Of a DNA stretch of 64,000 bases, positions 1-64,000 are shown in pieces. The position numbers were made by a program, and so were the translations under genes. Origin of the DNA: Candidatus Chloroploca asiatica (GTDB lineage: Bacteria > Chloroflexota > Chloroflexia > Chloroflexales > Chloroflexaceae); NCBI RefSeq assembly GCF_002532075.1, contig NZ_LYXE01000063.1:248001-312000 (forward strand), written 5' to 3'. Position 1 is the stretch's first letter, and every line of letters begins with the position of its first letter. The notes under the pieces were generated by a model, which was given only the letters and a program-made list of their open reading frames with translations, was not told the origin of the DNA and made no database searches.

Positions 1-762
1 GCAGTCCGCATCTGTATCACCTCCGCAGGTCTCTGGTGGGCTATCTTTACGATTTTGCCTCTGATTCGCTTGCGTACCCGGGGTGCCATCAAGCGCCTGC
101 CCCCGGGCGAGCGCTACCTGACGATTGGCTTCAAGCAACTGGCCCATACGTTTAGCCAGATGCGGCACTATCGCCAGACACTGCTCTTTTTGCTGGCCTA
201 CCTGCTCTATAACGATGGCATTCAGGCCGTCATTGCGCTGGCTGCCCTCTTTGGAGCCGAAGAGCTCGGTATGCCCCAGGGCGTGATCATTCAGGCGATC
301 CTGATGGTGCAGTTTGTCGCCTTTTTTGGTGCCCTCGCTTTTGGCTGGCTGGCGCAGCGGATCGGCACCAAGAGGGCGATTATGCTCAGTCTTGTAATCT
401 GGACGGTGGTGGTCACCTATAGTTATGTGATGCCCGCAGGGGTGCCAGCTCAATTTTTCTTGCTTGCCGCAGCGATTGCCGTCGTTCTCGGGGGCAGTCA
501 GGCGCTCAGTCGTTCGCTCTTTTCGCTCATGATCCCGAAGGGGCAGGAAGCCGAATATTTCAGCATTTACGAGATCAGCGAACGTGGCACGAGCTGGCTC
601 GCCCCGCTCTTGTTTGGCCTCGCCTTCCAAATGACGGGCAGTTACCGCATTGCGCTCATCTCGCTGATGGTCTTCTTCATTGCCGGCATTGTCTTGCTCT
701 TCTTTGTCAATGTCCGTCGTGCGATCGAAGAAGTGGGCAATGAAGCCCCAGCCCTGGTGTAA
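1..762 (+). CDS. MFS transporter, UMF1/Atg22-like (5' truncated by window edge)
   Basis: The reading frame is open from the first base of the window to the stop at 760-762, so this is the C-terminal ~253 residues of a longer protein; an apparent TTG start at 55 is inside the gene. About six hydrophobic segments are visible, with a short basic MFS-type loop (LAQRIGTKRA) between two of them. The length of what is left and the weak WWAIF element near the start fit the second half of a ~430-residue UMF1/Atg22-like major facilitator permease. The substrate cannot be told. The gene ends just before a perfect hairpin and faces a minus-strand gene. The MFS call is fairly secure, the subfamily less so. 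Confidence 0.7.
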   Translation, partial: AVRICITSAGLWWAIFTILPLIRLRTRGAIKRLPPGERYLTIGFKQLAHTFSQMRHYRQTLLFLLAYLLYNDGIQAVIALAALFGAEELGMPQGVIIQAILMVQFVAFFGALAFGWLAQRIGTKRAIMLSLVIWTVVVTYSYVMPAGVPAQFFLLAAAIAVVLGGSQALSRSLFSLMIPKGQEAEYFSIYEISERGTSWLAPLLFGLAFQMTGSYRIALISLMVFFIAGIVLLFFVNVRRAIEEVGNEAPALV

Positions 763-768
763 GAATCT

Positions 769-811
769 TTCGTGCCCCCCAAACCCGCTGCGCGGGTTTG
801 GGGGGCACGAA
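769..811. terminator. Perfect 20-bp hairpin between convergent genes
   Basis: Arms 769-788 and 792-811 are perfectly complementary with a 3-base loop (tgc). The GC-rich stem begins with a short T run and ends with a short A run, so it can act in both directions between the MFS gene (plus) and the small membrane protein gene (minus). Its apex is CGC-TGC-GCG, unlike the AGC-N3-GCT apex of most other hairpins in this window. Confidence 0.75.
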
Positions 812-819
812 GAATGAAC

Positions 820-1083
820 TCAACGCCGTCGTCGTTTGGTGCGACGTGGCGGTGCGTTCCCTCGTTGCACCATCGTCTGCCAGGCGGTATCCGTGTCGGG
901 AACCTGCGTCAGTTGCTCATCACTGAACCGGTTGGCCTGGGCATCATTGAGCGACGCCAGCGCCCGCTCATGCTCTTGCTCAGCAGGGCTCCGGCGCACA
1001 AACGTGAACCAGGCATACCAGACGAGGCCAATCAGGCCGATGAGCAACACGGCAGCACCGAAGAAGAACACATACGCACTCAC
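820..1083 (-). CDS. Small single-pass membrane protein
   Basis: An 87-residue protein with one strong hydrophobic segment at about residues 4-28, followed by a polar, charged tail ending in an Arg/Lys-rich stretch (RRTKRRRR). It starts with GTG, and that codon overlaps the TGA stop of the upstream response-regulator gene (gTGA), so translation is probably coupled. It is the last gene before the hairpin at 769-811. I do not recognise a family. The position suggests a role connected with the two-component pair, but nothing in the sequence proves it. It could be a small signalling or anchoring subunit with a cytoplasmic tail. Confidence 0.6.
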   Translation of the reverse strand: MSAYVFFFGAAVLLIGLIGLVWYAWFTFVRRSPAEQEHERALASLNDAQANRFSDEQLTQVPDTDTAWQTMVQRGNAPPRRTKRRRR

Positions 1084-1709
1084 CGCCGACCTTCCTGACG
1101 CAGCTTGAAGAAGATCCCGGCTGCTTCGGTGCGATTGCTCACACCCAGCTTCTGGTAGATATTCTGCAGATGGAATTTGACCGTATTATCGCTGACCTGC
1201 AGGCGCTGGGCGATCTGCGTATTCGTCAACCCCTGAGCCACCAGGTTCAAGACCTCGGCTTCGCGATCGGAGAGATCAGAGGCCGGGCTCGGGCGCTGGC
1301 GGTGTTGCCGTAACCAGCGCTTGGCTGCCTGCGGAAAGACAAGCTGACCCTGGTAGACCTGACGAATACAGGCCAAGGTCTGTTGTGGGGCCTCGGTTTT
1401 GAGCGCAAAGCCATCGGCTTCGGCCTCAAGTGCCGATTGCATCGTATCGCCGTCATAGAAGGCCGAGAGAATCAACACCTTCGCAGGCACATTCGCCGCC
1501 CGGATACTCTGCAGACACGCAATCCCACCAACGGTCGGCATCTGAAGATCGAGCACCACCACATCCGGCGCAAGCGCACGAACTCGTTCGAGCACCTGAT
1601 CGCCGTCACTGGCCGTCCCCACAACCTCCATGTCGCCTTCACTCTCGATCAGCGAACGCAGACCTTCAAGGACAAGCGCATGGTCATCCGCAAGAAAGAC
1701 TTTGATCAT
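1080..1709 (-). CDS. NarL/LuxR-family response regulator
   Basis: A 209-residue two-domain regulator. The receiver domain (about 1-120) has the acidic pair D8-D9 and phosphoacceptor D54 in the context VVVLDLQMPTVGG. The C-terminal LuxR-type helix-turn-helix (about 145-205) contains LSDREAEVLNLVAQGLTN and the recognition helix VSDNTVKFHLQNIYQKLGV. The start at 1709 is chosen because the receiver begins at once there (MIKVFLADDH); the longer frame to 1748 adds unrelated residues. The start lies 26 bases inside the upstream kinase gene, and the stop overlaps the start of the next gene. By family knowledge it binds DNA once phosphorylated, here most likely by the kinase encoded just upstream. The target genes are not identifiable. 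Confidence 0.92.
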   Translation of the reverse strand: MIKVFLADDHALVLEGLRSLIESEGDMEVVGTASDGDQVLERVRALAPDVVVLDLQMPTVGGIACLQSIRAANVPAKVLILSAFYDGDTMQSALEAEADGFALKTEAPQQTLACIRQVYQGQLVFPQAAKRWLRQHRQRPSPASDLSDREAEVLNLVAQGLTNTQIAQRLQVSDNTVKFHLQNIYQKLGVSNRTEAAGIFFKLRQEGRR

Positions 1710-2397
1710 TGTCACCACATGGCACGATAACCCGCACACACGTCCCAAGACCAGGGCTACTCTCGATCATAAAGGTACCCCCGAGCAGACTCACCCGTTC
1801 ACGCATCCCTTGCAGCCCAAAATGACCAGTAAGCGCCTGCTGCAACACCGACGAAGCATCAAAGCCACAGCCATTGTCGCGTACTTCCATGATCACATTG
1901 TGACCCTTGCAACGCAGACTCACCGTATGATGATCGGCTTCGCCATGGCGTACCGCATTCGAAAGCGCCTCTTGCAAGATACGATAGAAGCTGATCTTTA
2001 CGGGCAAAGGTACCGCAGGCAGTTCACCCTCAAGCTTAAGACAGACTGGATTACCCGTCAATTCCTCGTGCTGGATCACTAACCCTTCAAGGATGGCAAC
2101 CAGGTCACGGCGTTCAAATTCAGGCGGACGAAACGCACCCATAAAGGTACGGATCTCATTGAGCGCATTCTCAAGCAGAGTAACACTGCGCCTGATCCGT
2201 TCGAGTTCATCTAAAGCGGGATCAGGGCTTTGCACCATCCGGCGTTGCACAACATAGAGTTGTGAGAGCGCGGCAAAAATATTTTGCACCGGGCCATCAT
2301 GAATGTCAAGAATGATCCGGCCTACCTCACGCTCGGCAATTTCGAGAAAGCGCCCCGATGGTTCCTGAATGCGATTAGGATAGTGATCAATGCTCAT
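1684..2397 (-). CDS. Soluble sensor histidine kinase (HisKA_3 type)
   Basis: A 237-residue kinase with no transmembrane segment and almost no N-terminal extension. The dimerisation/phosphoacceptor helix carries H33 in the motif ILDIHDGPVQN typical of NarX/DegS-like kinases. The ATPase domain shows the N box (LSNAVRHGEAD), the G1 box (VRDNGCGFD) and the G2 box (GHFGLQGMRERV). The start at 2397 follows a -10-like element by about 30 bases; a longer frame to 2436 would begin upstream of that element. It overlaps the downstream regulator gene by 26 bases. With no sensor domain of its own, it must take input through a partner, the cytoplasm or the small membrane protein encoded downstream. That last point is an inference. 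Confidence 0.88.
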   Translation of the reverse strand: MSIDHYPNRIQEPSGRFLEIAEREVGRIILDIHDGPVQNIFAALSQLYVVQRRMVQSPDPALDELERIRRSVTLLENALNEIRTFMGAFRPPEFERRDLVAILEGLVIQHEELTGNPVCLKLEGELPAVPLPVKISFYRILQEALSNAVRHGEADHHTVSLRCKGHNVIMEVRDNGCGFDASSVLQQALTGHFGLQGMRERVSLLGGTFMIESSPGLGTCVRVIVPCGDNDQSLSCG

Positions 2398-2427
2398 GGC
2401 CGCACTGCCTTTCACTGGATGCCATGT

Positions 2428-2433
2428 AGTATA
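2428..2433 (-). promoter_or_regulatory. Candidate -10 element for the two-component operon
   Basis: On the minus strand TATACT lies about 31 bases upstream of the chosen kinase start. A TTGATC hexamer lies upstream but at a spacing near 20, longer than usual. This suggests that the kinase-regulator-membrane protein set can be expressed apart from the upstream AceE-like gene. Confidence 0.35.
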
Positions 2434-2499
2434 CACCCGGCAGTCACAGCCACGATCAAGAAAATGGTTTCATGCGCTCTACAGGGTGTTGAGAAATGG

Positions 2500-4911
2500 C
2501 TACCACCCTGCTGTGGGCACCAGCATACGATCAACGGCCGCAAACCCCGCCTTGATAATGCCTTCGACATCAAGCCCAAACGCTCGATAGAGTTCATCAC
2601 GTGTACCCGACTGACCAAAGGCATCCACGCCCAGCGCAAGCACCGGCGCACCATAGATGCTACCGAGCCAGGCCAGTGCGTGTGACGCAGCATCATGCAC
2701 AGTCACAAACGGTGCCGTCGCTTCATCGGGCGGAATCAGCCAGGTCAGGTCATCTCCAGCACGCCAGGCTTCATAGAGCCGCCGCGGACTCGGCAGGTTG
2801 AGCACATTGACCGCAACGCCCTCGCGACGCAGGTAGTCAGCTGCAGCCACCACTTCGGGCATCACCGCGCCCGCTGCCGCCAGTTGCAAGACCGGGGCCT
2901 CAGGGTGATCCGCATGATCACGGCGGTCAATCAGTCGATACCCGCCCGCCAGCACCTGACGCCGCAACTCGGCTCGCCCAAGCCGTTGTAGCGCTGGTTC
3001 AAGCAACCCCTGATCAAGTGGTCGCGTCGAAAGACGTAAATAGGTCGCCCGACCCTGCTCGCGATCACAACACTGCTTGAGTCCTTCCAGCAGCGTCCAG
3101 ACCAACTCGACCGCAAAGCAAGGCTCAAAACTATGCAAATTGGGCAACTCGATGCCGAGCGAAGGCGTGACGGTTGACTGGTGCGCACCACCCTCGGGGG
3201 CAAGCGTAATGCCCGAGGGGGTGCCGGCCACGACAAACTTTGCCCCCGTATAGAGCCCGTAAATCAAGGCATCAAGCCCCCGACACACAAATGGGTCATA
3301 GACGGTACCAATCGGCAACAGGATCTCGTCAAGCAACTCGTGGCTCAAGCCAAACATGCCTAGCAGCATAAACAGGTTCATCTCGGAGATGCCCAGTTCA
3401 ATGTGCTGACCCGAAGGGCCACGTTTCCAGCGGAGCAACCGATAAACCTCGGCGCTCTCGAAATCAGGTTCTTCGGTGGGCGCATAGACCCCGGTCTTAT
3501 TGATCCAACCCGAAAGATTCGTTGACACCGAGACATCCGGCGAGGTCGTCACAATGCGTTCACGCAGCCCTGGCACCTCGCTCAGACGCATTAACGCACG
3601 CCCAAAACTCTCCTGCGTACTTGTCTGTCCAGTCGCCAGCACCTCAAGATCATCAGGAATTGTTGCCGCAACGGCTGTCAGCCGCTCACGCGCCCCCGAA
3701 GACGCCGCGTGTGGCCCATACAGACGCTGCGCAACGGCAGCACACAACTGCCCTTCGGGGCTAGCAGGCTCAAAACCGGCCCAGAGCGCCTCAGCCTTGA
3801 TGCCAAGGTCTTCACGAAGCGTCTCGATCTGCTCAGTTGTCAGCAACTGCGAGTGATTCAACGGATGCCCGGCAATCGGCAACCCCCACCCCTTGATCGT
3901 ATAGGCAAAAATGATCGTCGGGCGACGCGGTGCTTCATCAGCCTGGGCCAGTGTTGCCAGCAGTTCTTCGAGATCGTGACCGCCCAGATTCGCCAGAATC
4001 TGCGGCAATTCAGCATCAGGAATATCAGCCAGCAACGTCGCCAGCGCCGGATCATCGCCAAGCAAACGCGGGCGAAGTTCCGCCCCCGGCAAGCGAATCA
4101 GCGCCTGATACTCCTCATTGCGCATCTCATCAATGCGTTGCCGAAGCGCCGCGCCACCCTCACGGGCAAAGAGCGCCTGCAAGCGACGTCCATACTTCGC
4201 CTCGAGCACACGCCAGCCACTCTCGGCAAAGAGACGTTTGAGATGAGCCGCCCGAATCCCGGGCACAACCCGATCGAGGCTCTGTCGATTGAGATCAACG
4301 ATCCAGAGCAAATGCTCAAGACCGGCGAGGGCCGGATCAAGAATCGCTTCCCAGACATTGCCCTCATCGAGTTCCGCATCACCAACAAGGGCCACAAAAC
4401 GACGGGTATCAGGTGCGCCAAAATGGGCGGCCGCATAGCGCCCAGCGAGGGCCGCAAATGCAGGCGCGACCGCACCAAGCCCAACCGAACCCGTTGAAAA
4501 ATCGACGTGGTCAGGATCTTTGGTCCGCGATGGATAGGCCTGTAACCCACCGAAAGAGCGCAGCGTCGGCAGATAGTGTTCGGGCAACTGACCAAGCAGA
4601 TACTGGATCGCATGAAAGACCGGTGAAGCATGGGGCTTGACCGCCACCCGATCACCAGGACGCAAATAGTGGAAATAGAGTGCCGTCAAGATCGAAATCA
4701 TCGAAGCTGAGGAAGCCTGATGACCACCAACCTTGGTGCCATCATGATTTGGGCGTACATAATTGGCATGATGGACAATGCACGTAGACAACCAGAGAAT
4801 CCGTTGCTGCACCCGTTCAAGGGTCGCAAGCTCATCTGCGGATACAACCGGAGCCAGTGGCGTATCCACTGACACCGCATCTGCCGGGCGGCGCTGCCTG
4901 GAAGTTGTCAT
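2500..4911 (-). CDS. AceE-like thiamine-diphosphate enzyme (pyruvate dehydrogenase E1 / transketolase superfamily)
   Basis: An 803-residue protein with the domain order of homodimeric pyruvate dehydrogenase E1. The N-terminal ThDP domain has GGHQASSASM (about 62-71), the cofactor motif GDAELDEGNVWEA (177-189) with its Asn near 208, and the loop YTIKGWGLPIAGHPLNHSQL. The middle pyrimidine-binding domain has FVVAGTPSGITLAPEGGAHQ. A transketolase-type C-terminal domain follows. It is somewhat shorter than E. coli AceE (~887). By family it would decarboxylate a 2-oxoacid or transfer a ketol group. No E2 or E3 gene is nearby. Its start overlaps the stop of a glycosyltransferase gene (ATGA), an odd partner. 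The substrate is uncertain. Confidence 0.78.
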   Translation of the reverse strand: MTTSRQRRPADAVSVDTPLAPVVSADELATLERVQQRILWLSTCIVHHANYVRPNHDGTKVGGHQASSASMISILTALYFHYLRPGDRVAVKPHASPVFHAIQYLLGQLPEHYLPTLRSFGGLQAYPSRTKDPDHVDFSTGSVGLGAVAPAFAALAGRYAAAHFGAPDTRRFVALVGDAELDEGNVWEAILDPALAGLEHLLWIVDLNRQSLDRVVPGIRAAHLKRLFAESGWRVLEAKYGRRLQALFAREGGAALRQRIDEMRNEEYQALIRLPGAELRPRLLGDDPALATLLADIPDAELPQILANLGGHDLEELLATLAQADEAPRRPTIIFAYTIKGWGLPIAGHPLNHSQLLTTEQIETLREDLGIKAEALWAGFEPASPEGQLCAAVAQRLYGPHAASSGARERLTAVAATIPDDLEVLATGQTSTQESFGRALMRLSEVPGLRERIVTTSPDVSVSTNLSGWINKTGVYAPTEEPDFESAEVYRLLRWKRGPSGQHIELGISEMNLFMLLGMFGLSHELLDEILLPIGTVYDPFVCRGLDALIYGLYTGAKFVVAGTPSGITLAPEGGAHQSTVTPSLGIELPNLHSFEPCFAVELVWTLLEGLKQCCDREQGRATYLRLSTRPLDQGLLEPALQRLGRAELRRQVLAGGYRLIDRRDHADHPEAPVLQLAAAGAVMPEVVAAADYLRREGVAVNVLNLPSPRRLYEAWRAGDDLTWLIPPDEATAPFVTVHDAASHALAWLGSIYGAPVLALGVDAFGQSGTRDELYRAFGLDVEGIIKAGFAAVDRMLVPTAGW

Positions 4912-6164
4912 CGTCGTTTCCGTTCGTTGGCTACTGGTTCACTCACCTGCTGATACAATTGATTGAGCGAGGCAATGCTTGCGTCCCAATCATAGTGATC
5001 GACCACATGAGCCCGCCCGGCGGCCCCGAGTGTCCGTCCCAGTTCGGGATCGTGCATCAAGCGGATCACCGCCTCGGCAAAGGCCTGGGGTCGATCCGCA
5101 ATCAAGAGATGCTTGCCATTGCGCAGCCCGGCAATGCCCTCGACCGCCATAGAGGTCGCCACCACCGGAGCCTCCATAGACAGTGCCTCGAGCAACTTGA
5201 GACGCGAGCCGCCGCCAATGCGCATCGGGACAACAAAGACCGCAGCCCCATCAATATAAGGGGCGACACTGGGCACCTCACCAATTAATTCCACCTCATC
5301 GCTTGCCAGCGTCTGCACAACGCGCCCTGGGGCGCGGCCAACAACCAGAAGGCGCACCCCGCGGCGTTTCTGCCGCAGCAGAGGCAGAACTTCAGCCGTA
5401 AACCAGCGCAGGGCATCAAGATTTGGTCGATAGTCAAGCGCACCCACAAAGACCATAGTCGAGGAACCGAGATCGCCCCGTACAGCCCCAGGACGGATGC
5501 GCGCCGTATCAACGCCATTGGGCACAACCGCCAGTTTCGACGCAGCCGCAGGCACCAGGCGTTGCAACGCAGCACGATCCTGCTCTGAGACAACAAGCAC
5601 ATGGTCAAACGCCCGCAGCAGGCGTCGTTCATAGCGCGACAACTTACGCCACTGCACCAACGAATAGATCCCCGCAACGAGCCTGCCAGGTGGAAGCGCG
5701 AAACCACCCTTCAAATCAGCAAGCGCAGCGCGGCGCTGCAACAAATATTCAGCATTGAACTGATCAAGCACGATCCGCTGCGTCAGATCGCGTGCCATCA
5801 GCGCATAATGAGCCATCTCGATACTCTCGGCCTGCACCACATCATAATGTTCCGCCGCCAGCAACCGGCTCAGCGCCTCTGCATACGGCTGGCTACGATT
5901 CCGTAGGGCCATATCGGGCAACGGCGCAGCCAGCGTAGTCACAGCACGACGCAGCATCGAGCGCGGGGGCGGGCCATGCACGGTCACCACACTATAACGT
6001 TCGCGCAACGGTGCCAGTGCCGCAGCCGCAGCCGCATTGGGGGCAAACGTCAACAAGGTCAGATCATGATGCATCGCAAGACCGCGGGCCAGATGAAAAA
6101 CCCGCAAGGCCCCACCACTACGCGGCGGGAAAGGAGGATACGGGGCAAGCAGTAAAATCTTCAT
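4908..6164 (-). CDS. Glycosyltransferase, GT4 family (GT-B fold)
   Basis: A 418-residue GT-B enzyme. The N-terminal half opens with MKILLLAPYPPFPPRSGGA, the glycine-rich acceptor-domain start seen in GT4 enzymes, including exosortase-associated sugar transferases. The C-terminal donor domain carries VVFVGALDYRPN (about 222-235) and the E-x7-E-like region RIGGGSRLKLLEALSMEAP. No membrane segment is evident. The stop overlaps the start of the AceE-like gene by four bases (ATGA). It is first in this minus-strand set; the gap upstream holds a hairpin that terminates the next gene. It probably adds a hexose to a surface glycan or lipid; donor and acceptor are unknown. Confidence 0.85.
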   Translation of the reverse strand: MKILLLAPYPPFPPRSGGALRVFHLARGLAMHHDLTLLTFAPNAAAAAALAPLRERYSVVTVHGPPPRSMLRRAVTTLAAPLPDMALRNRSQPYAEALSRLLAAEHYDVVQAESIEMAHYALMARDLTQRIVLDQFNAEYLLQRRAALADLKGGFALPPGRLVAGIYSLVQWRKLSRYERRLLRAFDHVLVVSEQDRAALQRLVPAAASKLAVVPNGVDTARIRPGAVRGDLGSSTMVFVGALDYRPNLDALRWFTAEVLPLLRQKRRGVRLLVVGRAPGRVVQTLASDEVELIGEVPSVAPYIDGAAVFVVPMRIGGGSRLKLLEALSMEAPVVATSMAVEGIAGLRNGKHLLIADRPQAFAEAVIRLMHDPELGRTLGAAGRAHVVDHYDWDASIASLNQLYQQVSEPVANERKRR

Positions 6165-6244
6165 CGCTACCCTTCTGTCTGGGGTCAGCCGGAACCAGCA
6201 TGATCATACCATAGCTAGCGTGATTGCCCAAACAGGGGAGATTC

Positions 6245-6289
6245 AAGTTGGTCAAAAACGCCAGCTACGCTGGCGTTTTTGACCAACTT
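6245..6289. terminator. Perfect 21-bp hairpin, AGC-tac-GCT apex
   Basis: Arms 6245-6265 and 6269-6289 match perfectly, loop tac. It lies just after the stop of the minus-strand stress-protein gene and about 80 bases upstream of the glycosyltransferase start, so it can end the former transcript. It belongs to the AGC-N3-GCT apex family. Confidence 0.75.
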
Positions 6290-6308
6290 AAAACAGCCCC
6301 CTGGGAGC

Positions 6309-6869
6309 CTACGCTCGTGCAGTCATCCGACGCAGACCAGCCGGAGGATCGACCCGAGCAATTTCAAAAGGACTGCAGGTTTTGATGATAGCAAACGCCG
6401 TATCAACGGCTGCGGGGGTCGACGCACTGGTCGACACCTGCGGTCGGCGCTGAATTTCACCACGCGCAGCGGCCTTCTCAGCCGCACTGCCCAGCAGATA
6501 CGCAACCGGAATGCCAGCCAGAAAACCGAGGACAATGCCAATGACCAGGGCAACCCCGAGCCAGGTCAGCGCGACAGCAAGGGTCGTCGGAAAGTTTGCC
6601 AGCATACCCATATTCCGGTTTTCGGGAAAGACCCCATAAATCAACCCAAGCAAACCACCGAGCGCACCGATGGTCACCATCCCACCCAGGGTCGAGACCA
6701 GAATGGTCTTGATGCGAAACCATTCAACTGTCTCGCCAAGACCAAGGTACGCACCAGCACCATCGTCACTCATCCCGACCGTCACCTCACCAAAACCAGC
6801 CTCTCGCAAACGGGACGCCGCCAGTTGGGCTTGCGCCTGGTCAGTAAAGGTTGCCATCACCATTGCCAT
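6309..6869 (-). CDS. DUF1269/YflT-like general stress membrane protein
   Basis: A 186-residue protein. The first ~50 residues form a small alpha/beta module (FTDQAQAQLAASRLREAGF) like the N terminus of general-stress protein 17M/YflT. Two hydrophobic segments follow (about 60-85 and 100-130), rich in Gly and Ala, and then a polar tail. The start at 6869 is preceded by GGAGCA at good spacing; frames further upstream would begin in unrelated sequence. It is transcribed divergently from amt and ends in a hairpin. Its role is probably in envelope stress or osmotic response, by family resemblance only. Another DUF1269-like gene lies at 51360-51848. Confidence 0.6.
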   Translation of the reverse strand: MAMVMATFTDQAQAQLAASRLREAGFGEVTVGMSDDGAGAYLGLGETVEWFRIKTILVSTLGGMVTIGALGGLLGLIYGVFPENRNMGMLANFPTTLAVALTWLGVALVIGIVLGFLAGIPVAYLLGSAAEKAAARGEIQRRPQVSTSASTPAAVDTAFAIIKTCSPFEIARVDPPAGLRRMTARA

Positions 6870-7029
6870 GGCACGTGCTCCTTGCCCATACGGGCTTGCC
6901 GGCAAGCAGACGTAGCTCGCCACCATTGCCTCTATTGTACCGCGTCTGGATACGGTTGTGTGCAGCCAACATGAACGACTTGTACAAAAGATCCAGCTTT
7001 CGTTCGAATGATTTTGGATGCCTTGACTC

Positions 7030-7057
7030 TTGATACAACAGGGCATTCTGTTAACAT
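7030..7057 (+). promoter_or_regulatory. Candidate sigma-70 promoter of amt
   Basis: TTGATA at 7030-7035, a 16-base spacer and TAACAT at 7052-7057. Initiation near 7064 would give an amt leader of about 245 bases. Confidence 0.4.
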
Positions 7058-7222
7058 AGTTATTATCTAGCAACCAAACAAGACAGATATTTCAGGCCAT
7101 GTGCGCCAACATGCGTAAGGGGGTGAGTACTACGTTCGCTACCCGCTCTGCAACGTCGCAGCGCCGGGGGTGAGCTGCTCTAACGAGACACAACTATCGC
7201 TGAGTAGCGTACTTCCGAAGTC

Positions 7223-7276
7223 GACCGGATGGATTTCTCTCGTATGTCTCATAAGTTTCACGCATCCGAACTGGTC
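7223..7276 (+). promoter_or_regulatory. Structured element in the amt 5' leader
   Basis: GACC 7223-7226 can pair with GGTC 7273-7276, and GGATG 7227-7231 with CATCC 7263-7267, leaving a 5-base bulge. The helix ends about 20 bases before the amt ribosome binding site (AAGGAG, about 7296-7301), so it could affect translation. Function is unproven. Confidence 0.3.
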
Positions 7277-7309
7277 ACAAGCTGCATATGTTGTTAAGGA
7301 GTGTTCAGA

Positions 7310-8629
7310 ATGGAAGAGATGGTAGTTGCGCTTGATACGATGTGGTTGTTGTTGGCAGCGTTCCTTGTCTTCTTCATGCAGGCCGGGTTTGCCTTGCTGG
7401 AAGCCGGGGCGACGCGCTCAAAAAATGCTGTCAACATTTTGATGAAAAACTTGATGGACTTCTGCATCGCAGCGCTGACCTTCTGGATGATCGGCTGGGG
7501 TTTTGCCTATGGTGCCTCAGCAGGTGGTTTTATCGGTGTCGATCAGTTCTTCCTCGGTTATGATGCAGCTGAGGCTGGTGGCGTACCAATCCTGGCAAGC
7601 TGGCTCTTCCAGGTGGTCTTTGCTGGCACTGCGGCAACGATTGTCTCTGGGGCCCTGGCCGAGCGCACAAAGTTCTCGTCCTACCTGATTGTCAGCGCGG
7701 TGATGGCCGTGCTCATCTATCCGGTGGTGGTTCACTGGGTCTGGAGTGGCGCAGGCTGGCTGAGTGATCTTGGGTTCACCGATTTCGCCGGCAGTACGGT
7801 CGTTCACAGCGTCGGCGGGTGGGCTGCCTTGATGGGTGCGATTGTGCTCGGCGCACGCATCGGTCGCTTCTCGAAGGATGGCAAATCCCAGCCGATTCCT
7901 GGACACAACATCTCGCTGGTCGGTCTTGGTGTCTTCATTCTCTGGCTCGGCTGGTTCGGCTTCAATCCTGGGAGCCAGCTGGCACTCTCGTCACAGGCTG
8001 ATGCCAATGCGGTAGCACTGGTTGCCGTCAATACAACCCTTGCGGCCGCTGCTGCTGCTGTTGCAACCATTATCTTCACCTGGATTCGTACGGGCAAGCC
8101 TGATCCCAATCTGACCCTCAACAGTGTCATCGGTGGTCTGGTGGCGATTACTGCCCCATGTGCCTTTGTCACCCCGGTGGGCGCCGTGATTATCGGCCTG
8201 GTCGCTGGCCCGCTCCTGGTCTTCTCGACCTCGTGGCTTGAGTCGCTGAAGATTGACGACCCGGTCGGCGCAGTGCCTGCCCACCTGGTCAATGGTGTCT
8301 GGGGCACCCTGGCACTTGGTCTCTTTGCCGCCATCGAGGGCAACACCGGCACGCTTGGCCTCTTCTACGGTGGTGGCATGGCCCTTCTGATCGCCCAGGC
8401 GATTGGGGTGGTCGCGGTTGGCGTCTGGACGGTGGTGCTCTCGGGTGCGCTGTTCTATGCACTCAAGGCCACCATCGGTCTGCGCGTCAGCAAAGAGGAA
8501 GAGGAACTCGGCCTCGACCTTGGCGAGCACGGTGTCGCAGCCTATCCTGACTTTATCCCGACCCCGACCCCGGGTATGGCCCCGCCTGCGCCCCCTTCCG
8601 GTGGTGTCAGCCGCGCTCCAGCCAAGTAA
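7310..8629 (+). CDS. amt: Ammonium transporter, Amt family
   Basis: A 439-residue protein with 11 expected membrane segments that carries ammonium across the inner membrane. Key pore residues are visible: D158 in TDFAGSTVVHSVGG, and the twin histidines H166 and H325 (VPAHLVNGVWGTLALGL), matching E. coli AmtB D160, H168 and H318. The C-terminal cytoplasmic tail ends in a Pro-rich stretch. The start at 7310 follows AAGGAG by about 8 bases; the GTG at 7301 lies within that ribosome binding site. A PII (glnK) gene, often the next gene, is absent. glnA lies nearby on the opposite strand. A 26-bp hairpin follows. Confidence 0.96.
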   Translation: MEEMVVALDTMWLLLAAFLVFFMQAGFALLEAGATRSKNAVNILMKNLMDFCIAALTFWMIGWGFAYGASAGGFIGVDQFFLGYDAAEAGGVPILASWLFQVVFAGTAATIVSGALAERTKFSSYLIVSAVMAVLIYPVVVHWVWSGAGWLSDLGFTDFAGSTVVHSVGGWAALMGAIVLGARIGRFSKDGKSQPIPGHNISLVGLGVFILWLGWFGFNPGSQLALSSQADANAVALVAVNTTLAAAAAAVATIIFTWIRTGKPDPNLTLNSVIGGLVAITAPCAFVTPVGAVIIGLVAGPLLVFSTSWLESLKIDDPVGAVPAHLVNGVWGTLALGLFAAIEGNTGTLGLFYGGGMALLIAQAIGVVAVGVWTVVLSGALFYALKATIGLRVSKEEEELGLDLGEHGVAAYPDFIPTPTPGMAPPAPPSGGVSRAPAK

Positions 8630-8643
8630 CCTTTCTTCACCAT

Positions 8644-8697
8644 CTAAACAACGCGTGAGGCGACAGGCTCAAGCCTGTCGCCTCACGCGTTGTTTAG
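8644..8697. terminator. Perfect 26-bp hairpin after amt
   Basis: Arms 8644-8669 and 8672-8697 are perfectly complementary around a two-base centre (ca). It lies 15 bases past the amt stop and ahead of the next plus-strand promoter, so a terminator role is likely. The apex differs from the AGC-N3-GCT family. Confidence 0.75.
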
Positions 8698-8745
8698 AGG
8701 ATCATTAAGTTGTGCATTTTGTACACTTCATGGGGCTTGTATTTG

Positions 8746-8774
8746 TTGAAATGATCCAGTTGGTCTGGTATGAT
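8746..8774 (+). promoter_or_regulatory. Strong sigma-70 promoter for the small membrane protein
   Basis: TTGAAA at 8746-8751, a 17-base spacer and TATGAT at 8769-8774, with an extended -10 TG at 8766-8767. The next ATG with a ribosome binding site is 8818. Confidence 0.65.
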
Positions 8775-8817
8775 TGAACAGGAAAAGAAACTGCAACGAT
8801 GCAGCGGAGGTTCAACC

Positions 8818-9096
8818 ATGGAAATTATATCTGACCTGCAAAGTATCCTGATCGGGTTGATCGGCTGGGCAGCCACCACGTTGATGCTTGAGAATGCATC
8901 ACGCTTGACCGTTACCGACCGTCGAGTGATGAGTGTCTTTAGCTGGACGATCTGGATGATCCCCGCATTTGGGGCCTTGGTGTTACAAGGCTTGCTCACC
9001 ACCTACACCGCCGTGCTGTATGTATGCATCACGACGCTTGCCCTTGGCGTGATTATGGTGATTGGCGTGTCGCGTCGGACACACACCCGCTCTTGA
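8818..9096 (+). CDS. Small two- to three-segment membrane protein
   Basis: A 92-residue hydrophobic protein. Segments are visible at about 5-25 (IGLIGWAATTLML), 40-60 (FSWTIWMIPAFGALVL) and 62-85, with a short basic tail. The start at 8818 is set by the GGAGG-like sequence about 8 bases upstream and by the promoter at 8746-8774; a longer frame from 8770 would begin inside the promoter. The family is unknown. It sits alone between amt and glnA, each side closed by a hairpin, so it forms its own transcript. Proximity hints at a nitrogen-related role but does not show one. Confidence 0.6.
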   Translation: MEIISDLQSILIGLIGWAATTLMLENASRLTVTDRRVMSVFSWTIWMIPAFGALVLQGLLTTYTAVLYVCITTLALGVIMVIGVSRRTHTRS

Positions 9097-9111
9097 AGTA
9101 AGATAAATCTC

Positions 9112-9172
9112 GGTGACAGACGAACACAAAAAAGGCCAGCAATGCTGGCCTTTTTTGTGTTCGTCTGTCACC
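9112..9172. terminator. Perfect 29-bp hairpin between convergent genes, AGC-aat-GCT apex
   Basis: Arms 9112-9140 and 9144-9172 match without a mismatch; loop aat. It contains an A6/T6 tract in the stem and lies between the small membrane protein gene and glnA, whose stop is 6 bases away. It is the longest member of the AGC-N3-GCT family here. Confidence 0.8.
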
Positions 9173-9177
9173 AAGGC

Positions 9178-10599
9178 TTATGAGTCGTAGTACATCGAGA
9201 ACTCATAAGGATGCGGGCGCAGGGCAATGGAGACGGCCTCACGGCGCTTGGCATCAATGTACGCCTCGAGCAGGTCAGGTGTAAAGACGCCACCCTGCAG
9301 CAAGAACTCGTAGTCAGCCTCAAGGGCATCCAGTGCTTCACCCAGTGAACCAGGCGTGCCACGGATATCGGCCTTCTCTTCGGGCGACAGCTCGTAGATA
9401 TCAACATCAAGCGGCGCAGGCGGCTCGATCTTGTTCATAATGCCATCCACGCCAGCCATCATCATCGCAGCAAAGGCCAGATAGGGGTTGCACATCGCAT
9501 CGGGGGCACGGAACTCGATGCGGCGCGACTTGGGCGACGACGAATAGGTCGGGATACGAATGGCCGCCGAACGGTTGCGCACTGAGTAGACCAGGTTAAT
9601 CGGGGCCTCGAAGCCTGGAACCAACCGCCGGTAGCTGTTGGTTGAAGGTGCACAGATTGCCAACAGGGCCGGGGCGTGCTTGAGAATGCCACCAATGTAA
9701 TACTGGGCCATCTTCGAAAGCAGCGCATACTGCGTCTCATCAAAGAAGAGCGGCTCACCATCTTTCCAGAGACTCTGGTGACAATGCATGCCCGAGCCAT
9801 TGTCGCCAAAGAGGGGTTTGGGCATAAAGGTCGCGCTATAGCCATGATCACGTGCGATCTGACGCACCACATACTTGTATTTCTGCAACTGGTCAGCCAT
9901 CTTAACCAGCGTATCAAAGCGCATATCAATTTCGCACTGCCCGGCTGTCGCCACTTCGTGATGGTGCAGTTCGATATCGATCCCAAACTCCATCATCTTC
10001 AAGATCATCTTGGAACGAATATCCTGAAGGGTATCGGTGGGCGGCACGGGGAAATAACCCTCTTTGTGGCGAATGCGATAGCCCTTATTACCGCCAGGAA
10101 CCTCTGCGCCGGTATTCCACACCGCCTCGGGGCTATCCACGAAGTAGTAGCCGTGATTCGCCGCCTGGCTAAAGCGCACATCGCTAAAGAGGAAAAACTC
10201 AGCCTCGGGGCCAAAGTAGGCCGTATCAGCAAGGCCAGTACTCTTGAGATAAGCTTCGGCCTTCTTCGCAACATTACGCGGGTCACGCGAATAGGGTTCG
10301 CGGACAATCGGATCAATAATGTCACAGATTAGCACCAGCGTCGGCACCCCGAGCGTCGTATCAACAAAGGCCGAACTGGGATCAGGCACCATGAGCATAT
10401 CGCTCTCGTTGATCACCTGAAAACCCTTGATGGAAGAACCGTCAAAGCCCAGACCCTCTTCCATCATGTCTTCGGTCAACCGCGAGGCAGGCAGTGAATA
10501 GTGCTGCCATCCGCCGAAAAGATCGGTAAAACGGGTGTCGACAATCTTGATGTCATGGTCTTTAATCAGTTTGAGAACGTCCTTAGCGGTCATACTCAT
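9178..10599 (-). CDS. glnA: Glutamine synthetase type I
   Basis: A 473-residue enzyme that condenses glutamate and ammonia at the cost of ATP. Visible family motifs are [19 protein letters not shown] near the N terminus, [11 protein letters not shown] (about 52-62), the glutamate/metal motif PEAEFFLF, the HHEVATAGQ loop and NRSAAIRIP. The C-terminal part has IYELSPEE, whose Tyr corresponds to the adenylylation-site Tyr of GSI-beta enzymes, so covalent control is possible. The start is supported by AAGGAG 9 bases upstream. Transcription is convergent with the small membrane protein gene and ends in a 29-bp hairpin. It pairs functionally with amt. Confidence 0.96.
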
Positions 10600-11157
10600 A
10601 CAGCCAATCTCCTTGTGTAGCTACAGAACGGACAGGGTCCTGCGGACGCGATCCAACCTGCGCAACGCGGCGGCGCGACAATACTGGGGCGCGACACGGC
10701 GCGAATGCACTGACGAAAAGCCCTGATGGGCGATGGACGGGAGAAGATACGAGAAAACGTCAACCCCGGGGACTCTGTATATCTTCCGAGATACAGAAAG
10801 GGCTGAACCGTTGATTGCGACTGTCTGCGCCATTGCAATGTCGACAACTATCACGCGTACCTGGCGCACCACGATGTCGATCTCTCCTTGCGCGGGTCTG
10901 GACAAGCAATTTGCCCATGCACATTACATTCCATCATAAGCGACTCTTGACCCTCGTGCCAGAGTGAGAAGATCCAATGTCAGCACGGCCTGATTGTATA
11001 AAATAAACAAATGCCCGCCTGACTCGGTTGCAGGCTACGTCCGCGACCGAGTAAGCCTCCCTAGAGGCGCTTCTATCGCTAGGGAGGCGAGGAGGTTTCC
11101 CGAGAACCCTCATACTTGACCAACGCAAAAAGCTTCTTTTCTCGGAATATCATATGC
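10600..11157. other. Non-coding region upstream of glnA
   Basis: About 550 bases with no ORF I believe. It holds the glnA ribosome binding site (around 10613-10618), a weak hairpin near 10774-10797, a 10-bp hairpin at 11055-11088, and the extended -10 of the next gene at its end. No clear glnA promoter was found. Its length suggests regulatory content. Confidence 0.5.
11055..11088. repeat. 10-bp inverted repeat with 14-base loop
   Basis: gcctccctag at 11055-11064 pairs with ctagggaggc at 11079-11088. There is no T run on either side, so it is not a standard terminator. Confidence 0.45.
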
Positions 11158-11163
11158 TATAAT
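11155..11163 (+). promoter_or_regulatory. Extended -10 promoter element
   Basis: TGCTATAAT (TG-N-TATAAT) lies 39 bases upstream of the ATG at 11203. A TTGACC at 11116 is too far away to be its -35. The element shows that the gene does not start at the upstream in-frame codon at 11116. Confidence 0.55.
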
Positions 11164-11202
11164 ACGTATGTGGGTGACAGAAGAAAGCAAAAGAGTATCT
11201 TG

Positions 11203-11676
11203 ATGAACAGTGCCTACACAGCTATTTTTGTTGGTGAATTAAGCAATGATGACAGATCATTACTTGAGGCTGTACATGTTCTGGTTGAGTTCAAGATCAT
11301 AGAAAACAGTAAAGATGCCTATTATCAGGTGACAGAAAAGATGTCTGATTATGTTATTCTGCCCCTTAGCCATTCTGATACGCACATTTTGAGGCTTTTT
11401 CATGAACTGCGGATGAATGGCCGTGTGTGCGTTATCGTCTGGGGTGAAGAGAACCTGACAGCTTTTAATGGGCGTGGCTATCGCTGGCGACGTTCGGCAA
11501 ACAAAAATGCTGCTGGCCTCGACTCATTGCTGATCTGGGGCAAGTGGCCACTGGCCGTGCCCTATAAGCGATCACAAGAGTCCCTGCGCCAATCAAGTAT
11601 CTCTTCGCACGCTAAAACGTCGGCTGAACCTACGGCCACAAGTACCGAACTTGCTGCGCACGTATCTTCGCATTGA
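11203..11676 (+). CDS. Hypothetical protein, orphan, AT-richer start
   Basis: A 157-residue protein. Residues 1-115 look folded (AIFVGELSNDDRSLLEAV, then RVCVIVWGEENLTAF), with alternating hydrophobic strands and helices. The last 35 residues are Ser/Thr/Ala-rich and probably disordered. There is no membrane segment or signal peptide. The start at 11203 lies 39 bases after an extended -10. The first half of the gene is less GC-rich than its neighbours, which may point to recent acquisition. The nucleotide-fold look of the N terminus resembles a receiver or TIR-like small domain, but I cannot assign a family. Confidence 0.5.
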   Translation: MNSAYTAIFVGELSNDDRSLLEAVHVLVEFKIIENSKDAYYQVTEKMSDYVILPLSHSDTHILRLFHELRMNGRVCVIVWGEENLTAFNGRGYRWRRSANKNAAGLDSLLIWGKWPLAVPYKRSQESLRQSSISSHAKTSAEPTATSTELAAHVSSH

Positions 11677-11715
11677 CCGCTGCGCTTCAGCCTGCTACAC
11701 AGCACGCGCCTCGTG

Positions 11716-12165
11716 CTACGAACGCTGTGAGCTGAGCCACTTGAAGACAAGCCCTACGGCACAGAAGAACAACCCGATCCAGAGCAAAGAGAGCGAGCCT
11801 CCAGGCGAACGCGAGGCCCCTACATGGGGAACGTGGGGACTGGTCGGGGTGACCGTGGCAATGGCACTAGGCGTGCGTGTGACGGTTGGTCGCATTGCAG
11901 TAGGAGTCGGTGACGGAGTCGGCGAAGGAGCCAGTGCGGTAGCCGTCAATTCGGCGCGAATCGTCTCAACTGGCTGCGTAGTGAGCGGCTTCCGGGTCGG
12001 ATCAAGCGTCGGGCGGAGGCTAACCATGGCGCCATATGCCTCGCGAGGCGGACTGACATATGCCTGCACGACCCCTGTTGCATCAGCGTATCCTCCCGAG
12101 GCGATCATCAATACCAGGAGGATCAGCAGAAGGGGGAGGAAGAGACTACGGCTGTGTTGAGACAT
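11716..12165 (-). CDS. Secreted Pro/Thr-rich protein with C-terminal membrane anchor
   Basis: A 149-residue protein with a signal peptide (FLPLLLILLVLMIASGG, cut near residue 27), a short extracellular stretch, a Pro/Thr/Ser-rich linker (about 75-120) and a C-terminal hydrophobic segment (LSLLWIGLFFCAVGLVF) followed by KWLSSQRS. That pattern of signal, stalk, membrane segment and basic tail is one of surface-anchored proteins, here without an LPXTG box. Its start lies 20 bases inside the end of the upstream gene at 12146-13543. It probably acts with the two upstream genes in the envelope. The function is unknown. Confidence 0.6.
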   Translation of the reverse strand: MSQHSRSLFLPLLLILLVLMIASGGYADATGVVQAYVSPPREAYGAMVSLRPTLDPTRKPLTTQPVETIRAELTATALAPSPTPSPTPTAMRPTVTRTPSAIATVTPTSPHVPHVGASRSPGGSLSLLWIGLFFCAVGLVFKWLSSQRS

Positions 12166-13543
12166 TCTCTACCACGTTCACGGTGATCATTGCTAGGGGC
12201 AACAGATCACCTTGATCAAAGGAGGGGTCAGTTGACAACTCATCAAATGTGTCGGCCAGTGCATAGATCTCGTACTCCTGGGCTATGGAGAACGCAAGGA
12301 AGTTCGAGCGCTCGGGGTCGGCATTGAGGGTATTAAGATCGCGGACTTCACCCGGTGCCAGTCGATCAACCCGCCAGGTTGAGCCATACTCGGCAATCTC
12401 GGGCCAGGCAACGGCCAGCGCCGGCGGCAAAACAGGCGCAATATAGAGATCCACCCAGAAGGGTTGATTGATTGGCCTGGTACCAACATTGCGCACCTGA
12501 ACGAGAATATTGACGTTTTCACCAACCTGCGGTTGTGAAGGCGTGACGGCAACGATCGCGATCTCGATCTGCGCCATAGCAGACACCGAGGTCGGCGTCG
12601 GTGGCACAACGCGGGTCGGAGGATTGACGGTCATCGATGGCTCAAGTGGCAAAGGAGGGACAGTAGCCTCGGCCATGCTGGTCGGCAACGTTGGAACAGC
12701 GGTCGCCACCGGTGTTTGCCCAGCAAGCGGGTCTTGACGCGCAATGAGGTTGCCCACCACAAAGACGACCAACATCACCACACCAAGCAAAAAGAGCAAC
12801 CAGACCCATAGAACCGGGCCAGAACGTTCTTCCTCAGCCCCCTCATCAGGTGTTACGGGCGAAGAAGCAGTGGGCTTGCCATATGTACCAAGAGCCTCTT
12901 CGAGCGGACTGCGGAACGGGGACTGGCGAGGCTGATGCTCCCAGGAAGCTCGCGGGTCTTCTTCGGACACGGGCGGGGCTTCACTTCCCGGGCCAACGAG
13001 AGGCTCTCCATCATCAACCTCAGCCACCCCGGCGGGCGTGGGCGGCGCTTCAGCATCCTCCTCTGCCACCTCGGTGGACGTGGGCGGCGCTTCGGCCACT
13101 ACCTCGGCGGGCGCAGACGGCGCTTCCGGCCCCACGAACTCCTCAGAACGAGGAGCATCACCACCAACCCCGGCGAAAAGCGCAGGCTCAAGCTCAGGGA
13201 GGCCACGATGTTGACGGAGCAACGCAGGCAACGTGGCAAGGGGATGTGGCCCGGGAGAAAGAGGTTCGAAGCCGACGGCCAAGCGCACCTGATCGGGATC
13301 AACAATGATCAGCGGGGGATGATGATGAAAATGGCGATAGCTGATCAGGACATTCGTATCGCCACCGGCACTGCCAACCACAACCAGCGCAGCCATTTCC
13401 ACCAGAGGATGGAACGGCACCTGATCATGGGTGAGCAATGTCACCTGATAGCCAACACTGGTGAGAGTCTCAACAAGAAATGGCTGACCATCACTGGCAA
13501 CATCAATAAGAAAGGCGTCTGATGGCTGAGGGTGACGTGTCAT
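12146..13543 (-). CDS. Membrane protein: receiver-like domain, acidic linker, TM, extracellular CARDB-like domain
   Basis: A 465-residue protein. Residues 1-110 look like a receiver-type alpha/beta domain (FLIDVASDGQPFLVETL, then LVVVGSAGG) but lack the usual phosphoacceptor context. Residues 125-235 are a Pro/Ala/Glu-rich linker with near repeats of EAPPTP. One membrane segment lies at about 243-266 (VWLLFLLGVVMLVVFVV). After a Pro/Thr stalk, residues 335-460 resemble a CARDB/beta-sandwich domain (VGENVNILVQVRNVG). The likely topology is inside-to-outside. The gene lies 14 bases after the coiled-coil gene and overlaps the next one. It could transmit a signal or anchor a complex; no enzyme motif is seen. 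Confidence 0.6.
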   Translation of the reverse strand: MTRHPQPSDAFLIDVASDGQPFLVETLTSVGYQVTLLTHDQVPFHPLVEMAALVVVGSAGGDTNVLISYRHFHHHPPLIIVDPDQVRLAVGFEPLSPGPHPLATLPALLRQHRGLPELEPALFAGVGGDAPRSEEFVGPEAPSAPAEVVAEAPPTSTEVAEEDAEAPPTPAGVAEVDDGEPLVGPGSEAPPVSEEDPRASWEHQPRQSPFRSPLEEALGTYGKPTASSPVTPDEGAEEERSGPVLWVWLLFLLGVVMLVVFVVGNLIARQDPLAGQTPVATAVPTLPTSMAEATVPPLPLEPSMTVNPPTRVVPPTPTSVSAMAQIEIAIVAVTPSQPQVGENVNILVQVRNVGTRPINQPFWVDLYIAPVLPPALAVAWPEIAEYGSTWRVDRLAPGEVRDLNTLNADPERSNFLAFSIAQEYEIYALADTFDELSTDPSFDQGDLLPLAMITVNVVENVSTQP

Positions 13544-13557
13544 CAGCGTTGCGAAGG

Positions 13558-14625
13558 CTACTGACCAACTACGTCAACCACTACGGCGACTTCTGACAGG
13601 CGTTCTTTGAGCATACGCTCAAGAGGAATGGCACCTCGGTAGCTTACCGCAACCGAGAGCTGCTGATGCTCGTACTCTACCAGACGCGTACTTTCAATCC
13701 CGTTGAGGTTACCGATGCGATCAAGCAGATCCGAGGCAATGATAAAACTCTGCACATCTTTGAAATGCACCGTATATTCGGTTTGTTCAGGGTGGGCAGC
13801 GGGCGGTGCAGGTTCGGCGGGTGGCGCAGATTCAACCACCACCGCAGGCTCACCGGGCACTGTCGCTTCGACCATCCGCTGAGACTCAGGATCTGGCTGG
13901 GACGGAGGAGCATCGGGCGCAAACGGACGCACCGATGGCTCGGGCCAATTCGCCTGAACAGGGGGAAGAGCGCCAGTCGACGGTGACTCACTGACACGCG
14001 CATAGGAGCGTTCAGCTAACTCAACGTTTTTTTTTGCTTCAGAGGTGGATGACGGGGGTAAACCGACCGAAGACATTGGCTTCAGCATATTGCTGAGCGA
14101 GCGCTGGAGATCCATCAACTGGGCCGACATCTGCTGCGTTTCAGCAAGGATCTGCTCACGCTCGGCCTGGGCCTCACGGATCATGCGTTCGCAATCAGCT
14201 TTAGCGGCAGCGCGTTGCTGGGCAACCTCGGCGGCCACCTGTTGGCGTGTCTGGGCGCGCTCTTGCTCGGCCTGATGACGAGCCTGGTTCAGAGCCTGGT
14301 CGTGCTGGCGACGTTCCTCAGCGAGCGCCACGCGGAGATCGGCAAGTTCCTGGCGCAGAGCATCGCGCATCTGGATTTGCTCCTGACGCTGACGCCGATA
14401 GCGCGCAATGAAGCGCTCGGTCTCCTGCTCAAGCTGACGGGTAAACTCACCACCAAACTCCACCGTCTGCTGAATACTCGTTTGGATTTGCTGCTCAAGT
14501 GTTTGATAGATCGCTAAACGCTTCTGAATCCACTCACTGAAGCGCTGCTCGTCATCAAACGAACTTTCCTGGGCTGAAGACGGCGGGAGATCAGGTTCAG
14601 GAGGCCAGGCAGAGCCTTGAGCCAT
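13558..14625 (-). CDS. Cytoplasmic coiled-coil protein with C-terminal alpha/beta domain
   Basis: A 355-residue protein. Residues about 25-185 form a long Gln/Glu/Arg-rich coiled coil (QEQIQMRDALRQELADLR). A Pro-rich linker covers 200-275. The last ~75 residues (VHFKDVQSFIIASDLLDRI, then LSVAVSYRGAIPL) look like a compact beta-alpha-beta domain. There is no membrane segment. The start at 14625 (MAQGSAW) is preferred over 14649, whose first residues look non-coding. It is the first gene of a three-gene minus-strand set and is divergent from the hydrolase gene. A scaffold or cytoskeleton-like role is an inference from the architecture. Confidence 0.6.
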   Translation of the reverse strand: MAQGSAWPPEPDLPPSSAQESSFDDEQRFSEWIQKRLAIYQTLEQQIQTSIQQTVEFGGEFTRQLEQETERFIARYRRQRQEQIQMRDALRQELADLRVALAEERRQHDQALNQARHQAEQERAQTRQQVAAEVAQQRAAAKADCERMIREAQAEREQILAETQQMSAQLMDLQRSLSNMLKPMSSVGLPPSSTSEAKKNVELAERSYARVSESPSTGALPPVQANWPEPSVRPFAPDAPPSQPDPESQRMVEATVPGEPAVVVESAPPAEPAPPAAHPEQTEYTVHFKDVQSFIIASDLLDRIGNLNGIESTRLVEYEHQQLSVAVSYRGAIPLERMLKERLSEVAVVVDVVGQ

Positions 14626-14805
14626 AGGACAAACCTCGTGGTTGTGCAAACTGGTGCATGCTGTACAAACACCGGGGAGGAGAGACGCTGAACAGCACTA
14701 TGAACAAGATTGCTTAGGCACATTTGCGGCATCAGACTGCGCAATTTTACGCACCGCTTTCGGGGGAAGTATAGCGCATTGCGCTGATGATTGTCAAGCG
14801 TGGTG

Positions 14806-14811
14806 TATAAT
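14806..14811 (+). promoter_or_regulatory. -10 element for the hydrolase operon
   Basis: A perfect TATAAT 39 bases upstream of the chosen ATG at 14851. No good -35 is seen at the standard spacing. It rules out the in-frame codon at 14791 as a start. Confidence 0.5.
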
Positions 14812-14850
14812 AGCACGCATTATGTGGTCGGTTTAGTTCGCGGAGGCCTT

Positions 14851-15702
14851 ATGCAGGCAAACGTCCTGCCCGTTGATGAGTATCCACTCCGTGGGCCGGT
14901 TCAGATCTGGGATGGGCCTGTCTTTTACCGTGAAACGTGTGGGGAGCCAGCAGTTCACCCACCCCTCTTGCTCTTGCACGGATGGGGCGGATCGTCACGC
15001 TACTGGCGGCCCACGATGGCTGATCTGGGCAACGATCGTATGGTGATCGCCCCTGATTTGCCTGGGTTCGGTGAGTCGCCACCACTCAAGGGGACTGCTA
15101 CCGCCGAGAATCTGGCTGAGATGGTGATTGCGTTTGCCGATACGATGGGGCTGGAACAGTTTGACCTTAACGGGCACTCATTCTGTGCAAGTGTCGCCGT
15201 CCATCTCGCGGTACGGTATCCGCACCGCGTACGTCGCCTAGTACTCACCTGTGTGAGTACGTTTCGAAGCGAGGGCGAACGGCGCATTGTCGAGCAAGTA
15301 CATCATATCCTGGCGCTCTGGATGGCGTTGCGACGACCGTGGATGGGACGGGTTCGCCCCTTCTATCGTACAGTTGCATCACGGTTTTTTTACCGAACGC
15401 CCAGTGATGATCAGGTTCTCTACGAGAGTTTCATTGATTTTATGAAGATGGATCAGCGTACAGCCCTTGAAACCGCGTCGAGTGCCGGGCATCCGGCCAT
15501 CAATCCAGCCATGGCGTCAGTACGCAATCCAACCTTGGTGCTCGGGGCGCGCCAGGATAATATTATGCCGCCCCCAGGCACCCCCGAGGTGGCACGGCTG
15601 ATCCCCGATAGCCGACTCGTCTGGATGGAGCGGTGTGGGCATTTGCCGATGATCGAGCGCCCGAAGGTCTATCATCGCGTGTTGCGTGAGTTTCTTGATT
15701 GA
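14851..15702 (+). CDS. Alpha/beta hydrolase
   Basis: A 283-residue single-domain alpha/beta hydrolase. The HGWGG oxyanion motif (43-47) precedes the nucleophile S110 in NGHSFCAS, and the likely acid and base are D236 (GARQDNIMP) and H264 (CGHLPMIERP). The start at 14851 follows CGGAGG by about 5 bases and the -10 at 14806. No signal peptide is seen, so it is cytoplasmic. The next gene starts 13 bases after its stop. The substrate, an ester, thioester or C-C bond, cannot be told. It leads a three-gene plus-strand set with an aminotransferase and a methyltransferase. Confidence 0.88.
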   Translation: MQANVLPVDEYPLRGPVQIWDGPVFYRETCGEPAVHPPLLLLHGWGGSSRYWRPTMADLGNDRMVIAPDLPGFGESPPLKGTATAENLAEMVIAFADTMGLEQFDLNGHSFCASVAVHLAVRYPHRVRRLVLTCVSTFRSEGERRIVEQVHHILALWMALRRPWMGRVRPFYRTVASRFFYRTPSDDQVLYESFIDFMKMDQRTALETASSAGHPAINPAMASVRNPTLVLGARQDNIMPPPGTPEVARLIPDSRLVWMERCGHLPMIERPKVYHRVLREFLD

Positions 15703-15715
15703 GCAAGAGGATGGA

Positions 15716-16864
15716 ATGAGCGAAGATCTCGTACGTTACCGAGCCGAATTTCCGATTACGGAGAAGTATGCTTTTTTGAGCCATGCGGCTGTCTCGCCAC
15801 TCAATACGCGGATTGTGCAGGCCGTTGCCGCCCACAATCAGCTCGCCTCGACTGAACCGCCGATGCGTTTTCTGGGGCAGGTCTTTCAACTTATGGGCGA
15901 TCTGCGCCAGCGCCTGGCGACGCTGATCAATGCCCGCGAGGCCTCTGAAGTGGTGTTGATGCCCAATACGGCGATGGGGCTCAATACGGCGGCGGTGAGT
16001 CTGCCGTTGCGGCGCGGCGATAATGTCTTGATTCTCGAAGGCGATTATCCGGCGAATGTCTACCCGTGGCAACAACTGGCCTACAAGGGCGTTCTGACGA
16101 AAGTTGTGCCGCAGCACAAGGGTGGCCTCGATCTCGATATGCTCGCCGCCCGGATTGATCGCCACACACGTGTCATCGCCCTGAGCACCGCAATGTTTGC
16201 CACCGGGTTTCGCAATGATATCGAGGCGGTTGGCAAGCTCTGCAAAGAGCGGGGGATCTATTTTGTCGTTGATGGCATCCAGACGCTGGGGGCGTTCCCG
16301 ATGGATGTGCAGGCATGCAACATTGATTTCCTGGCGGCTGGCTCGCAAAAGTGGATGCTCTCGGCACCGGGGGCGGGCTTTCTCTATGTCCGTCAAGAAC
16401 TGCTTGATGAGCTTGAGCCAGGGGCGTATGTGGGGGCATCGAGTGTGGTTGACGCGATGAACTACCTCGATTACAACCTAACCTTCCCGGCCAGCGCAGA
16501 CCGCTTTACGCTTGGCACACCGAATATTTACGGGGCCGTGGCACTGCGCGAGTCAGTGATGTTGCTGCAAGAGGTTGGCATCGAGCGGATTCAGCGCCAG
16601 GTGCTGACCCATGTGGATACGCTGATCAACGACTTGAGCGAGCGCGGGTATACCTTTGCCGCCGATCCATCGCCAGCGCATCGCAGTGGCATTGTGGTCA
16701 TTAACAACCTGCCCGACCCCGATGCAGCCAGCAAGCGCCTCGATGAAGCCGGGGTGATTGCGACGGTACGAGGCGGGCTGCGCTTTGCGCCCCACTTCTA
16801 CAATACGACTGAAGAGGTGCTGAAGGTCGGCGAAGTTCTGGGGGATAAGGAATTTCTATTATGA
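15716..16864 (+). CDS. Class V aminotransferase (cysteine desulfurase / isopenicillin N epimerase-like)
   Basis: A 382-residue PLP enzyme. The cofactor lysine is K212 in AAGSQKWMLSAPG, preceded by the PLP-contacting FVVDGIQTLGAFPMD. The N-terminal LSHAAVSPLNTRI region fits the NifS/CsdB/epimerase branch of class V. I see no conserved catalytic Cys loop of a true desulfurase, so an epimerase-like, lyase or aminotransferase role is as likely. The start at 15716 fits an AGAGGATG ribosome binding site; a longer frame at 15686 would overlap the hydrolase. The stop overlaps the next start (ATGA), so the methyltransferase is probably translationally coupled. Confidence 0.87.
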   Translation: MSEDLVRYRAEFPITEKYAFLSHAAVSPLNTRIVQAVAAHNQLASTEPPMRFLGQVFQLMGDLRQRLATLINAREASEVVLMPNTAMGLNTAAVSLPLRRGDNVLILEGDYPANVYPWQQLAYKGVLTKVVPQHKGGLDLDMLAARIDRHTRVIALSTAMFATGFRNDIEAVGKLCKERGIYFVVDGIQTLGAFPMDVQACNIDFLAAGSQKWMLSAPGAGFLYVRQELLDELEPGAYVGASSVVDAMNYLDYNLTFPASADRFTLGTPNIYGAVALRESVMLLQEVGIERIQRQVLTHVDTLINDLSERGYTFAADPSPAHRSGIVVINNLPDPDAASKRLDEAGVIATVRGGLRFAPHFYNTTEEVLKVGEVLGDKEFLL

Positions 16865-17955
16865 ACATTCTCGACCAATATATCACAACGGCCCCTAGCG
16901 CACAAAATGCGGTGAATATTTTTGAGCATGCCTGGTCAGCAAGCTTTATTCACCCATACGAACACCTCGAGGCTGGTACCATCCCATGTTTTACTGACGC
17001 TCGCGTAGCCTGGGCTGCAGAAAAACTAGGAGGATTTACCAATAAAACAATTCTAGAGTTAGGCCCTCTTGAGTCTGCACAGTCATATCTATTAGAAAAG
17101 CAAGGTGCAGCAAGAATAGTCGCGATCGAAGCCAATACGATTTCCTATTTAAAGTGTCTCTTAGTAAAAGAACTCTATAACATAAAGGGATTGGAACTTT
17201 TATGTGGTGATTTCGTCTCTTACCTTAAAGAGACGCAGGATCAGTACGATGTGGCGTTTGCTAGTGGGGTTTTGTATCACATGAAGCGCCCTGTTGAATT
17301 GCTTTATCTGCTCTCACAAGTAAGTGATAGGTTATTTATATGGACACACTATTATGATGAGGCGTTAATTCATCCGAGAGAGCACTTGCGTGAGAGGTTT
17401 CAGGGTTCTGGTGAAGCAGAATTCGCAGGATTCAAGCACACACTATATCGACAAGAATATCAGACGACACTAAATTGGGAAGGTTTTTGCGGTGGGAGTG
17501 CTCCATTTAGCTACTGGCTAAGTCGATCGGATATTATTGCATGTCTCGAATACTTTGGGTTCGACCAGTTGGAAATCAGCTTCGAGACGACTGATGATCA
17601 CCATGGAGGGCCAAGCTTTGCGATTGCGGCAACCCGCACGCCCAACAGTATCCGACCATCGTCTTATAGCGCCACCGTATTGGAATATACAATTGCTGAA
17701 CATTTGCTTGCGAAAGAGGCGCACGAACCTGAAATAATACAGCCTGAAATACGGCAACCCGAAACCGAGAACATTGTCAGCGTTCAGATAGAAGCAATGC
17801 AACAGCTGCTAAACGAGCAACAAACCTATATCATCCATCTTGAGCAGGTGGTGCAAAACAAAGAGCGTCATATTCGTGAACTGAAGAAACATGTTGAGCG
17901 ACTTGAAAATGGGCGCATCATGCGCTTGATGAAGGCATTGCGCCGCAATCAATGA
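16861..17955 (+). CDS. Class I SAM-dependent methyltransferase with C-terminal coiled coil
   Basis: A 364-residue protein. The methyltransferase domain (about 55-240) has motif I ILELGPLESAQSYLL, the acidic residue in VAIEANTISY, and the post-motif region FASGVLYHMKRP. Residues about 300-355 form a coiled coil (YIIHLEQVVQNKERHIRELK) ending in an RIMRLMKALRR tail, as often seen in glycan-operon methyltransferases. The base composition is clearly richer in A/T than in both neighbours, suggesting a different origin. It is coupled to the aminotransferase gene by ATGA and converges, with only 4 bases between stops, on the polysaccharide operon. It may modify a sugar; the substrate is unknown. Confidence 0.82.
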   Translation: MNILDQYITTAPSAQNAVNIFEHAWSASFIHPYEHLEAGTIPCFTDARVAWAAEKLGGFTNKTILELGPLESAQSYLLEKQGAARIVAIEANTISYLKCLLVKELYNIKGLELLCGDFVSYLKETQDQYDVAFASGVLYHMKRPVELLYLLSQVSDRLFIWTHYYDEALIHPREHLRERFQGSGEAEFAGFKHTLYRQEYQTTLNWEGFCGGSAPFSYWLSRSDIIACLEYFGFDQLEISFETTDDHHGGPSFAIAATRTPNSIRPSSYSATVLEYTIAEHLLAKEAHEPEIIQPEIRQPETENIVSVQIEAMQQLLNEQQTYIIHLEQVVQNKERHIRELKKHVERLENGRIMRLMKALRRNQ

Positions 17956-17959
17956 ACTG

Positions 17960-19033
17960 CTAAGCGGAGTGTATTCTTGCTCCAATGCGCTTGGCCGCTG
18001 CGTCCCAGCTCCAGCGTTGCGCTTCACTGGCAGCAGCGCTCCCTCTGGCGCGGGCTTCTTCGCGATGCGTATGGACGTGGCGCAAGAGGGCGACTAGGTG
18101 GTCATGGTCCGGCTCGGCCCACTGCGCACCACGATAGAGTGGCTCGTGTGGATCAGCAGGCACCAGGCGACGCACGGCGAGTGGATAACCACAGGTCTCC
18201 GTGAGAAAGGCAGTCGAGCCGCTCCAGTCGGTGACGATCGCGGGCACCCCACAGGCCATTGCTTCAAGGGCAGGCATGCACCAGCCCTCGCCGCGACTCG
18301 GCAGCACAAAACAATCGGCACTCTGATAGAGTTCAACGAGTTGCGGCACAGTCATGGCACGGTTGTAAAGAATACCTACAGGCGGAGCAGGCGCGGGCAA
18401 GGCAGCGTGTAACTCACGGAGGGGATTGGTCGCGGGTGTGCGACAGTCAAGTTTCAGGAGCAACAGCACCGGATCATCAGGGCGAAAGGCCGCCCGATAG
18501 GCCGACAAGAGGAGATCCCACCCCTTGCGCCGCCCCCACTCGAAGACGGAAAGAAAGATTGTACGCTCGGCAAGACGTTCACGAGCAGGCCCGGGGCGAA
18601 ACGTCGCCAGATCGACACCGAGCGGCACGACATGTACCGGGCGCGTCACGCCACTCTCGCGAAACATTGCCGCCCCCCACGCCGTCGGCGTCCAGACCTC
18701 GTCCATCAGATTGGCCTGGGCCACCCAGGTTGACGGCAAGCGATCAACCTCAAGCATCGTGAAGCCAATGCGATAGCGGCCACTATTTTTGGCAAAGAGA
18801 TCACCGCGTCCATAGACAACCTGGGGGACATCGAGGCGCAGAGGCAGCGCCTGCAGGGCCGTAATCTGCGGATCACCGACCCCAAAGAGGGTGGCCTCGC
18901 GGTCATCAGAGTCGAAGAGATAGAGCGGGCGCACGGCCCGCCCCTGATCACGTAGTGCAAGCACAAGTGCCCGGGACGAGCCACTATAGCCGGTGAGCGA
19001 CGTAAACGACGAATGCCAGACGAATTCAGTCAC
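17960..19033 (-). CDS. Glycosyltransferase, GT4 family
   Basis: A 357-residue GT-B enzyme. The N-terminal half starts with the glycine-rich loop LTGYSGSSRA; the C-terminal donor domain has TIFLSVFEWGRRKGWDLLL (about 170-190) and the E-x7-E region SRGEGWCMPALEAMACGVP. There is no membrane segment. It is the last gene of the long minus-strand polysaccharide operon; its ATG overlaps the stop of the small coiled-coil gene (ATGA). It most likely adds one sugar to the repeat unit or lipid-linked glycan. I see no terminator in the 4 bases before the facing methyltransferase gene. Confidence 0.87.
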   Translation of the reverse strand: MTEFVWHSSFTSLTGYSGSSRALVLALRDQGRAVRPLYLFDSDDREATLFGVGDPQITALQALPLRLDVPQVVYGRGDLFAKNSGRYRIGFTMLEVDRLPSTWVAQANLMDEVWTPTAWGAAMFRESGVTRPVHVVPLGVDLATFRPGPARERLAERTIFLSVFEWGRRKGWDLLLSAYRAAFRPDDPVLLLLKLDCRTPATNPLRELHAALPAPAPPVGILYNRAMTVPQLVELYQSADCFVLPSRGEGWCMPALEAMACGVPAIVTDWSGSTAFLTETCGYPLAVRRLVPADPHEPLYRGAQWAEPDHDHLVALLRHVHTHREEARARGSAAASEAQRWSWDAAAKRIGARIHSA

Positions 19034-19419
19034 GCCTCACGCTCCAATGCCTGCACACGCGCCTCGAGGCGCGCCCGGGCGGCCCGTTCTTCATCAAGAT
19101 GAGACGTCAAACTATCAACAACCCGCACCAGCGAAGCATGAAACGCACTCGTCTGGGCCAACTCGGGGCCAAGCAACCACCAGGCCAGACGGGTACGGAG
19201 GCGGGCAACAAAACCGTGCGCCGGAGGCGGGCGGAGCTCGTACTGCTCACGCAGCGTAATCAACTCACGGGCAAGAAACGGATCGCGCAGTGCAAGCTCA
19301 GTCAGCGTCGGCAACGACGCGAGCGCAGGGTGATCAGCGTGCAAAGCACGTTCAACAGCGGCGAGCAGGGGCTCATCATCACCAACAGGAACCACAAAGA
19401 GTGAGTTTAGCTCAGACAT
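19030..19419 (-). CDS. Small coiled-coil protein of the polysaccharide operon
   Basis: A 129-residue protein with no membrane segment. The N-terminal half is helical and rich in Leu/Ala (LTELALRDPFLARELITLRE); the last 30 residues form a coiled coil (SLTSHLDEERAARARLEARV). A GTG at 19428 is an alternative start; the ATG at 19419 is preferred without a strong ribosome binding site for either. It is coupled by overlap to the GT4 gene downstream. Similar short helical modules are seen attached to glycosyltransferases and methyltransferases in glycan operons, so it may be a scaffold for the GT. No family is recognised. Confidence 0.55.
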   Translation of the reverse strand: MSELNSLFVVPVGDDEPLLAAVERALHADHPALASLPTLTELALRDPFLARELITLREQYELRPPPAHGFVARLRTRLAWWLLGPELAQTSAFHASLVRVVDSLTSHLDEERAARARLEARVQALEREA

Positions 19420-19480
19420 ATCAGTCACGTTGGGCCAGGAAGCAGGGAAAAGCCGCTCCCTGTATTACGCCTTCGGTTCT

Positions 19481-21439
19481 TTATTGAACAATAACAGGCA
19501 CCAGACTACACTGGACACTCCCATTCGTTGCATCGAAGAGATCAGCACACAGGTAGTAGGTACCACGATTGACTCCTGTCGTATCCCAGGTGAAGTCAAG
19601 CTGATTCTCGACAGGGATCGGCGGTGACGACGTTGACGGTCGTGACAGAACCGGCAGAAAGACCTGGGACTTCGTTGGATCTGGAAGCGGAACGGCACCT
19701 CCACCAACACGAGCAGCCAGATTCTGGCGCGGATTGGCGCGATCAGTCGTGTAATAGAAGGTTGCCTGGACTGCCGCTGGTGCTTTATTCAGACTCATAA
19801 TGACTTTGTAGGGCGTACCGGCAGCAACCGTATTGCTATTGGTCAAACGAATCGAGCGGATCCGTTGGGTGAAGGGGCCACCGCCTGTGATGCGATCCGC
19901 CACCTCGGTGATATTCTCATTGGGATCAAAACGTAGCTCAAGAATTGGTGCCGTTCGCCAATTCAACGGCCCAGTGGGGCACTCGCCTTGCCATTCCTCA
20001 GCCATGCCACTTTCAGGATCCCACAGATCAATCATGATCTGCTGGCGGCCAATGTCATAGGGGATATCGGGGCCAACTATGGTGCAACGAAAACCAGGGC
20101 GGCCACTCGTCCCCTGAATCGACCAGATCCAACGGCCAATCATGCCATGTGGAATATTAGACCACGGAACAAGCCAACTCGTCTCCATGTCAATGGTAAG
20201 ATAGCGATAGACATTTGGATCAAGGGGAAGCGGTGTATTCAATTTGATGGCTACATCAATACCGGCAGGCAACGGACCAGAAGGTGTTACGAGCAGCATA
20301 CCATCGCCATCATAGGTCGCGGTTGGAGGTGGGCTTTCCAATTGAAAATGTATCACAGTGGCATCGCCATCACCAGGACGAAAATCCCACGCATTGCCAG
20401 CGAGGGTCGCATAATCATTGCCGCTCGCAGGCGATGGCACAGCAAACGTACCAATTGGCGTCTGATTGATCTGAAGAGCCTGGTCACTGCGCTGCGAACA
20501 ACAGGTGGTCAGCGTGCCAACCCCCACCTGATAACGACCAGGCGGCACACCTTGCAGATCAACCGAGGCGCGCCCATTGATGCCATTCACTGGCGTCAAA
20601 CGGATATCGCGGGTTGTTCCCACAGGACGGAGCCACAGTGCCTGCACGGCGGCATCAGGTGCCCAGGTAATTGTATGCTCAGAAGGCGTACAATCAGTCA
20701 AGCGAATCCAATCCACTTCAAAACCTACATTGGCGGCAATCGCAGTCGGATCAATCCGCAACCCTTGCCACTGACCACGTGAGGTCCAGGCTTCACCGAC
20801 GGTAACCCCGTTGGGTGGATTGGCAAGATCGACCTGAATCACTTGCCAGCGTGGAGTTGGAAGATTGGCAAAAGCTTCCGGATAGAGCTGCATATAGGTC
20901 ATGCCAAACGCCCCTTCGGGACGATTCAGATAACGATCAGCAAACCAGAAGATCCGCATCACGTCAGGGCCAAGGCGATTTGCCGCCGGCGACTCACTCC
21001 GCAAGGCAACGTAGAGGCAGCGCAGGTTGCTAGGAATCGGTGCATTCGCCCCAACCAGATCATTGATCGGTAAGACAAGGAGATCACTCGCCGACTCGCG
21101 AATATAACCAGGAAAAAGAGGAAAGAAAGCCGCATTGCCATCACCACTGATCGCATCGCTATACGAGGAACCTCGAAAGACACCATTGCTGACTTGCGGA
21201 TCTCTGATGAGACGACGCTGACCTGATTCGTTAAGATAGTGAGAAATATCGCCATACTGATCCATATCCCATGGATTGCCGAAAAGATGGGTCGCATAGT
21301 CAAGGCTCTCGGCAATGAGATTCGTTGGCACTTGAACCCCAGATTGTTGGATTGTCTGAGCAGTACCGGGGGTAATGAGGATCATAACAACAGCAAGTGT
21401 GCCTAAGATGGGAAGCAGAAGGCGTAGAGCAGAGCGCAT
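19481..21439 (-). CDS. Large secreted protein with duplicated beta-rich domain
   Basis: A 652-residue protein with a signal peptide (LLLPILGTLAVVMILITP, cut near GTAQT at about residue 28). The mature part is rich in beta-strand patterns, Pro and Gly. Two similar units begin with YATHLFGNPWDMDQYGD and YATLAGNAWDFRPGDGD about 300 residues apart, pointing to an internal duplication, with lectin- or carbohydrate-binding-like content. The C terminus has a PTKSQVFLPVLSRP stretch common in exported proteins of Chloroflexota. The start at 21439 follows GGAGAAAGGG. It lies inside the glycosyltransferase operon, so it may bind or hold the exported polysaccharide. No catalytic motif is seen. Confidence 0.65.
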   Translation of the reverse strand: MRSALRLLLPILGTLAVVMILITPGTAQTIQQSGVQVPTNLIAESLDYATHLFGNPWDMDQYGDISHYLNESGQRRLIRDPQVSNGVFRGSSYSDAISGDGNAAFFPLFPGYIRESASDLLVLPINDLVGANAPIPSNLRCLYVALRSESPAANRLGPDVMRIFWFADRYLNRPEGAFGMTYMQLYPEAFANLPTPRWQVIQVDLANPPNGVTVGEAWTSRGQWQGLRIDPTAIAANVGFEVDWIRLTDCTPSEHTITWAPDAAVQALWLRPVGTTRDIRLTPVNGINGRASVDLQGVPPGRYQVGVGTLTTCCSQRSDQALQINQTPIGTFAVPSPASGNDYATLAGNAWDFRPGDGDATVIHFQLESPPPTATYDGDGMLLVTPSGPLPAGIDVAIKLNTPLPLDPNVYRYLTIDMETSWLVPWSNIPHGMIGRWIWSIQGTSGRPGFRCTIVGPDIPYDIGRQQIMIDLWDPESGMAEEWQGECPTGPLNWRTAPILELRFDPNENITEVADRITGGGPFTQRIRSIRLTNSNTVAAGTPYKVIMSLNKAPAAVQATFYYTTDRANPRQNLAARVGGGAVPLPDPTKSQVFLPVLSRPSTSSPPIPVENQLDFTWDTTGVNRGTYYLCADLFDATNGSVQCSLVPVIVQ

Positions 21440-21527
21440 GATCCAACCCTTTCTCCAAGATCTGACATGCGTGTACCGGCAAACCGTTGTCAGTGGGCAT
21501 ATTGTAACAGGTCTGGCGGCTTTTCTG

Positions 21528-22535
21528 TTAACCAAGCAACTGCTGGGCAGAGGTCAGCGCCGCGTGGTAATGGGTTTGTCCAGGCACTTGCTGCAGGCGA
21601 TGCAACACTGAGACAATGTGGGCATGGGCAGCATCCTCATTCAGGTGAAGAGGCATACGAGCAGCCACGATATCATGCATGTGAGCCAGCGTTTGTGCAT
21701 AAGCCCAACGCAAGGCACGTTCCTCGGGGGTTGCACGACGCGCTGCACAATACGAAGCCTCAGCAGGAGCAAACGCCTCGCTCAGTTCGGTCAGACTCAA
21801 GCGCTTGAGCAGATAGCGCAAACGGCCTTGATGATAGTAAGCCATGCGGGTAACTTCGTCACGTGTCGAGTGGGACTCTTGATGGGCGAGGGTTGCCGCT
21901 GGTGCATACACCAGTCGATAGCCCGCCCGGACGAGTCGCCAGCAGAGATCGACGTCTTCGTAATACGCGGGCCAGAAGCCTTCATCAAACAGACCAACCT
22001 CAACAAGGGCCGCCAGGCGCAGCGCCAACGCCGCGCCGGTTAGCAACGCATAGTCACGCGGCGACTCATATTGGCCCTGATCAGTCTCGCCCCAACCTAC
22101 ATGGCGCACCAGGCCCAACGGCCATTCCAGCCGCGCCCCGGCATGCTGAAGGCGTCCGTCAGGGTAACGGATCTTGCTGCCAACGGCCGCAACCTGAGGC
22201 TCGTCGAACTGAGCCAGCAAACCGGCCAACCAGCCTGGATCAACCAGCGTATCCTGGTTGAGCAGGACGGCAACATCAAACGAAGGCGAGGCAGCGATGA
22301 TATGGCGCAGGCCCACATTCATCCCCCCGGCAAAACCAAGATTGCGCGAATTGGCCAGAATTTCGACCTCGGGCAAGGTGGCGGCAACCTGAGCGATGCT
22401 CGCATCGGCAGAGGCATTATCCACAACAAGGAGTTTGTCGGACGGGCGGCTCTGGCGCAACACGGCAGCAAGACAAGGAAGCAGCGCATCGGCAGCATTC
22501 CAACTCAAGACAATGACAGCCACGCGCACCGGCAT
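21528..22535 (-). CDS. Glycosyltransferase family 2 (rhamnosyltransferase-like)
   Basis: A 335-residue GT-A enzyme. The N terminus has VRVAVIVLSWNAADALLPC and LLVVDNASADASI, the nucleotide-binding start of GT2. The DxD-like element is VLLNQDTLVD (about 88-97), and GFWPAYYEDVDLCWRLVRAG is the ED motif of the rhamnosyltransferase branch. An extra C-terminal helical region follows (about 240-335). The ATG overlaps the stop of the GT4 gene upstream (TAATG). It probably transfers dTDP-rhamnose or a similar sugar; the donor is inferred only from the family. Confidence 0.87.
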   Translation of the reverse strand: MPVRVAVIVLSWNAADALLPCLAAVLRQSRPSDKLLVVDNASADASIAQVAATLPEVEILANSRNLGFAGGMNVGLRHIIAASPSFDVAVLLNQDTLVDPGWLAGLLAQFDEPQVAAVGSKIRYPDGRLQHAGARLEWPLGLVRHVGWGETDQGQYESPRDYALLTGAALALRLAALVEVGLFDEGFWPAYYEDVDLCWRLVRAGYRLVYAPAATLAHQESHSTRDEVTRMAYYHQGRLRYLLKRLSLTELSEAFAPAEASYCAARRATPEERALRWAYAQTLAHMHDIVAARMPLHLNEDAAHAHIVSVLHRLQQVPGQTHYHAALTSAQQLLG

Positions 22536-24121
22536 TACTCCTTGCTGGACGGAGGAACTGGCACCTCGCCGCGTTGCCGCACCTCCAGGCGCAACACAGC
22601 ATCTTCGAGCCCTTGTAACTGCATCGCAAAAGCCTCGATCTGGGTTTTGCCAATGCGAGCCATGTGATCAGTTACTTCAGCCTGGGCATAGACAACCTGA
22701 ATATGCGCGGCGAGCAGAGGCATGACGGGGCGCACCAGCAGGTGAGCCAAACGTCTGCCGAGTTGCGCCAACAACGGTGTATCCGGGGCGGGCTTCTGAA
22801 GCTGATGCCAGCGTTCTTCCAGCAACCGCACCGCTTCATTGCGTTGCGCAACTGGCGATGGCTGCGTTGGGCGTACAGGCTCACGGAGAAGGGGAGCGAG
22901 GGATCGGGTACGCAGAGGCTCACGGACAAAACGCAGGATCGGCTCAATCAGGTGCGCCCATTGCAACCGTGACGCCAGGGCGCGCGCCCGGAGCGCCTGT
23001 TGTGACCGCAGTTCAGCATCCTCAAGCAACTGTACAAGTGCCGCACTGACGGCAGTCGGATCTTCAGGGGGAACAACCAGACCAACGCCTTCGGCACGGA
23101 TCAACTCTGCCGCTGGATCGCCGTCGCTCAAGAGACTCGGGCGGCCCACCCAGAAATGATCAAGCACCCGCGAACGCACCGCCGCATAACGGGTCTCGAG
23201 GTGGTCACGATGCAACGAAACAAAGAGATCGGCCTCAAGCAGCAGATCGGCGCGTTGGGCATAGGGCACCCATTCGTCGTAGAAAAAGACGTGGCGATCA
23301 AGCAGACCAAAGCTTGCGGCAAGCGTACGGGCCTGCGCCCCGGCCTGCATCGGCAGCGCATGTCCAGGGTGCCGCCCTGCCAGAAAGACCAACCGCACCT
23401 GAGGCAGGGCCTCGACAACCGCCGGCATCGCCGCTACTAACGTCTGCGGATCCAGCCAATCCCACAAGCCACCACTCCAGAGCACGAGCAGATCATCCGG
23501 GCCAATGCCAGGCACCACACCGCGCAACCCTGGCCCCTGGCGAACAGGAGGAGCCGCAGGAAGACCAAACGGCACCACATCAATAAGACGACGAAGATCG
23601 GGATCGTGGTCAGTCAAGGTGGGCGTCACCCGGCCAGCGAGGAGCAAAGCACCGATATAGAGGTCCCGTTGACGCTCGGTAGCGCAGAGAAAACCGTCTC
23701 CAGCGGCTAACTGACACTGGAAAAGCGCCACATCACGCTGGTGGCGCAATGAGCGTTCCGCCGCAGAGGCAGTGCGGAAGAGCTCAAGATTTTCAAGCAT
23801 GGTGGGATCGTAGAGATCGATGAGCAAAGGCACATCGAGCTCAGCCAGTTCAGGATGCGCCTCAAGCAGATGCCCGTTGAGCAACACAACGGTCGTACCA
23901 GCAAGCCAGGGAGCAAAACTAGCTGGCTTGCCCGGTGTATAGGAACCGAGTTGCAAACCAGGCGGTGGGGGCAGATCAATCTGATTGGGGGCAACCAGAG
24001 TCGTTGGCACATGGCCTGCCAGGGCACGGGCAAGCTCCCAAGCGCGGATACCCGGCCCAGCCATGCGCGAACCAACCACATCGTGGCAAACGATCAACAG
24101 ATGCGGCGCATCTATGCTCAT
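22535..24121 (-). CDS. Glycosyltransferase, GT4 family with helical C-terminal extension
   Basis: A 528-residue protein. Residues 1-400 form a GT-B enzyme: the N-terminal loop GSRMAGPGIRAWELARAL (about 17-34) is typical of GT4, and the donor domain has LLVLWSGGLWDWLDP and the DLFVSLHRD region. The last ~120 residues are helical, with an IEAFAMQLQGLEDAVLRLE coiled coil, perhaps for membrane or partner binding. The start overlaps the stop of the four-domain protein (ATGA), and its stop overlaps the next gene (TAATG). The acceptor is unknown. Confidence 0.85.
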   Translation of the reverse strand: MSIDAPHLLIVCHDVVGSRMAGPGIRAWELARALAGHVPTTLVAPNQIDLPPPPGLQLGSYTPGKPASFAPWLAGTTVVLLNGHLLEAHPELAELDVPLLIDLYDPTMLENLELFRTASAAERSLRHQRDVALFQCQLAAGDGFLCATERQRDLYIGALLLAGRVTPTLTDHDPDLRRLIDVVPFGLPAAPPVRQGPGLRGVVPGIGPDDLLVLWSGGLWDWLDPQTLVAAMPAVVEALPQVRLVFLAGRHPGHALPMQAGAQARTLAASFGLLDRHVFFYDEWVPYAQRADLLLEADLFVSLHRDHLETRYAAVRSRVLDHFWVGRPSLLSDGDPAAELIRAEGVGLVVPPEDPTAVSAALVQLLEDAELRSQQALRARALASRLQWAHLIEPILRFVREPLRTRSLAPLLREPVRPTQPSPVAQRNEAVRLLEERWHQLQKPAPDTPLLAQLGRRLAHLLVRPVMPLLAAHIQVVYAQAEVTDHMARIGKTQIEAFAMQLQGLEDAVLRLEVRQRGEVPVPPSSKE

Positions 24122-27100
24122 GAGAGCGATCCTGACGGAGGCTCTGGCGAAAGAGATTGATCGTCATGATCCTGCAGTGAGCGCACAAGCTCTGGAGGTA
24201 ACAACTCATGGAGAAGTTGTTCCATAGCCGTACCGAACGCATCGGCAGTAAAACAGGCCTCATAACGAGCACGCGCAGCAACCCCTAGACGCTGGCGCAA
24301 TCTGGGTGTCGTCACCAACATCGCGAGATCCGAAGCAAGCGTCTCGGCATCATCAGCCGGAACAACCAAGCCCTCCTGTCCATGGCGTACAGCTTCGGTC
24401 ACACCTCCAACATCCGTTACCAGGATCGCCTTGCCATAGGCCATGGCCTCAAGAATAGATACCGGCAAGACCTCATCACGCGACGGCAAGACAAAAATAT
24501 CAGCCTGGGCGAGATAGGTCAGTGCCTCAGCATGGGAGACCAGACCAGTAAAATAGATATTATCGACCGAAGCAAGTTCGGCACGAAGCTGACGATAAAA
24601 CACCCGATCCAACACACTTCCCACGAAATAGAGCTCAAATTGACTACGCAAAGCGCCCGGCAAAGCAAGCAATGCTTTGGCAACCAAATCCTGGCCTTTA
24701 CGCGGCTCGATACTGGCCATCACCACCACGGCAAGCGGACGGTCTTGCGTTTTAGGCAAGCTCGGGATCAAAGCAGGGGCTTGAATCCCATAGGGAATTG
24801 GGGCAGGCATTTGGCGTGGCACAAGATCCGCATAGAGCGCAACCGTTGCGGCAGCAGGAAAGATCAACCGATCAGCAACAACCAAAGCTTCGTGGGCAAC
24901 TACTTCGCTCTGGATCAACTCGCGCCCAAACCGCGACTCGTGGAGCCACCAGGCACATGGAACACTCATCACGTGGGCGGCAAGCACCACACGACGCCCG
25001 AGGATGGTATTGACAAGCACGAGATCGTAATCGCGAACAATGGTTGCCGCCAGCAACGCATCAGCATAGAGGTCATCAATCAAACGGAGACCAATACCAG
25101 CAGCTTCAATCATTGGTTCAAGCGGACCTGCCGAAGGCGAAGCAATCGTTACGGCATAGCCCCGCGCCAACAGAGAGCTTGCCAATTGCACCAACATCAA
25201 CGGTGCCCCTGTGAGCGAAAGCTCGTGGGCGCAGAGCAACACACGGGGCTGACGATCGGGCACAGGCGCACGACGTGGTCGTGGCTTGAGCAGAAGGGCA
25301 GCCATTTCTGCCATCTGTTGAGGAGCATACGCTTCAGTAAGCTTAAAGCCCGCCATGATCGAAGCCATCCGCTCAAGCAAGCTTTCCCCGGCAGGATCAG
25401 CAATCGTAGGGCGACGATGCACTGGCGAAAGGTGGGGACTAAAATAGGGATCGCCCGCCATCATCTGGGGCAGCATCTCGATCGTTGCACGCAAGACATC
25501 AGCAGGAGGCAACGTATAACCACGCGAACCACCTTCATGGTGAAGCAGCGTTGCGTAGGGTGTATAGACAACCCGCAAACCGTGCTGATGAGCCGCCAGG
25601 CAGAAGGTCAGATCACTATACCCCACACGATAGCGTTCATCAAAGCCCCCAATGGCTGTAAAGACCTCGCGGCGCATCATCATACAGGCACCCGTAAGTG
25701 CCAGCAGATCACGATACCACTCGGAGGAACCAAAGGGGCCATAGGTCGGGGTCACATCCCCATCAAAGAGGTGGCTCCCGTGGCCTTCGACGCCAATGGC
25801 GACACCGGCGTGCTGCGTCGTACCATCAGGGCGCACCAATTTACAGCCAACCACCCCAACCTCGGGGCGCTCGGCCCAACCAACCAGTTCGTGCAACCAA
25901 TCACCGGTACGTATCTCGGTATCATTATTGAGGAAGAGCAGCAACTCGCCACGCGCCTCGGCTACACCAAGATTGTTGGCCCGCGACCAGTTGAATGGTT
26001 CCGCGAATGGAACAACGCGCACCCGAGCATCGGCCTTGAGTTGCTCATAATAGGCCAGCGTGCGCGCATCAACCGAGCCATTATCAACAATGATCACCTC
26101 ATAGTTGGGATAGGTTGTGGTGGCAAAGAGTGAACTGAGACAGGCGTGGAGCAACTCGTAGCGATTGCGATTCGGAATAATGATCGAAACAAGTTTATCT
26201 GACACCGGCCAGACCACCCGCAGGTCACTCGCATTGAGCCGCACCACCTCGGCGGAAGAACCGAGGCCACGTGCGAGATGATCGCGCAGCGCACGTTCCT
26301 GGCCGGCCAGCGCCCACGGCTTGGCATTGGCATCACGCGAAGCTGAACCAGGCATCTGACGCCAGTGGTAGAGCACCCGCGGAATATGGTAGATCGCCCT
26401 GGTACGCTCGCTGCAACGCAACGCCAGATCCCAATCCTGGGCACCGTCGGTGGCCGGATTGAAGCACCCTGCCGCTTCAACGAGACGCCGCCGGAAGACG
26501 CCGTGCATCAAATAGTTGGTCGAGAGCAACAGATCCGGCGACCAGGCCGACGGTTTGAACCAGGGACTATGGCGTGTTGTTGCGTCCTCACTCAACTTAT
26601 CTTCATCATAGTAGACGATATCAGCCTCTGGATGGGCCTTGAGCGTCTGAACAACCTGAAAGAGCGCCTCGGGGGCCAGGGTATCATCGTGATCGAGGAG
26701 CAGGATAAACTCACCTGTCGCGAGCGCAAGGGCGGCGTTCGAATTGGCACTAATGCCCTCATTCTGTTCAAGGATCGTCAGGCGCACGCGGGAATCAGTC
26801 GAAGCAACGCGCTGGAGCAACGCGGTCACCTCTGGCTCGGTCGAAGCATCAGCGACACACAACTCCCAGTGATCATAGGTCTGCACAAAAAGCGATGCCA
26901 GCATCGCCTTGAGAGCCGCTGGTGCGGGATTGTAGACTGGGGTAACAATGCTAAGCAATGGACGCTCGGCCAACTGAGACACCTGCCGACGCTGAGCGAT
27001 CAACGCGGCTGCATCTGGCTCATTGGCCGCGATCCAGCGTGCATAGACCGAGGCAGGATCAGAGGGCAAAGCAAGTACAGCAGGAGTCACGGGAACAGGA

Positions 27101-28197
27101 GCATCAGGAGGCTGCAGCGGTGGAAGGATCGTGCCACTCCGTTGGATGCGTCGGGCCAGAGACATCAAACGGCCCCGCTCAAAAGCACGAATAACGCTTT
27201 CGAGCCAGGCAATATGTTCATCGCGATGCGCAAGTTCTGTTTCAAGGTGGCGAGCATATGTCTGCGTCTCAGCAAGCATCGAACCGGACAACAGATCAGC
27301 GGCGTCACGGCGAGCAAGATCACGAACCAGATCGCGTTGTTGTTGAACAACCCTAGTGGTATGGGTCAGGGCGTCTATCTGCTGCTGCAACGCAAGGGTT
27401 TGCTGCTCATAAAATTGTTGGGTTTGCTGGAGCATCTGCTGCTGCTCTTCAGCATAGCGTTGGTGGGTCAAGAGATGCTGCTGGTGTTCTTCGGCCAAGC
27501 GCTGCTCGGCCTGCTGGTGACGCTGAGCGAGATCGCGCTGCTCCAGGCTTAACGCCCGCAGGTCGGAAGTCTCTTTCCACAATTCCCAGAAACGGCGCTC
27601 ATAATCACGCACAATGCGTGCTGTCGGTTCATTGCGACGGCGGAAGCGTACCGCCCAGGGCGTAATGAAGGACGCATCAAAATCGACGTCGCGGTAGAAA
27701 CCGTGCCGCGCAAAGAGGGAAGCCCAGTATTCAGGGGGATTGACGTTGAAGTGAGTGACCTCTTTATAATCAAACGGCGAAGAGGAGAAGAGGATATCGT
27801 CGCTGTGGGCGCAGAAATTCGCTACCGCACGCTCGGACGCTTCTTTTGGCATATGCTCGAGGACTTCGATGCAGATGATCAGATCATAGCTACGGTCAAA
27901 GGGATCAGCCACCGAACCAACCCGAACATAAGACTTGACTGCTTCGGGAGCATTGGCAATCGCAAACTCCGAAATATCAATTCCCTCGGCGGCGACCCCA
28001 CGCTCACGCAATTGTTCCACCAGCAACCCGAGGGCACAGCCTGCATCGAGAGCATCGCTGGGGGCAATCGTGGCAACGATTTCGTCGGCAATCCCGCCAA
28101 AAAAACGCGTCCAGTGCTCATCACGCTCATACGGTCTTCCGCAGCCTGTCGCAAAATAGAACTTATCGTACAGGCTCTGCGGATTATGTTCCGCCAT
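24118..28197 (-). CDS. Four-domain protein: methyltransferase, coiled coil, GT2, GT2, GT4
   Basis: A 1359-residue protein, the largest complete gene here. Residues about 30-190 are a SAM methyltransferase (LDAGCALGLLVEQL, ICIEVLEHMP); 205-350 are a Gln-rich coiled coil. A first GT2 (about 415-650) has LLSIVTPVYNPAPA and LLLDHDDTLAPEA. A second GT2 (about 670-900) has LVSIIIPNRNRYELL and FLNNDTEIRTGD. A GT4 closes (about 985-1340) with SIEPRKGQDLVAKAL and SRDEVLPVSILEAMAYG. The ATG at 28197 follows AAGGAG; a GTG at 28215 overlapping the ATPase stop is the alternative. One chain could thus add several sugars and cap or modify with methyl. The fusion of four catalytic domains is unusual. Confidence 0.9.
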   Translation of the reverse strand: MAEHNPQSLYDKFYFATGCGRPYERDEHWTRFFGGIADEIVATIAPSDALDAGCALGLLVEQLRERGVAAEGIDISEFAIANAPEAVKSYVRVGSVADPFDRSYDLIICIEVLEHMPKEASERAVANFCAHSDDILFSSSPFDYKEVTHFNVNPPEYWASLFARHGFYRDVDFDASFITPWAVRFRRRNEPTARIVRDYERRFWELWKETSDLRALSLEQRDLAQRHQQAEQRLAEEHQQHLLTHQRYAEEQQQMLQQTQQFYEQQTLALQQQIDALTHTTRVVQQQRDLVRDLARRDAADLLSGSMLAETQTYARHLETELAHRDEHIAWLESVIRAFERGRLMSLARRIQRSGTILPPLQPPDAPVPVTPAVLALPSDPASVYARWIAANEPDAAALIAQRRQVSQLAERPLLSIVTPVYNPAPAALKAMLASLFVQTYDHWELCVADASTEPEVTALLQRVASTDSRVRLTILEQNEGISANSNAALALATGEFILLLDHDDTLAPEALFQVVQTLKAHPEADIVYYDEDKLSEDATTRHSPWFKPSAWSPDLLLSTNYLMHGVFRRRLVEAAGCFNPATDGAQDWDLALRCSERTRAIYHIPRVLYHWRQMPGSASRDANAKPWALAGQERALRDHLARGLGSSAEVVRLNASDLRVVWPVSDKLVSIIIPNRNRYELLHACLSSLFATTTYPNYEVIIVDNGSVDARTLAYYEQLKADARVRVVPFAEPFNWSRANNLGVAEARGELLLFLNNDTEIRTGDWLHELVGWAERPEVGVVGCKLVRPDGTTQHAGVAIGVEGHGSHLFDGDVTPTYGPFGSSEWYRDLLALTGACMMMRREVFTAIGGFDERYRVGYSDLTFCLAAHQHGLRVVYTPYATLLHHEGGSRGYTLPPADVLRATIEMLPQMMAGDPYFSPHLSPVHRRPTIADPAGESLLERMASIMAGFKLTEAYAPQQMAEMAALLLKPRPRRAPVPDRQPRVLLCAHELSLTGAPLMLVQLASSLLARGYAVTIASPSAGPLEPMIEAAGIGLRLIDDLYADALLAATIVRDYDLVLVNTILGRRVVLAAHVMSVPCAWWLHESRFGRELIQSEVVAHEALVVADRLIFPAAATVALYADLVPRQMPAPIPYGIQAPALIPSLPKTQDRPLAVVVMASIEPRKGQDLVAKALLALPGALRSQFELYFVGSVLDRVFYRQLRAELASVDNIYFTGLVSHAEALTYLAQADIFVLPSRDEVLPVSILEAMAYGKAILVTDVGGVTEAVRHGQEGLVVPADDAETLASDLAMLVTTPRLRQRLGVAARARYEACFTADAFGTAMEQLLHELLPPELVRSLQDHDDQSLSPEPPSGSLS

Positions 28198-28211
28198 CCC
28201 GCTGCTCCTTC

Positions 28212-29462
28212 TCACGCATCACAACGCCAGGTGCCGCGCAACGCCAGCATCCCATAACGCTCACGTCCGGCATCATTATGCACAACAATCTGATAGAGCC
28301 GGTCATGCAGGTCAAAGACATGCAACTGGGTACTATCCACCACCGCAACACTAAGGCTATAGCGCCCTGTCAGGAGCGGTAGATCGTTGACGGTATAATC
28401 AAGAAAACCCTGGCCCATGATACGTGGGATTGCAACACTGTCAAACCCGGTATTGGGGCCACTGATCCAGATGCCGCTCTCGTGGTAGATACCCACCCCA
28501 AACACCGGCTCGGTGATCGGCTCGTGGGCCTCGTAATGTATACGTATTGTCAGAGATTTTCCGGTGTGAAAGACCGCCCGTTCTTCACCGGTCTCGTCAA
28601 GCAATTGAACGCGGACAACCTCAACTTCGCGTGTTCCCCGCCGAAAGAGGCTCTCGGTCGCTGGTGAAGCATCCTCGCTCTCCTCACCCTCACGCGTTCG
28701 TTCGTTTTCGAGGCGAATTTTTTCTTTCCGGTTGACCTCAGCGAGATAGGCATCAATGACTGTGCCTGCGGGGCCATCGGCGCGCTGTTGGCCGTGGTCA
28801 AGCCAGACGGCCACATCGCAGAGCGAACGCACGACTTCGAGGGCATGCGAGACAAAGATGATCGTCTTGCCAGCCCGGCGAAAACCATAAATGCGTTCCA
28901 TGCATTTGCGCTGGAACGCCTCGTCGCCCACGGCCAGCACCTCGTCGGTGATGAGGATATCAGGATCAACTGCGGTCGCAACGGCAAAAGCCAGGCGCGT
29001 ATACATGCCCGAAGAATAGTGCTTGATCTCGGTATCAATGAAGGGGCCGATATCAGCAAAATCAACAATCTCTTCGAGCTTGCGTTCCATCTCGCGCCGC
29101 CCGATCCCCATCAACGACCCGTAGAGGAAGACATTTTCGCGCCCATTCAACTCGGGATGGAAGCCACTACCCAATTCAAGCAGCGCCGCAATGCGCCCAC
29201 GGGTACGCACGCGCCCACTTGTGGGCTCAAGGATACGGGTAATCAACTTAAGCGCCGTACTCTTACCGGCCCCATTATGCCCAACCAGGCCCAACGACTG
29301 TCCTTCTTCCACCGTAAAATCGACATCGCGCAAGGCCCAGAAGACATCACCGGGTGGGCGCGGGCGCACCAGACCAATCACCCGCTCTTGCACCGTCTTG
29401 CGCTGATCTTTATGCAAGACAAAGCGCTTGCTAACCTGGTTGAATTCAATGACAGGGCTCAA
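28212..29462 (-). CDS. wzt: Polysaccharide ABC exporter ATP-binding protein (Wzt-like)
   Basis: A 416-residue protein. The N-terminal ATPase (about 5-245) has the Walker A GLVGHNGAGKST, the signature SSGMYTRLAFAVA and the Walker B ILITDEVLAVGDEAF. The C-terminal domain (about 265-410; FGVGIYHESGIWISGPNT) resembles the Wzt glycan-recognition domain. The start is taken as the TTG at 29462, whose TTGA overlaps the permease stop; it gives LSPVIEFNQVSKRF, where the family begins. A start at 29504 would add unrelated residues. With the permease next to it, it powers export of a lipid-linked polysaccharide across the inner membrane. Confidence 0.92.
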   Translation of the reverse strand: MSPVIEFNQVSKRFVLHKDQRKTVQERVIGLVRPRPPGDVFWALRDVDFTVEEGQSLGLVGHNGAGKSTALKLITRILEPTSGRVRTRGRIAALLELGSGFHPELNGRENVFLYGSLMGIGRREMERKLEEIVDFADIGPFIDTEIKHYSSGMYTRLAFAVATAVDPDILITDEVLAVGDEAFQRKCMERIYGFRRAGKTIIFVSHALEVVRSLCDVAVWLDHGQQRADGPAGTVIDAYLAEVNRKEKIRLENERTREGEESEDASPATESLFRRGTREVEVVRVQLLDETGEERAVFHTGKSLTIRIHYEAHEPITEPVFGVGIYHESGIWISGPNTGFDSVAIPRIMGQGFLDYTVNDLPLLTGRYSLSVAVVDSTQLHVFDLHDRLYQIVVHNDAGRERYGMLALRGTWRCDA

Positions 29463-31327
29463 ATTTCTTCCCCAAAATTGCGGCTGACGCGCTGAAACAC
29501 CCAATAGCCAACGACCAGGATAACGAGTGCCGTGACACTGACGCGTAGCACGCTGCTCAACGCGGGCAACGCGGGCGTCGGGATCTGCCCGACCGCAACG
29601 ACATTACCATAGAGGATTTCACGATAAAATTCAATCAATGACGCCATCGGATTGAACCAGCGCACCAGACGCACAGTCAATCCTTCGCCAAAAACCCCAA
29701 GCGGATAGATAATCGGGGTCAGGAAGAACCAGATATTCATAATGATGCCAATGAGATGGACAACATCACGATAGAAGACCGCTGCTGAGCCGAGCAGCAT
29801 GGCAAAACCCGCAAGCATGATCGTCTGGATCAGCATTAGTACGGGCAAATAGGCAAACGACCAGGAAAAATTGAGTCGCCCGATCGTCGTCAACTGCACC
29901 ACCGCCATCACCACAAACATCATCGGCAACGAGAGCACAAAGTTGATCAGGCTCGAAAAGACTGTCACCAGCGGCAAAACCTCACGAGGAAAATAGACCT
30001 TCTTGATCAGCGCAGCGTTGTCAATAATGCTGCGGGTACCGCCAATAATCGACTCGGCGGTATAGTTCCAGGGCAAAAGCGCAACAATAATAAAGACTGG
30101 AAACATAGCGATGCCACTCGGCAACAGCAGGCTAAAGACAATCACATAGACCAGCATCATGCCTAGGGGAGCCAGTTGCGTCCACAGATAGCCAAGTGCA
30201 CTGCCTTTATAGCGCGTGCGAAGATCACGGAGGGCAAGGTTACGGATCAGTTCACGATAGCTCCAGAGTTCAACAGCTTTGGTGGTAATCCCGGCACTCC
30301 GCTCAAAAGCAACCCCTGTGAATCCAAAAGTAAGGCCAAAGACCGTGGCAAGGGCGATCAAGTGGGGGACATACCGCGGCTCAGCGGCTGCTGGCAGGGG
30401 AGCCGGAACAGCCCAGACACTAGCGGGGGGCGTTGGATCAAACCGGACATCATAGGTCACGACGACATAGTTGAGCGTCGCCTCAATGATACGCAGGCGC
30501 ACAATGGCGCGATCTCGCTCGGCGAGTTCAGCGGCGGCGGCGGGATTCGTTGCTGCACAGGTCACCAACGCTGTTTCGCGAGCCTCAGTGACATTGATCC
30601 CGACGGTATCACAGAGGGCATCGAGGGTCGCATTGCGCGTATTGATCGCAAAACGCCAGAGATCGTAGCGGGCTTCGAGCGCACGGGCCACATCCTGGAG
30701 TTCCTCTTCAGGGAGGGTCGCAAGATCGCGGGGCGTGGCAACCGGTTCAAGCTCGCGTGACATCGGGAAGGCCTGAGAGCGAATGATCTGGCGCAGGAAT
30801 TGCGCAAACGCATCAGGCTGACTAGGTGTAGCCTCAGGCGAGGTAGACAACCAGAGCTCCCAACCCAGCATATTGCGCAGAACCTCGCGGCCACCTGCGG
30901 CACGGATCTGGCGCACCAGTTCTTCGGCCCCAGCATGCGCAAGCGCTTGTGCCTCACCTGCGGTTGAAGCAACGCCACGCACCAGCACCACGCCAGGCTC
31001 ATCAGGAATGAAATCAACCCGATAATTGGGAAGCCCAAAGCGCACATCACCACGGGCGAAGGAACGCTGACGCAAGACCTCAGTCGCATCGCCGATCGCA
31101 ATGCTCAGGCCAGTCACATTCGGGCCAACCGGATTATAGATCGCGCCATAGCGCTCGAGATCAAAATGGGTCTGCGCCGTCGCATAATAGACAACCGGCT
31201 GAGCGAGTACCCGCGGCACGGCAATGGCAAGAGCGCCCACAACAGACAACAGCACCCAGAACCATTGATAGAGCCGCAAGCCCAGGACAACTCGATTGAG
31301 CAGAGCAAGACGATCAAAGAAATTCAC
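29459..31327 (-). CDS. wzm: ABC-2 polysaccharide export permease fused to a Wzz-like N-terminal domain
   Basis: A 622-residue protein, over twice the usual size of a Wzm permease (~260). Residues 355-620 are the ABC-2 permease: LRDLRTRYKGSALGYLWTQ and the six-segment core ending RVSRNFGEEI. Residues 1-345 have a membrane segment at about 21-42, a large presumably extracytoplasmic region (about 43-318) and a second segment at about 321-342, the layout of a Wzz/chain-length regulator. The start overlaps the deacetylase stop (ATGA). If real, the fusion would couple chain-length control to export in one protein. The Wzz likeness is by architecture; sequence similarity should be tested. Confidence 0.85.
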   Translation of the reverse strand: MNFFDRLALLNRVVLGLRLYQWFWVLLSVVGALAIAVPRVLAQPVVYYATAQTHFDLERYGAIYNPVGPNVTGLSIAIGDATEVLRQRSFARGDVRFGLPNYRVDFIPDEPGVVLVRGVASTAGEAQALAHAGAEELVRQIRAAGGREVLRNMLGWELWLSTSPEATPSQPDAFAQFLRQIIRSQAFPMSRELEPVATPRDLATLPEEELQDVARALEARYDLWRFAINTRNATLDALCDTVGINVTEARETALVTCAATNPAAAAELAERDRAIVRLRIIEATLNYVVVTYDVRFDPTPPASVWAVPAPLPAAAEPRYVPHLIALATVFGLTFGFTGVAFERSAGITTKAVELWSYRELIRNLALRDLRTRYKGSALGYLWTQLAPLGMMLVYVIVFSLLLPSGIAMFPVFIIVALLPWNYTAESIIGGTRSIIDNAALIKKVYFPREVLPLVTVFSSLINFVLSLPMMFVVMAVVQLTTIGRLNFSWSFAYLPVLMLIQTIMLAGFAMLLGSAAVFYRDVVHLIGIIMNIWFFLTPIIYPLGVFGEGLTVRLVRWFNPMASLIEFYREILYGNVVAVGQIPTPALPALSSVLRVSVTALVILVVGYWVFQRVSRNFGEEI

Positions 31328-32685
31328 ATTACTATCCGCATACGTAGTGCTGTTTCAGCAGGAAGATCAAGGGTTACCAGAGCTACGGCAGGCCACCAGG
31401 CCGTACGCCACGACAACCGCCCACGCAAAGTTTCAAGCTCGACATCTTCTAGAAAAACCTGTCGCGTTGCCGCTGGCACATGCAGCGTCAGGCCAGGTAA
31501 AGCGGTACGCGTTGGATTGGTGAGTTGCAGATGAAGTTCGCCACGCTGCGCATCAAGGGCATCAGCTTCAACGCGCACCTCAGCAATCGCCGCATACCAT
31601 GTCGTAAGCTCATCTAATGGAGCAACCCAGAGGCGGATATCATTCGCCACGCGGGCAGCGACCCGTTGCCAGGAGGCAATCTGTTCAGGACTAACCACCT
31701 CTTCGGTATGCGCCCAGAAGTCTATCATACCACCAGTCTCGACGGCTCGTTCAATTTGTACCAGGGCGAGGCTTGTACGCGGTACCGTCAGGTAAAAATC
31801 GGGGCACGCCATCATGCGACCCTCGCGTCCAGGTAACCAACATGGACGCGGATAGAGGACAACCCCGTCTTGATCAACCTCCCAGAGACTATACTGGGCC
31901 TGGTTACTGAGACGAGTCACACTGGTGATACCTGCCAATTCCAATTCATCCCACGAAGCATCGCTCATACCTGCGCTACTACTCCAGGGAAACGCGAGCG
32001 AACGAGCGGGGGGCACCCCCCGTTCTGCCGCGAGGTTATTCCAGGTCTGGAGATCGAGGCGCCAGGTAACTGGATCAACGAGGCCGCCGTGGAAATGACT
32101 AAAGGTATGACTCTCAATCGTATGTCCGGCTTCACGCAACGGCTCAATCAGATCCCCAAAATACCACTCGGGATGGGACTCAACCGTACCAAAAGGGTCA
32201 TCGGCAAACCAGGGCGTTGTCGTCCACCGATCCGAAGTCCAGCCATTGGCCTGGGTCGCCCAGGGAAAGATCGGATTGCCAAGGAACTGACGCTGCTCGC
32301 GATTGCCGAGCAAAAAATTGTAGCCCGTCGCATAATAGGTCGCCCGGATCGCGAGTGGGGCAAAGACGGCCATAGTTGTCGCAAGGCCCTCGCGCATCCG
32401 CCGGGCGCGCAGCAAATAGTCTTGATCGACATTTGGGTCGCCAATCGAACGCGAATGTACCAGGCCCCCCATCGCCGTTTCCCAATCGAAGGTAAAAGCA
32501 ACAGCCGCTCGGCGGCCTGCCGGCCAGGTTGCAAGCCGAGGGAGGACGGAGGTCTCGGTGGGCGCAGGAGGCAGACGTGAGGCACAGGCAGCCAGCAAGG
32601 AGCCGCCAGCGAGTGCCCCGGCGAGCCGCAAAAAGCGACGCCGTGAGAGGATCCCTCCTTGCTGGTCTGGTCTGGTTTGTTTCAT
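31324..32685 (-). CDS. Polysaccharide deacetylase-like lipoprotein (TAT signal)
   Basis: A 453-residue protein. The N terminus has a twin-arginine signal (SRRRFLRL, 14-21) followed by the lipobox LLAAC with C34, so it is exported folded and lipid-anchored. The NodB-like domain shows AVAFTFDWETAMGG (first catalytic motif, Asp) and HTIESHTFSHFHGG (the H-S-x3-H motif), which bind a metal in deacetylases. A beta-rich C-terminal region follows (about 350-453). The start at 32685 is set by the signal peptide; the longer frame has none. It follows the jelly-roll-like gene by 4 bases and overlaps the permease. It probably trims acetyl groups from the exported glycan. Confidence 0.85.
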   Translation of the reverse strand: MKQTRPDQQGGILSRRRFLRLAGALAGGSLLAACASRLPPAPTETSVLPRLATWPAGRRAAVAFTFDWETAMGGLVHSRSIGDPNVDQDYLLRARRMREGLATTMAVFAPLAIRATYYATGYNFLLGNREQRQFLGNPIFPWATQANGWTSDRWTTTPWFADDPFGTVESHPEWYFGDLIEPLREAGHTIESHTFSHFHGGLVDPVTWRLDLQTWNNLAAERGVPPARSLAFPWSSSAGMSDASWDELELAGITSVTRLSNQAQYSLWEVDQDGVVLYPRPCWLPGREGRMMACPDFYLTVPRTSLALVQIERAVETGGMIDFWAHTEEVVSPEQIASWQRVAARVANDIRLWVAPLDELTTWYAAIAEVRVEADALDAQRGELHLQLTNPTRTALPGLTLHVPAATRQVFLEDVELETLRGRLSWRTAWWPAVALVTLDLPAETALRMRIVM

Positions 32686-32689
32686 AGGC

Positions 32690-33352
32690 TTACTGGTCAC
32701 AACAGCGCGGATCGGGCGTGGCAACCAATTGCGCCAGGGCAACCCCGCCCTGCCGAACACGCACGCGATCAAGGTAGATGCGATCATCTGAGGCTGGCGC
32801 AAATCGGATGGTCAGGCTCGCTGCCTCAGCAGGGGCCTCAAAACTCCCCAGGATCGGCGACCAAGCCCGTGGAGGTTGTTCAGGGGTCCAGAGCACCACC
32901 GACTGCCAGAAGGTGCGGTCGGTCTGGATAGGCTGGTCGGCCTCATCGTACCAGTGAAACGCAACGCGCAGGCGGGTCGGCGAGCGCTGGATCGAATCGG
33001 TCAGGGCAAACCCCGACACACAGTAGCGCACCCCGGGTTGCACCGGCACAGCGGGTGTCTGGAGATAATTGCCAATGCCGATCAACTGCATCGCACGGCC
33101 ATCGCCATCAAGATCAAAGCCCTGACCATCAACCGCCGGGCCACGCAACTCGACGCCACCGGCACGGCGGTTCCAGCCATCAGGGAGTGTACCAGGCAGA
33201 CTCACAAGGGCAAAGTCAGCATTAGGCAACAACTCACGGGCAACAAGCGGGTTGCAACGAGCGACCCGTTGCTGAAGATAGAGCAGCGCACCCAGCGCAC
33301 CAACTGCGAGGCAAAAGATTGTCGCGCCAAGCAGGAGTCGTCGTGAAACCAT
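32690..33352 (-). CDS. Secreted carbohydrate-binding-like protein
   Basis: A 220-residue protein with an N-terminal membrane segment or uncleaved signal (LLLGATIFCLAVGALGALLYL). The rest is a beta-rich domain: LLPNADFALVSLPGTLPDGW, then VRYCVSGFALTD and the closing SLTIRFAPASDDRIYLDRV, a pattern seen in CBM4/9-like jelly-roll modules. Three or four Cys residues occur (YCVS, RCCDQ). The start at 33352 gives the signal segment directly; the longer frame to 33385 does not. It is the first gene of the polysaccharide operon. A glycan-binding or anchoring role outside the membrane is inferred from fold pattern and context. Confidence 0.6.
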   Translation of the reverse strand: MVSRRLLLGATIFCLAVGALGALLYLQQRVARCNPLVARELLPNADFALVSLPGTLPDGWNRRAGGVELRGPAVDGQGFDLDGDGRAMQLIGIGNYLQTPAVPVQPGVRYCVSGFALTDSIQRSPTRLRVAFHWYDEADQPIQTDRTFWQSVVLWTPEQPPRAWSPILGSFEAPAEAASLTIRFAPASDDRIYLDRVRVRQGGVALAQLVATPDPRCCDQ

Positions 33353-33438
33353 CACTCTTTCCGGCATCGGCATCCACCGACGCACGGCATATCGCTAAGG
33401 ATCAAGTGCCAACACGTGATTGTAGCATAGTTTGTAGG

Positions 33439-33479
33439 ACAGGCAAGCGATGCCAGCTTTGCTGGCATCGCTTGCCTGT
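33439..33479. repeat. Perfect 19-bp hairpin between divergent genes, AGC-ttt-GCT apex
   Basis: Arms 33439-33457 and 33461-33479 match perfectly, loop ttt. Both flanking genes point away from it, so it is not a terminator for any gene I can see. Confidence 0.65.
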
Positions 33480-33550
33480 GCGTAGGGTTTACGCAGGGAA
33501 CCTGCGGCCCCCAAGAAACTCGCTTGAAAGGTATCAGCCCTAAACGTCAG

Positions 33551-33559
33551 TGGTATAAT
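33551..33559 (+). promoter_or_regulatory. Extended -10 promoter of mltG
   Basis: TGGTATAAT (TG-N-TATAAT) about 45 bases upstream of the mltG start. No good -35 is seen, as is common with extended -10 promoters. Confidence 0.55.
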
Positions 33560-33602
33560 GACGTGGTGAAAGCGAACAAGACAGGTATGAGGAGGATCTA
33601 TT

Positions 33603-34673
33603 GTGATGCGACACGTGCGCGCCCTTATGCTGGGCGTCGCCCTGATCGCGCTCGTAGTGGCTGGCGTTGGCTACGCCGCGTTGAATGAACTACGTGCCCC
33701 GGCTGACCCGCGTGGTGAACCGGTTGAATTTGTGATCAGGCCAGGAGCAAGTACATCGGAAATAGCTACCCAGTTGCGGAGTCAAGGGCTGATCCGCCAG
33801 CCGATACTGTTTACATGGCTCAGTCGTAGCCAGGATCTCGATGGGCGCCTGCAGGCTGGGCGTTATGTGCTGAGTCCGACGATGACGATGAGTCAGATCA
33901 CCATTGCCTTGCAAACCGCACGAATCGAGGATGTGCAGGTAACGTTCGTCGAAGGGATGCGCCTCGAAGAGATCGCCGACACGCTCGAAGCGGCGGAAAT
34001 AGTCGAAGCGACCGCTTTTCTGGAAGCGGCCCGTGATGGCGCTCGCTTTCGTAACGAATTCTTCTTGCTGAATAGCTTGCCTGATGGGGCGAGCCTTGAA
34101 GGGTATCTCTTCCCTGATACCTATCGTTTTCCGCAACAGGCAAATCCCAATGACGTGATCCGCCGCATGCTCAATCGTTTTGTCGAGCAGTATGCAACGA
34201 TCGAGCGCAGTGTCCAGGTGCCTAATGTGAATGTGCATCAACTGGTTACGATGGCTTCGATTGTGCAGCGCGAGTCGGCCCTGGTTGATGAGATGCCGTT
34301 GATCGCCGGGGTCTTCTGGAACCGGCTCAAGCCCGAGAATGCACCGATTGTCGGTGGCGGGTTACTTGGGGCTGATGCAACGATCCAATATGCGGTAGGC
34401 TATAGTACCGTTGAACAAACGTGGTGGCGCAAAAATCTGACGATGACCGACCTGCAGATTGAGAGTCCGTACAATACACGGTTGCGCCCCGGTCTCCCGC
34501 CAGGCCCGATTGCCTCACCGGGGCTTGATGCGCTACGAGCAACCGCGCAACCCGATGATGCAAATGGTTATCTCTTTTTTGTCGCCAGTTGCGAACTTGA
34601 TGGTTCACACAATTTTGCGGCCTCATTCACAGAATTCTTGCAGTACGAGGCCGAGTGGTTGGCCTGTCAGTAG
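33603..34673 (+). CDS. mltG: Endolytic murein transglycosylase
   Basis: A 356-residue protein (YceG/MltG family) that cuts nascent peptidoglycan strands at the inner membrane. It has one N-terminal membrane segment (about 8-28), a LysM-like small domain (EFVIRPGASTSEIATQLRSQ) and the catalytic domain with E224 in SIVQRESALVDEMPL, matching E218 of E. coli MltG. The C-terminal signature is SPYNTRLRPGLPPGPIASPG. The GTG at 33603 is 7 bases after GGAGG; the ATG at 33606 is equally possible. It leads a plus-strand set with aroE and the prepilin peptidase, as in many Chloroflexota where mltG and aroE are neighbours. Confidence 0.95.
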   Translation: MMRHVRALMLGVALIALVVAGVGYAALNELRAPADPRGEPVEFVIRPGASTSEIATQLRSQGLIRQPILFTWLSRSQDLDGRLQAGRYVLSPTMTMSQITIALQTARIEDVQVTFVEGMRLEEIADTLEAAEIVEATAFLEAARDGARFRNEFFLLNSLPDGASLEGYLFPDTYRFPQQANPNDVIRRMLNRFVEQYATIERSVQVPNVNVHQLVTMASIVQRESALVDEMPLIAGVFWNRLKPENAPIVGGGLLGADATIQYAVGYSTVEQTWWRKNLTMTDLQIESPYNTRLRPGLPPGPIASPGLDALRATAQPDDANGYLFFVASCELDGSHNFAASFTEFLQYEAEWLACQ

Positions 34674-34709
34674 CCCTGTCCGGCTTCTGTTCAGGGCAAA
34701 GGATCGAGA

Positions 34710-35561
34710 ATGCAGAAAATTATCTTAATTGGCGACCCGGTCGCGCACAGTCGCTCCCATCTGATGCACAATGCAGCCCTGACGCACCTGGGCCTCGCGA
34801 TGCGCTATGAGGCGGTGCATACGCCTGCCGCCGAGCTTGCCGCCCGGATTGCGGCCCTCCGGGGCGCTGAGTACCTCGGGGCGAATATTACGCTGCCCCA
34901 CAAACAGGCGGTGATACCTTTCCTAGACGGGATTGATGAACTCGCGGCGCAGATCGGGGCGGTCAATACGATTTATAAGAGTTCAGCCGGTGAGTTGATC
35001 GGCACAAATACCGACGCCCCCGGGCTGATGGCCGATCTCGCCGAGGCCGGGTTTGCACCCGAGGGGCGCATAGCGGTCATCCTGGGGGCCAGCGGGGCCG
35101 CCCGTGCGGCAGCCTTCGGTCTCGCAGAAGCCCGCGTAGAGACGCTCGTGGTCGCGAACCGTACGCCCGAGCGCGCCGAAGAATTGTTGGCTGATCTGTT
35201 ACTGACGATCACCGATGATGAAGGCCTGACGGCAACCGGTGAACCGCCCCCCTCGCTGATCGCCTTGGGTCTAGACGATTCCGAGTTAACCGAATACCTG
35301 AGCACCTGCGATCTGCTGCTCAATGCCACCTCACAGGGCTGGCATGGTGACGAAACACCGTTGCCCGATCCGCCTGTTGGGACGCACACCCTTGTCTATG
35401 ATATGGTCTATCGTCAGACATGTTTGCTGCAAGAAGCGGCAACCCGTGGAGCCCAGATCCGTGATGGGTTGGGCATGCTGGTACATCAGGGCACGATCGG
35501 CTTTACCCTCTGGACGGGACGTGAGGCACCGTTGGAGGTTATGTGGGCGGCGTTGCGTTAG
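34710..35561 (+). CDS. aroE: Shikimate dehydrogenase
   Basis: A 283-residue NADP-dependent enzyme that reduces 3-dehydroshikimate in the shikimate pathway. The substrate site is visible as SRSHLMHN (14-21) and the catalytic pair K65 (ITLPHKQAV) and D102 (GTNTDAPG), the same numbers as in E. coli AroE. The NADP fold has VILGASGAARAAAFGL. A small insertion before the C terminus (ITDDEGLTATGEPPPSLIAL) is not typical. It follows mltG by 36 bases and overlaps the next gene by 19 bases. Confidence 0.95.
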   Translation: MQKIILIGDPVAHSRSHLMHNAALTHLGLAMRYEAVHTPAAELAARIAALRGAEYLGANITLPHKQAVIPFLDGIDELAAQIGAVNTIYKSSAGELIGTNTDAPGLMADLAEAGFAPEGRIAVILGASGAARAAAFGLAEARVETLVVANRTPERAEELLADLLLTITDDEGLTATGEPPPSLIALGLDDSELTEYLSTCDLLLNATSQGWHGDETPLPDPPVGTHTLVYDMVYRQTCLLQEAATRGAQIRDGLGMLVHQGTIGFTLWTGREAPLEVMWAALR

Positions 35562-36322
35562 GTATGGGCACCCCACTCCTGGTCATGCTAAGTGGGCTGA
35601 TTCTGGGTGGCCTGTTGAATGTGCTGATTGTGCGCATTCCACGCGAAGGCAGGCTGCTCGGATGGCCGCGCTGTACACGCACCGGTGAAGCGCTGACATG
35701 GTGGCAGTTCATCCCGGTTGTGGGCTGGGTGCTGCAGCGTGGTCGCGCACGCAACGGGCAACCACTGCACTGGATCTACCCATTTGTTGAGATCGTCTGT
35801 GGCGTAATGCTCTTGCGGCTCTATCAACTCTATGGGCTGGGGCCAGCGTTTTATTATCTGACCTTTGTGTGCACGATTCTGCTTGTCACCGGGGCAATTG
35901 ACTGGCTCTACCGGTATATTTATACTGCGGTAATCTTTGGCGGGGTCATCGTCGCGTTTCTTTTCAGCCTGGTGACGGGCATGATCGATTGGCGTCTAAT
36001 GATCCTCGGTGCGCTGGCGGGCGGCTTCGTCTTCCTCCTCTTCTATCTCCTTGCTCGCATGCTCTTTCCCTCGGCAGGCGTGCCCTTTGGCCTTGGTGAT
36101 GTCTATCTGGCAATCTTTATTGGCACCGCCGTCGGCTTCTTGCACCTTGGTGCAGCGCTGTTTGCAGGGATGATCCTGGCAGGCATCGTCTCGGCGGGCA
36201 TTCTGGTCGTGCGGGCAACCGGGCGGCCAACGCCAACCTACATTGCCTACGGGAGTTATCTTTGTCTGGGGGTGATTCTCTTTATTGCCTCCGGCGGCAT
36301 GGGGGCAGGGCTGACGCCCTAA
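35543..36322 (+). CDS. Type IV prepilin peptidase-like (A24) membrane protease
   Basis: A 259-residue polytopic protein with about eight hydrophobic segments. The A24 catalytic aspartates are D120 (TGAIDWLYRYI) and D186 (PFGLGDVYLA, the GxGD motif). The N-terminal cytoplasmic domain (about 35-75; PRCTRTGEALTWWQFIPVVG) matches PilD-like proteins but has one Cys instead of the two Cys pairs that bind zinc, so it is probably metal-free. The GTG start at 35543 follows GGAGG by 4 bases inside aroE; ATG at 35564 is an alternative. It would cleave prepilin leaders; no pilin gene is nearby. It ends at a hairpin facing the SEC-C gene. Confidence 0.88.
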   Translation: MGGVALGMGTPLLVMLSGLILGGLLNVLIVRIPREGRLLGWPRCTRTGEALTWWQFIPVVGWVLQRGRARNGQPLHWIYPFVEIVCGVMLLRLYQLYGLGPAFYYLTFVCTILLVTGAIDWLYRYIYTAVIFGGVIVAFLFSLVTGMIDWRLMILGALAGGFVFLLFYLLARMLFPSAGVPFGLGDVYLAIFIGTAVGFLHLGAALFAGMILAGIVSAGILVVRATGRPTPTYIAYGSYLCLGVILFIASGGMGAGLTP

Positions 36323-36328
36323 AGTTCA

Positions 36329-36383
36329 TGCGTATGCTGACAAACATGGCTAGCTTCGCTAGCCATGTTTGTCAGCATACGCA
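36329..36383. terminator. Perfect 26-bp hairpin between convergent genes, AGC-ttc-GCT apex
   Basis: Arms 36329-36354 and 36358-36383 are perfectly complementary, loop ttc. It separates the prepilin peptidase gene (ends 36322) from the SEC-C gene (ends 36392). Confidence 0.75.
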
Positions 36384-36391
36384 AACCCCCG

Positions 36392-37309
36392 TTAGGAGGA
36401 GGGTGAGGAGTCAGCTTCTTCTTCTTCGTCGGGTGGTTTGCGTCCGAGGAGTTCGGCAAGACTGGCGGCAGTCAGTTTGAGGGCAATCTGGCCGTCGCTG
36501 ATGATACGGTCGAAGATGGTTGGATCGCGCTCTTCGGTCGGTAGGGCGGTGACAAAGTGGTTGAAGATTTCGCTCCGTTCCTTGATCAGGTCGGCCCAGC
36601 CAGCATCGGGGAGCGTCCGACGGAGGTCGGCCAGGTGCAATTCGGCAAAGGCCACCAGCGTTGCAGCGGTATCATCGGTGAGTTGCGCCGCAGCACCGGC
36701 CAGGTAGTAGTTGGGCGCTTCAGCCCCAACGGGGGTTTCCACGGGCACCAGGTGGCCAACGAGAACTTCGCCACTCTCCAGGCGGCGCGAGGCTTTGTGA
36801 TCAGCAAGTTCGTAGGTCGCGTCACTCAATAGGTCGCGGGCGATGACGCCTTTGCCCTTCTTGATCATTTCGATAAGATACGGACGTAAGCGGACGGTTG
36901 TCCATGTCTGCAAGAGACGGCGCTCATAAGGGTCAAGCTCAAATGCCTCATCAGCCACGAGTTGTTCAACCAGGGTACGGCCATCTTCCTGGCGCAGATC
37001 AAAGGCAAACCAGGTCAGAAAGCGCTCGGCGCCCCGATCTTCCAGCGTATCGAGCTCGTCGAGTTGCTCGACCTGATATTTGCCCTGCCAGAAACGCTCA
37101 AGCGCCGAGGGAAACTGCATCGGCAACGCCTGCGCCGCTTCGATAATGCGTGGCAAGAGGGTATCCTGCGCCTGATGCAAACGCATCTGCTCAGTCCGTT
37201 CGACTTGCTCAAGCGGTAGGTGGCAATCTTTGTACTTCTTGCCACTGCCACAATGACACGGATCATTGCGACCAAGTTTAGCGGCTTTGCGCTTTGGTTG
37301 GTTGCTCAT
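36392..37309 (-). CDS. SEC-C motif protein
   Basis: A 305-residue soluble protein. A SEC-C zinc-binding motif is at the N terminus (RNDPCHCGSGKKYKDCH, with C18, C20, C29 and H30), as in many stand-alone SEC-C proteins that are unrelated to SecA itself. The rest is mostly helical, with a polar acidic tail (PPDEEEEADSSP). The start at 37309 is the ATG directly before the motif; the longer frame starts within an imperfect hairpin. There are no membrane segments. The function is unknown; a ribosome- or translation-linked role is speculation from the zinc motif. It is transcribed divergently from a GT2 gene. Confidence 0.78.
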   Translation of the reverse strand: MSNQPKRKAAKLGRNDPCHCGSGKKYKDCHLPLEQVERTEQMRLHQAQDTLLPRIIEAAQALPMQFPSALERFWQGKYQVEQLDELDTLEDRGAERFLTWFAFDLRQEDGRTLVEQLVADEAFELDPYERRLLQTWTTVRLRPYLIEMIKKGKGVIARDLLSDATYELADHKASRRLESGEVLVGHLVPVETPVGAEAPNYYLAGAAAQLTDDTAATLVAFAELHLADLRRTLPDAGWADLIKERSEIFNHFVTALPTEERDPTIFDRIISDGQIALKLTAASLAELLGRKPPDEEEEADSSPSS

Positions 37310-37325
37310 ACCATCTCCTTTTGCG

Positions 37326-37358
37326 CTGGTACCAACCAGCATAGCTGGTTAGTACCAG
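37326..37358. repeat. 15-bp hairpin (one mismatch) between divergent genes, AGC-ata-GCT apex
   Basis: Arms 37326-37340 and 37344-37358 with one c/a mismatch, loop ata. The flanking genes point away from it, as at 33439 and 43933. Confidence 0.55.
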
Positions 37359-37407
37359 CCAAAGAAAGAAACTTGAGGGCTGTGGCCCTCGCACGGAGCA
37401 ATACGTT

Positions 37408-38367
37408 ATGTCTATCTCACTCATTTGTACCGTACGTGACGAAGCAGAAACGATCGGTGCCTTGATCGACTCGATGCTGGCACAACACCGTCTTCCGGAT
37501 GAGATCGTGATCAATGATTGCCTGAGTCGTGACCCAACGCCAGAAATTGTCCGTGCCTATGCCGCCCGCGAGCCACGCATCCGCCTGGTGGCAGGCGGAA
37601 ATTCGATTTCATCAGGACGCAATCATGCCATCCGCGAGGCCCGTGGCACGATCATTGCCTGCACCGACGCCGGCCTACGCCTCGATCCTGGCTGGCTTGA
37701 GGCGATTGTAGCACCAATCGAGCGCGATGAAGCAGACCTTGTCGGCGGATTCTTTCAGGCCGATCCGCAATCGCTCTTTGAGTTGACCCTAGGGGCCGTC
37801 AATTATCGTGATCTGAACGAGATCGATCCAGCCCGTTTTATGCCCTTTGGCAAATCAATGGCCTTTCGCCGGAGCATGTGGGAGCACATTGGCGGCTTTC
37901 CCGAATGGCTGAGTCACTGCGAAGACCTGGTCTTTGCCCAATCTGCCGAGCAAGCAGGGTTCAGGCGCTCCTTTGCACCTTCGGCGCTGGTCTATTTTCG
38001 CCCGCGTAGTTCGCTGGGCGCCTTTGCCCGCCAATACTACTTCTATGCGCGCGGCGACGGCATGGCGGAGCTCTGGCCCAAACGCCACGCGATCCGCTAC
38101 CTGGTCTATAGCAGCACTGCCCTGATGCTCACGGCGGCCCGCTACGTGCCTAGGCTCCGCGGGCCGAGCGCAGCACTGGTGGCCCTGGGGCTCGGTGCGT
38201 ACACGTATAGTCCGTACCGTCGGCTGATCAGGCGCGTGAAGGGACGACCAGGGCTCGAACAGGTGGCGGCCCTGGCCCTGGTGCCAGTGATACGGGTGGT
38301 TGGCGACATCGCCAAAATGGTGGGCTACCCGGTAGGGCGACTGAGGAGGCGAAGGCTCAAACGCTAG
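37408..38367 (+). CDS. Glycosyltransferase family 2
   Basis: A 319-residue GT-A enzyme. ISLICTVRDEAETIGALID and IVINDCLSRDPTPEIV form the nucleotide-binding start, and the DxD equivalent is ACTDAGLRLDPGW (about 88-100). The GFPEWLSHCEDLVFAQ stretch fits the acceptor-side ED motif. The C-terminal ~90 residues carry two hydrophobic stretches (LVYSSTALMLTAARYV and VAALALVPVIRVVGDI), so the enzyme may be attached to the membrane. It stands alone, outside the polysaccharide operon, and ends at a terminator (38434-38464). The substrate is unknown. Confidence 0.87.
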   Translation: MSISLICTVRDEAETIGALIDSMLAQHRLPDEIVINDCLSRDPTPEIVRAYAAREPRIRLVAGGNSISSGRNHAIREARGTIIACTDAGLRLDPGWLEAIVAPIERDEADLVGGFFQADPQSLFELTLGAVNYRDLNEIDPARFMPFGKSMAFRRSMWEHIGGFPEWLSHCEDLVFAQSAEQAGFRRSFAPSALVYFRPRSSLGAFARQYYFYARGDGMAELWPKRHAIRYLVYSSTALMLTAARYVPRLRGPSAALVALGLGAYTYSPYRRLIRRVKGRPGLEQVAALALVPVIRVVGDIAKMVGYPVGRLRRRRLKR

Positions 38368-38387
38368 TACGATTGCAGATGCGGCCA

Positions 38388-38464
38388 TCAGAGCTCACTG
38401 ATCTTGAAGACCTGTGAGCTCTGAATAGTCCAAGGGGGAATAAACGTAGGCTTCCCCCCTTTTT
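38388..38464 (+). terminator. Inverted repeat followed by rho-independent terminator after GT2
   Basis: An 11-bp inverted repeat (38388-38398 with 38414-38424) is followed by GGGGGAA 38434-38440 pairing with TTCCCCC 38452-38458 and a run of Ts. The second hairpin is a standard terminator of the glycosyltransferase gene. Confidence 0.65.
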
Positions 38465-38564
38465 CGTCAGGTAAACAGGAGGCTTTCGACCTCTACATCG
38501 CTGCGCCAACAAACTACACTGGTCTTAGAACTCACACGCAGGAATGCCGAAGAGGAGGCCAGGA

Positions 38565-39299
38565 ATGAACGCGCAGCTGATACCAACCACAAACGCAACG
38601 TATAGCCCGCCTTCAACCGTGGCAAGTGACCCACGGCAGATGGATTTGACGAGTCTCGCCCGCCGCGCCCAGACGGAAGGGCGACGTTTTTACAACCACG
38701 AAGAGTATGATGCACGCTTTGCCTATGAACTCTTCCGACGCGCCCTGGTCGAGCGTGATGAACTGGCATGGACATTTCTCTTTGAACATTATGCCCCCCT
38801 GGTCGAGCACTGGGTGCGTCGTACCGGAGCCTTCACCGTCAGTGGCGAGACGAGTGATTTTTTTGTCAGCGAAGCTTTTACCCGTTTCTGGCGGGCCATT
38901 CCAGCCGAACGGTTTGAGGCCTTTCCAAATCTTGCGGCGCTGCTCAACTATCTCCGCCGGTGTGCCTCGTGTGTGGTGATTGATGCAGCGCGAAGCCAGG
39001 CGTATGCCGATTTGCTACCCGAAGAAGCGGTGAACTGGAACGATCAGCGCATGGCGCACGCCGATGAAGAGGCCACCGAACGCGTGGGGCGAGAAGAATT
39101 CTGGCAACTAATCGAGGCTCAACTCACCAGTGAAACCGAGCGCCTAGTCGTGCGTTGTTCGTACCAACTCGGGATGAAACCGGGTGACATCTACGAACGC
39201 TGGCAAAACCTTTTCAGTGATGTTCACGAGATCTACGCGATCAAGCGCGTGGTACTGAACCGCCTGCGGCGGCACGCGATGCTCCGTGAACTCTACTAG
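38565..39299 (+). CDS. RNA polymerase sigma-70-like factor (degenerate region 4)
   Basis: A 244-residue soluble protein. Residues about 65-155 match sigma region 2 (WTFLFEHYAPLVEHWVRR, then EAFTRFWRAI and LLNYLRRCASCVVIDAARS). The C terminus (about 180-244; ETERLVVRCSYQLGMKPGDI, AIKRVVLNRLRRH) keeps only a faint region 4. No anti-sigma gene is next to it. The start at 38565 follows GGAGG by 7 bases. It may be an ECF-like sigma factor or a paralogue that no longer binds promoters. Such factors are frequent in Chloroflexota, from general knowledge. The gene ends at a 15-bp hairpin. Confidence 0.7.
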   Translation: MNAQLIPTTNATYSPPSTVASDPRQMDLTSLARRAQTEGRRFYNHEEYDARFAYELFRRALVERDELAWTFLFEHYAPLVEHWVRRTGAFTVSGETSDFFVSEAFTRFWRAIPAERFEAFPNLAALLNYLRRCASCVVIDAARSQAYADLLPEEAVNWNDQRMAHADEEATERVGREEFWQLIEAQLTSETERLVVRCSYQLGMKPGDIYERWQNLFSDVHEIYAIKRVVLNRLRRHAMLRELY

Positions 39300-39319
39300 C
39301 AAGGATCTCCCACATGCAT

Positions 39320-39352
39320 GCACAAACGGCGAGCTTCGCTCGCCGTTTGTGC
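39320..39352. terminator. Perfect 15-bp hairpin between convergent genes, AGC-ttc-GCT apex
   Basis: Arms 39320-39334 and 39338-39352, loop ttc. It lies between the sigma-like gene (ends 39299) and metX (ends 39362). Confidence 0.7.
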
Positions 39353-39361
39353 TATGTATCT

Positions 39362-40504
39362 CTAACAACCAACATCATCAAGAAACGCGTTGATGATCGG
39401 CTCCTGCGCTTCAGCATCAAGCAAAAAGGCATCGTGGCCGGCAATCCCGGGGAGGTCAACGTGTTCGACGAAACGGCCACGGCGGGTGAGGGCATCGGCA
39501 ATCGCCTGTGACTCAGCGGTAGGATAGAGCCAGTCACTACTGAACGAGATGAGCAGCGTGCTGCCAGTCACCCGATTGAAAGCGACATCGAGGTTGCCAT
39601 AGCGTCCCGGCAAGTCCCAGTAATCCATCGCTTTGGTGATATAGAGGTATGAATTGGCATCAAAACGCTGATTAAAAGCTTCACCCTGATAATCGAGATA
39701 GCTTTCGACCGCAAATTCGCGTTCGAGACTAAAAGCAAGATCATCATTATGCTGCAGACGGCGCCCAAACTTCTGCTCAAGCGCGGGTTCACTCAGGTAC
39801 GTGACATGGCCAAGCATACGGGCGAGGGCAAGACCATCCACGGGAGACTCGTAGCCGTAATAGTCGCCATTGCGCCAGCGTGGATCGCTCATAATAGCCC
39901 GGCGGGCAATGCTATTCCAGGCGATGGTCTGGGTACCTGAGCGCGCAGCGGTAGCAATCAAGATCGCGCTACGAACGCGCTCAGGGTTACTAGTCATCCA
40001 CTCGAGCGCCTGAAAGCCACCCATCGAGCCACCGGCGACGGCCATCAACTGATCGATACCGAGCGCATCGATCAGGCGGGCCTGGGCGCGCACCATATCG
40101 CCAATGGTAATCACAGGAAAACGAGTCGCATAAGGACGACCCGTACGCGGATCACGGCTAGAAGGGCCAGTCGAGCCCATGCAACCACCAATGACATTCG
40201 AGCAAATAATATAGTAACGATCAGTATCAAAGGGGCGGCCCGGGCCGACCATCATGTCCCACCAACCCGGCTTGCGTTCAGCAGGAGCATAAAAACCGGC
40301 GGCGTGCGCATCACCTGAAAGGGCATGGAGCAAGAGAATCGCATTGCTGCGCTCAGCATTGAGCTGTCCATAGGTCTCATAGGCAAGCGTTACAGGCCCA
40401 AGCATCTTGCCACTCTCGAGCGTGAGCGGCTCAGTCCAGGTAAAATATTGCCGTTGGACAAGACCAACACCATCAAAGACACGCTCAGTTGCCACAGCAG
40501 TCAT
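39362..40504 (-). CDS. metX: Homoserine O-acetyltransferase
   Basis: A 380-residue alpha/beta-fold acyltransferase that makes O-acetylhomoserine from homoserine and acetyl-CoA, the first committed step of methionine synthesis. The triad is visible: S160 in [16 protein letters not shown]324 in SFSSDWLYP and H357 in [10 protein letters not shown]. The [14 protein letters not shown] stretch is the family signature. It is the second gene of the riboswitch-controlled metY-metX unit, 88 bases after metY. Whether it prefers acetyl- or succinyl-CoA cannot be read with certainty, but the adjacent metY argues for acetyl. Confidence 0.95.
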
Positions 40505-40592
40505 AGAGACACCTCAACGATACTGGCTTACACTACTTGCTTGAAGGGGAAACCAGTGGCCTGTCGGTCGCCACTGGTTCCCCCAATTCCAC

Positions 40593-41966
<1,374 letters not shown>

Positions 41967-41993
41967 TCAGGTAGAAGATCGGCGCAGCGTGCC

Positions 41994-42159
41994 GCTCATC
42001 TTCCAGATGTTTTCTGTCGGAATTGGCACCGAGCCTGGGCAGAACGCTTTGGATATCATACGCTACCTGCTATAGGCAAGTGAGCGTCTACCAAGCGTCA
42101 GACTTCCAGGTGGTTGCCGCGGTTTCATAGGGCCGTTCCCTCCACCGCTCTGGATGAGC
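41994..42159 (-). promoter_or_regulatory. SAM-I (S-box) riboswitch aptamer
   Basis: Read on the minus strand, the S-box core is clear: P1 strand GCTCATCC, then GAGCGGTGGAGGGAACGG, CCCTATGAAACCGCGGCAAC and, further on, GGTGCCAATTCC followed by CTGGAAGATGAGC closing P1. S-adenosylmethionine binding stabilises this fold and lets the terminator at 41923-41952 form, shutting off metY-metX. The middle P3/P4 region is longer than the minimum but within the known range. Confidence 0.95.
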
Positions 42160-42190
42160 CGCGCGTCTAGTTGTTTGTGTGCTGGGTTCA

Positions 42191-42219
42191 AATATAACAG
42201 TTTGACGCGAGATTGTCAA
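42191..42219 (-). promoter_or_regulatory. Sigma-70 promoter of metY-metX
   Basis: Minus strand: consensus TTGACA (42219-42214), exactly 17 bases, TATATT (42196-42191), with an A/T-rich stretch upstream. Initiation near 42184 would put the aptamer about 25 bases into the transcript. Confidence 0.85.
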
Positions 42220-42272
42220 GAGGGAATTTTTTGTGGGATAGGGCGATTGCATCATACGAAAGCGGATACAAC

Positions 42273-42375
42273 GGGGCACCCGTACCGGGGCGGGGCACCC
42301 GCAAGGGGTGCCCGTACCGGGGCGAGGCCGCATCCGGTGTAGGGGCACCCCTTGCGGGTGCCCTTGCGGGTGCCT
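42273..42375. repeat. Cluster of GGGGCACCC-type short repeats
   Basis: GGGGCACCCG at 42273 and 42292, GGGGCACCCC at 42342, and the inverse GGGTGCCC at 42307, 42357 and 42369, some joined by GTACCGG. The array is self-complementary and lies between the metY promoter and the acyl-CoA dehydrogenase gene. It looks like a REP-type element. No ORF here is credible. Confidence 0.6.
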
Positions 42376-42377
42376 TG

Positions 42378-42407
42378 GCGGGGCTCGGTCTAGCGACCGA
42401 GCCCCGC
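42378..42407. terminator. 13-bp GC-rich hairpin after acyl-CoA dehydrogenase gene
   Basis: Arms 42378-42390 and 42395-42407 are perfectly complementary with loop tagc. It lies 17 bases past the stop of the minus-strand dehydrogenase gene; there is no T run, so a role as terminator is likely but not certain. Confidence 0.5.
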
Positions 42408-42423
42408 GCACAGAGCTCCGCGC

Positions 42424-43731
42424 CTAAATAAAGGCACTCATGCCGGTAATAGCCCGACCAACGATGAGGGTATTCATTTCGTGGGTACCCTCGTAGGAAT
42501 AGAGTGCCTCGGCGTCGGCGAAATAGCGGGCGACATCGTGTTCGAGCAAAATGCCATTGCCACCGAGCAGACCCCGACCAGTGGCGACAACTTCGCGCAT
42601 CTTTTCGCCACAGAAGGCCTTGGCGAGCGAGGCCCGTTCGTGGCTAAGCTTGCCATCGCGGGCAGCGATCTGACTGAGGCGCAGACAGAGCGACTGCATC
42701 GCGGTCAGGTTGCCGAGCATCGAAACGAGGCCACTCTGCACGAGTTGGAAACCGGTGATCGGGCGGCCAAACTGAATGCGCTCATTGGCATAGGCAAGGG
42801 TACGTTCATACGCACCCATGGCGGTACCAGTCATTGCCCAAGCGACAATAGCACGGGCCATTGCCAACTGACGGGCAACATCGCGGAACGCAGTGACCCC
42901 GGGGAGCCGGTTGGCCTCGGGAACGCGCACATTCTGGAGCTGAATATTCGCATTCTGCACCACCCGGAGCGCAATTTTGCCTTCAAGTTTCTCGACATGG
43001 TAGCCGGGCGTGCCACGTTCGACCACAAAGCCCTTGACCTGATTATCAGCCACATCACGGGCAAAGACCACATTCAGATCAGCGATCGGTGCATTGCCGC
43101 ACCACTTTTTGGCACCATTGATAATCCAGACATCATCTTCGCGACGGGCCGTCGTCAGCAGACCGGCAGCCGTCGCCGAGCCAACCTCGGGCTCGGTGAG
43201 CGACCAAGTCCCAATCTTTTCAAAGCGTTCCATCGCGGGCAGCCAGCGCTGTTTTTGCTCATCCGAGCCAAACATCCAGATCGAGCCCATCGAGAGGCCC
43301 CAATGGACACCCCAGAAGGTGTACATCGAAGGATCGACCCGTGCGAGTTCCATCGCAGCAATGCCAGTCAAGACCGGGCCGAGGGCATCAAGCGAATAGG
43401 GGCGCGAGCCAAAGGTATTCTGGATCATCGCGGCAAACGAAGGCACGAGTTCGTGCGGAAAATCACCCCGTTCCCAATAGGAACCAATCACCGGGCGAAC
43501 TCGCTCATCCATATACGTACGGATTGCCAACTGGATCGCACGTTCTTCATCGGACAGCACATCAAGAATATCGTAGAAGTCACCATTGACCGGCGGCAAA
43601 TGTTTTGGACGACGTTTACTCGTAATGCTCTTGAGCAGCAGGCCGATCTCCTGCGGACTGACTCCACCAGGGAATTTCACTTGTTGAAACAGACGTGAGA
43701 GACCAGCAAAGGGTAGCGTGACGGGAGCCAT
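42424..43731 (-). CDS. Acyl-CoA dehydrogenase, glutaryl-CoA dehydrogenase-like
   Basis: A 435-residue FAD enzyme. Domains are the helical N terminus (about 55-165), the middle beta domain with GTWSLTEPEVGSATAAG (FAD/substrate) and a helical C-terminal domain. The catalytic base is E414 in YSYEGTHEMNTLIVGRAITG, which closely follows the glutaryl-CoA dehydrogenase C terminus. The first ~50 residues are an extra leader. In that family the enzyme oxidises and decarboxylates glutaryl-CoA, but other acyl-CoAs are possible. The gene has a palindromic operator-like site over its likely promoter (43844-43858). It is divergent from the TRAP genes. Confidence 0.88.
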   Translation of the reverse strand: MAPVTLPFAGLSRLFQQVKFPGGVSPQEIGLLLKSITSKRRPKHLPPVNGDFYDILDVLSDEERAIQLAIRTYMDERVRPVIGSYWERGDFPHELVPSFAAMIQNTFGSRPYSLDALGPVLTGIAAMELARVDPSMYTFWGVHWGLSMGSIWMFGSDEQKQRWLPAMERFEKIGTWSLTEPEVGSATAAGLLTTARREDDVWIINGAKKWCGNAPIADLNVVFARDVADNQVKGFVVERGTPGYHVEKLEGKIALRVVQNANIQLQNVRVPEANRLPGVTAFRDVARQLAMARAIVAWAMTGTAMGAYERTLAYANERIQFGRPITGFQLVQSGLVSMLGNLTAMQSLCLRLSQIAARDGKLSHERASLAKAFCGEKMREVVATGRGLLGGNGILLEHDVARYFADAEALYSYEGTHEMNTLIVGRAITGMSAFI

Positions 43732-43843
43732 AGATCTCCTCCGATAAGTAGCGTGCCGCCGGCGACAACACTGTCGTCGGTCGGCGGATCATCGTCGCTC
43801 CGCCATAAACTGGGAGGCGCCGATCACGCGTCGACAACACATT

Positions 43844-43858
43844 TAACGCAATGCGTTA
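43844..43858. promoter_or_regulatory. Candidate operator palindrome taacgca-a-tgcgtta
   Basis: A perfect 7-bp inverted repeat around one base, of the size bound by TetR-type dimers. On the minus strand it overlaps a -10-like TATAAC, about 115-125 bases upstream of the acyl-CoA dehydrogenase start. TetR-family regulators often control acyl-CoA genes; no regulator gene is nearby. Confidence 0.5.
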
Positions 43859-43932
43859 TACATGTTATAGCACACCGGCATAACAACTGTCAATGAGAGG
43901 AATTATATGGCCAGGGCTGACGCCCGACAATT

Positions 43933-43991
43933 CTTGGTTGTACTGGCAAAAACGGCTAGCTTCGCTAGCCGTTTTTGCCAGTACAACCAAG
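43933..43991. repeat. Perfect 28-bp hairpin between divergent genes, AGC-ttc-GCT apex
   Basis: Arms 43933-43960 and 43964-43991 match without a mismatch, loop ttc. It lies upstream of both the dehydrogenase and TRAP genes, so it is not needed to terminate either of them. Confidence 0.7.
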
Positions 43992-44042
43992 GTTCTTGGG
44001 AGGGCTGACACCTCCAGCAAGCACCCAACATTATGTCATCGC

Positions 44043-44072
44043 TTGACAAGCGAACTTGATGCGGGTTATACT
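44043..44072 (+). promoter_or_regulatory. Sigma-70 promoter of the TRAP genes
   Basis: Consensus TTGACA at 44043-44048, an 18-base spacer and TATACT at 44067-44072. It gives a leader of about 150 bases before the binding-protein gene. Confidence 0.7.
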
Positions 44073-44231
44073 CCGCACACACTCACAAAGTCTCTATAAT
44101 CAATTGTTTTGATAAGCCCCTCCCAAGCAAAACAGCTTTTTCTCATCGGGTCTGATCGATTCGCGCTCAGACCGGCCCAACTCGTTATCGCAGTGACGCG
44201 GTCGTAGGAATTTGACAAGGAGGTAGTGTAG

Positions 44232-45341
44232 ATGAGAAGCTTTCGTTCGCCACGTGGGTTGATGGTTCTTGTTTTGATGATGGTCATGGCCCTGGTGCTC
44301 GCGGCCTGTGGTTCAACCCCAGCCGCTGCCCCAACGGCTGCCCCCGCCCCTGAAGCGACAGATGTTCCCACAGAAGCAACCGAGGAGACGGCCCCAGCCG
44401 AGACGACACCAACTGAAGCGCCACCAGTTTCAACCGAGCGATTGCGGCTTTCGTTTGGTGGTGGGCCAGTCGGTGGCGTCTTCCAGGTGTATGCCGACAC
44501 GCTGGCGATTATTGTCGCCGATGCTGATCCTAACCTGGAGATCACGGCTGAAGGTACAGGTGGTTCAGCCGAGAACCTGCGCAGCACCAACTCGGGTGAC
44601 TTCCAGTTTGGCATTGTCTATGCTGGCGACGTTGCCCTTGGTGCGGCTGGCGAATTGCCTCAGGATCCGACGCAGTACACGAACGTCCTGGCGGTAGCCC
44701 CCCTTTATGGTGGTGTCATTCACCTGGTCGTCTCTGAGCGCAGTGGCATTCAGAGTGTGGCCGATCTGCCTGGCAAGCGCATTGCGCTGGGCAACGCGGG
44801 TTCGGGTGCGGCGCTCTCTGCCGAGCGCTACTTTACCCATATGGGTCTGATTGATCAGGTGCAGGTTGAGTATCTGGGCTACTCGCAGGCTGCGTCGGCG
44901 ATGGGCGACGGCCAGCTTGATGGCTTCTGGATCTTGGCTGGCTTCCCCAATGCCTCGGTGACTGAGGCAACGACCATCACCAGCATTCGCCTGATTGATG
45001 TCTACAATCCTGGCGTTGAGGGTGGCTTCTTCGAGGCCTACCCCTTCTACTCGGCGCGCAGTCTGGTTGGGGGAGCGTACACCGGTGTTGATGAGGATGT
45101 GCCAAGCTTCCAGGACACAGCGCTGTGGGTTACCAATGTCGATGTGCCGGATGATGTTGTCTACAATGCACTGAAGACGGTGTTTGGCGATGAAGGCATG
45201 AGCCGCCTGCGAGCCGCTCACCCCTCGGCCAGTGAAGTCGCCCTTGAAAATGGCATTACCGGCATCGGCAGCCGGTTGCATCCCGGAGCGGTACGCTTCT
45301 GGGAAGAGCAGGGTGTGACCATCCCGGATGAATTGAAGTAG
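44232..45341 (+). CDS. TAXI family TRAP transporter solute-binding protein (lipoprotein)
   Basis: A 369-residue exported protein. The signal ends in a lipobox (VLAACGS, Cys near residue 26), followed by a Pro/Ala/Thr/Glu-rich linker (about 30-75) and the TAXI binding domain: RLSFGGGPVGGVFQVYADTL, then GTGGSAENLRSTNSGDFQF. It catches a solute, often a carboxylate or amino acid such as glutamate or 2-oxoglutarate in known TAXI systems, and hands it to the permease. The start follows AAGGAGGT at the usual spacing. A hairpin in the gap to the permease gene may raise its output relative to the permease. Confidence 0.92.
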   Translation: MRSFRSPRGLMVLVLMMVMALVLAACGSTPAAAPTAAPAPEATDVPTEATEETAPAETTPTEAPPVSTERLRLSFGGGPVGGVFQVYADTLAIIVADADPNLEITAEGTGGSAENLRSTNSGDFQFGIVYAGDVALGAAGELPQDPTQYTNVLAVAPLYGGVIHLVVSERSGIQSVADLPGKRIALGNAGSGAALSAERYFTHMGLIDQVQVEYLGYSQAASAMGDGQLDGFWILAGFPNASVTEATTITSIRLIDVYNPGVEGGFFEAYPFYSARSLVGGAYTGVDEDVPSFQDTALWVTNVDVPDDVVYNALKTVFGDEGMSRLRAAHPSASEVALENGITGIGSRLHPGAVRFWEEQGVTIPDELK

Positions 45342-45373
45342 TACGCACGGTCGCAGGTATCTTCGTGTAAACA

Positions 45374-45419
45374 GCGCAATGGTGTTATCCACAAAGATGA
45401 GTGGATAACACCATTGCGC
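45374..45419 (+). terminator. 19-bp intercistronic hairpin in the TRAP operon
   Basis: Arms 45374-45392 and 45401-45419 match perfectly with an 8-base loop (aaagatga). It lies between two genes on the same strand, with no T run, so it more likely attenuates or protects RNA than ends it fully. The 8-base loop and lack of the AGC apex set it apart from the other hairpins. Confidence 0.6.
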
Positions 45420-45450
45420 AATCTAATGGCCAACTCGATGAGGAGGAGTG

Positions 45451-47652
45451 ATGGCAGGAGAGTCCACCCCCAACCCTGAGAAGAAAAAACCTGACGAAGA
45501 CCCGCAAGCAATGCTGGATGCTTTGAGCACTCCGGGGGCCATGGATGCGGCGGAAGAGGAAAAACTGCGTGCGATTGTCGAGAAAGAAGAGCCCGCCACG
45601 CGTCAACTCAATCGATTCTGGGCAATGGTCGTCTCGACCATCTCGGTTGGAATGGCTGGTTTTTATATTTATACTGCGGGAACCCTCCCTGCACCGGTGC
45701 AATGGCAGCGTGGCCTCTATGTCATGCTGACCTATATTTTGATCCTGCTGCTCTATCCTGCCATTCCGCGTAAAAGCAGTGTTCGCCCCTGGATGGAGAA
45801 CATCCTTGAGCGTCTGCCCGGTTGGCTGCGGATGGTACTTGCACCCAAATCTGGGCCTAGCCTGATCGACCTGATCCTCATTGCCCTGACGGTGGGGGTG
45901 GTTAGCTATTACATCCGTGATTTCCGCGCCCTCCAATTTCGCGCCGGGGCTTACAACTATAACGACTATATTGTTGGTTCCATCGGGTTGCTGATCTCGC
46001 TTGAGATTGCCCGTCGTGTGCTTGGTTGGTCAATGACGATCATCGGCGGAATGTTCATTCTCTACCTACGCTTTGGCAGTGTGCTCTATGATGTGCCAAT
46101 TCTGAACACGTTTGCCCATCGTGGCCGCTCAGCCGAACGTGCAGCAACCACGCTCTTCTTTGACCAAGAGGGCGTCTTTGGCATCATGGCCAACGTCCTG
46201 GTCTCGTATGTTATTCTCTTCATCTTTTTTGGGGCTTTCCTGCGTAAGTCGGGGGCCAGTCGCTTCTTTATTGATTTGCCGCTCGCGCTGGCAGGACGTT
46301 CAACGGGTGGTCCAGCGAAAGTGTCGGTGATCTCTTCGGCTCTCTTTGGCTCGATCTCTGGAAGTGCGATTGCCAATACGGTAAGTACTGGCTCGTTTAC
46401 GATCCCTTTGATGAAGCGCTCGGGCTTTCGCCCCCATGTGGCTGGTGCGATTGAACCTTCGGCCTCGATCGGTGGTGCTTTTATGCCCCCGGTGATGGGG
46501 GCGGGTGCCTTCCTGATGGCCGAATTGACCGCGATCCCCTATCCGACGATTGTGCTTATTTCGATCTTTCCCGCGATTCTCTACTTCCTCTCGGTGCTGA
46601 CCATGGTTCACTTTGAGGCCAAGAAGTACAACCTGCGTGGGATTGAGACCGGGGTCAGCGCGATGGATATCATCCGTAAAGAATGGTATATGTCGGTGCC
46701 GCTGCTGGTGCTGGTCATTATGATGATGTCGGGTTTCTCGCCAGGATATTCGGCCTTCTGGTCGATCCTCTCGTGTGTGGCGCTGATGTACACGATGCCC
46801 AACAATGCCGCTGACTTCAAGAATCCAGCGGCGCTGGGCGGCAATCTGCTGCAAGCGGCTGGACGGAGTACGGTACGCGTCGTGCGCAGTGTGATTGAGG
46901 CAATGGAAGAGGGTGTGCGTGATACCCTGGTGATCGGGGCCACGGTGGGTGTGATCGGGATGATTGTCGGTACCATTTATGCCACTGGTATCGGTGGGCG
47001 TTTTGCCAAAATTATTACCGACCTAGCGGGCGGCAACGTGGTGCTGGCCATCATGCTGATTGGGCTAGCCTCACTGGTGCTGGGCATGGGCGTGCCGGTG
47101 ACGGCGGCTTACCTGATCACGGCGGTGATTATGGTACCTGCGCTGACCGATCTTGGGATCGCCCTGATCGCGGCGCATATGATTGTCTACTGGTTTAGCC
47201 AGGACAGCAACATTACGCCCCCGGTGTGTGTGGCGGCCTATGCCGGTGCGGCGATTGCCGGGGCGGATCCCTGGAAGACAGGATGGACAGCCTTTAAGTT
47301 TGCCAAGTTACTCTATGTGATGCCGTTCCTCTTTGCCTTCAGCCCGGCGATTCTGCTGATTGGGCACAGCGGTCAGCCATTGCAAGAGATGATGTGGGGG
47401 GAAGTAGCGCTCGCCTTCTTCTCAGGCTTTATGGGCACGATCGCCTTCTCGGCGGTTTCGATGTTCTATCTGGTACGGCAAACAACCTGGTGGGAGTGGA
47501 TCATTGCCGCCATTGGGGCTTTCCTCTGTTTCTGGCCCAACCTAGCGACTGATCTGGTCGGGATCGCGATTTTCGCTTCGGTCTGGTTCTGGCAGTACTA
47601 TGACGTGAAGCGCCGTGGCAAGTCGGTTGCACCAGCTCAACCCGCAACGTGA
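45451..47652 (+). CDS. TRAP transporter fused permease (DctQ-DctM)
   Basis: A 733-residue polytopic protein, the fused small (4-segment) and large (12-segment) TRAP subunits typical of TAXI systems. The first ~35 residues are acidic and polar; membrane segments begin near residue 55. The DctM-like part has GAFLRKSGASRFFIDLPLAL, SSALFGSISGSAIANTVSTG and GLASLVLGMGVPVTAAYLI, conserved in this family. Transport is driven by an ion gradient. The ATG at 45451 is preferred over the GTG at 45448, which sits only 1 base from the GGAGG. It ends at a 23-bp hairpin. Confidence 0.93.
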   Translation: MAGESTPNPEKKKPDEDPQAMLDALSTPGAMDAAEEEKLRAIVEKEEPATRQLNRFWAMVVSTISVGMAGFYIYTAGTLPAPVQWQRGLYVMLTYILILLLYPAIPRKSSVRPWMENILERLPGWLRMVLAPKSGPSLIDLILIALTVGVVSYYIRDFRALQFRAGAYNYNDYIVGSIGLLISLEIARRVLGWSMTIIGGMFILYLRFGSVLYDVPILNTFAHRGRSAERAATTLFFDQEGVFGIMANVLVSYVILFIFFGAFLRKSGASRFFIDLPLALAGRSTGGPAKVSVISSALFGSISGSAIANTVSTGSFTIPLMKRSGFRPHVAGAIEPSASIGGAFMPPVMGAGAFLMAELTAIPYPTIVLISIFPAILYFLSVLTMVHFEAKKYNLRGIETGVSAMDIIRKEWYMSVPLLVLVIMMMSGFSPGYSAFWSILSCVALMYTMPNNAADFKNPAALGGNLLQAAGRSTVRVVRSVIEAMEEGVRDTLVIGATVGVIGMIVGTIYATGIGGRFAKIITDLAGGNVVLAIMLIGLASLVLGMGVPVTAAYLITAVIMVPALTDLGIALIAAHMIVYWFSQDSNITPPVCVAAYAGAAIAGADPWKTGWTAFKFAKLLYVMPFLFAFSPAILLIGHSGQPLQEMMWGEVALAFFSGFMGTIAFSAVSMFYLVRQTTWWEWIIAAIGAFLCFWPNLATDLVGIAIFASVWFWQYYDVKRRGKSVAPAQPAT

Positions 47653-47661
47653 GATGAGGAA

Positions 47662-47710
47662 GAACGTATAACGAAAAAGCCAGCAATGCTGGCTTTTTCG
47701 TTATACGTTC
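47662..47710. terminator. Perfect 23-bp hairpin between convergent genes, AGC-aat-GCT apex
   Basis: Arms 47662-47684 and 47688-47710, loop aat. It lies directly after the TRAP permease stop and overlaps the last codons of the minus-strand gene ending at 47701, so coding and hairpin sequence are shared there. Confidence 0.75.
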
Positions 47711-49464
47711 GGGACAATTGGCTCGATGGTTGGGTCATAACCACCGATTTGGCTGCTACGCAAGACCCAGGCCGACGCACCGCGTTTGAGAAAGACCTCG
47801 ATCAGGGCACGGGCAATGACTGGCGGCAGAACCGTGCGCCAGCTCTTTACGGCTTTGCCAAAGCTTTTGAACGGTGTACCACCGCTGCCAAGAACAGGCA
47901 GGTCGTATTCCCAATCTTCGCGGGCACCCCAGGGCGTGAGGACTTCACGGACATCACTGCCGAGCGACAAGAGCGCTTCGAGGCGCCGGGCATTTTCAGG
48001 CGTATTGGCAAGAGCGGCCTGGAGATCGGGACGATCACGCAAAAGACGGCCGGTATTGCGGATCGCCGCATAAAGCGCCTGGGCCGAGTCCTGGGCACAA
48101 TTATTGGCCGCCCCGACACTGGTACCGCCACGGCCATCGGCAATGCGATACCGGGCCGTCATCACCTCTAGTTGGCGCAAGATCAGATCGAGCGCGGCGA
48201 GAGGTTGACCGCGGAGTTCAAACGGATCAGTCATGGCAGGATGCTTGATCAGCACATCCTGGATCGGGCGCACGCCGGCCCAGCCAAACTGGCGATCGCC
48301 GCTATAACGACTATAGTGCATCGAACCTGCGGTCAGGCCATCAACATTGTGCGCATAGACCTGATTATAGACCAGATCAAAGCTCAATTCATTCGCGAGT
48401 GGCTCAAGGATCACCGTCGCACGGCCAAAAGCCACGTGGCCCCAGTAGAGCGGCGTGCGGGCGGCGGGTTCGCGTTTTTCGCCCCCGATGCCGCCAAAGA
48501 GATGGATCAGCAGCGCACGATCCCCGACTTGCCAGGCATCACGGGCCGCGTGAGGAGTAATGCCATCCCCGGCAAGCAACACCGTTGTGGCCTGGCCCTT
48601 GACGGCGGTCTGCTTCCACTGTTTAGGCTTCAAATACTCCATACACTCCGACGTACGATCGGCATAGCTCTGGGGTTCGAGACGCAGCATCAAGCGAGGG
48701 GCGAGGGCCCGCACGACAAAGGCACCTTCGGCATCCTGGGCACCATAGATATACCAACCCTGCGCATTGAGGGGCGAGTGCTCGATGCCAGAGGCGGTAC
48801 TATTGGTTACACCGAAGCTATCGGGCACAACCTCGGGCATCCGCACCAATTCTTCGGGGCCGGTGAAGTCACTGGTCGCCGACGCATAGTGCCGCACACG
48901 ATAAGTATCACCATCACCGGAAGGCCCAAGAAACTGCACCAACGCATAGAAACGACCGGTGACCTGAACTGGTTCGGTCGTCACAAAGATGATTGGCGGG
49001 CCGCCATCGGCGGGTTGGCGTTCGAGGATTACATCGCCTTCAAGGCGCACCGTGAGATCATCAAACGGATGCGCCCCAGCGAGTGACTCAAGTGGATTAA
49101 CATACTCCCAGCCATTGACTCGTTCGGCAAGCACCGTACCCGCCGCGATCGCCTTGAGCGAATCTTCGCTCATATGGACACTGCGGGTGGCCCCCCAAAA
49201 ACGCGCATTAAGCGTCAGGTTGGGGAGCCAGCGCAGGCGCACCCGTGCACCCAGGAGATCCTGATCGGTTGCGGGTACGTGTTCGAGCTCGATCCAACAC
49301 CCAAGCACCAATTCACGTTCAGCGAGCGACGGCAAGATCAAGCGGCCGAGCCAGGCACCAAGGGGTTGGTAGCGAACAGGATTGGGGCGTTGCTGAAGCG
49401 GATAGAAAGCGGGTTGATTGAAGGGTGCTGCTTGATAACGCTGATAATTGCTCACGGTCGTCAT
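47701..49464 (-). CDS. Conserved protein of unknown function with NCAQDS motif
   Basis: A 587-residue soluble protein with no signal peptide or membrane segment. The first ~170 residues are beta-rich (LVLGCWIELEHVPATDQD, then RLEGDVILERQPADGG). The centre has a GWYIYGAQDAEGAFVVRAL stretch. Near residue 465 is a striking GRGGTSVGAANNCAQDSAQAL motif, whose Asn-Cys pair could be a cysteine-protease-like active site, though I see no matching His. I recall similar proteins in cyanobacteria but cannot name the family with confidence. It abuts the hydrolase gene upstream, and its C-terminal codons overlap the terminator hairpin. Confidence 0.65.
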   Translation of the reverse strand: MTTVSNYQRYQAAPFNQPAFYPLQQRPNPVRYQPLGAWLGRLILPSLAERELVLGCWIELEHVPATDQDLLGARVRLRWLPNLTLNARFWGATRSVHMSEDSLKAIAAGTVLAERVNGWEYVNPLESLAGAHPFDDLTVRLEGDVILERQPADGGPPIIFVTTEPVQVTGRFYALVQFLGPSGDGDTYRVRHYASATSDFTGPEELVRMPEVVPDSFGVTNSTASGIEHSPLNAQGWYIYGAQDAEGAFVVRALAPRLMLRLEPQSYADRTSECMEYLKPKQWKQTAVKGQATTVLLAGDGITPHAARDAWQVGDRALLIHLFGGIGGEKREPAARTPLYWGHVAFGRATVILEPLANELSFDLVYNQVYAHNVDGLTAGSMHYSRYSGDRQFGWAGVRPIQDVLIKHPAMTDPFELRGQPLAALDLILRQLEVMTARYRIADGRGGTSVGAANNCAQDSAQALYAAIRNTGRLLRDRPDLQAALANTPENARRLEALLSLGSDVREVLTPWGAREDWEYDLPVLGSGGTPFKSFGKAVKSWRTVLPPVIARALIEVFLKRGASAWVLRSSQIGGYDPTIEPIVPNV

Positions 49465-50559
49465 TTAGGCCACCTTTTGCTTCTTCTTTTTCGCCTCGCG
49501 TTCAGCCCTGGCTTCAGCAACCTCAGCCACGCGGGCATCGGCATAGGCGCGAGCCTCGGGATCAGTTGCCTCACGGGCGGCAGCGAGATCGGTCGCATCA
49601 ACGAGCTTCTCGCGCACCAGCAGATCGCCGATCACATCAATGGTTGCAATGGCGTGGGAACGGCCATCGGGGGTAAAAGCCACCCACGAGAAATAGTTGG
49701 TCGAACCATTGTGATGCATCTTGCCCATCGGGACAAACTCAATGACCCCATTGTAGAGCGCCTGGTTCCAGATGCTCTGCGGAAACCACTTCCAGCGCCC
49801 GGCATAGAGTTTCTCACCGAGACCGTGGAGCGGATCATCGTCACCCCAGAGATGGTAGAGTTTGGTCAGATTTTTAATGCCGATGTCATCACTCATCACA
49901 CCGCCGATCGAGATAACTCGGATCGGAGCCTGGCGAAGCAAGGGCTTGAGAAACGTCGCGGCCCCAATGGCAATCTGGGCCCCACCAGAGAAGCCAATAA
50001 TCGTCACAGGCTTGCCACTACCAATGCGATAGCCGCGCAACTGCAGGGCCTCAACAATTTCATTGGCAACCCCCAGGTTATAGATCGGCCCATAGCGTCG
50101 ATCAGCCGAAATGGCCACCTGGAACATATTGCGAATGTTAATAAGAAATTGCAGCAAGTCATACGGATTTTTTAAACGACGCTTTTCGAGATATCCCCAC
50201 ATACGAGCAAAGGCGCGTTCGTTGGTGAGACCGGCATTGGTGACCGAATAGGGATAGACATCAGGCACCACCGTCGTATTCGAAAGGCGCTTGATCGCCA
50301 TCTTGCCCCAATCGATCTCTTCCTGGGGAATACCAGCTGCATCAATCGCCCCGATCCCCGAGAGATAGACGAGAAAATGGGGTTCTTTGCTCTCAGGAAT
50401 ATCGGCCAACTGAGGCGTGACGTGACCGGGGACGGGAGGTGCTTTGCTTTCACCAAACCAACCGGCCCACCAACCAAGGCTCTCGAACGGAGCAACGGCA
50501 GCCGACAGGAAGAGCAAAACAATGGCGCCAATGAAGAGCAACCAGAGTACTGAGAGCAT
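49465..50559 (-). CDS. Membrane-anchored alpha/beta hydrolase-like protein
   Basis: A 364-residue protein with one N-terminal membrane segment (VLWLLFIGAIVLLFLSAAVA) and a hydrolase-like body. FLVYLSGIGAIDAAGIPQEE and the nucleophile motif VTIIGFSGGAQIAIGAA (G-F-S-G-G) are visible, with LWGDDDPLHGLG as a possible acid loop and the last-third KMHHNGSTNYFSW as a candidate His region. The tail is Lys/Glu/Ala-rich (EAREREAKKKKQKVA-like). The start overlaps the stop of the Yip1-like gene (TGATG), and the next gene abuts it. It probably acts at the membrane surface; the substrate is unknown. Confidence 0.65.
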   Translation of the reverse strand: MLSVLWLLFIGAIVLLFLSAAVAPFESLGWWAGWFGESKAPPVPGHVTPQLADIPESKEPHFLVYLSGIGAIDAAGIPQEEIDWGKMAIKRLSNTTVVPDVYPYSVTNAGLTNERAFARMWGYLEKRRLKNPYDLLQFLINIRNMFQVAISADRRYGPIYNLGVANEIVEALQLRGYRIGSGKPVTIIGFSGGAQIAIGAATFLKPLLRQAPIRVISIGGVMSDDIGIKNLTKLYHLWGDDDPLHGLGEKLYAGRWKWFPQSIWNQALYNGVIEFVPMGKMHHNGSTNYFSWVAFTPDGRSHAIATIDVIGDLLVREKLVDATDLAAAREATDPEARAYADARVAEVAEARAEREAKKKKQKVA

Positions 50560-51212
50560 CAGCGACCTCCTTTGGGGGGTGATTTCTCATTGGCAAAGTG
50601 ATCAAGGACATCATCAAGTGCCAGATCAAAGGTTGTCCCCGCAGCCGTCTTGAAGAGCCAGTTACGGACAGCAAGAATGGGGCGACCAATGGTCGCACTA
50701 CCAACTGTCACGAGGAGATAGCCGAGGCCAACACAGACAAGGGCGGGCCAGAGGGCCCCATTAGCGAGGAACGTAATGCCAGCGAGCACGACCAGAAAGC
50801 TCCAGACCGAGAGGACACGACCAATGAAGGTACCGAGGTAAGGGATCAGCACGAGGAAACCAAAGAGATAGGGCGTAGCACCGAGGCCAACCATACGCAT
50901 CACCGTACGGAACGAAATATCATTCGGAAAGAGCACCTGACCGGTGGCCCAGATCGCAATGGCCCAGATCAGCAGTGAGGTCGCAAAAATAATGCCATTG
51001 ACCACCAGGCTCAAGACAAAACGCCCAGGGCGCACCCGATTAACAAAGAGAATGACACTCTGCCCAACGAGCATCGAGGCGCCACCAAGGATCGCAATCA
51101 TCAGAATAACCCAGTTGGTATTGGGATAGCGCTCGACGATTTCAAAGACCCGAGGATTCAAGCGGAGCGCTTCACCAATACCCTGGAGCACATTGCCAAG
51201 AAATTCAAACAC
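50559..51212 (-). CDS. Yip1-like integral membrane protein
   Basis: A 217-residue protein with about five hydrophobic segments (VILMIAILGGASMLVGQSVI, FVLSLVVNGIIFATSLLIWA, LFGFLVLIPYLGTF, VLAGITFLANGALWPALV, LLVTVGSA), the layout of bacterial Yip1-domain proteins. The tail is soluble, ending in EKSPPKGGR. The start is taken as GTG 51212 (VFEFLGNVLQGIGEAL); the longer frame to 51317 runs through the hairpin at 51285-51326. Its stop overlaps the hydrolase start. The function is unknown; a membrane-organising role is an inference from the name family only. Confidence 0.6.
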   Translation of the reverse strand: MFEFLGNVLQGIGEALRLNPRVFEIVERYPNTNWVILMIAILGGASMLVGQSVILFVNRVRPGRFVLSLVVNGIIFATSLLIWAIAIWATGQVLFPNDISFRTVMRMVGLGATPYLFGFLVLIPYLGTFIGRVLSVWSFLVVLAGITFLANGALWPALVCVGLGYLLVTVGSATIGRPILAVRNWLFKTAAGTTFDLALDDVLDHFANEKSPPKGGR

Positions 51213-51284
51213 GGCACTGCCTTTTTGTGGTTTGACAACTGATAGTTCTGAACTAGGCTTGTGTGCAACGACTGGCGCTACGTA

Positions 51285-51326
51285 AACAAGAGCATACGTA
51301 GGCCGCAGCCTATGCATGCTCTTGTT
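51285..51326 (-). terminator. Imperfect 19-bp hairpin after the DUF1269 gene
   Basis: Arms 51285-51303 and 51308-51326 with two non-Watson-Crick positions, loop cgca. It lies 34 bases after the stop of the minus-strand DUF1269 gene and upstream of the Yip1-like start, so it splits the cluster into two transcripts or attenuates. Confidence 0.55.
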
Positions 51327-51359
51327 GCAATGCGATCAAGAACGCCGCAGCGAACGAAT

Positions 51360-51848
51360 TTACTCCTCGCTGAAGTACTCTTTGAGCCGGGCTTCCTGCT
51401 CAGTCGAGAGGTTACTCGCGATCAACTCAAACTCCTGGCCCTTGACGGCCTCACTGATCCGGTCGAGAACCGCACCGGTGCTCATCAAGAAGAGGGCAGA
51501 GGTACCGGGGGTCACCTTGGCCTGAACTTCTTTGATGAAGCGATCATCAATGCCGACATCAGCGAAGGTACCGGTGAGGGCGCCGGTTGCGGCACCGATA
51601 GCCGCCCCGACAAACGGAATGAAGAAGAGCAAGCCAAAGAGCATGCCCCAGAACATCCCATTGAGGGCACCCATGCCGGCCAGATTATGGAGCTGGCGGG
51701 TCTTGGGTTTCTTCTTATCGGCAGCCCAGACGACGGTAGCCGCATCAATAATGGTAATCAACTGCTGCTTCTGCAGACTATCCAGCGTATCGAGCATCTT
51801 CTCGGCACCGTCCACGGTCGAGAACTTCAGCACGGTCAAAGCGGACAT
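51360..51848 (-). CDS. DUF1269 family membrane-associated protein
   Basis: A 162-residue protein of the DUF1269 type. The N terminus (LTVLKFSTVDGAEKMLDTLD) and the Asp/Ala-rich IIDAATVVWAADKKKPKTRQ are characteristic, followed by a Gly/Ala-rich hydrophobic hairpin (NGMFWGMLFGLLFFIPFVGAA) and the C-terminal PGTSALFLMSTGAVLDRI. It is a presumed stress- or membrane-linked protein. It follows the DUF937 gene by 70 bases. The relative at 6309-6869 has the same layout but a different sequence, so they are distant paralogues at best. Confidence 0.8.
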   Translation of the reverse strand: MSALTVLKFSTVDGAEKMLDTLDSLQKQQLITIIDAATVVWAADKKKPKTRQLHNLAGMGALNGMFWGMLFGLLFFIPFVGAAIGAATGALTGTFADVGIDDRFIKEVQAKVTPGTSALFLMSTGAVLDRISEAVKGQEFELIASNLSTEQEARLKEYFSEE

Positions 51849-51917
51849 ACAAGAACCTCCTCAGGTTTCAAACGACACAAGCGAGCAAACGAGAAAAAAC
51901 TCAGGAATAAACAGAGC

Positions 51918-52925
51918 CTAACTTGAGGCAAGGGCAGCAGCGAGGGCATCGATGGCGGCCTTCTCTTCGGCGCTCACCGAAGTACCACCCATCCCGAGGA
52001 AGCCACCCTCTTTGACCGCAGCGGCAACCTGCTGGGCAACGGCGAGCATCAAACCCTGATAGGCAACCGCATCAGAGCGAGGCGCCTTGGCACGAGCGAC
52101 ACCAACTGACTCGAGCACGAGAGGAAGGAGGGTCGCCTGGATCTCAGCCTGCTCAGACTTCTTATGGGTCTTGACCATTGCCTCGACCTCATCAGCGGTC
52201 ACATCGTCACTGAAGAGAATGTTGAGCAATTCGGTGGGTCCGGCACTAGTAACCGCCTCATCAATAGCGGCATACATCGCATCAAGTTCTTTATCGCGGC
52301 CACCCTTGCCCGAAAGATCGGCAAGAATAATCAGCGTTGCGGCATAGACAGGACCCTGCCGCAAGGCCACCCATTCTTCATCGGTGAACTTGGCCCGCAG
52401 CTTATCCTGCGCCTCGAGCGGCTTGAAGACCTCTTTGATCACCTGGTTGGTAGTACTATCGCGGCGGCTCAGGCCACGCAGTTCAGTCTGCAACGTCTTG
52501 GTAAGGGCGGCGGCATCCATACCCTGCTGGGTCGTCATATTCTTGATCACACCCATCAACACCGGGGTAACGATCGCAAGGAAGGGGGTAATATCAATGC
52601 TGCTCGCCTTCTTGATCCCGCCCGTAACCAATTCAAGATTATTGCCAAACATCTGCTGGACGACCTCGGGGGTTCCACCGGTAATATTACCGAGCACACC
52701 CTGGAGATTGCCGAGCACACCGGTATCGGCCCCCTGAATAATCTTATCAAGGGCCTCGACACCCTCAGGCGTATTGCCCATACGAGCAAGACCACCAGCC
52801 AGGACAGCAGTGGTCAAGGCGATACCCTGGCGAGTCATTTCGTCACTAAGGCCCACCTGCTTACCGACACGTTCAATCACCGCCGGACTGATCAGATTCG
52901 AAATTGTGTCAATCACCGATGGCAT
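51918..52925 (-). CDS. DUF937 domain protein
   Basis: A 335-residue soluble protein. The N-terminal ~130 residues fit DUF937 (LISPAVIERVGKQVGLSDEM, then ALTTAVLAGGLARMGNTPEG), and the C-terminal part is helical, with a TerB-like look (TLIILADLSGKGGRDKELD, then AEVEAM-type helices) and a Gly-rich end. There is no signal or membrane segment. It starts 4 bases after the stop of the upstream response regulator, so the two are almost surely co-transcribed. The function is unknown; DUF937 and TerB-type domains are often stress-linked, which fits the neighbouring DUF1269 gene. Confidence 0.65.
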   Translation of the reverse strand: MPSVIDTISNLISPAVIERVGKQVGLSDEMTRQGIALTTAVLAGGLARMGNTPEGVEALDKIIQGADTGVLGNLQGVLGNITGGTPEVVQQMFGNNLELVTGGIKKASSIDITPFLAIVTPVLMGVIKNMTTQQGMDAAALTKTLQTELRGLSRRDSTTNQVIKEVFKPLEAQDKLRAKFTDEEWVALRQGPVYAATLIILADLSGKGGRDKELDAMYAAIDEAVTSAGPTELLNILFSDDVTADEVEAMVKTHKKSEQAEIQATLLPLVLESVGVARAKAPRSDAVAYQGLMLAVAQQVAAAVKEGGFLGMGGTSVSAEEKAAIDALAAALASS

Positions 52926-52929
52926 AGAT

Positions 52930-53634
52930 TCAAATTCCTTTCATCGAGAGCTTTAACGGCTGGCGGGACAAAGGAGGCAGCCGATCATGCAGCGACGTCC
53001 CACCAGCGTGATACTGGCGGTAGGACTTGCTGATTGCTTCTACACGCGTGCGTACACCAAGTTTACCATAGATATTCCGCAGATGAAACTTAACCGTTGT
53101 ACGGCTAATATGCAGGCGTTCCGCGATCGCATCATTCGAGAGGCCGTACAACAAAAGCGAAAAGACTGCCTGTTCGCGTTGAGACAGGCGATCCGGATCA
53201 GCAACTTGTTGCTGATCATCGCCAGCAAGCAAGGCGGCAACTTCGGGAGCCAGGGTCAGCACCCCATTCGCCGCATTGCGCAGAGCCTGAGCCAGTTCAA
53301 AGGCCTCAACATGCTTGAGCAGATACCCGGTGATGCCATACTGCAATGCGGCAGGCAGCAACATCGCTTCAACCCGCTCAGTCAAGGCAACCACACGCAC
53401 AGGCGACTGATGGTGCTGAAGGTCACGCAGCAAATCCAGTGCCCCTGGCATCGTCAGATCAAGCAGCAACAGAGTAGGACGATGACGCTCGCAGAGCATA
53501 AAAGCATCGGCGGCAAAGCCCGCCTCACCCACAACAGCAATATTCGGCAGTGCCGAAAGGATATGGCGTATTCCAGCACGATAGATTGACTGTGGATCAG
53601 CCGTCACTATCCGAATCTGGTGTTTGATAGTCAT
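52930..53634 (-). CDS. NarL/LuxR-family response regulator
   Basis: A 234-residue regulator. The receiver (about 1-125) has D59 in LLLLDLTMPGALDL as the phosphoacceptor, but the usual acidic pair is reduced to one Asp (VTADPQSIYRAG, D13), which may weaken Mg binding. The LuxR helix-turn-helix (about 155-215) has LSQREQAVFSLLLYGLSND and ISRTTVKFHLRNIYGKLGV. The start at 53634 is where the receiver begins. No kinase gene is nearby. It leads the DUF937-DUF1269 group and may regulate it. A tail of ~20 residues (SLHDRLPPLSRQPLKLS) follows the DNA-binding domain. Confidence 0.88.
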   Translation of the reverse strand: MTIKHQIRIVTADPQSIYRAGIRHILSALPNIAVVGEAGFAADAFMLCERHRPTLLLLDLTMPGALDLLRDLQHHQSPVRVVALTERVEAMLLPAALQYGITGYLLKHVEAFELAQALRNAANGVLTLAPEVAALLAGDDQQQVADPDRLSQREQAVFSLLLYGLSNDAIAERLHISRTTVKFHLRNIYGKLGVRTRVEAISKSYRQYHAGGTSLHDRLPPLSRQPLKLSMKGI

Positions 53635-53807
53635 AGTGTCTGCACAAAAGACATGGTACCTACCCGCCAAAAGCGGCACTACATGAGAGTACCGCCTCGT
53701 CATTTATCATGCACAAATGGCATACAGCAATGCACTGTTGTCGCGATCAAGTGTATTGCTAGTATAGTTGGTAGCAGACACCAATAGCATCACTCAAAAT
53801 GTAGTAT

Positions 53808-56354
53808 TTATGACCATACACCGGGGTTCAGAAGTCCCCCAGCACCGAAATGGTTCCGCAACGCCTGCTGGATCGCCCGCGCTTCAGACACATAGCCCTG
53901 GATATCAAGATCAGCGGGGGGAGGCAAACAACCTGGCACGCTAACAGCATAGCCACCGGCCTGCCGTGCAGCCTGAGCAAGCGCGAGGGGTTGCGCCGGA
54001 TCGCGAACATAGAGCAACCCATTGGCAAGATCGGCGAGCAGACCAGCAGACGACGGGGCGACGAGGCGGGTCACCTCGGGCAGGCGCTGGGAAGGAAGGC
54101 CCAGACGGAGCGTCAAGGCTGGCTGGCTAGCGGCGAGCCATGCCGCCCATTGCGCCGACCCGGTCGTCTCAGTCAGTGTTTCAAGCGCAGTTGCCCCGGC
54201 GAGCAACCCCTGAACCTGCGCACTTTCAGCCTGTACATCTTCGGGATACCCTTCGGCCGTATAGACAAGCGCGGTCGAGCCAGGCTCGGCAATGATCAGC
54301 AGTGACGATGCCACCAAACAGATCGGCAGCAGACGCGCGCCAGCCGCAAGGGCGTCTGCAAGGCTGGCGAAACGAGCGCGCAGGGTCACCGAGGCACGTG
54401 GGCGCGGCGAGAGCTTGAGGGTCACATCGGTGAGCATGCCAAGTGTCCCGTGCGAGCCAACATAGAGCTTGGGGAGATCGTAGCCAGCGACATTTTTGAC
54501 GACTGGACGCCCAGCGCCGATGACCCGACCATCGGGCAACGCGACGGTCGTGGCGAGCAAGAGATCACGGACGCCCCCATAACGCATGCGCAAGGGCGCA
54601 TTGAAGTTGGTCGCCACAATGCCCCCAAGGGTTGCCTCAGGCCAGGGCGACACGAGGGGCACCCACATCCCATCCTGTGCCAACTCGGACTGCAAGGTCG
54701 CAAGAGTGGTTCCGGCACCGGCGACAACATAGAGGTCGTCACGAGCATAGGTCGTAATACCGGCAAGGCCACGACTACTCACCGTCACCTCAGCCAAACC
54801 CGGCGAAGACGCTTGCGCATTACCACCGACCAGGCGCACCGAACGCCCAGTCGCCGTCAACGCATGCAGGCTTGCGGCGGCATCGGCGGCAGTGGTGGGG
54901 GCAAGAAGATCTTCAGGGGCTGCGGTGAGGGCCGGATGGTCAACCGGAACCACCGGGGCCGGCGTGGGCGAAGCAGGCGGAAAAATCTTGCCTGGGTTAT
55001 AGATTGCCTGTGGATCAAAGAGATCGCGGATCTCGCGCATGACGGCCAGTTCATCGGCGGTATACATCATCGGCATAAAATCACGTTTCTCGATGCCGAC
55101 GCCGTGTTCACCGGTGATACTGCCACCGTAGCCCACGCAGAGTTCAAGGATTTCACGGCCAACTTCGATGACGTGGCGTACCAGGGCGGGATCATTAGGA
55201 TTTTTGAGCGGGATAAAGGGGTGAAGGTTGCCATCGCCGGCATGGAAGACATAGGCCACCTCGAGCCCAGCGCGGGCGCAGATCGCATTGACGCCACCGA
55301 GCGTTGCAGCGAGCTTGCTGCGCGGCACCGTGCCATCCACGAGATAGAAGGCCGGGGCGAGGCGCGCCATCGCGCCAGCGGCACTCTTGCGCCCATACCA
55401 GATCCGGTCACGCTCTTCAGAACTCTGCGCAATGCGGAGATTGAAGCCGCCATACTCACGCAGAATCGTCGCGATCTCATCAATCTGAGGGCCGACACTC
55501 TCGGGGTAGCCATCAGCCTCGATAATCAGCGCTGCCCCGGCAGTAGTAGGGAGACCGGCGGGCACAAAGGCCTCGATAATCTCCATCATCGCCTGGTTCA
55601 TCATCTCCATCGTGGCGGGAACAAGGCCACGGGCGATAACAGCGGAAACAGCTTCACCAGCGGTCTCAACCGAGTCAAAGGCGGCCATCATCGTCTTGAC
55701 GGCAGGTGGATAGCGCATCAAACGCACCGTCGCGCTGGTAATCAAGCCAAGGGTACCCTCACTGCCAACGAGCAACCCGGCGAGATCATACTCAGGATAA
55801 TCGAGGGCCGCGCCACCGAGGTGCAGAGGACGACCATCGGGCAACACAACCTCGAGGCCCGTCACATAATTGGACGTAACCCCATACTTGAAACAGTGGG
55901 GGCCACCGGCATTCTCAGCGAGATTGCCGCCGAGCGTCGAAGCACGGCCACTGGAAGGATCAGGAGGAAAATAGAGCCCGTGCTCACGGGTAACGGTATC
56001 GAGCAACAGATTGGTCAACCCAGGTTCAACGACGGCACTCCGGCCCACCGGATCGAGGTCAACAAGGCGTTCCATGCGGGCAAAGGCAACAATGACCCCA
56101 CCGTGTTCAGCGACAGCGCCACCCGAGAGACCAGTACCAGCGCCACGCGCCACCAGCGGAATCCGATAACGTGAGGCCCAGTCAACCAGACGAGCGACCT
56201 CTTCGGTCGTCTGGGGCAAGACCACCGCATCGGGAAGACCGCGATCGAGGCTCGCATCGCCTTCATAGGTCAGCAACGCGACGGGATCAGTCACAACACG
56301 TCCAGGCGGCAACAGACTTGTCAGCGCAGTAAGCGCAAGCTCACGGGCAATCAT
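53808..56354 (-). CDS. Glycolate oxidase GlcD-GlcE fusion (FAD-binding)
   Basis: An 848-residue protein. Residues 1-460 match GlcD: the FAD-binding core VARGAGTGLSGGAVAEHGG and the C-terminal YGGSITGEHGVGIEK and IYNPGKIFP. A Pro-rich linker follows, and residues about 480-848 match GlcE: a second FAD-binding part with SVRLVGGNAQASSPG and GGIVATNFNAPLRMRYG. In most bacteria these are two proteins that oxidise glycolate to glyoxylate with GlcF. No glcF gene is seen nearby. The ATG at 56354 follows AGGAG by 6 bases. It lies next to the transhydrogenase genes but is separated from them by a terminator. Confidence 0.88.
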   Translation of the reverse strand: MIARELALTALTSLLPPGRVVTDPVALLTYEGDASLDRGLPDAVVLPQTTEEVARLVDWASRYRIPLVARGAGTGLSGGAVAEHGGVIVAFARMERLVDLDPVGRSAVVEPGLTNLLLDTVTREHGLYFPPDPSSGRASTLGGNLAENAGGPHCFKYGVTSNYVTGLEVVLPDGRPLHLGGAALDYPEYDLAGLLVGSEGTLGLITSATVRLMRYPPAVKTMMAAFDSVETAGEAVSAVIARGLVPATMEMMNQAMMEIIEAFVPAGLPTTAGAALIIEADGYPESVGPQIDEIATILREYGGFNLRIAQSSEERDRIWYGRKSAAGAMARLAPAFYLVDGTVPRSKLAATLGGVNAICARAGLEVAYVFHAGDGNLHPFIPLKNPNDPALVRHVIEVGREILELCVGYGGSITGEHGVGIEKRDFMPMMYTADELAVMREIRDLFDPQAIYNPGKIFPPASPTPAPVVPVDHPALTAAPEDLLAPTTAADAAASLHALTATGRSVRLVGGNAQASSPGLAEVTVSSRGLAGITTYARDDLYVVAGAGTTLATLQSELAQDGMWVPLVSPWPEATLGGIVATNFNAPLRMRYGGVRDLLLATTVALPDGRVIGAGRPVVKNVAGYDLPKLYVGSHGTLGMLTDVTLKLSPRPRASVTLRARFASLADALAAGARLLPICLVASSLLIIAEPGSTALVYTAEGYPEDVQAESAQVQGLLAGATALETLTETTGSAQWAAWLAASQPALTLRLGLPSQRLPEVTRLVAPSSAGLLADLANGLLYVRDPAQPLALAQAARQAGGYAVSVPGCLPPPADLDIQGYVSEARAIQQALRNHFGAGGLLNPGVWS

Positions 56355-56510
56355 TGAGGCTCCTGACATACAACATTGGACGGAAGCAGCACAACAGCCA
56401 GAGACGAGAATGCGGTTCTGGGTATCATACCAGAACCACATCATCTCGGCCACAGTACATCTCGACACAGAAACCCATTGAAGGCCGGGAGACCCTCAGG
56501 CCCGTGCTTT

Positions 56511-56553
56511 GCTCAATGGAAAAAGCCAGCAAAGCTGGCTTTTTCCATTGAGC
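56511..56553 (-). terminator. Perfect 20-bp hairpin after pntB, AGC-aaa-GCT apex
   Basis: Arms 56511-56530 and 56534-56553, loop aaa; the stem includes A/T runs. It lies 27 bases after the pntB stop and ahead of the glycolate oxidase gene, so it ends the transhydrogenase transcript. Confidence 0.75.
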
Positions 56554-56579
56554 GAAACACATATGTAAAGGCTACATGT

Positions 56580-57965
56580 TCACACCGCTTTGAGGGCATT
56601 CATAATATCGAGGGCACCCTTCTTCGCATCGGCGAAGAGCATCAGCGTATTATCGGCCGCAAAGAGCGGGTTGGGGATACCAGCAAAACCAGGGCTGAGG
56701 CTGCGCTTAATCACAATAATGCTGCGGGCCTTATCGACATTAAGGATAGGCATCCCGGCGATGGGGCTACCCGGATCCGTACGAGCGAGCGGATTCACCA
56801 CATCATTAGCCCCAATGACAATAACCACATCAGTCTGATCGAAGGAAGGATTGATCTCATCCATCTCCTTCATCTTATCGTAGGGAATATCGGCCTCGGC
56901 GAGCAACACATTCATATGGCCGGGCATACGACCAGCAACCGGATGGATCGCGAACTCGACCTCAGCACCACGTTCTTCGAGGAGATTGACGAGGTCACGC
57001 ACCGCGTGCTGAGCCTGCGAGACAGCCATACCATAACCGGGAACAATCACCACCCGGCGCGCTGCCTCCATCAACATGGCCAGTTCTTCAGCATTGGCCG
57101 ACTTGACGCGCCCGCCATAGACCTCATCGCTGCTCTGGGCCTCATCGCTGGCGACCCAGATCCCAAAGAGCACATTGGTGAGCGAGCGATTCATCGCCCG
57201 ACACATAATGCTGGTCAGAATAATACCGGAGGCACCGACAAGCGACCCAGTAATAATAAGCGCGTTATTATTAAGTACAAAACCAGCGGCGGAAGCAGCG
57301 ATTCCCGAATATGAATTCAGCAGTGAAATCACCACCGGCATATCAGCGCCACCAATTGGGAAGACAAGCGAGAGCCCGAGCAAGGTCGAGACAAGCACAA
57401 TCGCCCAATAGATCCAGGTAGCCGTTGGATCAACGACGAGCCAGCCAGAGAGGGCAAGAGCGATCACGAGCAAGATCGCATTAATGATTTGCGCCCCCGA
57501 GAGGCGAACATCTTTGACAATGCCCTGAAGCTTGCCAAAGGCGACCATACTGCCCCAGAACGTCACCGTACCAATGAGGCCAGAGGCAGCGGTCGCGATA
57601 GCAAACTGGATCGTAACCAAAGACAGATCGATCTGGAGAGCATCCAAAAGGGCTGCCCCGGCGACCAGCGTTGAAGCAATGCCACCGAAGCCATTGAGCA
57701 ACGCAACCATCTGGGGCATATCGGTCATCTGGACGCGGGTTGCCATCAGGGCACCGATGCCCGAACCAATGACCAAGCCAGCGATGATCCAGACATAATT
57801 GACGACCTGCTGATCGACCAAAGCGGTTACCACCGCGATGAGCATCCCGATCGCACCGAGTTGATTGCCACGCACGGCGGTACGTGGATGGGTAAGGCCC
57901 TTGATCCCCAGAATAAAGAGGGTTGCCGCCGCAAGGTAAGCCAGATTAATCAGCGCACTGCCCAT
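56580..57965 (-). CDS. pntB: NAD(P) transhydrogenase subunit beta
   Basis: A 461-residue protein. The first ~270 residues hold about eight membrane segments; the C-terminal domain binds NADP(H), with RVVIVPGYGMAVSQAQHAV and AIHPVAGRMPGHMNVLLAEA, and DVVIVIGANDVVNPLART as the signature. With the two alpha parts it couples hydride transfer between NADH and NADP+ to proton movement across the inner membrane. It lies 3 bases from pntA2. The last of the three pnt genes in the operon. Confidence 0.95.
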   Translation of the reverse strand: MGSALINLAYLAAATLFILGIKGLTHPRTAVRGNQLGAIGMLIAVVTALVDQQVVNYVWIIAGLVIGSGIGALMATRVQMTDMPQMVALLNGFGGIASTLVAGAALLDALQIDLSLVTIQFAIATAASGLIGTVTFWGSMVAFGKLQGIVKDVRLSGAQIINAILLVIALALSGWLVVDPTATWIYWAIVLVSTLLGLSLVFPIGGADMPVVISLLNSYSGIAASAAGFVLNNNALIITGSLVGASGIILTSIMCRAMNRSLTNVLFGIWVASDEAQSSDEVYGGRVKSANAEELAMLMEAARRVVIVPGYGMAVSQAQHAVRDLVNLLEERGAEVEFAIHPVAGRMPGHMNVLLAEADIPYDKMKEMDEINPSFDQTDVVIVIGANDVVNPLARTDPGSPIAGMPILNVDKARSIIVIKRSLSPGFAGIPNPLFAADNTLMLFADAKKGALDIMNALKAV

Positions 57966-57968
57966 TGC

Positions 57969-58250
57969 TCAATCCTTCCGGCGAAACATGCCAAGCATAC
58001 GATTGGTGACCATAAAACCGCCAACCACATTAATGGTGGCAAAAATCACCGCCAGAAAACCCAGGATCGTCGCCACCTGGGGACCGAGCGAGCCTGCCGA
58101 GAGAATCGCGCCCACAAGTGTAATACCTGAAATAGCATTAGAACCCGACATCAAAGGCGTGTGTAAATTCGGTGGCACCTTGGTGATAATCTCGACACCA
58201 ACAAACAGCGCCAAAACAAAGACGGTCAAGGAGACCACGAGCATTTCCAT
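57969..58250 (-). CDS. pntA2: NAD(P) transhydrogenase subunit alpha, membrane part
   Basis: A 93-residue protein with three hydrophobic segments, the membrane part of the alpha subunit that is split in many bacteria. VSLTVFVLALFVGVEIITKV and NAISGITLVGAILSAG are typical. It starts 86 bases downstream of the pntA1 stop. It forms the membrane domain with PntB. Confidence 0.92.
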   Translation of the reverse strand: MEMLVVSLTVFVLALFVGVEIITKVPPNLHTPLMSGSNAISGITLVGAILSAGSLGPQVATILGFLAVIFATINVVGGFMVTNRMLGMFRRKD

Positions 58251-58335
58251 GCGAAGATTCCTTTGTTATCCAGGGGCAAGCGATCAGAACGACCGCTGCT
58301 GGTCTAACCGATGCCTCGATGCATTGAGCGATCGG

Positions 58336-59508
58336 CTATGATGAAGCAACAGGCGTACCCGCGCCAATCAGATCATTGATCCGGGCGCTGACAACTTTGC
58401 CATCGTGAACGACGGTAGACTCACGGATAATCTCATCATCCATATTGACCGTCAGTTTGCCATCCTTGACCATCAGGCGGAGCAGATTGATCAGATTACG
58501 GCTATAGAGCTGGCTCGCGTGATTAGGCACCGTTGCGGGCAAATTACCTGGCCCAATGATCGTGACATTATGTGCGACGATAATCTGATCAGACCGGGTC
58601 AAGGCACAATTCCCCCCACGTTCGGCGGCGAGATCGACAATAAGCGAACCAGGCTGCATGCCAGCAACCATCTCAGCCGTAATCAAGACCGGTGATGGTT
58701 TACCTGGAATGGCCGCCGTTGTAATAACAAGATCATTACGGGCCACCACTTCAGCCATCAACTTGCGCTGCCGCTGATAGAAATCATCGCCAAGCGCTTT
58801 AGCATAGCCACCTTTGTCTTCGCTGCTGCCTGCTTCAAGGGGCAACTCAACAAACTTGGCACCAACGCTCTCGACCTGTTCTTTGACCGCAGCGCGGACA
58901 TCATAGGCCTCAACGCGCGCCCCGAGGCGTTTGGCGGTAGCACATGCCTGAAGCCCAGCCACACCGGCACCAATGACAAAGACCCGAGCGGGCGTCACCG
59001 TACCAGCGGCCGTCATCAACATCGGAAACATCCGCGGCATACTCGCAGCCGCAATCAGGACTGCTTTGTAGCCGGCCACCGTCGCCATTGAAGAGAGCGC
59101 GTCCATACTCTGCGCACGACTGATGCGAGGAATCAACTCCATCGCAATCGCGGTCACGCCTCGCTCAGCCAGACTCGCCGCCAACCTTGGTTCCCACAGC
59201 GGTTCAAGAAACGCGATCAACAACTGTTGAGGACGTAACATCGCCCGTTCTTTATCGGCGTGACCTGGATCTGCGCCGGCCGCCCGCACCTTGAGCACGA
59301 TATCAGCCTGCGCATAGACTTCGGTACGCGACGCCACGGTACGCGCCCCACGTTCGACATAGGCAGCGTCAGGAAACCCGGCACGCATCCCAGCACCTGC
59401 CTCAACAACGACTTGCAACCCCATTTTCATCAGGGCTGGCACATCTGCGGGGACGATCGCTACGCGATCTTCACCCGACACCAATTCAGCCGGAATGCCG
59501 ACGATCAT
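58336..59508 (-). CDS. pntA1: NAD(P) transhydrogenase subunit alpha, NAD-binding part
   Basis: A 390-residue soluble protein related to alanine dehydrogenase that binds NAD(H). The N terminus is IVGIPAELVSGEDRVAIVPA; the nucleotide fold has RVFVIGAGVAGLQACATAKR, and the mobile region follows with KFVELPLEAGSSEDKGGYAK. The split into pntA1 and pntA2 is common outside the enterobacteria. It leads the operon pntA1-pntA2-pntB. A gene-free stretch of about 310 bases lies upstream, and I saw no clear promoter in it. Confidence 0.95.
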   Translation of the reverse strand: MIVGIPAELVSGEDRVAIVPADVPALMKMGLQVVVEAGAGMRAGFPDAAYVERGARTVASRTEVYAQADIVLKVRAAGADPGHADKERAMLRPQQLLIAFLEPLWEPRLAASLAERGVTAIAMELIPRISRAQSMDALSSMATVAGYKAVLIAAASMPRMFPMLMTAAGTVTPARVFVIGAGVAGLQACATAKRLGARVEAYDVRAAVKEQVESVGAKFVELPLEAGSSEDKGGYAKALGDDFYQRQRKLMAEVVARNDLVITTAAIPGKPSPVLITAEMVAGMQPGSLIVDLAAERGGNCALTRSDQIIVAHNVTIIGPGNLPATVPNHASQLYSRNLINLLRLMVKDGKLTVNMDDEIIRESTVVHDGKVVSARINDLIGAGTPVASS

Positions 59509-59824
59509 ACACTCTCCCTGTTGGAACTCCTGAGTGCGCTGCAGGGCTGCCCTATTCTGTGCAACATACGTCCATGCACTGAGCGAAACCTGGGCAGTCC
59601 GGGGTTAGTATACCATGAATTGACACAATTGAGAATGTTTTCACAGACAAGGCAACGACATAAATTGATACCCCCAGAAACATAACGGTGAACGAAATTT
59701 CCCGCATAATAAATATCTCTTATCTATTACTTCTGCAACTTATTGGCGCGAGCGTGTTGCAATAGTGTACACTAGAGCCTGTTTCATACCCTTATGTTAC
59801 GGGTCTAGTTCGGAGGATCAGGTA
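59509..59824. other. Divergent region between pntA1 and acyl-CoA dehydrogenase
   Basis: About 315 bases with no credible gene. It is A/T-rich around 59600-59740 and holds the 12-base palindrome tagtgtacacta (59763-59774). No consensus promoter stands out on either strand. Confidence 0.5.
59763..59774. promoter_or_regulatory. Perfect 12-base palindrome, candidate operator
   Basis: tagtgtacacta, 51 bases upstream of the acyl-CoA dehydrogenase ATG, where an operator would fall. No regulator gene adjoins it. Confidence 0.35.
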
Positions 59825-61462
59825 ATGACGACCCTGGATACCGATACGCTGGAAATGGTACTGACGACGCTGCGGGATTATGCCGACCGGCAACTGAAAC
59901 CCGAGTTTCTGAGGGAGTTGGACGAACGCGACGAGTTTCCGCACGAGGTGCTGAAGGATCTCTACGACCCTGAGAAATTTGGCCTGCACCTTATTTTCAT
60001 CCCCGAAGAGTTCGGCGGACTCGGTGGGGGTGCCTACGATATTTACCGGGTTTCCGAGCAGATGGCGCGCATTGACCTTGGGGTCGCGACGGGAGTACTG
60101 GCAACCTTTCTCGGCACGGATCCGATCGTGGTGGGCGGCACCGACGAGCAAAAGGCGCTCTGGATGGGGCGCATTGCCGAAGAGGGTTTGCTGGTGGCCT
60201 ATGGGGCGACCGAGCCACAGGCAGGCAGTGATCTTGGCAGCCTGACGACCCGGGCAACACCGGTCTATGAAGATGGGCAGTTGACTGGTTACAAGATCTC
60301 GGGGCGCAAGCAGTGGATCTCGAATGGTGGGGTAGCGACGCTCTATACCATTCTTGCCAATACCGAGGGTGGGCCGACCTGGTTTGTCGTTGAGCGGGGT
60401 GCGCCTGGCTTTAGCTGGGGCAAGCCCGAAGACAAGCATGGCATTCGGGCCTCGAATACAGCCGCGCTCTTCCTGGATGAGGTCTTTGTGCCAGTCGAAA
60501 ACCTGGTCGGCGGCGTCGAAGGGCAGGGGCTTGCCCAGGCGCAGGCGGTCTTTGGCTATACCCGACTGATGGTCGCGGCCTTTGGGTTGGGTGGAGGCTG
60601 GAGCGCACTTGAGCGGGCGATTCAGTATGGGCAGACGCGCATTCAAGGTGGGGCGCTGCTTGCGACGAAACAGGCCTACACCCACAAACTGCTGGTACCG
60701 AATGCGGTACGCCTGGAAGCCGCACGTGCCTATATCGAGTGGGTTGCGGAGAATATTGATGCGGGCGACCCCGGGCAGCAGACCGAGGGGGCCGTAGCCA
60801 AGTATTTCGCCACCGAGAGCGGCAATAAAGCGGCTGAAGATGCGATCCAGGCCCACGGTGGCTATGGCTACACCAAAGAGTATATGGTCGAGAAGGTCAA
60901 GCGCGATGTGCGCATTACCTGTATCTACGAGGGTACCTCGGAGATTATGGAGTGGACGATTGCGCGTGATCGGTGGCAGTTGCATCTGAAGACTCGTGGG
61001 GCCTACTACAACGATTGGGCGGCGAAACTCGAGCAACTGGCCCGTGCCAACCCCGACACCGGGGCAGCCACGACTGCGCTGGCATTGCGTGCGCTGGCGG
61101 TCGTGCTAGAGCGGTGCCGAATTGATCGGTTGACCCGCAACCAACATATTCTCTTCCGGCTCGGTGAGTTGATTGCGTGGGCCGAAACGGCCGCGATCTT
61201 TAGCGAGCGTGCCGCCACGCATCCAAGCCATGCGGTACCCTTTAGCCCCGAAACCCTGCGCATCATGGCGCGCATCCACGCCCGCGAAGCGGCACTCAAG
61301 GTCGCCACCGATGGGCTGCGCTGGTGCATCAGTGCAGGGCAGACCGATCCCAACCTGGCGGGGAGCCTCGGGCTACCGGCGATTTATCAGGCTCAGGCTG
61401 GACAAATTGAGGATATGAATATCGTTGCCGAGCGGCTGAATGCCGCATTCCCGGCAGAGTAG
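59825..61462 (+). CDS. Acyl-CoA dehydrogenase (long form)
   Basis: A 545-residue FAD enzyme. The N-terminal helical domain is followed by [20 protein letters not shown] (FAD/substrate site) and [14 protein letters not shown]; the catalytic base is E369 in [13 protein letters not shown]. About 160 further residues beyond the usual ~380 form a helical extension, as in very-long-chain or PKS-associated dehydrogenases. The start at 59825 follows CGGAGG by 10 bases; a longer frame begins in the upstream palindrome region. The PKS gene starts 42 bases after its stop, so a role in making or desaturating a specific acyl chain is likely but inferred. Confidence 0.9.
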
Positions 61463-61504
61463 TGCCCCCCTGCGTGGGGGGTGTGCTCCGGAGGAGCTAT
61501 TTCC

Positions 61505-64000
61505 ATGGATACTTCGGCCTCGTGCGCCATCGCCATCGTGGGCGTTGGCGCCATCTTACCGGATGCTCCCAATGCACGAGCATTCTGGCAAAATATTCTT
61601 TCCAGGCGCTACAGTATCAGCGAGACACCGGCTGATCGCTGGAGCCTGGCTGATTATTACGATCCCGATCCTGCGGCCCCCGACAAGACCTATAGCAAGA
61701 TCGGTGGGTGGGTACAGGATTTCCAGTTTGATTGGCAACGTTTTCGTATTCCGCCCCGCGTGGCGAATGCGATGGATCAGGGCCAGCAGTGGGCGGTCAC
61801 CGTTGCCGCCGAAGCACTGGCCGATTATGGCTTCCCTGATCGTGCGCTCAATACCGATAATACCGGGGTTATCCTCGGCACGGCGATGGGCGGCGAGTTG
61901 CATTATCTGACCAATCAGCGCATCGTGGCCCCCGATTTTGCCAACTATCTCGCGAGTACCGATGCCTTCAAGGCACTTCCCGCTGAGGCACAGGCGGCGA
62001 TGCTGGCTCAGTTTTATGCTGAAGTAGGGCGGAAGTTGCCCGCCATCAGCGAAGACTCGATGCCGGGTGAACTGCCAAATATCGTCGCCGGGCGGGTGGC
62101 GAATGTGCTTAACCTGCGCGGGCCAAACTTCATTACCGATGCAGCGTGTGCTTCGACCTTTGCCGCCGTCGCGTCTGCGGTCGAAATGTTGAGTGAAGGC
62201 CATGTTGATGCGGTGATCACCGGTGGCGTCGACCGCAACATGGGCATTTCAACCTACGTGAAGTTCTGCAAGATCGGGGCGCTTTCAGCGACCGGGACAC
62301 GGCCATTTGGCGATGGAGCCGATGGTTTTGTGATGGGTGAAGGCGCTGCGGCCTTCTTGCTGAAACGTCTGGCGGATGCCGAACGCGATGGCGATACGAT
62401 CTATGCCGTGATCCGTGGGGTTGGGGCTTCGTCGGATGGCAAGGGCAAAGGCATTACGGCACCCAATCCGATCGGGCAGATCTATGCGATCGAGCGGGCG
62501 TGGAAGAATGCCGGGCTTGATCCTGCGACCTGTACGTTGCTCGAAGCGCATGGCACAAGTACCCGGGTTGGCGATGTCGTCGAAGTCGAAAGCCTGAGCA
62601 AAGTCTTTGCGAGCGCAGAACGCGGGCGCATTGGCCTCGGGTCAGCCAAGAGCAATATTGGTCACCTCAAGGCTGGGGCCGGAGCCGCCGGGTTGCTCAA
62701 GGCGACCTTCGCGGTTCACGAGAAGATTTTGCCGCCAACGCTCAATGCGATGCCGTCAAACCCGAGTGTTGATTTCACATCAACGCCGTTTAGCCTCCTT
62801 CACGAAGGACGTGAGTGGGAACGGTCAGCCGCCTTCCCCCGCCGTGCCGGGGTGAGTGCGTATGGGTTTGGGGGAACCAATTTTCACCTGGTGCTTGAAG
62901 AATATGTGCCCGGGATGATCACCACTGGCCCACGCCGCTATCAGAGTGCTGCGGTTCCTGGTGATGCCGGAGGCGGAGAGGCGAAGAGTGTGAGCAAACA
63001 TTATGCTGCCCCCGCTCAAGTGGATCAGAAGCCACCGTTGCGGGGCATGCTGGCGCTCGGCGCAGCGACGGGCGCTGAACTGGCAGCGCGGATCACGGCG
63101 ACCCTTGAGCGCGTAAAGGGCGGCTGGACACCGCCGCTGGCCGCGCCGGATCGGGCCGAACTGCGTCAACCCGAGCGGCTCGTCGTTGATTTTGGCGAGG
63201 CAAGTGATCTGGCCGAGAAACTGGGCAAAGCAGCGCGCGCTGCGGGGTTGAATAATCCGGCTGCCTGGCGTCCCCTTGCCGCCCAGGGCGTCTTCCGGGG
63301 CAGTGGAACGGTTTCCGGGAAGGTAGCTTTTCTCTTCCCCGGCCAGGGCAGCCAGTACCTCAATATGGGGCGTGAGCTTGCCCAGCAGTCAGCGGCAGTC
63401 GCCGCCGTCTTTGCCGAGGCCGATGCGGTGATGACGCCGATCCTTGGGCAACCGTTGACGAGCTATCTCTTTGTCGATAGCAACGATCCGGCGGTGATCA
63501 AGCAGGCCGAGCGGGCGCTGATGCAGACGGCGATTACCCAGCCGGCGATGCTGACGCTCGATATCGCGCTGCTAACGCTGCTCTCGGAGTATGGCATTCG
63601 TCCCGATATGGTGATGGGCCATTCGCTTGGGGAGTATGGAGCACTGGTGGCAGCGGGCATTATGCCCTTTGCCCAGGCGCTCGAGGCGGCCGCCGCCCGT
63701 GGAGCCGAGATGACCAGGGTGAGCGTGGAAGATAATGGCTGGATGGCCGCCGTCATGGCCCCGCTTGAGGTGATCGAGAGCACGCTCAAAGAGGTTGATG
63801 GCTATGTGGTTGCAGCCAACCTCAACAGCTACAGCCAGGCCGTCATCGGTGGCGCGAGCCGGGCCGTCGAGCAAGCGATCGACCTCTTTGTTAGCCGTGG
63901 GTTCCAGGCCCAGCGCATCCCGGTGAGTCATGCCTTCCATACGAGCATTGTCGCCCCGGCGTCAGGGCCGTTGCGCAAGGTGCTCGACCGCCTGCACATC
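61505..64000 (+). CDS. Type I polyketide synthase, PfaA/HglE-like (KS-AT, 3' truncated)
   Basis: At least 832 residues; the frame is open to the window end. Residues about 8-455 are a ketosynthase: DAACAST with C215, the His motifs LEAHGTSTR (H349) and SNIGHLKAG (H387). After a short linker, the acyltransferase begins near residue 600 ([17 protein letters not shown]), with the active-site S707 in [15 protein letters not shown]. The [18 protein letters not shown] start is close to that of PUFA-synthase PfaA and heterocyst-glycolipid synthase proteins. It follows GGAGGAG and an acyl-CoA dehydrogenase. It probably makes an unusual long-chain or hydroxylated lipid. Later domains lie outside the window. 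Confidence 0.92.

Follow-up and report, generated by a model that had tools for sequence, protein, structure and literature searches.

Polar landmark proteins such as HubP/FimV and TipN are non-enzymatic, membrane-spanning adaptors with long linkers and coiled coils, and are thought to place appendages. In filamentous Chloroflexota, pilus placement, gliding and mutual recognition are poorly explained. According to PMC7332563, septal channels, whose make-up is unknown, occur in Ca. Viridilinea mediisalina and in Roseiflexus castenholzii; homologues of sepJ, fraC and fraD are absent from Chloroflexota genomes; long pili lie near the septa; and the pilus genes of three Chloroflexales species are of the Tad type only. 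The locus considered here lies in a 64,000-nucleotide stretch of the Candidatus Chloroploca asiatica genome (the window; contig NZ_LYXE01000063.1, positions 248,001 to 312,000) and encodes a small, co-inherited and testable set of proteins with clear parts. It appears to be undescribed, no account of this gene set having been found in the open-access papers searched.

Gene organisation and conservation

An earlier note on this DNA had placed three minus-strand genes at 11716–14625, and all three reading frames were found there (Table 1). Genes 1 and 2 are separated by 14 bases, and a 20-base overlap joins genes 2 and 3; gene 4, convergent with gene 3 across a gap of 39 bases, had been overlooked, so that the proposed three-gene set stands as a conserved and linked unit but has at least four members. 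The promoter match ahead of gene 1 agrees with the consensus at 11 of the 12 positions of the -35 and -10 elements, in a region where five promoter-like sites were observed against 2.2 expected from shuffles. Among the three Chloroploca genomes, genes 1–3 show dN/dS values of 0.13–0.34 and no internal stops, indicating that they are under purifying selection. By hydropathy, genes 1 and 4 lack membrane segments, gene 2 has one and gene 3 has two, and together with the domains described below this bears out, as a prediction, the inside-to-outside chain that had been proposed. The same proposal held that the chain has no enzyme in it, and family scans of the four proteins indeed recognised no enzyme, kinase or output domain above cut-off.

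Table 1. Coordinates of the genes, domains and promoter match within the window.
Feature	Position	Strand	Description	Remark
Gene 1	13558–14625	-	355 aa coiled-coil protein	ORF intact
Gene 1 ferredoxin-like domain	13561–13803	-	beta-alpha-beta-beta-alpha-beta	predicted structure
Gene 2	12146–13543	-	465 aa bitopic (single-pass) membrane adaptor	ORF intact
Gene 2 pseudo-receiver	13205–13519	-		hhalign to receiver domains
Gene 2 CARDB-like domain	12173–12568	-	predicted outside	fold match
Gene 3	11716–12165	-	149 aa Pro/Thr protein, hydrophobic ends	ORF intact
Gene 4	11203–11676	+	157 aa soluble degenerate receiver	
Sigma-70-like promoter match	14768–14797	-	TTGACA-18-TATACT, ahead of gene 1	consensus match only

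Gene 1 occurs in 9 of 158 Chloroflexia genomes, and genes 2 and 3 accompany it in all nine (in G023 as inferred across contig ends), one carrier having the order 2-3-1. Scattered homologues, or a clear match to a known family, had been named beforehand as findings that would speak against the cluster; what was found is linkage throughout the carriers and, for genes 1–4, no match above cut-off in Pfam or NCBIfam. Gene 4 is present in the same nine genomes; it is linked to genes 1–3 in five, of which G021 and G064 have it immediately ahead of gene 1 in the same orientation, and linkage was not seen in the other four. The linked copy is missing from G002. Judged from these distributions, genes 1–4 are inherited together. 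The other gene 4 copy adjoins a hybrid histidine kinase in four of the nine carriers, which in two genera precedes it in the same orientation, and the two of these four kinases that were scanned (L064 and L067) carry HAMP, HisKA_3, HATPase, receiver and LuxR domains. Gene 2 gives CARDB matches more widely, in 48 of 61 genomes, these being mostly short, confined to the outer domain and often situated in much longer frames; six of these genomes (G000, G001, G002, G003, G021 and G023) were accepted as holding gene 2 orthologues, the others not being inspected singly. Gas vesicles were considered as a partner trait, their gene family being present in all six carriers among the 61 relatives, against 19 of 55 non-carriers, and also in G064, and were rejected on the absence of the family from carriers G066 and G067.

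Domain composition of the four proteins

Gene 1 opens with the signature EQRFSEWIQKRL.IYQ, followed by a coil at approximately residues 25–185, a Pro-rich linker and a ferredoxin-like C-terminal domain. The coil has a heptad periodicity whose power was reached in 1 of 2000 shuffles and contains a single proline in 161 residues; matches to MAT1, ATG14, ZorA and similar proteins cover the coil region only and were discarded as coiled-coil noise. The C-terminal domain, absent from the earlier description of this protein, is modelled with a pLDDT of 82 and a pTM of 0.65, and its best fold matches are HMA domains (Z 9.7, 2.2 Å, 75 residues). A CXXC metal site is the mark of HMA metal-binding domains, and Cys is absent from the nine aligned gene 1 domains. 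Sequence profiles from the PDB returned nothing useful for this domain or for gene 4.

The gene 2 protein consists of a pseudo-receiver (residues ~9–113), a linker, a membrane segment (243–268; hydropathy window from residue 245), a Pro/Thr stretch and a CARDB-like Ig domain (~326–457). The full-length model is weak (mean pLDDT 55) and the folded parts alone were used, long low-confidence linkers flanking the membrane segment on both sides. We infer that the N-terminus lies inside; the charges flanking the segment are ambiguous. The N-terminal domain aligns with receiver domains (hhalign 95.4%, E 1.8e-8, 109 columns) and has no receiver match in Pfam. Neither the phospho-acceptor Asp nor the conserved Lys is present in any of the nine orthologues, while six ordinary receivers in the same alignment keep the Asp in four cases and the Lys in all; by profile and residues, the domain is a degenerate receiver. 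In known pseudo-receivers, missing catalytic residues go with protein binding. The outer domain superposes on 3idu_B with Z 10.5 and an rmsd of 2.5 over 102 aligned residues (21% identity), although other Ig-fold chains score equally, so that CARDB is not distinguished by fold alone, and Pfam CARDB (PF07705) scores 15.3 bits (E 0.024) against a gathering cut-off of 22.7. CARDB-like Ig folds are modules of an adhesion or ligand-binding kind. Ig and ferredoxin-like folds are both common, and matches to either therefore say little on function.

Gene 4 is related to the N-terminal domain of gene 2 (hhalign 81.6%, E 1.1e-5) and weakly resembles the receiver profile (E 0.0023; one copy reaches Pfam E 0.024, below cut-off). 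In an alignment that is itself weak, none of 12 gene 4 domains has the phospho-acceptor Asp or the conserved Lys.

Gene 3 runs from a hydrophobic N-terminus through the conserved stretch RPTLDPTR.PLT.QP.ATIRAELTATA and a Pro/Thr stalk to VPHVG, a membrane segment and a basic end, hydropathy giving two hydrophobic segments, one near each end. The LPXTG-like shape of this tail is missing from the earlier note. In nine aligned proteins the motif reads VPHVG, VPHAG, VPNAG, IPAAG or MPESG and never LPXTG, with V, A or S in place of Thr and V, I or M at the first position; the motif-like stretch and the hydrophobic segment occur in all nine, the basic end in most, though not clearly in G003. Sortase matches were obtained in 153 of 158 Chloroflexia genomes.

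With respect to the individual proteins, the earlier note had called gene 1 a cytoplasmic coiled coil, which agrees with the heptad periodicity and the lack of a membrane segment. Its CARDB-like outer domain for gene 2 is correct by fold, with a Pfam score below cut-off, and its receiver-like inner domain holds as a profile match but has to be qualified as degenerate. For gene 3 the layout of signal peptide, Pro/Thr stalk and membrane anchor was seen, the term signal peptide resting on hydropathy and position.

Relatives outside the class

A search with gene 1 across 400 genomes of the phylum, drawn from a larger group and not including the known carriers G023, G064, G066 and G067, matched 18: five known carriers, three genomes of family f63 that were followed up, and ten that were dropped. 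The latter comprise five f24 matches that run through stop codons, three that cover the coil only (G195, G258 and G335), and two, G200 and G216, set aside with matches over the linker and the end domain (E 2e-4 to 6e-4). The f63 family is related to gene 1 over both the end domain (E 1.7e-9) and the coil (E 4.3e-16) in profile comparisons run with one negative control. At two of the three f63 loci the homologue has flagellar neighbours, namely flagellin and a FliT-like gene in G422 and a FlgC-like gene with FliT- and FliE-looking reading frames in G446; in G360 it lies near pyruvate dehydrogenase-like genes. These neighbours lean towards the positioning of a surface structure over cell–cell contact. 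The neighbouring upstream gene in G422 specifies a further protein that combines an extended N-terminal region with a membrane segment and an outer domain of Ig-like type (CarboxypepD_reg, E 5.1e-11). Such an adaptor-like gene was found in one of the three f63 genomes, and homology of its N-terminal domain to that of gene 2 is unsupported (E 0.049, probability 1.1%). The corresponding search with the gene 2 N-terminal domain matched 20 of the 400 genomes, five strongly, all of them known carriers, and 15 weakly; three of the weak loci (L105, L107 and L111) look like ordinary receiver domains by eye, and the other weak matches were dropped unread.

A proposed role and its alternatives

Our preferred but tentative reading is that the gene products form a scaffold without enzymatic function, which spans the envelope and serves to position or tether a surface structure. 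It is favoured because the trio stays together in all carriers, with flanks that differ between genera, gene 4 has an identical distribution, no enzyme is recognised, the receiver is dead and the outer fold is CARDB-like, and because two of the three f63 homologues of gene 1 adjoin flagellar genes, the one in G422 also following the gene for the Ig-bearing membrane protein. Gene 1 would assemble under the membrane as a patch or rod, and its end domain would dock on the pseudo-receiver of gene 2, which would carry the position of gene 1 across the membrane and present its CARDB domain on the outer side, next to gene 3. These two outer parts might then hold or place a pilus, a sheath or a neighbouring cell. 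Gene 4 could bind the same docking site, or form mixed dimers with it, and so tune assembly, possibly under the control of a signal, as the hybrid histidine kinase beside its other copy suggests. Against a scaffold stand the restriction of the flagellar link to two of three f63 loci and of the adaptor-like gene to one, the four of nine carriers in which gene 4 was not seen linked, and the ambiguous topology of gene 2.

A transmembrane sensor, in which the CARDB-like domain binds an outside ligand and signals through the pseudo-receiver, the coil and gene 4 to the hybrid kinase beside gene 4's other copy, seems rather unlikely. The two degenerate receivers of the set and the recurrence of that kinase in four of nine carriers speak for it, but scans of the four proteins gave neither a histidine kinase nor a HAMP or second-messenger domain above cut-off, no kinase was seen beside the trio on inspection of reading frames in the loci examined, and the low-confidence linkers around the membrane segment of gene 2 are more in keeping with a tether than with a rigid signal helix.

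That the gene 1 family is an accessory to appendage assembly, serving flagella in f63 and Tad pili or others in Chloroflexales, is doubtful. It would account for the flagellar neighbours at f63 loci and would suit the pili near septa and the Tad-only pilus genes reported for the three Chloroflexales species (PMC7332563). Inspection of reading frames and a few family scans, however, revealed no pilus or flagellar gene at the Chloroflexales loci. Nor was a carrier found in g9 or g23, the genera we equate with those of the Tad-bearing C. aggregans and R. castenholzii.

Septal channels are likewise an unlikely explanation, and we give little credence to the view that the set serves cell–cell contact in filamentous phototrophs or forms part of their septal junctions. 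All nine carriers have a photosynthetic reaction-centre match, and septal channels are reported in two Chloroflexales species without sepJ, fraC or fraD (PMC7332563). Reaction-centre matches, however, also occur in 55 of 149 non-carriers (in family f1, 40 of 41 genomes have one, carriers counted), which makes phototrophy uninformative as a partner trait; put differently, 55 of the 64 class genomes with such a match lack gene 1. Among them are relatives, in our assignment Chloroflexus and Roseiflexus, whose cells form filaments, and filament formation as such therefore probably does not depend on the set. Gene 1 is absent from the 5.8 Mb single-contig genome G042 (family f4), which we take to be Roseiflexus, and hydropathy points to no permease or channel-like protein in the set.

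A mobile or defence cassette made patchy by exchange is very improbable: presence is indeed patchy within genera g5 and g11, but matches to PADLOC, for which no cut-offs are given, are weak and cover only the coil of gene 1 (best E 0.0025), with none for genes 2–4 up to E 1, no nuclease- or toxin-like partner scores above cut-off, and genes 1–3 are under purifying selection, with flanks largely alike in the three Chloroploca genomes.

If the envelope-spanning scaffold is taken up again and extended, a more speculative and rather improbable proposal is that Chloroflexota have a family of envelope-spanning positioning systems, each with a rod and ferredoxin-like dock, a dead-receiver adaptor and outer modules swappable between lineages, CARDB in Chloroflexales and a carboxypeptidase-regulatory-like module beside flagellar genes outside the class. 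Such a family, if real, would be the phylum's own appendage landmark, unrelated to known ones, and the flagellar surroundings of the distant gene 1 relative provide a lead to follow.

Comparison with known systems

Several described families share single features with this set. Single-domain response regulators (PF00072) have a profile like that of the gene 2 N-terminal domain and, weakly, of gene 4, but both lack the Asp and Lys. The HMA fold resembles the end domain of gene 1, which has no Cys. Among CARDB proteins (PF07705), the CARDB domain of PF1109 has an Ig fold close to that of gene 2, whose CARDB-like part, scoring below the Pfam cut-off, differs in sharing a polypeptide with a pseudo-receiver. 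LPXTG sortase substrates, like gene 3, have a hydrophobic N-terminus, a Pro/Thr stalk leading to a short motif and a membrane segment, and, as in most of the nine gene 3 proteins, a basic end, while the LPXTG motif proper is missing from all nine gene 3 tails. The cyanobacterial SepJ/FraC/FraD system likewise belongs to filamentous phototrophs and combines a coiled coil with a membrane part; SepJ, however, carries a permease domain, whereas gene 2 has a single membrane segment and hydropathy gives no SepJ-type permease domain in genes 1–4. HubP/FimV and TipN are alike in the kind of scaffold, and differ in that the genes described here have no family match above cut-off in Pfam or NCBIfam and that gene 2 pairs a cytoplasmic pseudo-receiver with a CARDB-like outer part.

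Distribution and Linkage of the Genes

The three genes that the earlier note had described as a possible inside-to-outside envelope cluster were all found at 11716-14625 as described, tightly packed on the minus strand with a 14-base gap followed by a 20-base overlap, and preceded by a good consensus match to a -35/-10 promoter. Compared with orthologues in the same-genus genomes G001 and G002, genes 1-3 gave dN/dS values of 0.13-0.34, against 0.01-0.04 for glnA and 0.05-0.09 for a neighbouring hydrolase in the same comparison; judging from these ratios, they are real genes changing faster than housekeeping genes. Rfam gave no match within 10000-16000 of the window. Surface-polysaccharide genes also lie near the set, including glycosyltransferases, a Wzt_C-containing ABC exporter, and a 1365-aa multi-domain methyltransferase/glycosyltransferase.

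Gene 1 occurs in six of 61 relatives by single-sequence search and, by profile search, in nine of 158 Chloroflexia genomes (G000, G001, G002, G003, G021, G023, G064, G066, and G067), which represent five genera in two families, its presence being patchy within each of the coded genera g5 and g11. The loci read show the order 1-2-3 on one strand in G000, G001, G002, G021, G064, G066, and G067, and G003 has the order 2-3-1. In G023, one contig ends with gene 1 and the first part of gene 2, and another begins with the remainder of gene 2 followed by gene 3, from which we infer the order 1-2-3 across the contig ends. Both ends (loci L044 and L045) carry a VVIEPPP-type repeat, which is gene 2's proline-rich linker and may have broken the assembly. 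The neighbours flanking genes 1-2-3 vary from genus to genus, so that their linkage is not merely that of a conserved block, and the comparison of gene order across relatives proposed in the earlier note supports a single unit.

A fourth gene, encoding a small soluble degenerate receiver, has relatives in the same six of 61 genomes as gene 1 and profile matches in exactly the same nine of 158, a co-occurrence that does not amount to nine independent events, the carriers being partly close relatives. Linkage of gene 4 to the trio is seen in five of the nine carriers: in G021 and G064 it immediately precedes gene 1 on one strand, G000 and G001 have it facing gene 3 in convergent orientation, and in G003 it is divergent at a distance of 1.4 kb. 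It is on separate contigs from the trio in G023, G066, and G067, although in the last of these gene 1 lies at a contig end and gene 4 may still be linked, and in the Khr17-like G002 the cluster-linked gene is missing between gene 3 and glnA, a copy at another locus being kept. Selection on gene 4 is looser than on genes 1-3 (dN/dS 0.57, one pair).

Four genomes (G000, G001, G002, and G021) have a gene 4 copy adjoining a large conserved protein, which in L064 and L067, the two loci scanned, carries HAMP, HisKA_3, HATPase, receiver, and LuxR domains. This two-component regulator shows 78-91% identity among Chloroploca genomes, compared with about 97-99% for adjacent genes, and on these identities appears to be evolving fast.

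Coordinates of the four genes and of associated features
Feature	Location	Strand	Remarks
Gene 1	window 13558-14625	-	coiled coil
Gene 2	window 12146-13543	-	bitopic adaptor
Gene 3	window 11716-12165	-	Pro/Thr stalk
Gene 4	window 11203-11676	+	degenerate receiver
Surface-polysaccharide genes	window 4911-6164 and 22538-31327
Polysaccharide-block ORF, 684 aa	window 19484-21535	-	no Pfam match at E 1e-4
Polysaccharide-block ORF, 492 aa	window 31327-32802	-	no Pfam match at E 1e-4
Missing gene 4 in G002	L046 10916-11432		between gene 3 and glnA
Gene 4 copy and one-protein two-component regulator	L064 5809-8994 and 9239-9712		likewise L065, L066, L067
Adaptor-like protein of G422, 379 aa	L128 10605-11744		between flagellin and gene 1 homologue; long N-terminal region, membrane segment, CarboxypepD_reg domain

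Domain Architecture

Pfam and NCBIfam yielded no family above cut-off for any of the four proteins. Profile comparison identifies the N-terminal domain of gene 2 as a receiver (95.4%, E 1.8e-8), with the phospho-acceptor Asp and the conserved Lys each present in none of nine sequences; in gene 4 both are absent from all 12, on a weaker alignment, whereas of six ordinary receivers aligned alongside, four have the Asp and all six the Lys. Gene 4 is related to this cytoplasmic domain (hhalign 81.6%, E 1.1e-5, 104 columns; one control pair of unrelated alignments, 0.1%, E 0.56) and matches receiver domains weakly (E 0.0023, probability 12.4%). As modelled by AlphaFold (mean pLDDT 55), gene 2 has its elements in a receiver-like order, a single helix where the membrane segment lies, and a beta-sandwich resembling the CARDB domain of PF1109 (Z 10.5), with similar Z for other Ig folds. 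The final 81 residues of gene 1 are modelled as a ferredoxin-like fold (pLDDT 82), nearest to HMA domains (Z 9.7), and this domain contains no cysteines. In gene 3, the hydrophobic N-terminus is followed by a conserved stretch, and the tail resembles a sorting signal in shape but carries an altered motif. Two other ORFs in the extracted loci have LPDTG tails, neither with an evident signal peptide from the start codon used, and sortase matches were obtained in 153 of 158 genomes.

Homologues outside the Class

In a phylum-wide sample of 400 genomes, gene 1 homologues were found in G360, G422, and G446 of f63, a family of the same phylum but another class. Their C-terminal domains match that of gene 1 (96.3%, E 1.7e-9), as do their coils (E 4.3e-16), which share the W..RRL.LY start, although coils can inflate such scores. 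The homologue in G422 closes a strand run of FlgN, FlgK, RfbD-like, FliT-like (match below the Pfam cut-off), flagellin, and adaptor-like genes, with a second flagellin on the opposite strand between FlgK and the RfbD-like gene; profile comparison did not establish kinship between the N-domains of the adaptor-like protein and gene 2. In G446, the homologue is flanked on one side by a FliT-like ORF and on the other by an FlgC-like gene, which matches Flg_bb_rod and Flg_bbr_C and is followed by a FliE-like ORF; the FliT-like and FliE-like labels were read by eye. In G360, the homologue comes after an RfbD-like ORF, in the vicinity of pyruvate dehydrogenase-like genes (by eye).

Possible Functions

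A structural or positioning role fits the four-gene set best, if tentatively, because the set is co-inherited, lacks a recognised enzyme, and combines a binding-type domain on the outer side with a dead receiver and coil on the inner side; we infer every step from fold to function. The main rival, rather doubtful in our view, is that the set forms a sensor, since a gene 4 copy adjoins a kinase. A septal-junction component is improbable: Roseiflexus castenholzii and Ca. Viridilinea mediisalina are reported to have septal channels (excerpt of PMC7332563), yet G042, tentatively taken as Roseiflexus, lacks gene 1. The literature searched contained no description of such a gene set. New in the set to which we tentatively ascribe a structural or positioning role are four proteins without a Pfam or NCBIfam family above cut-off; the domain types are already known, as is the concept of a scaffold spanning the membrane.
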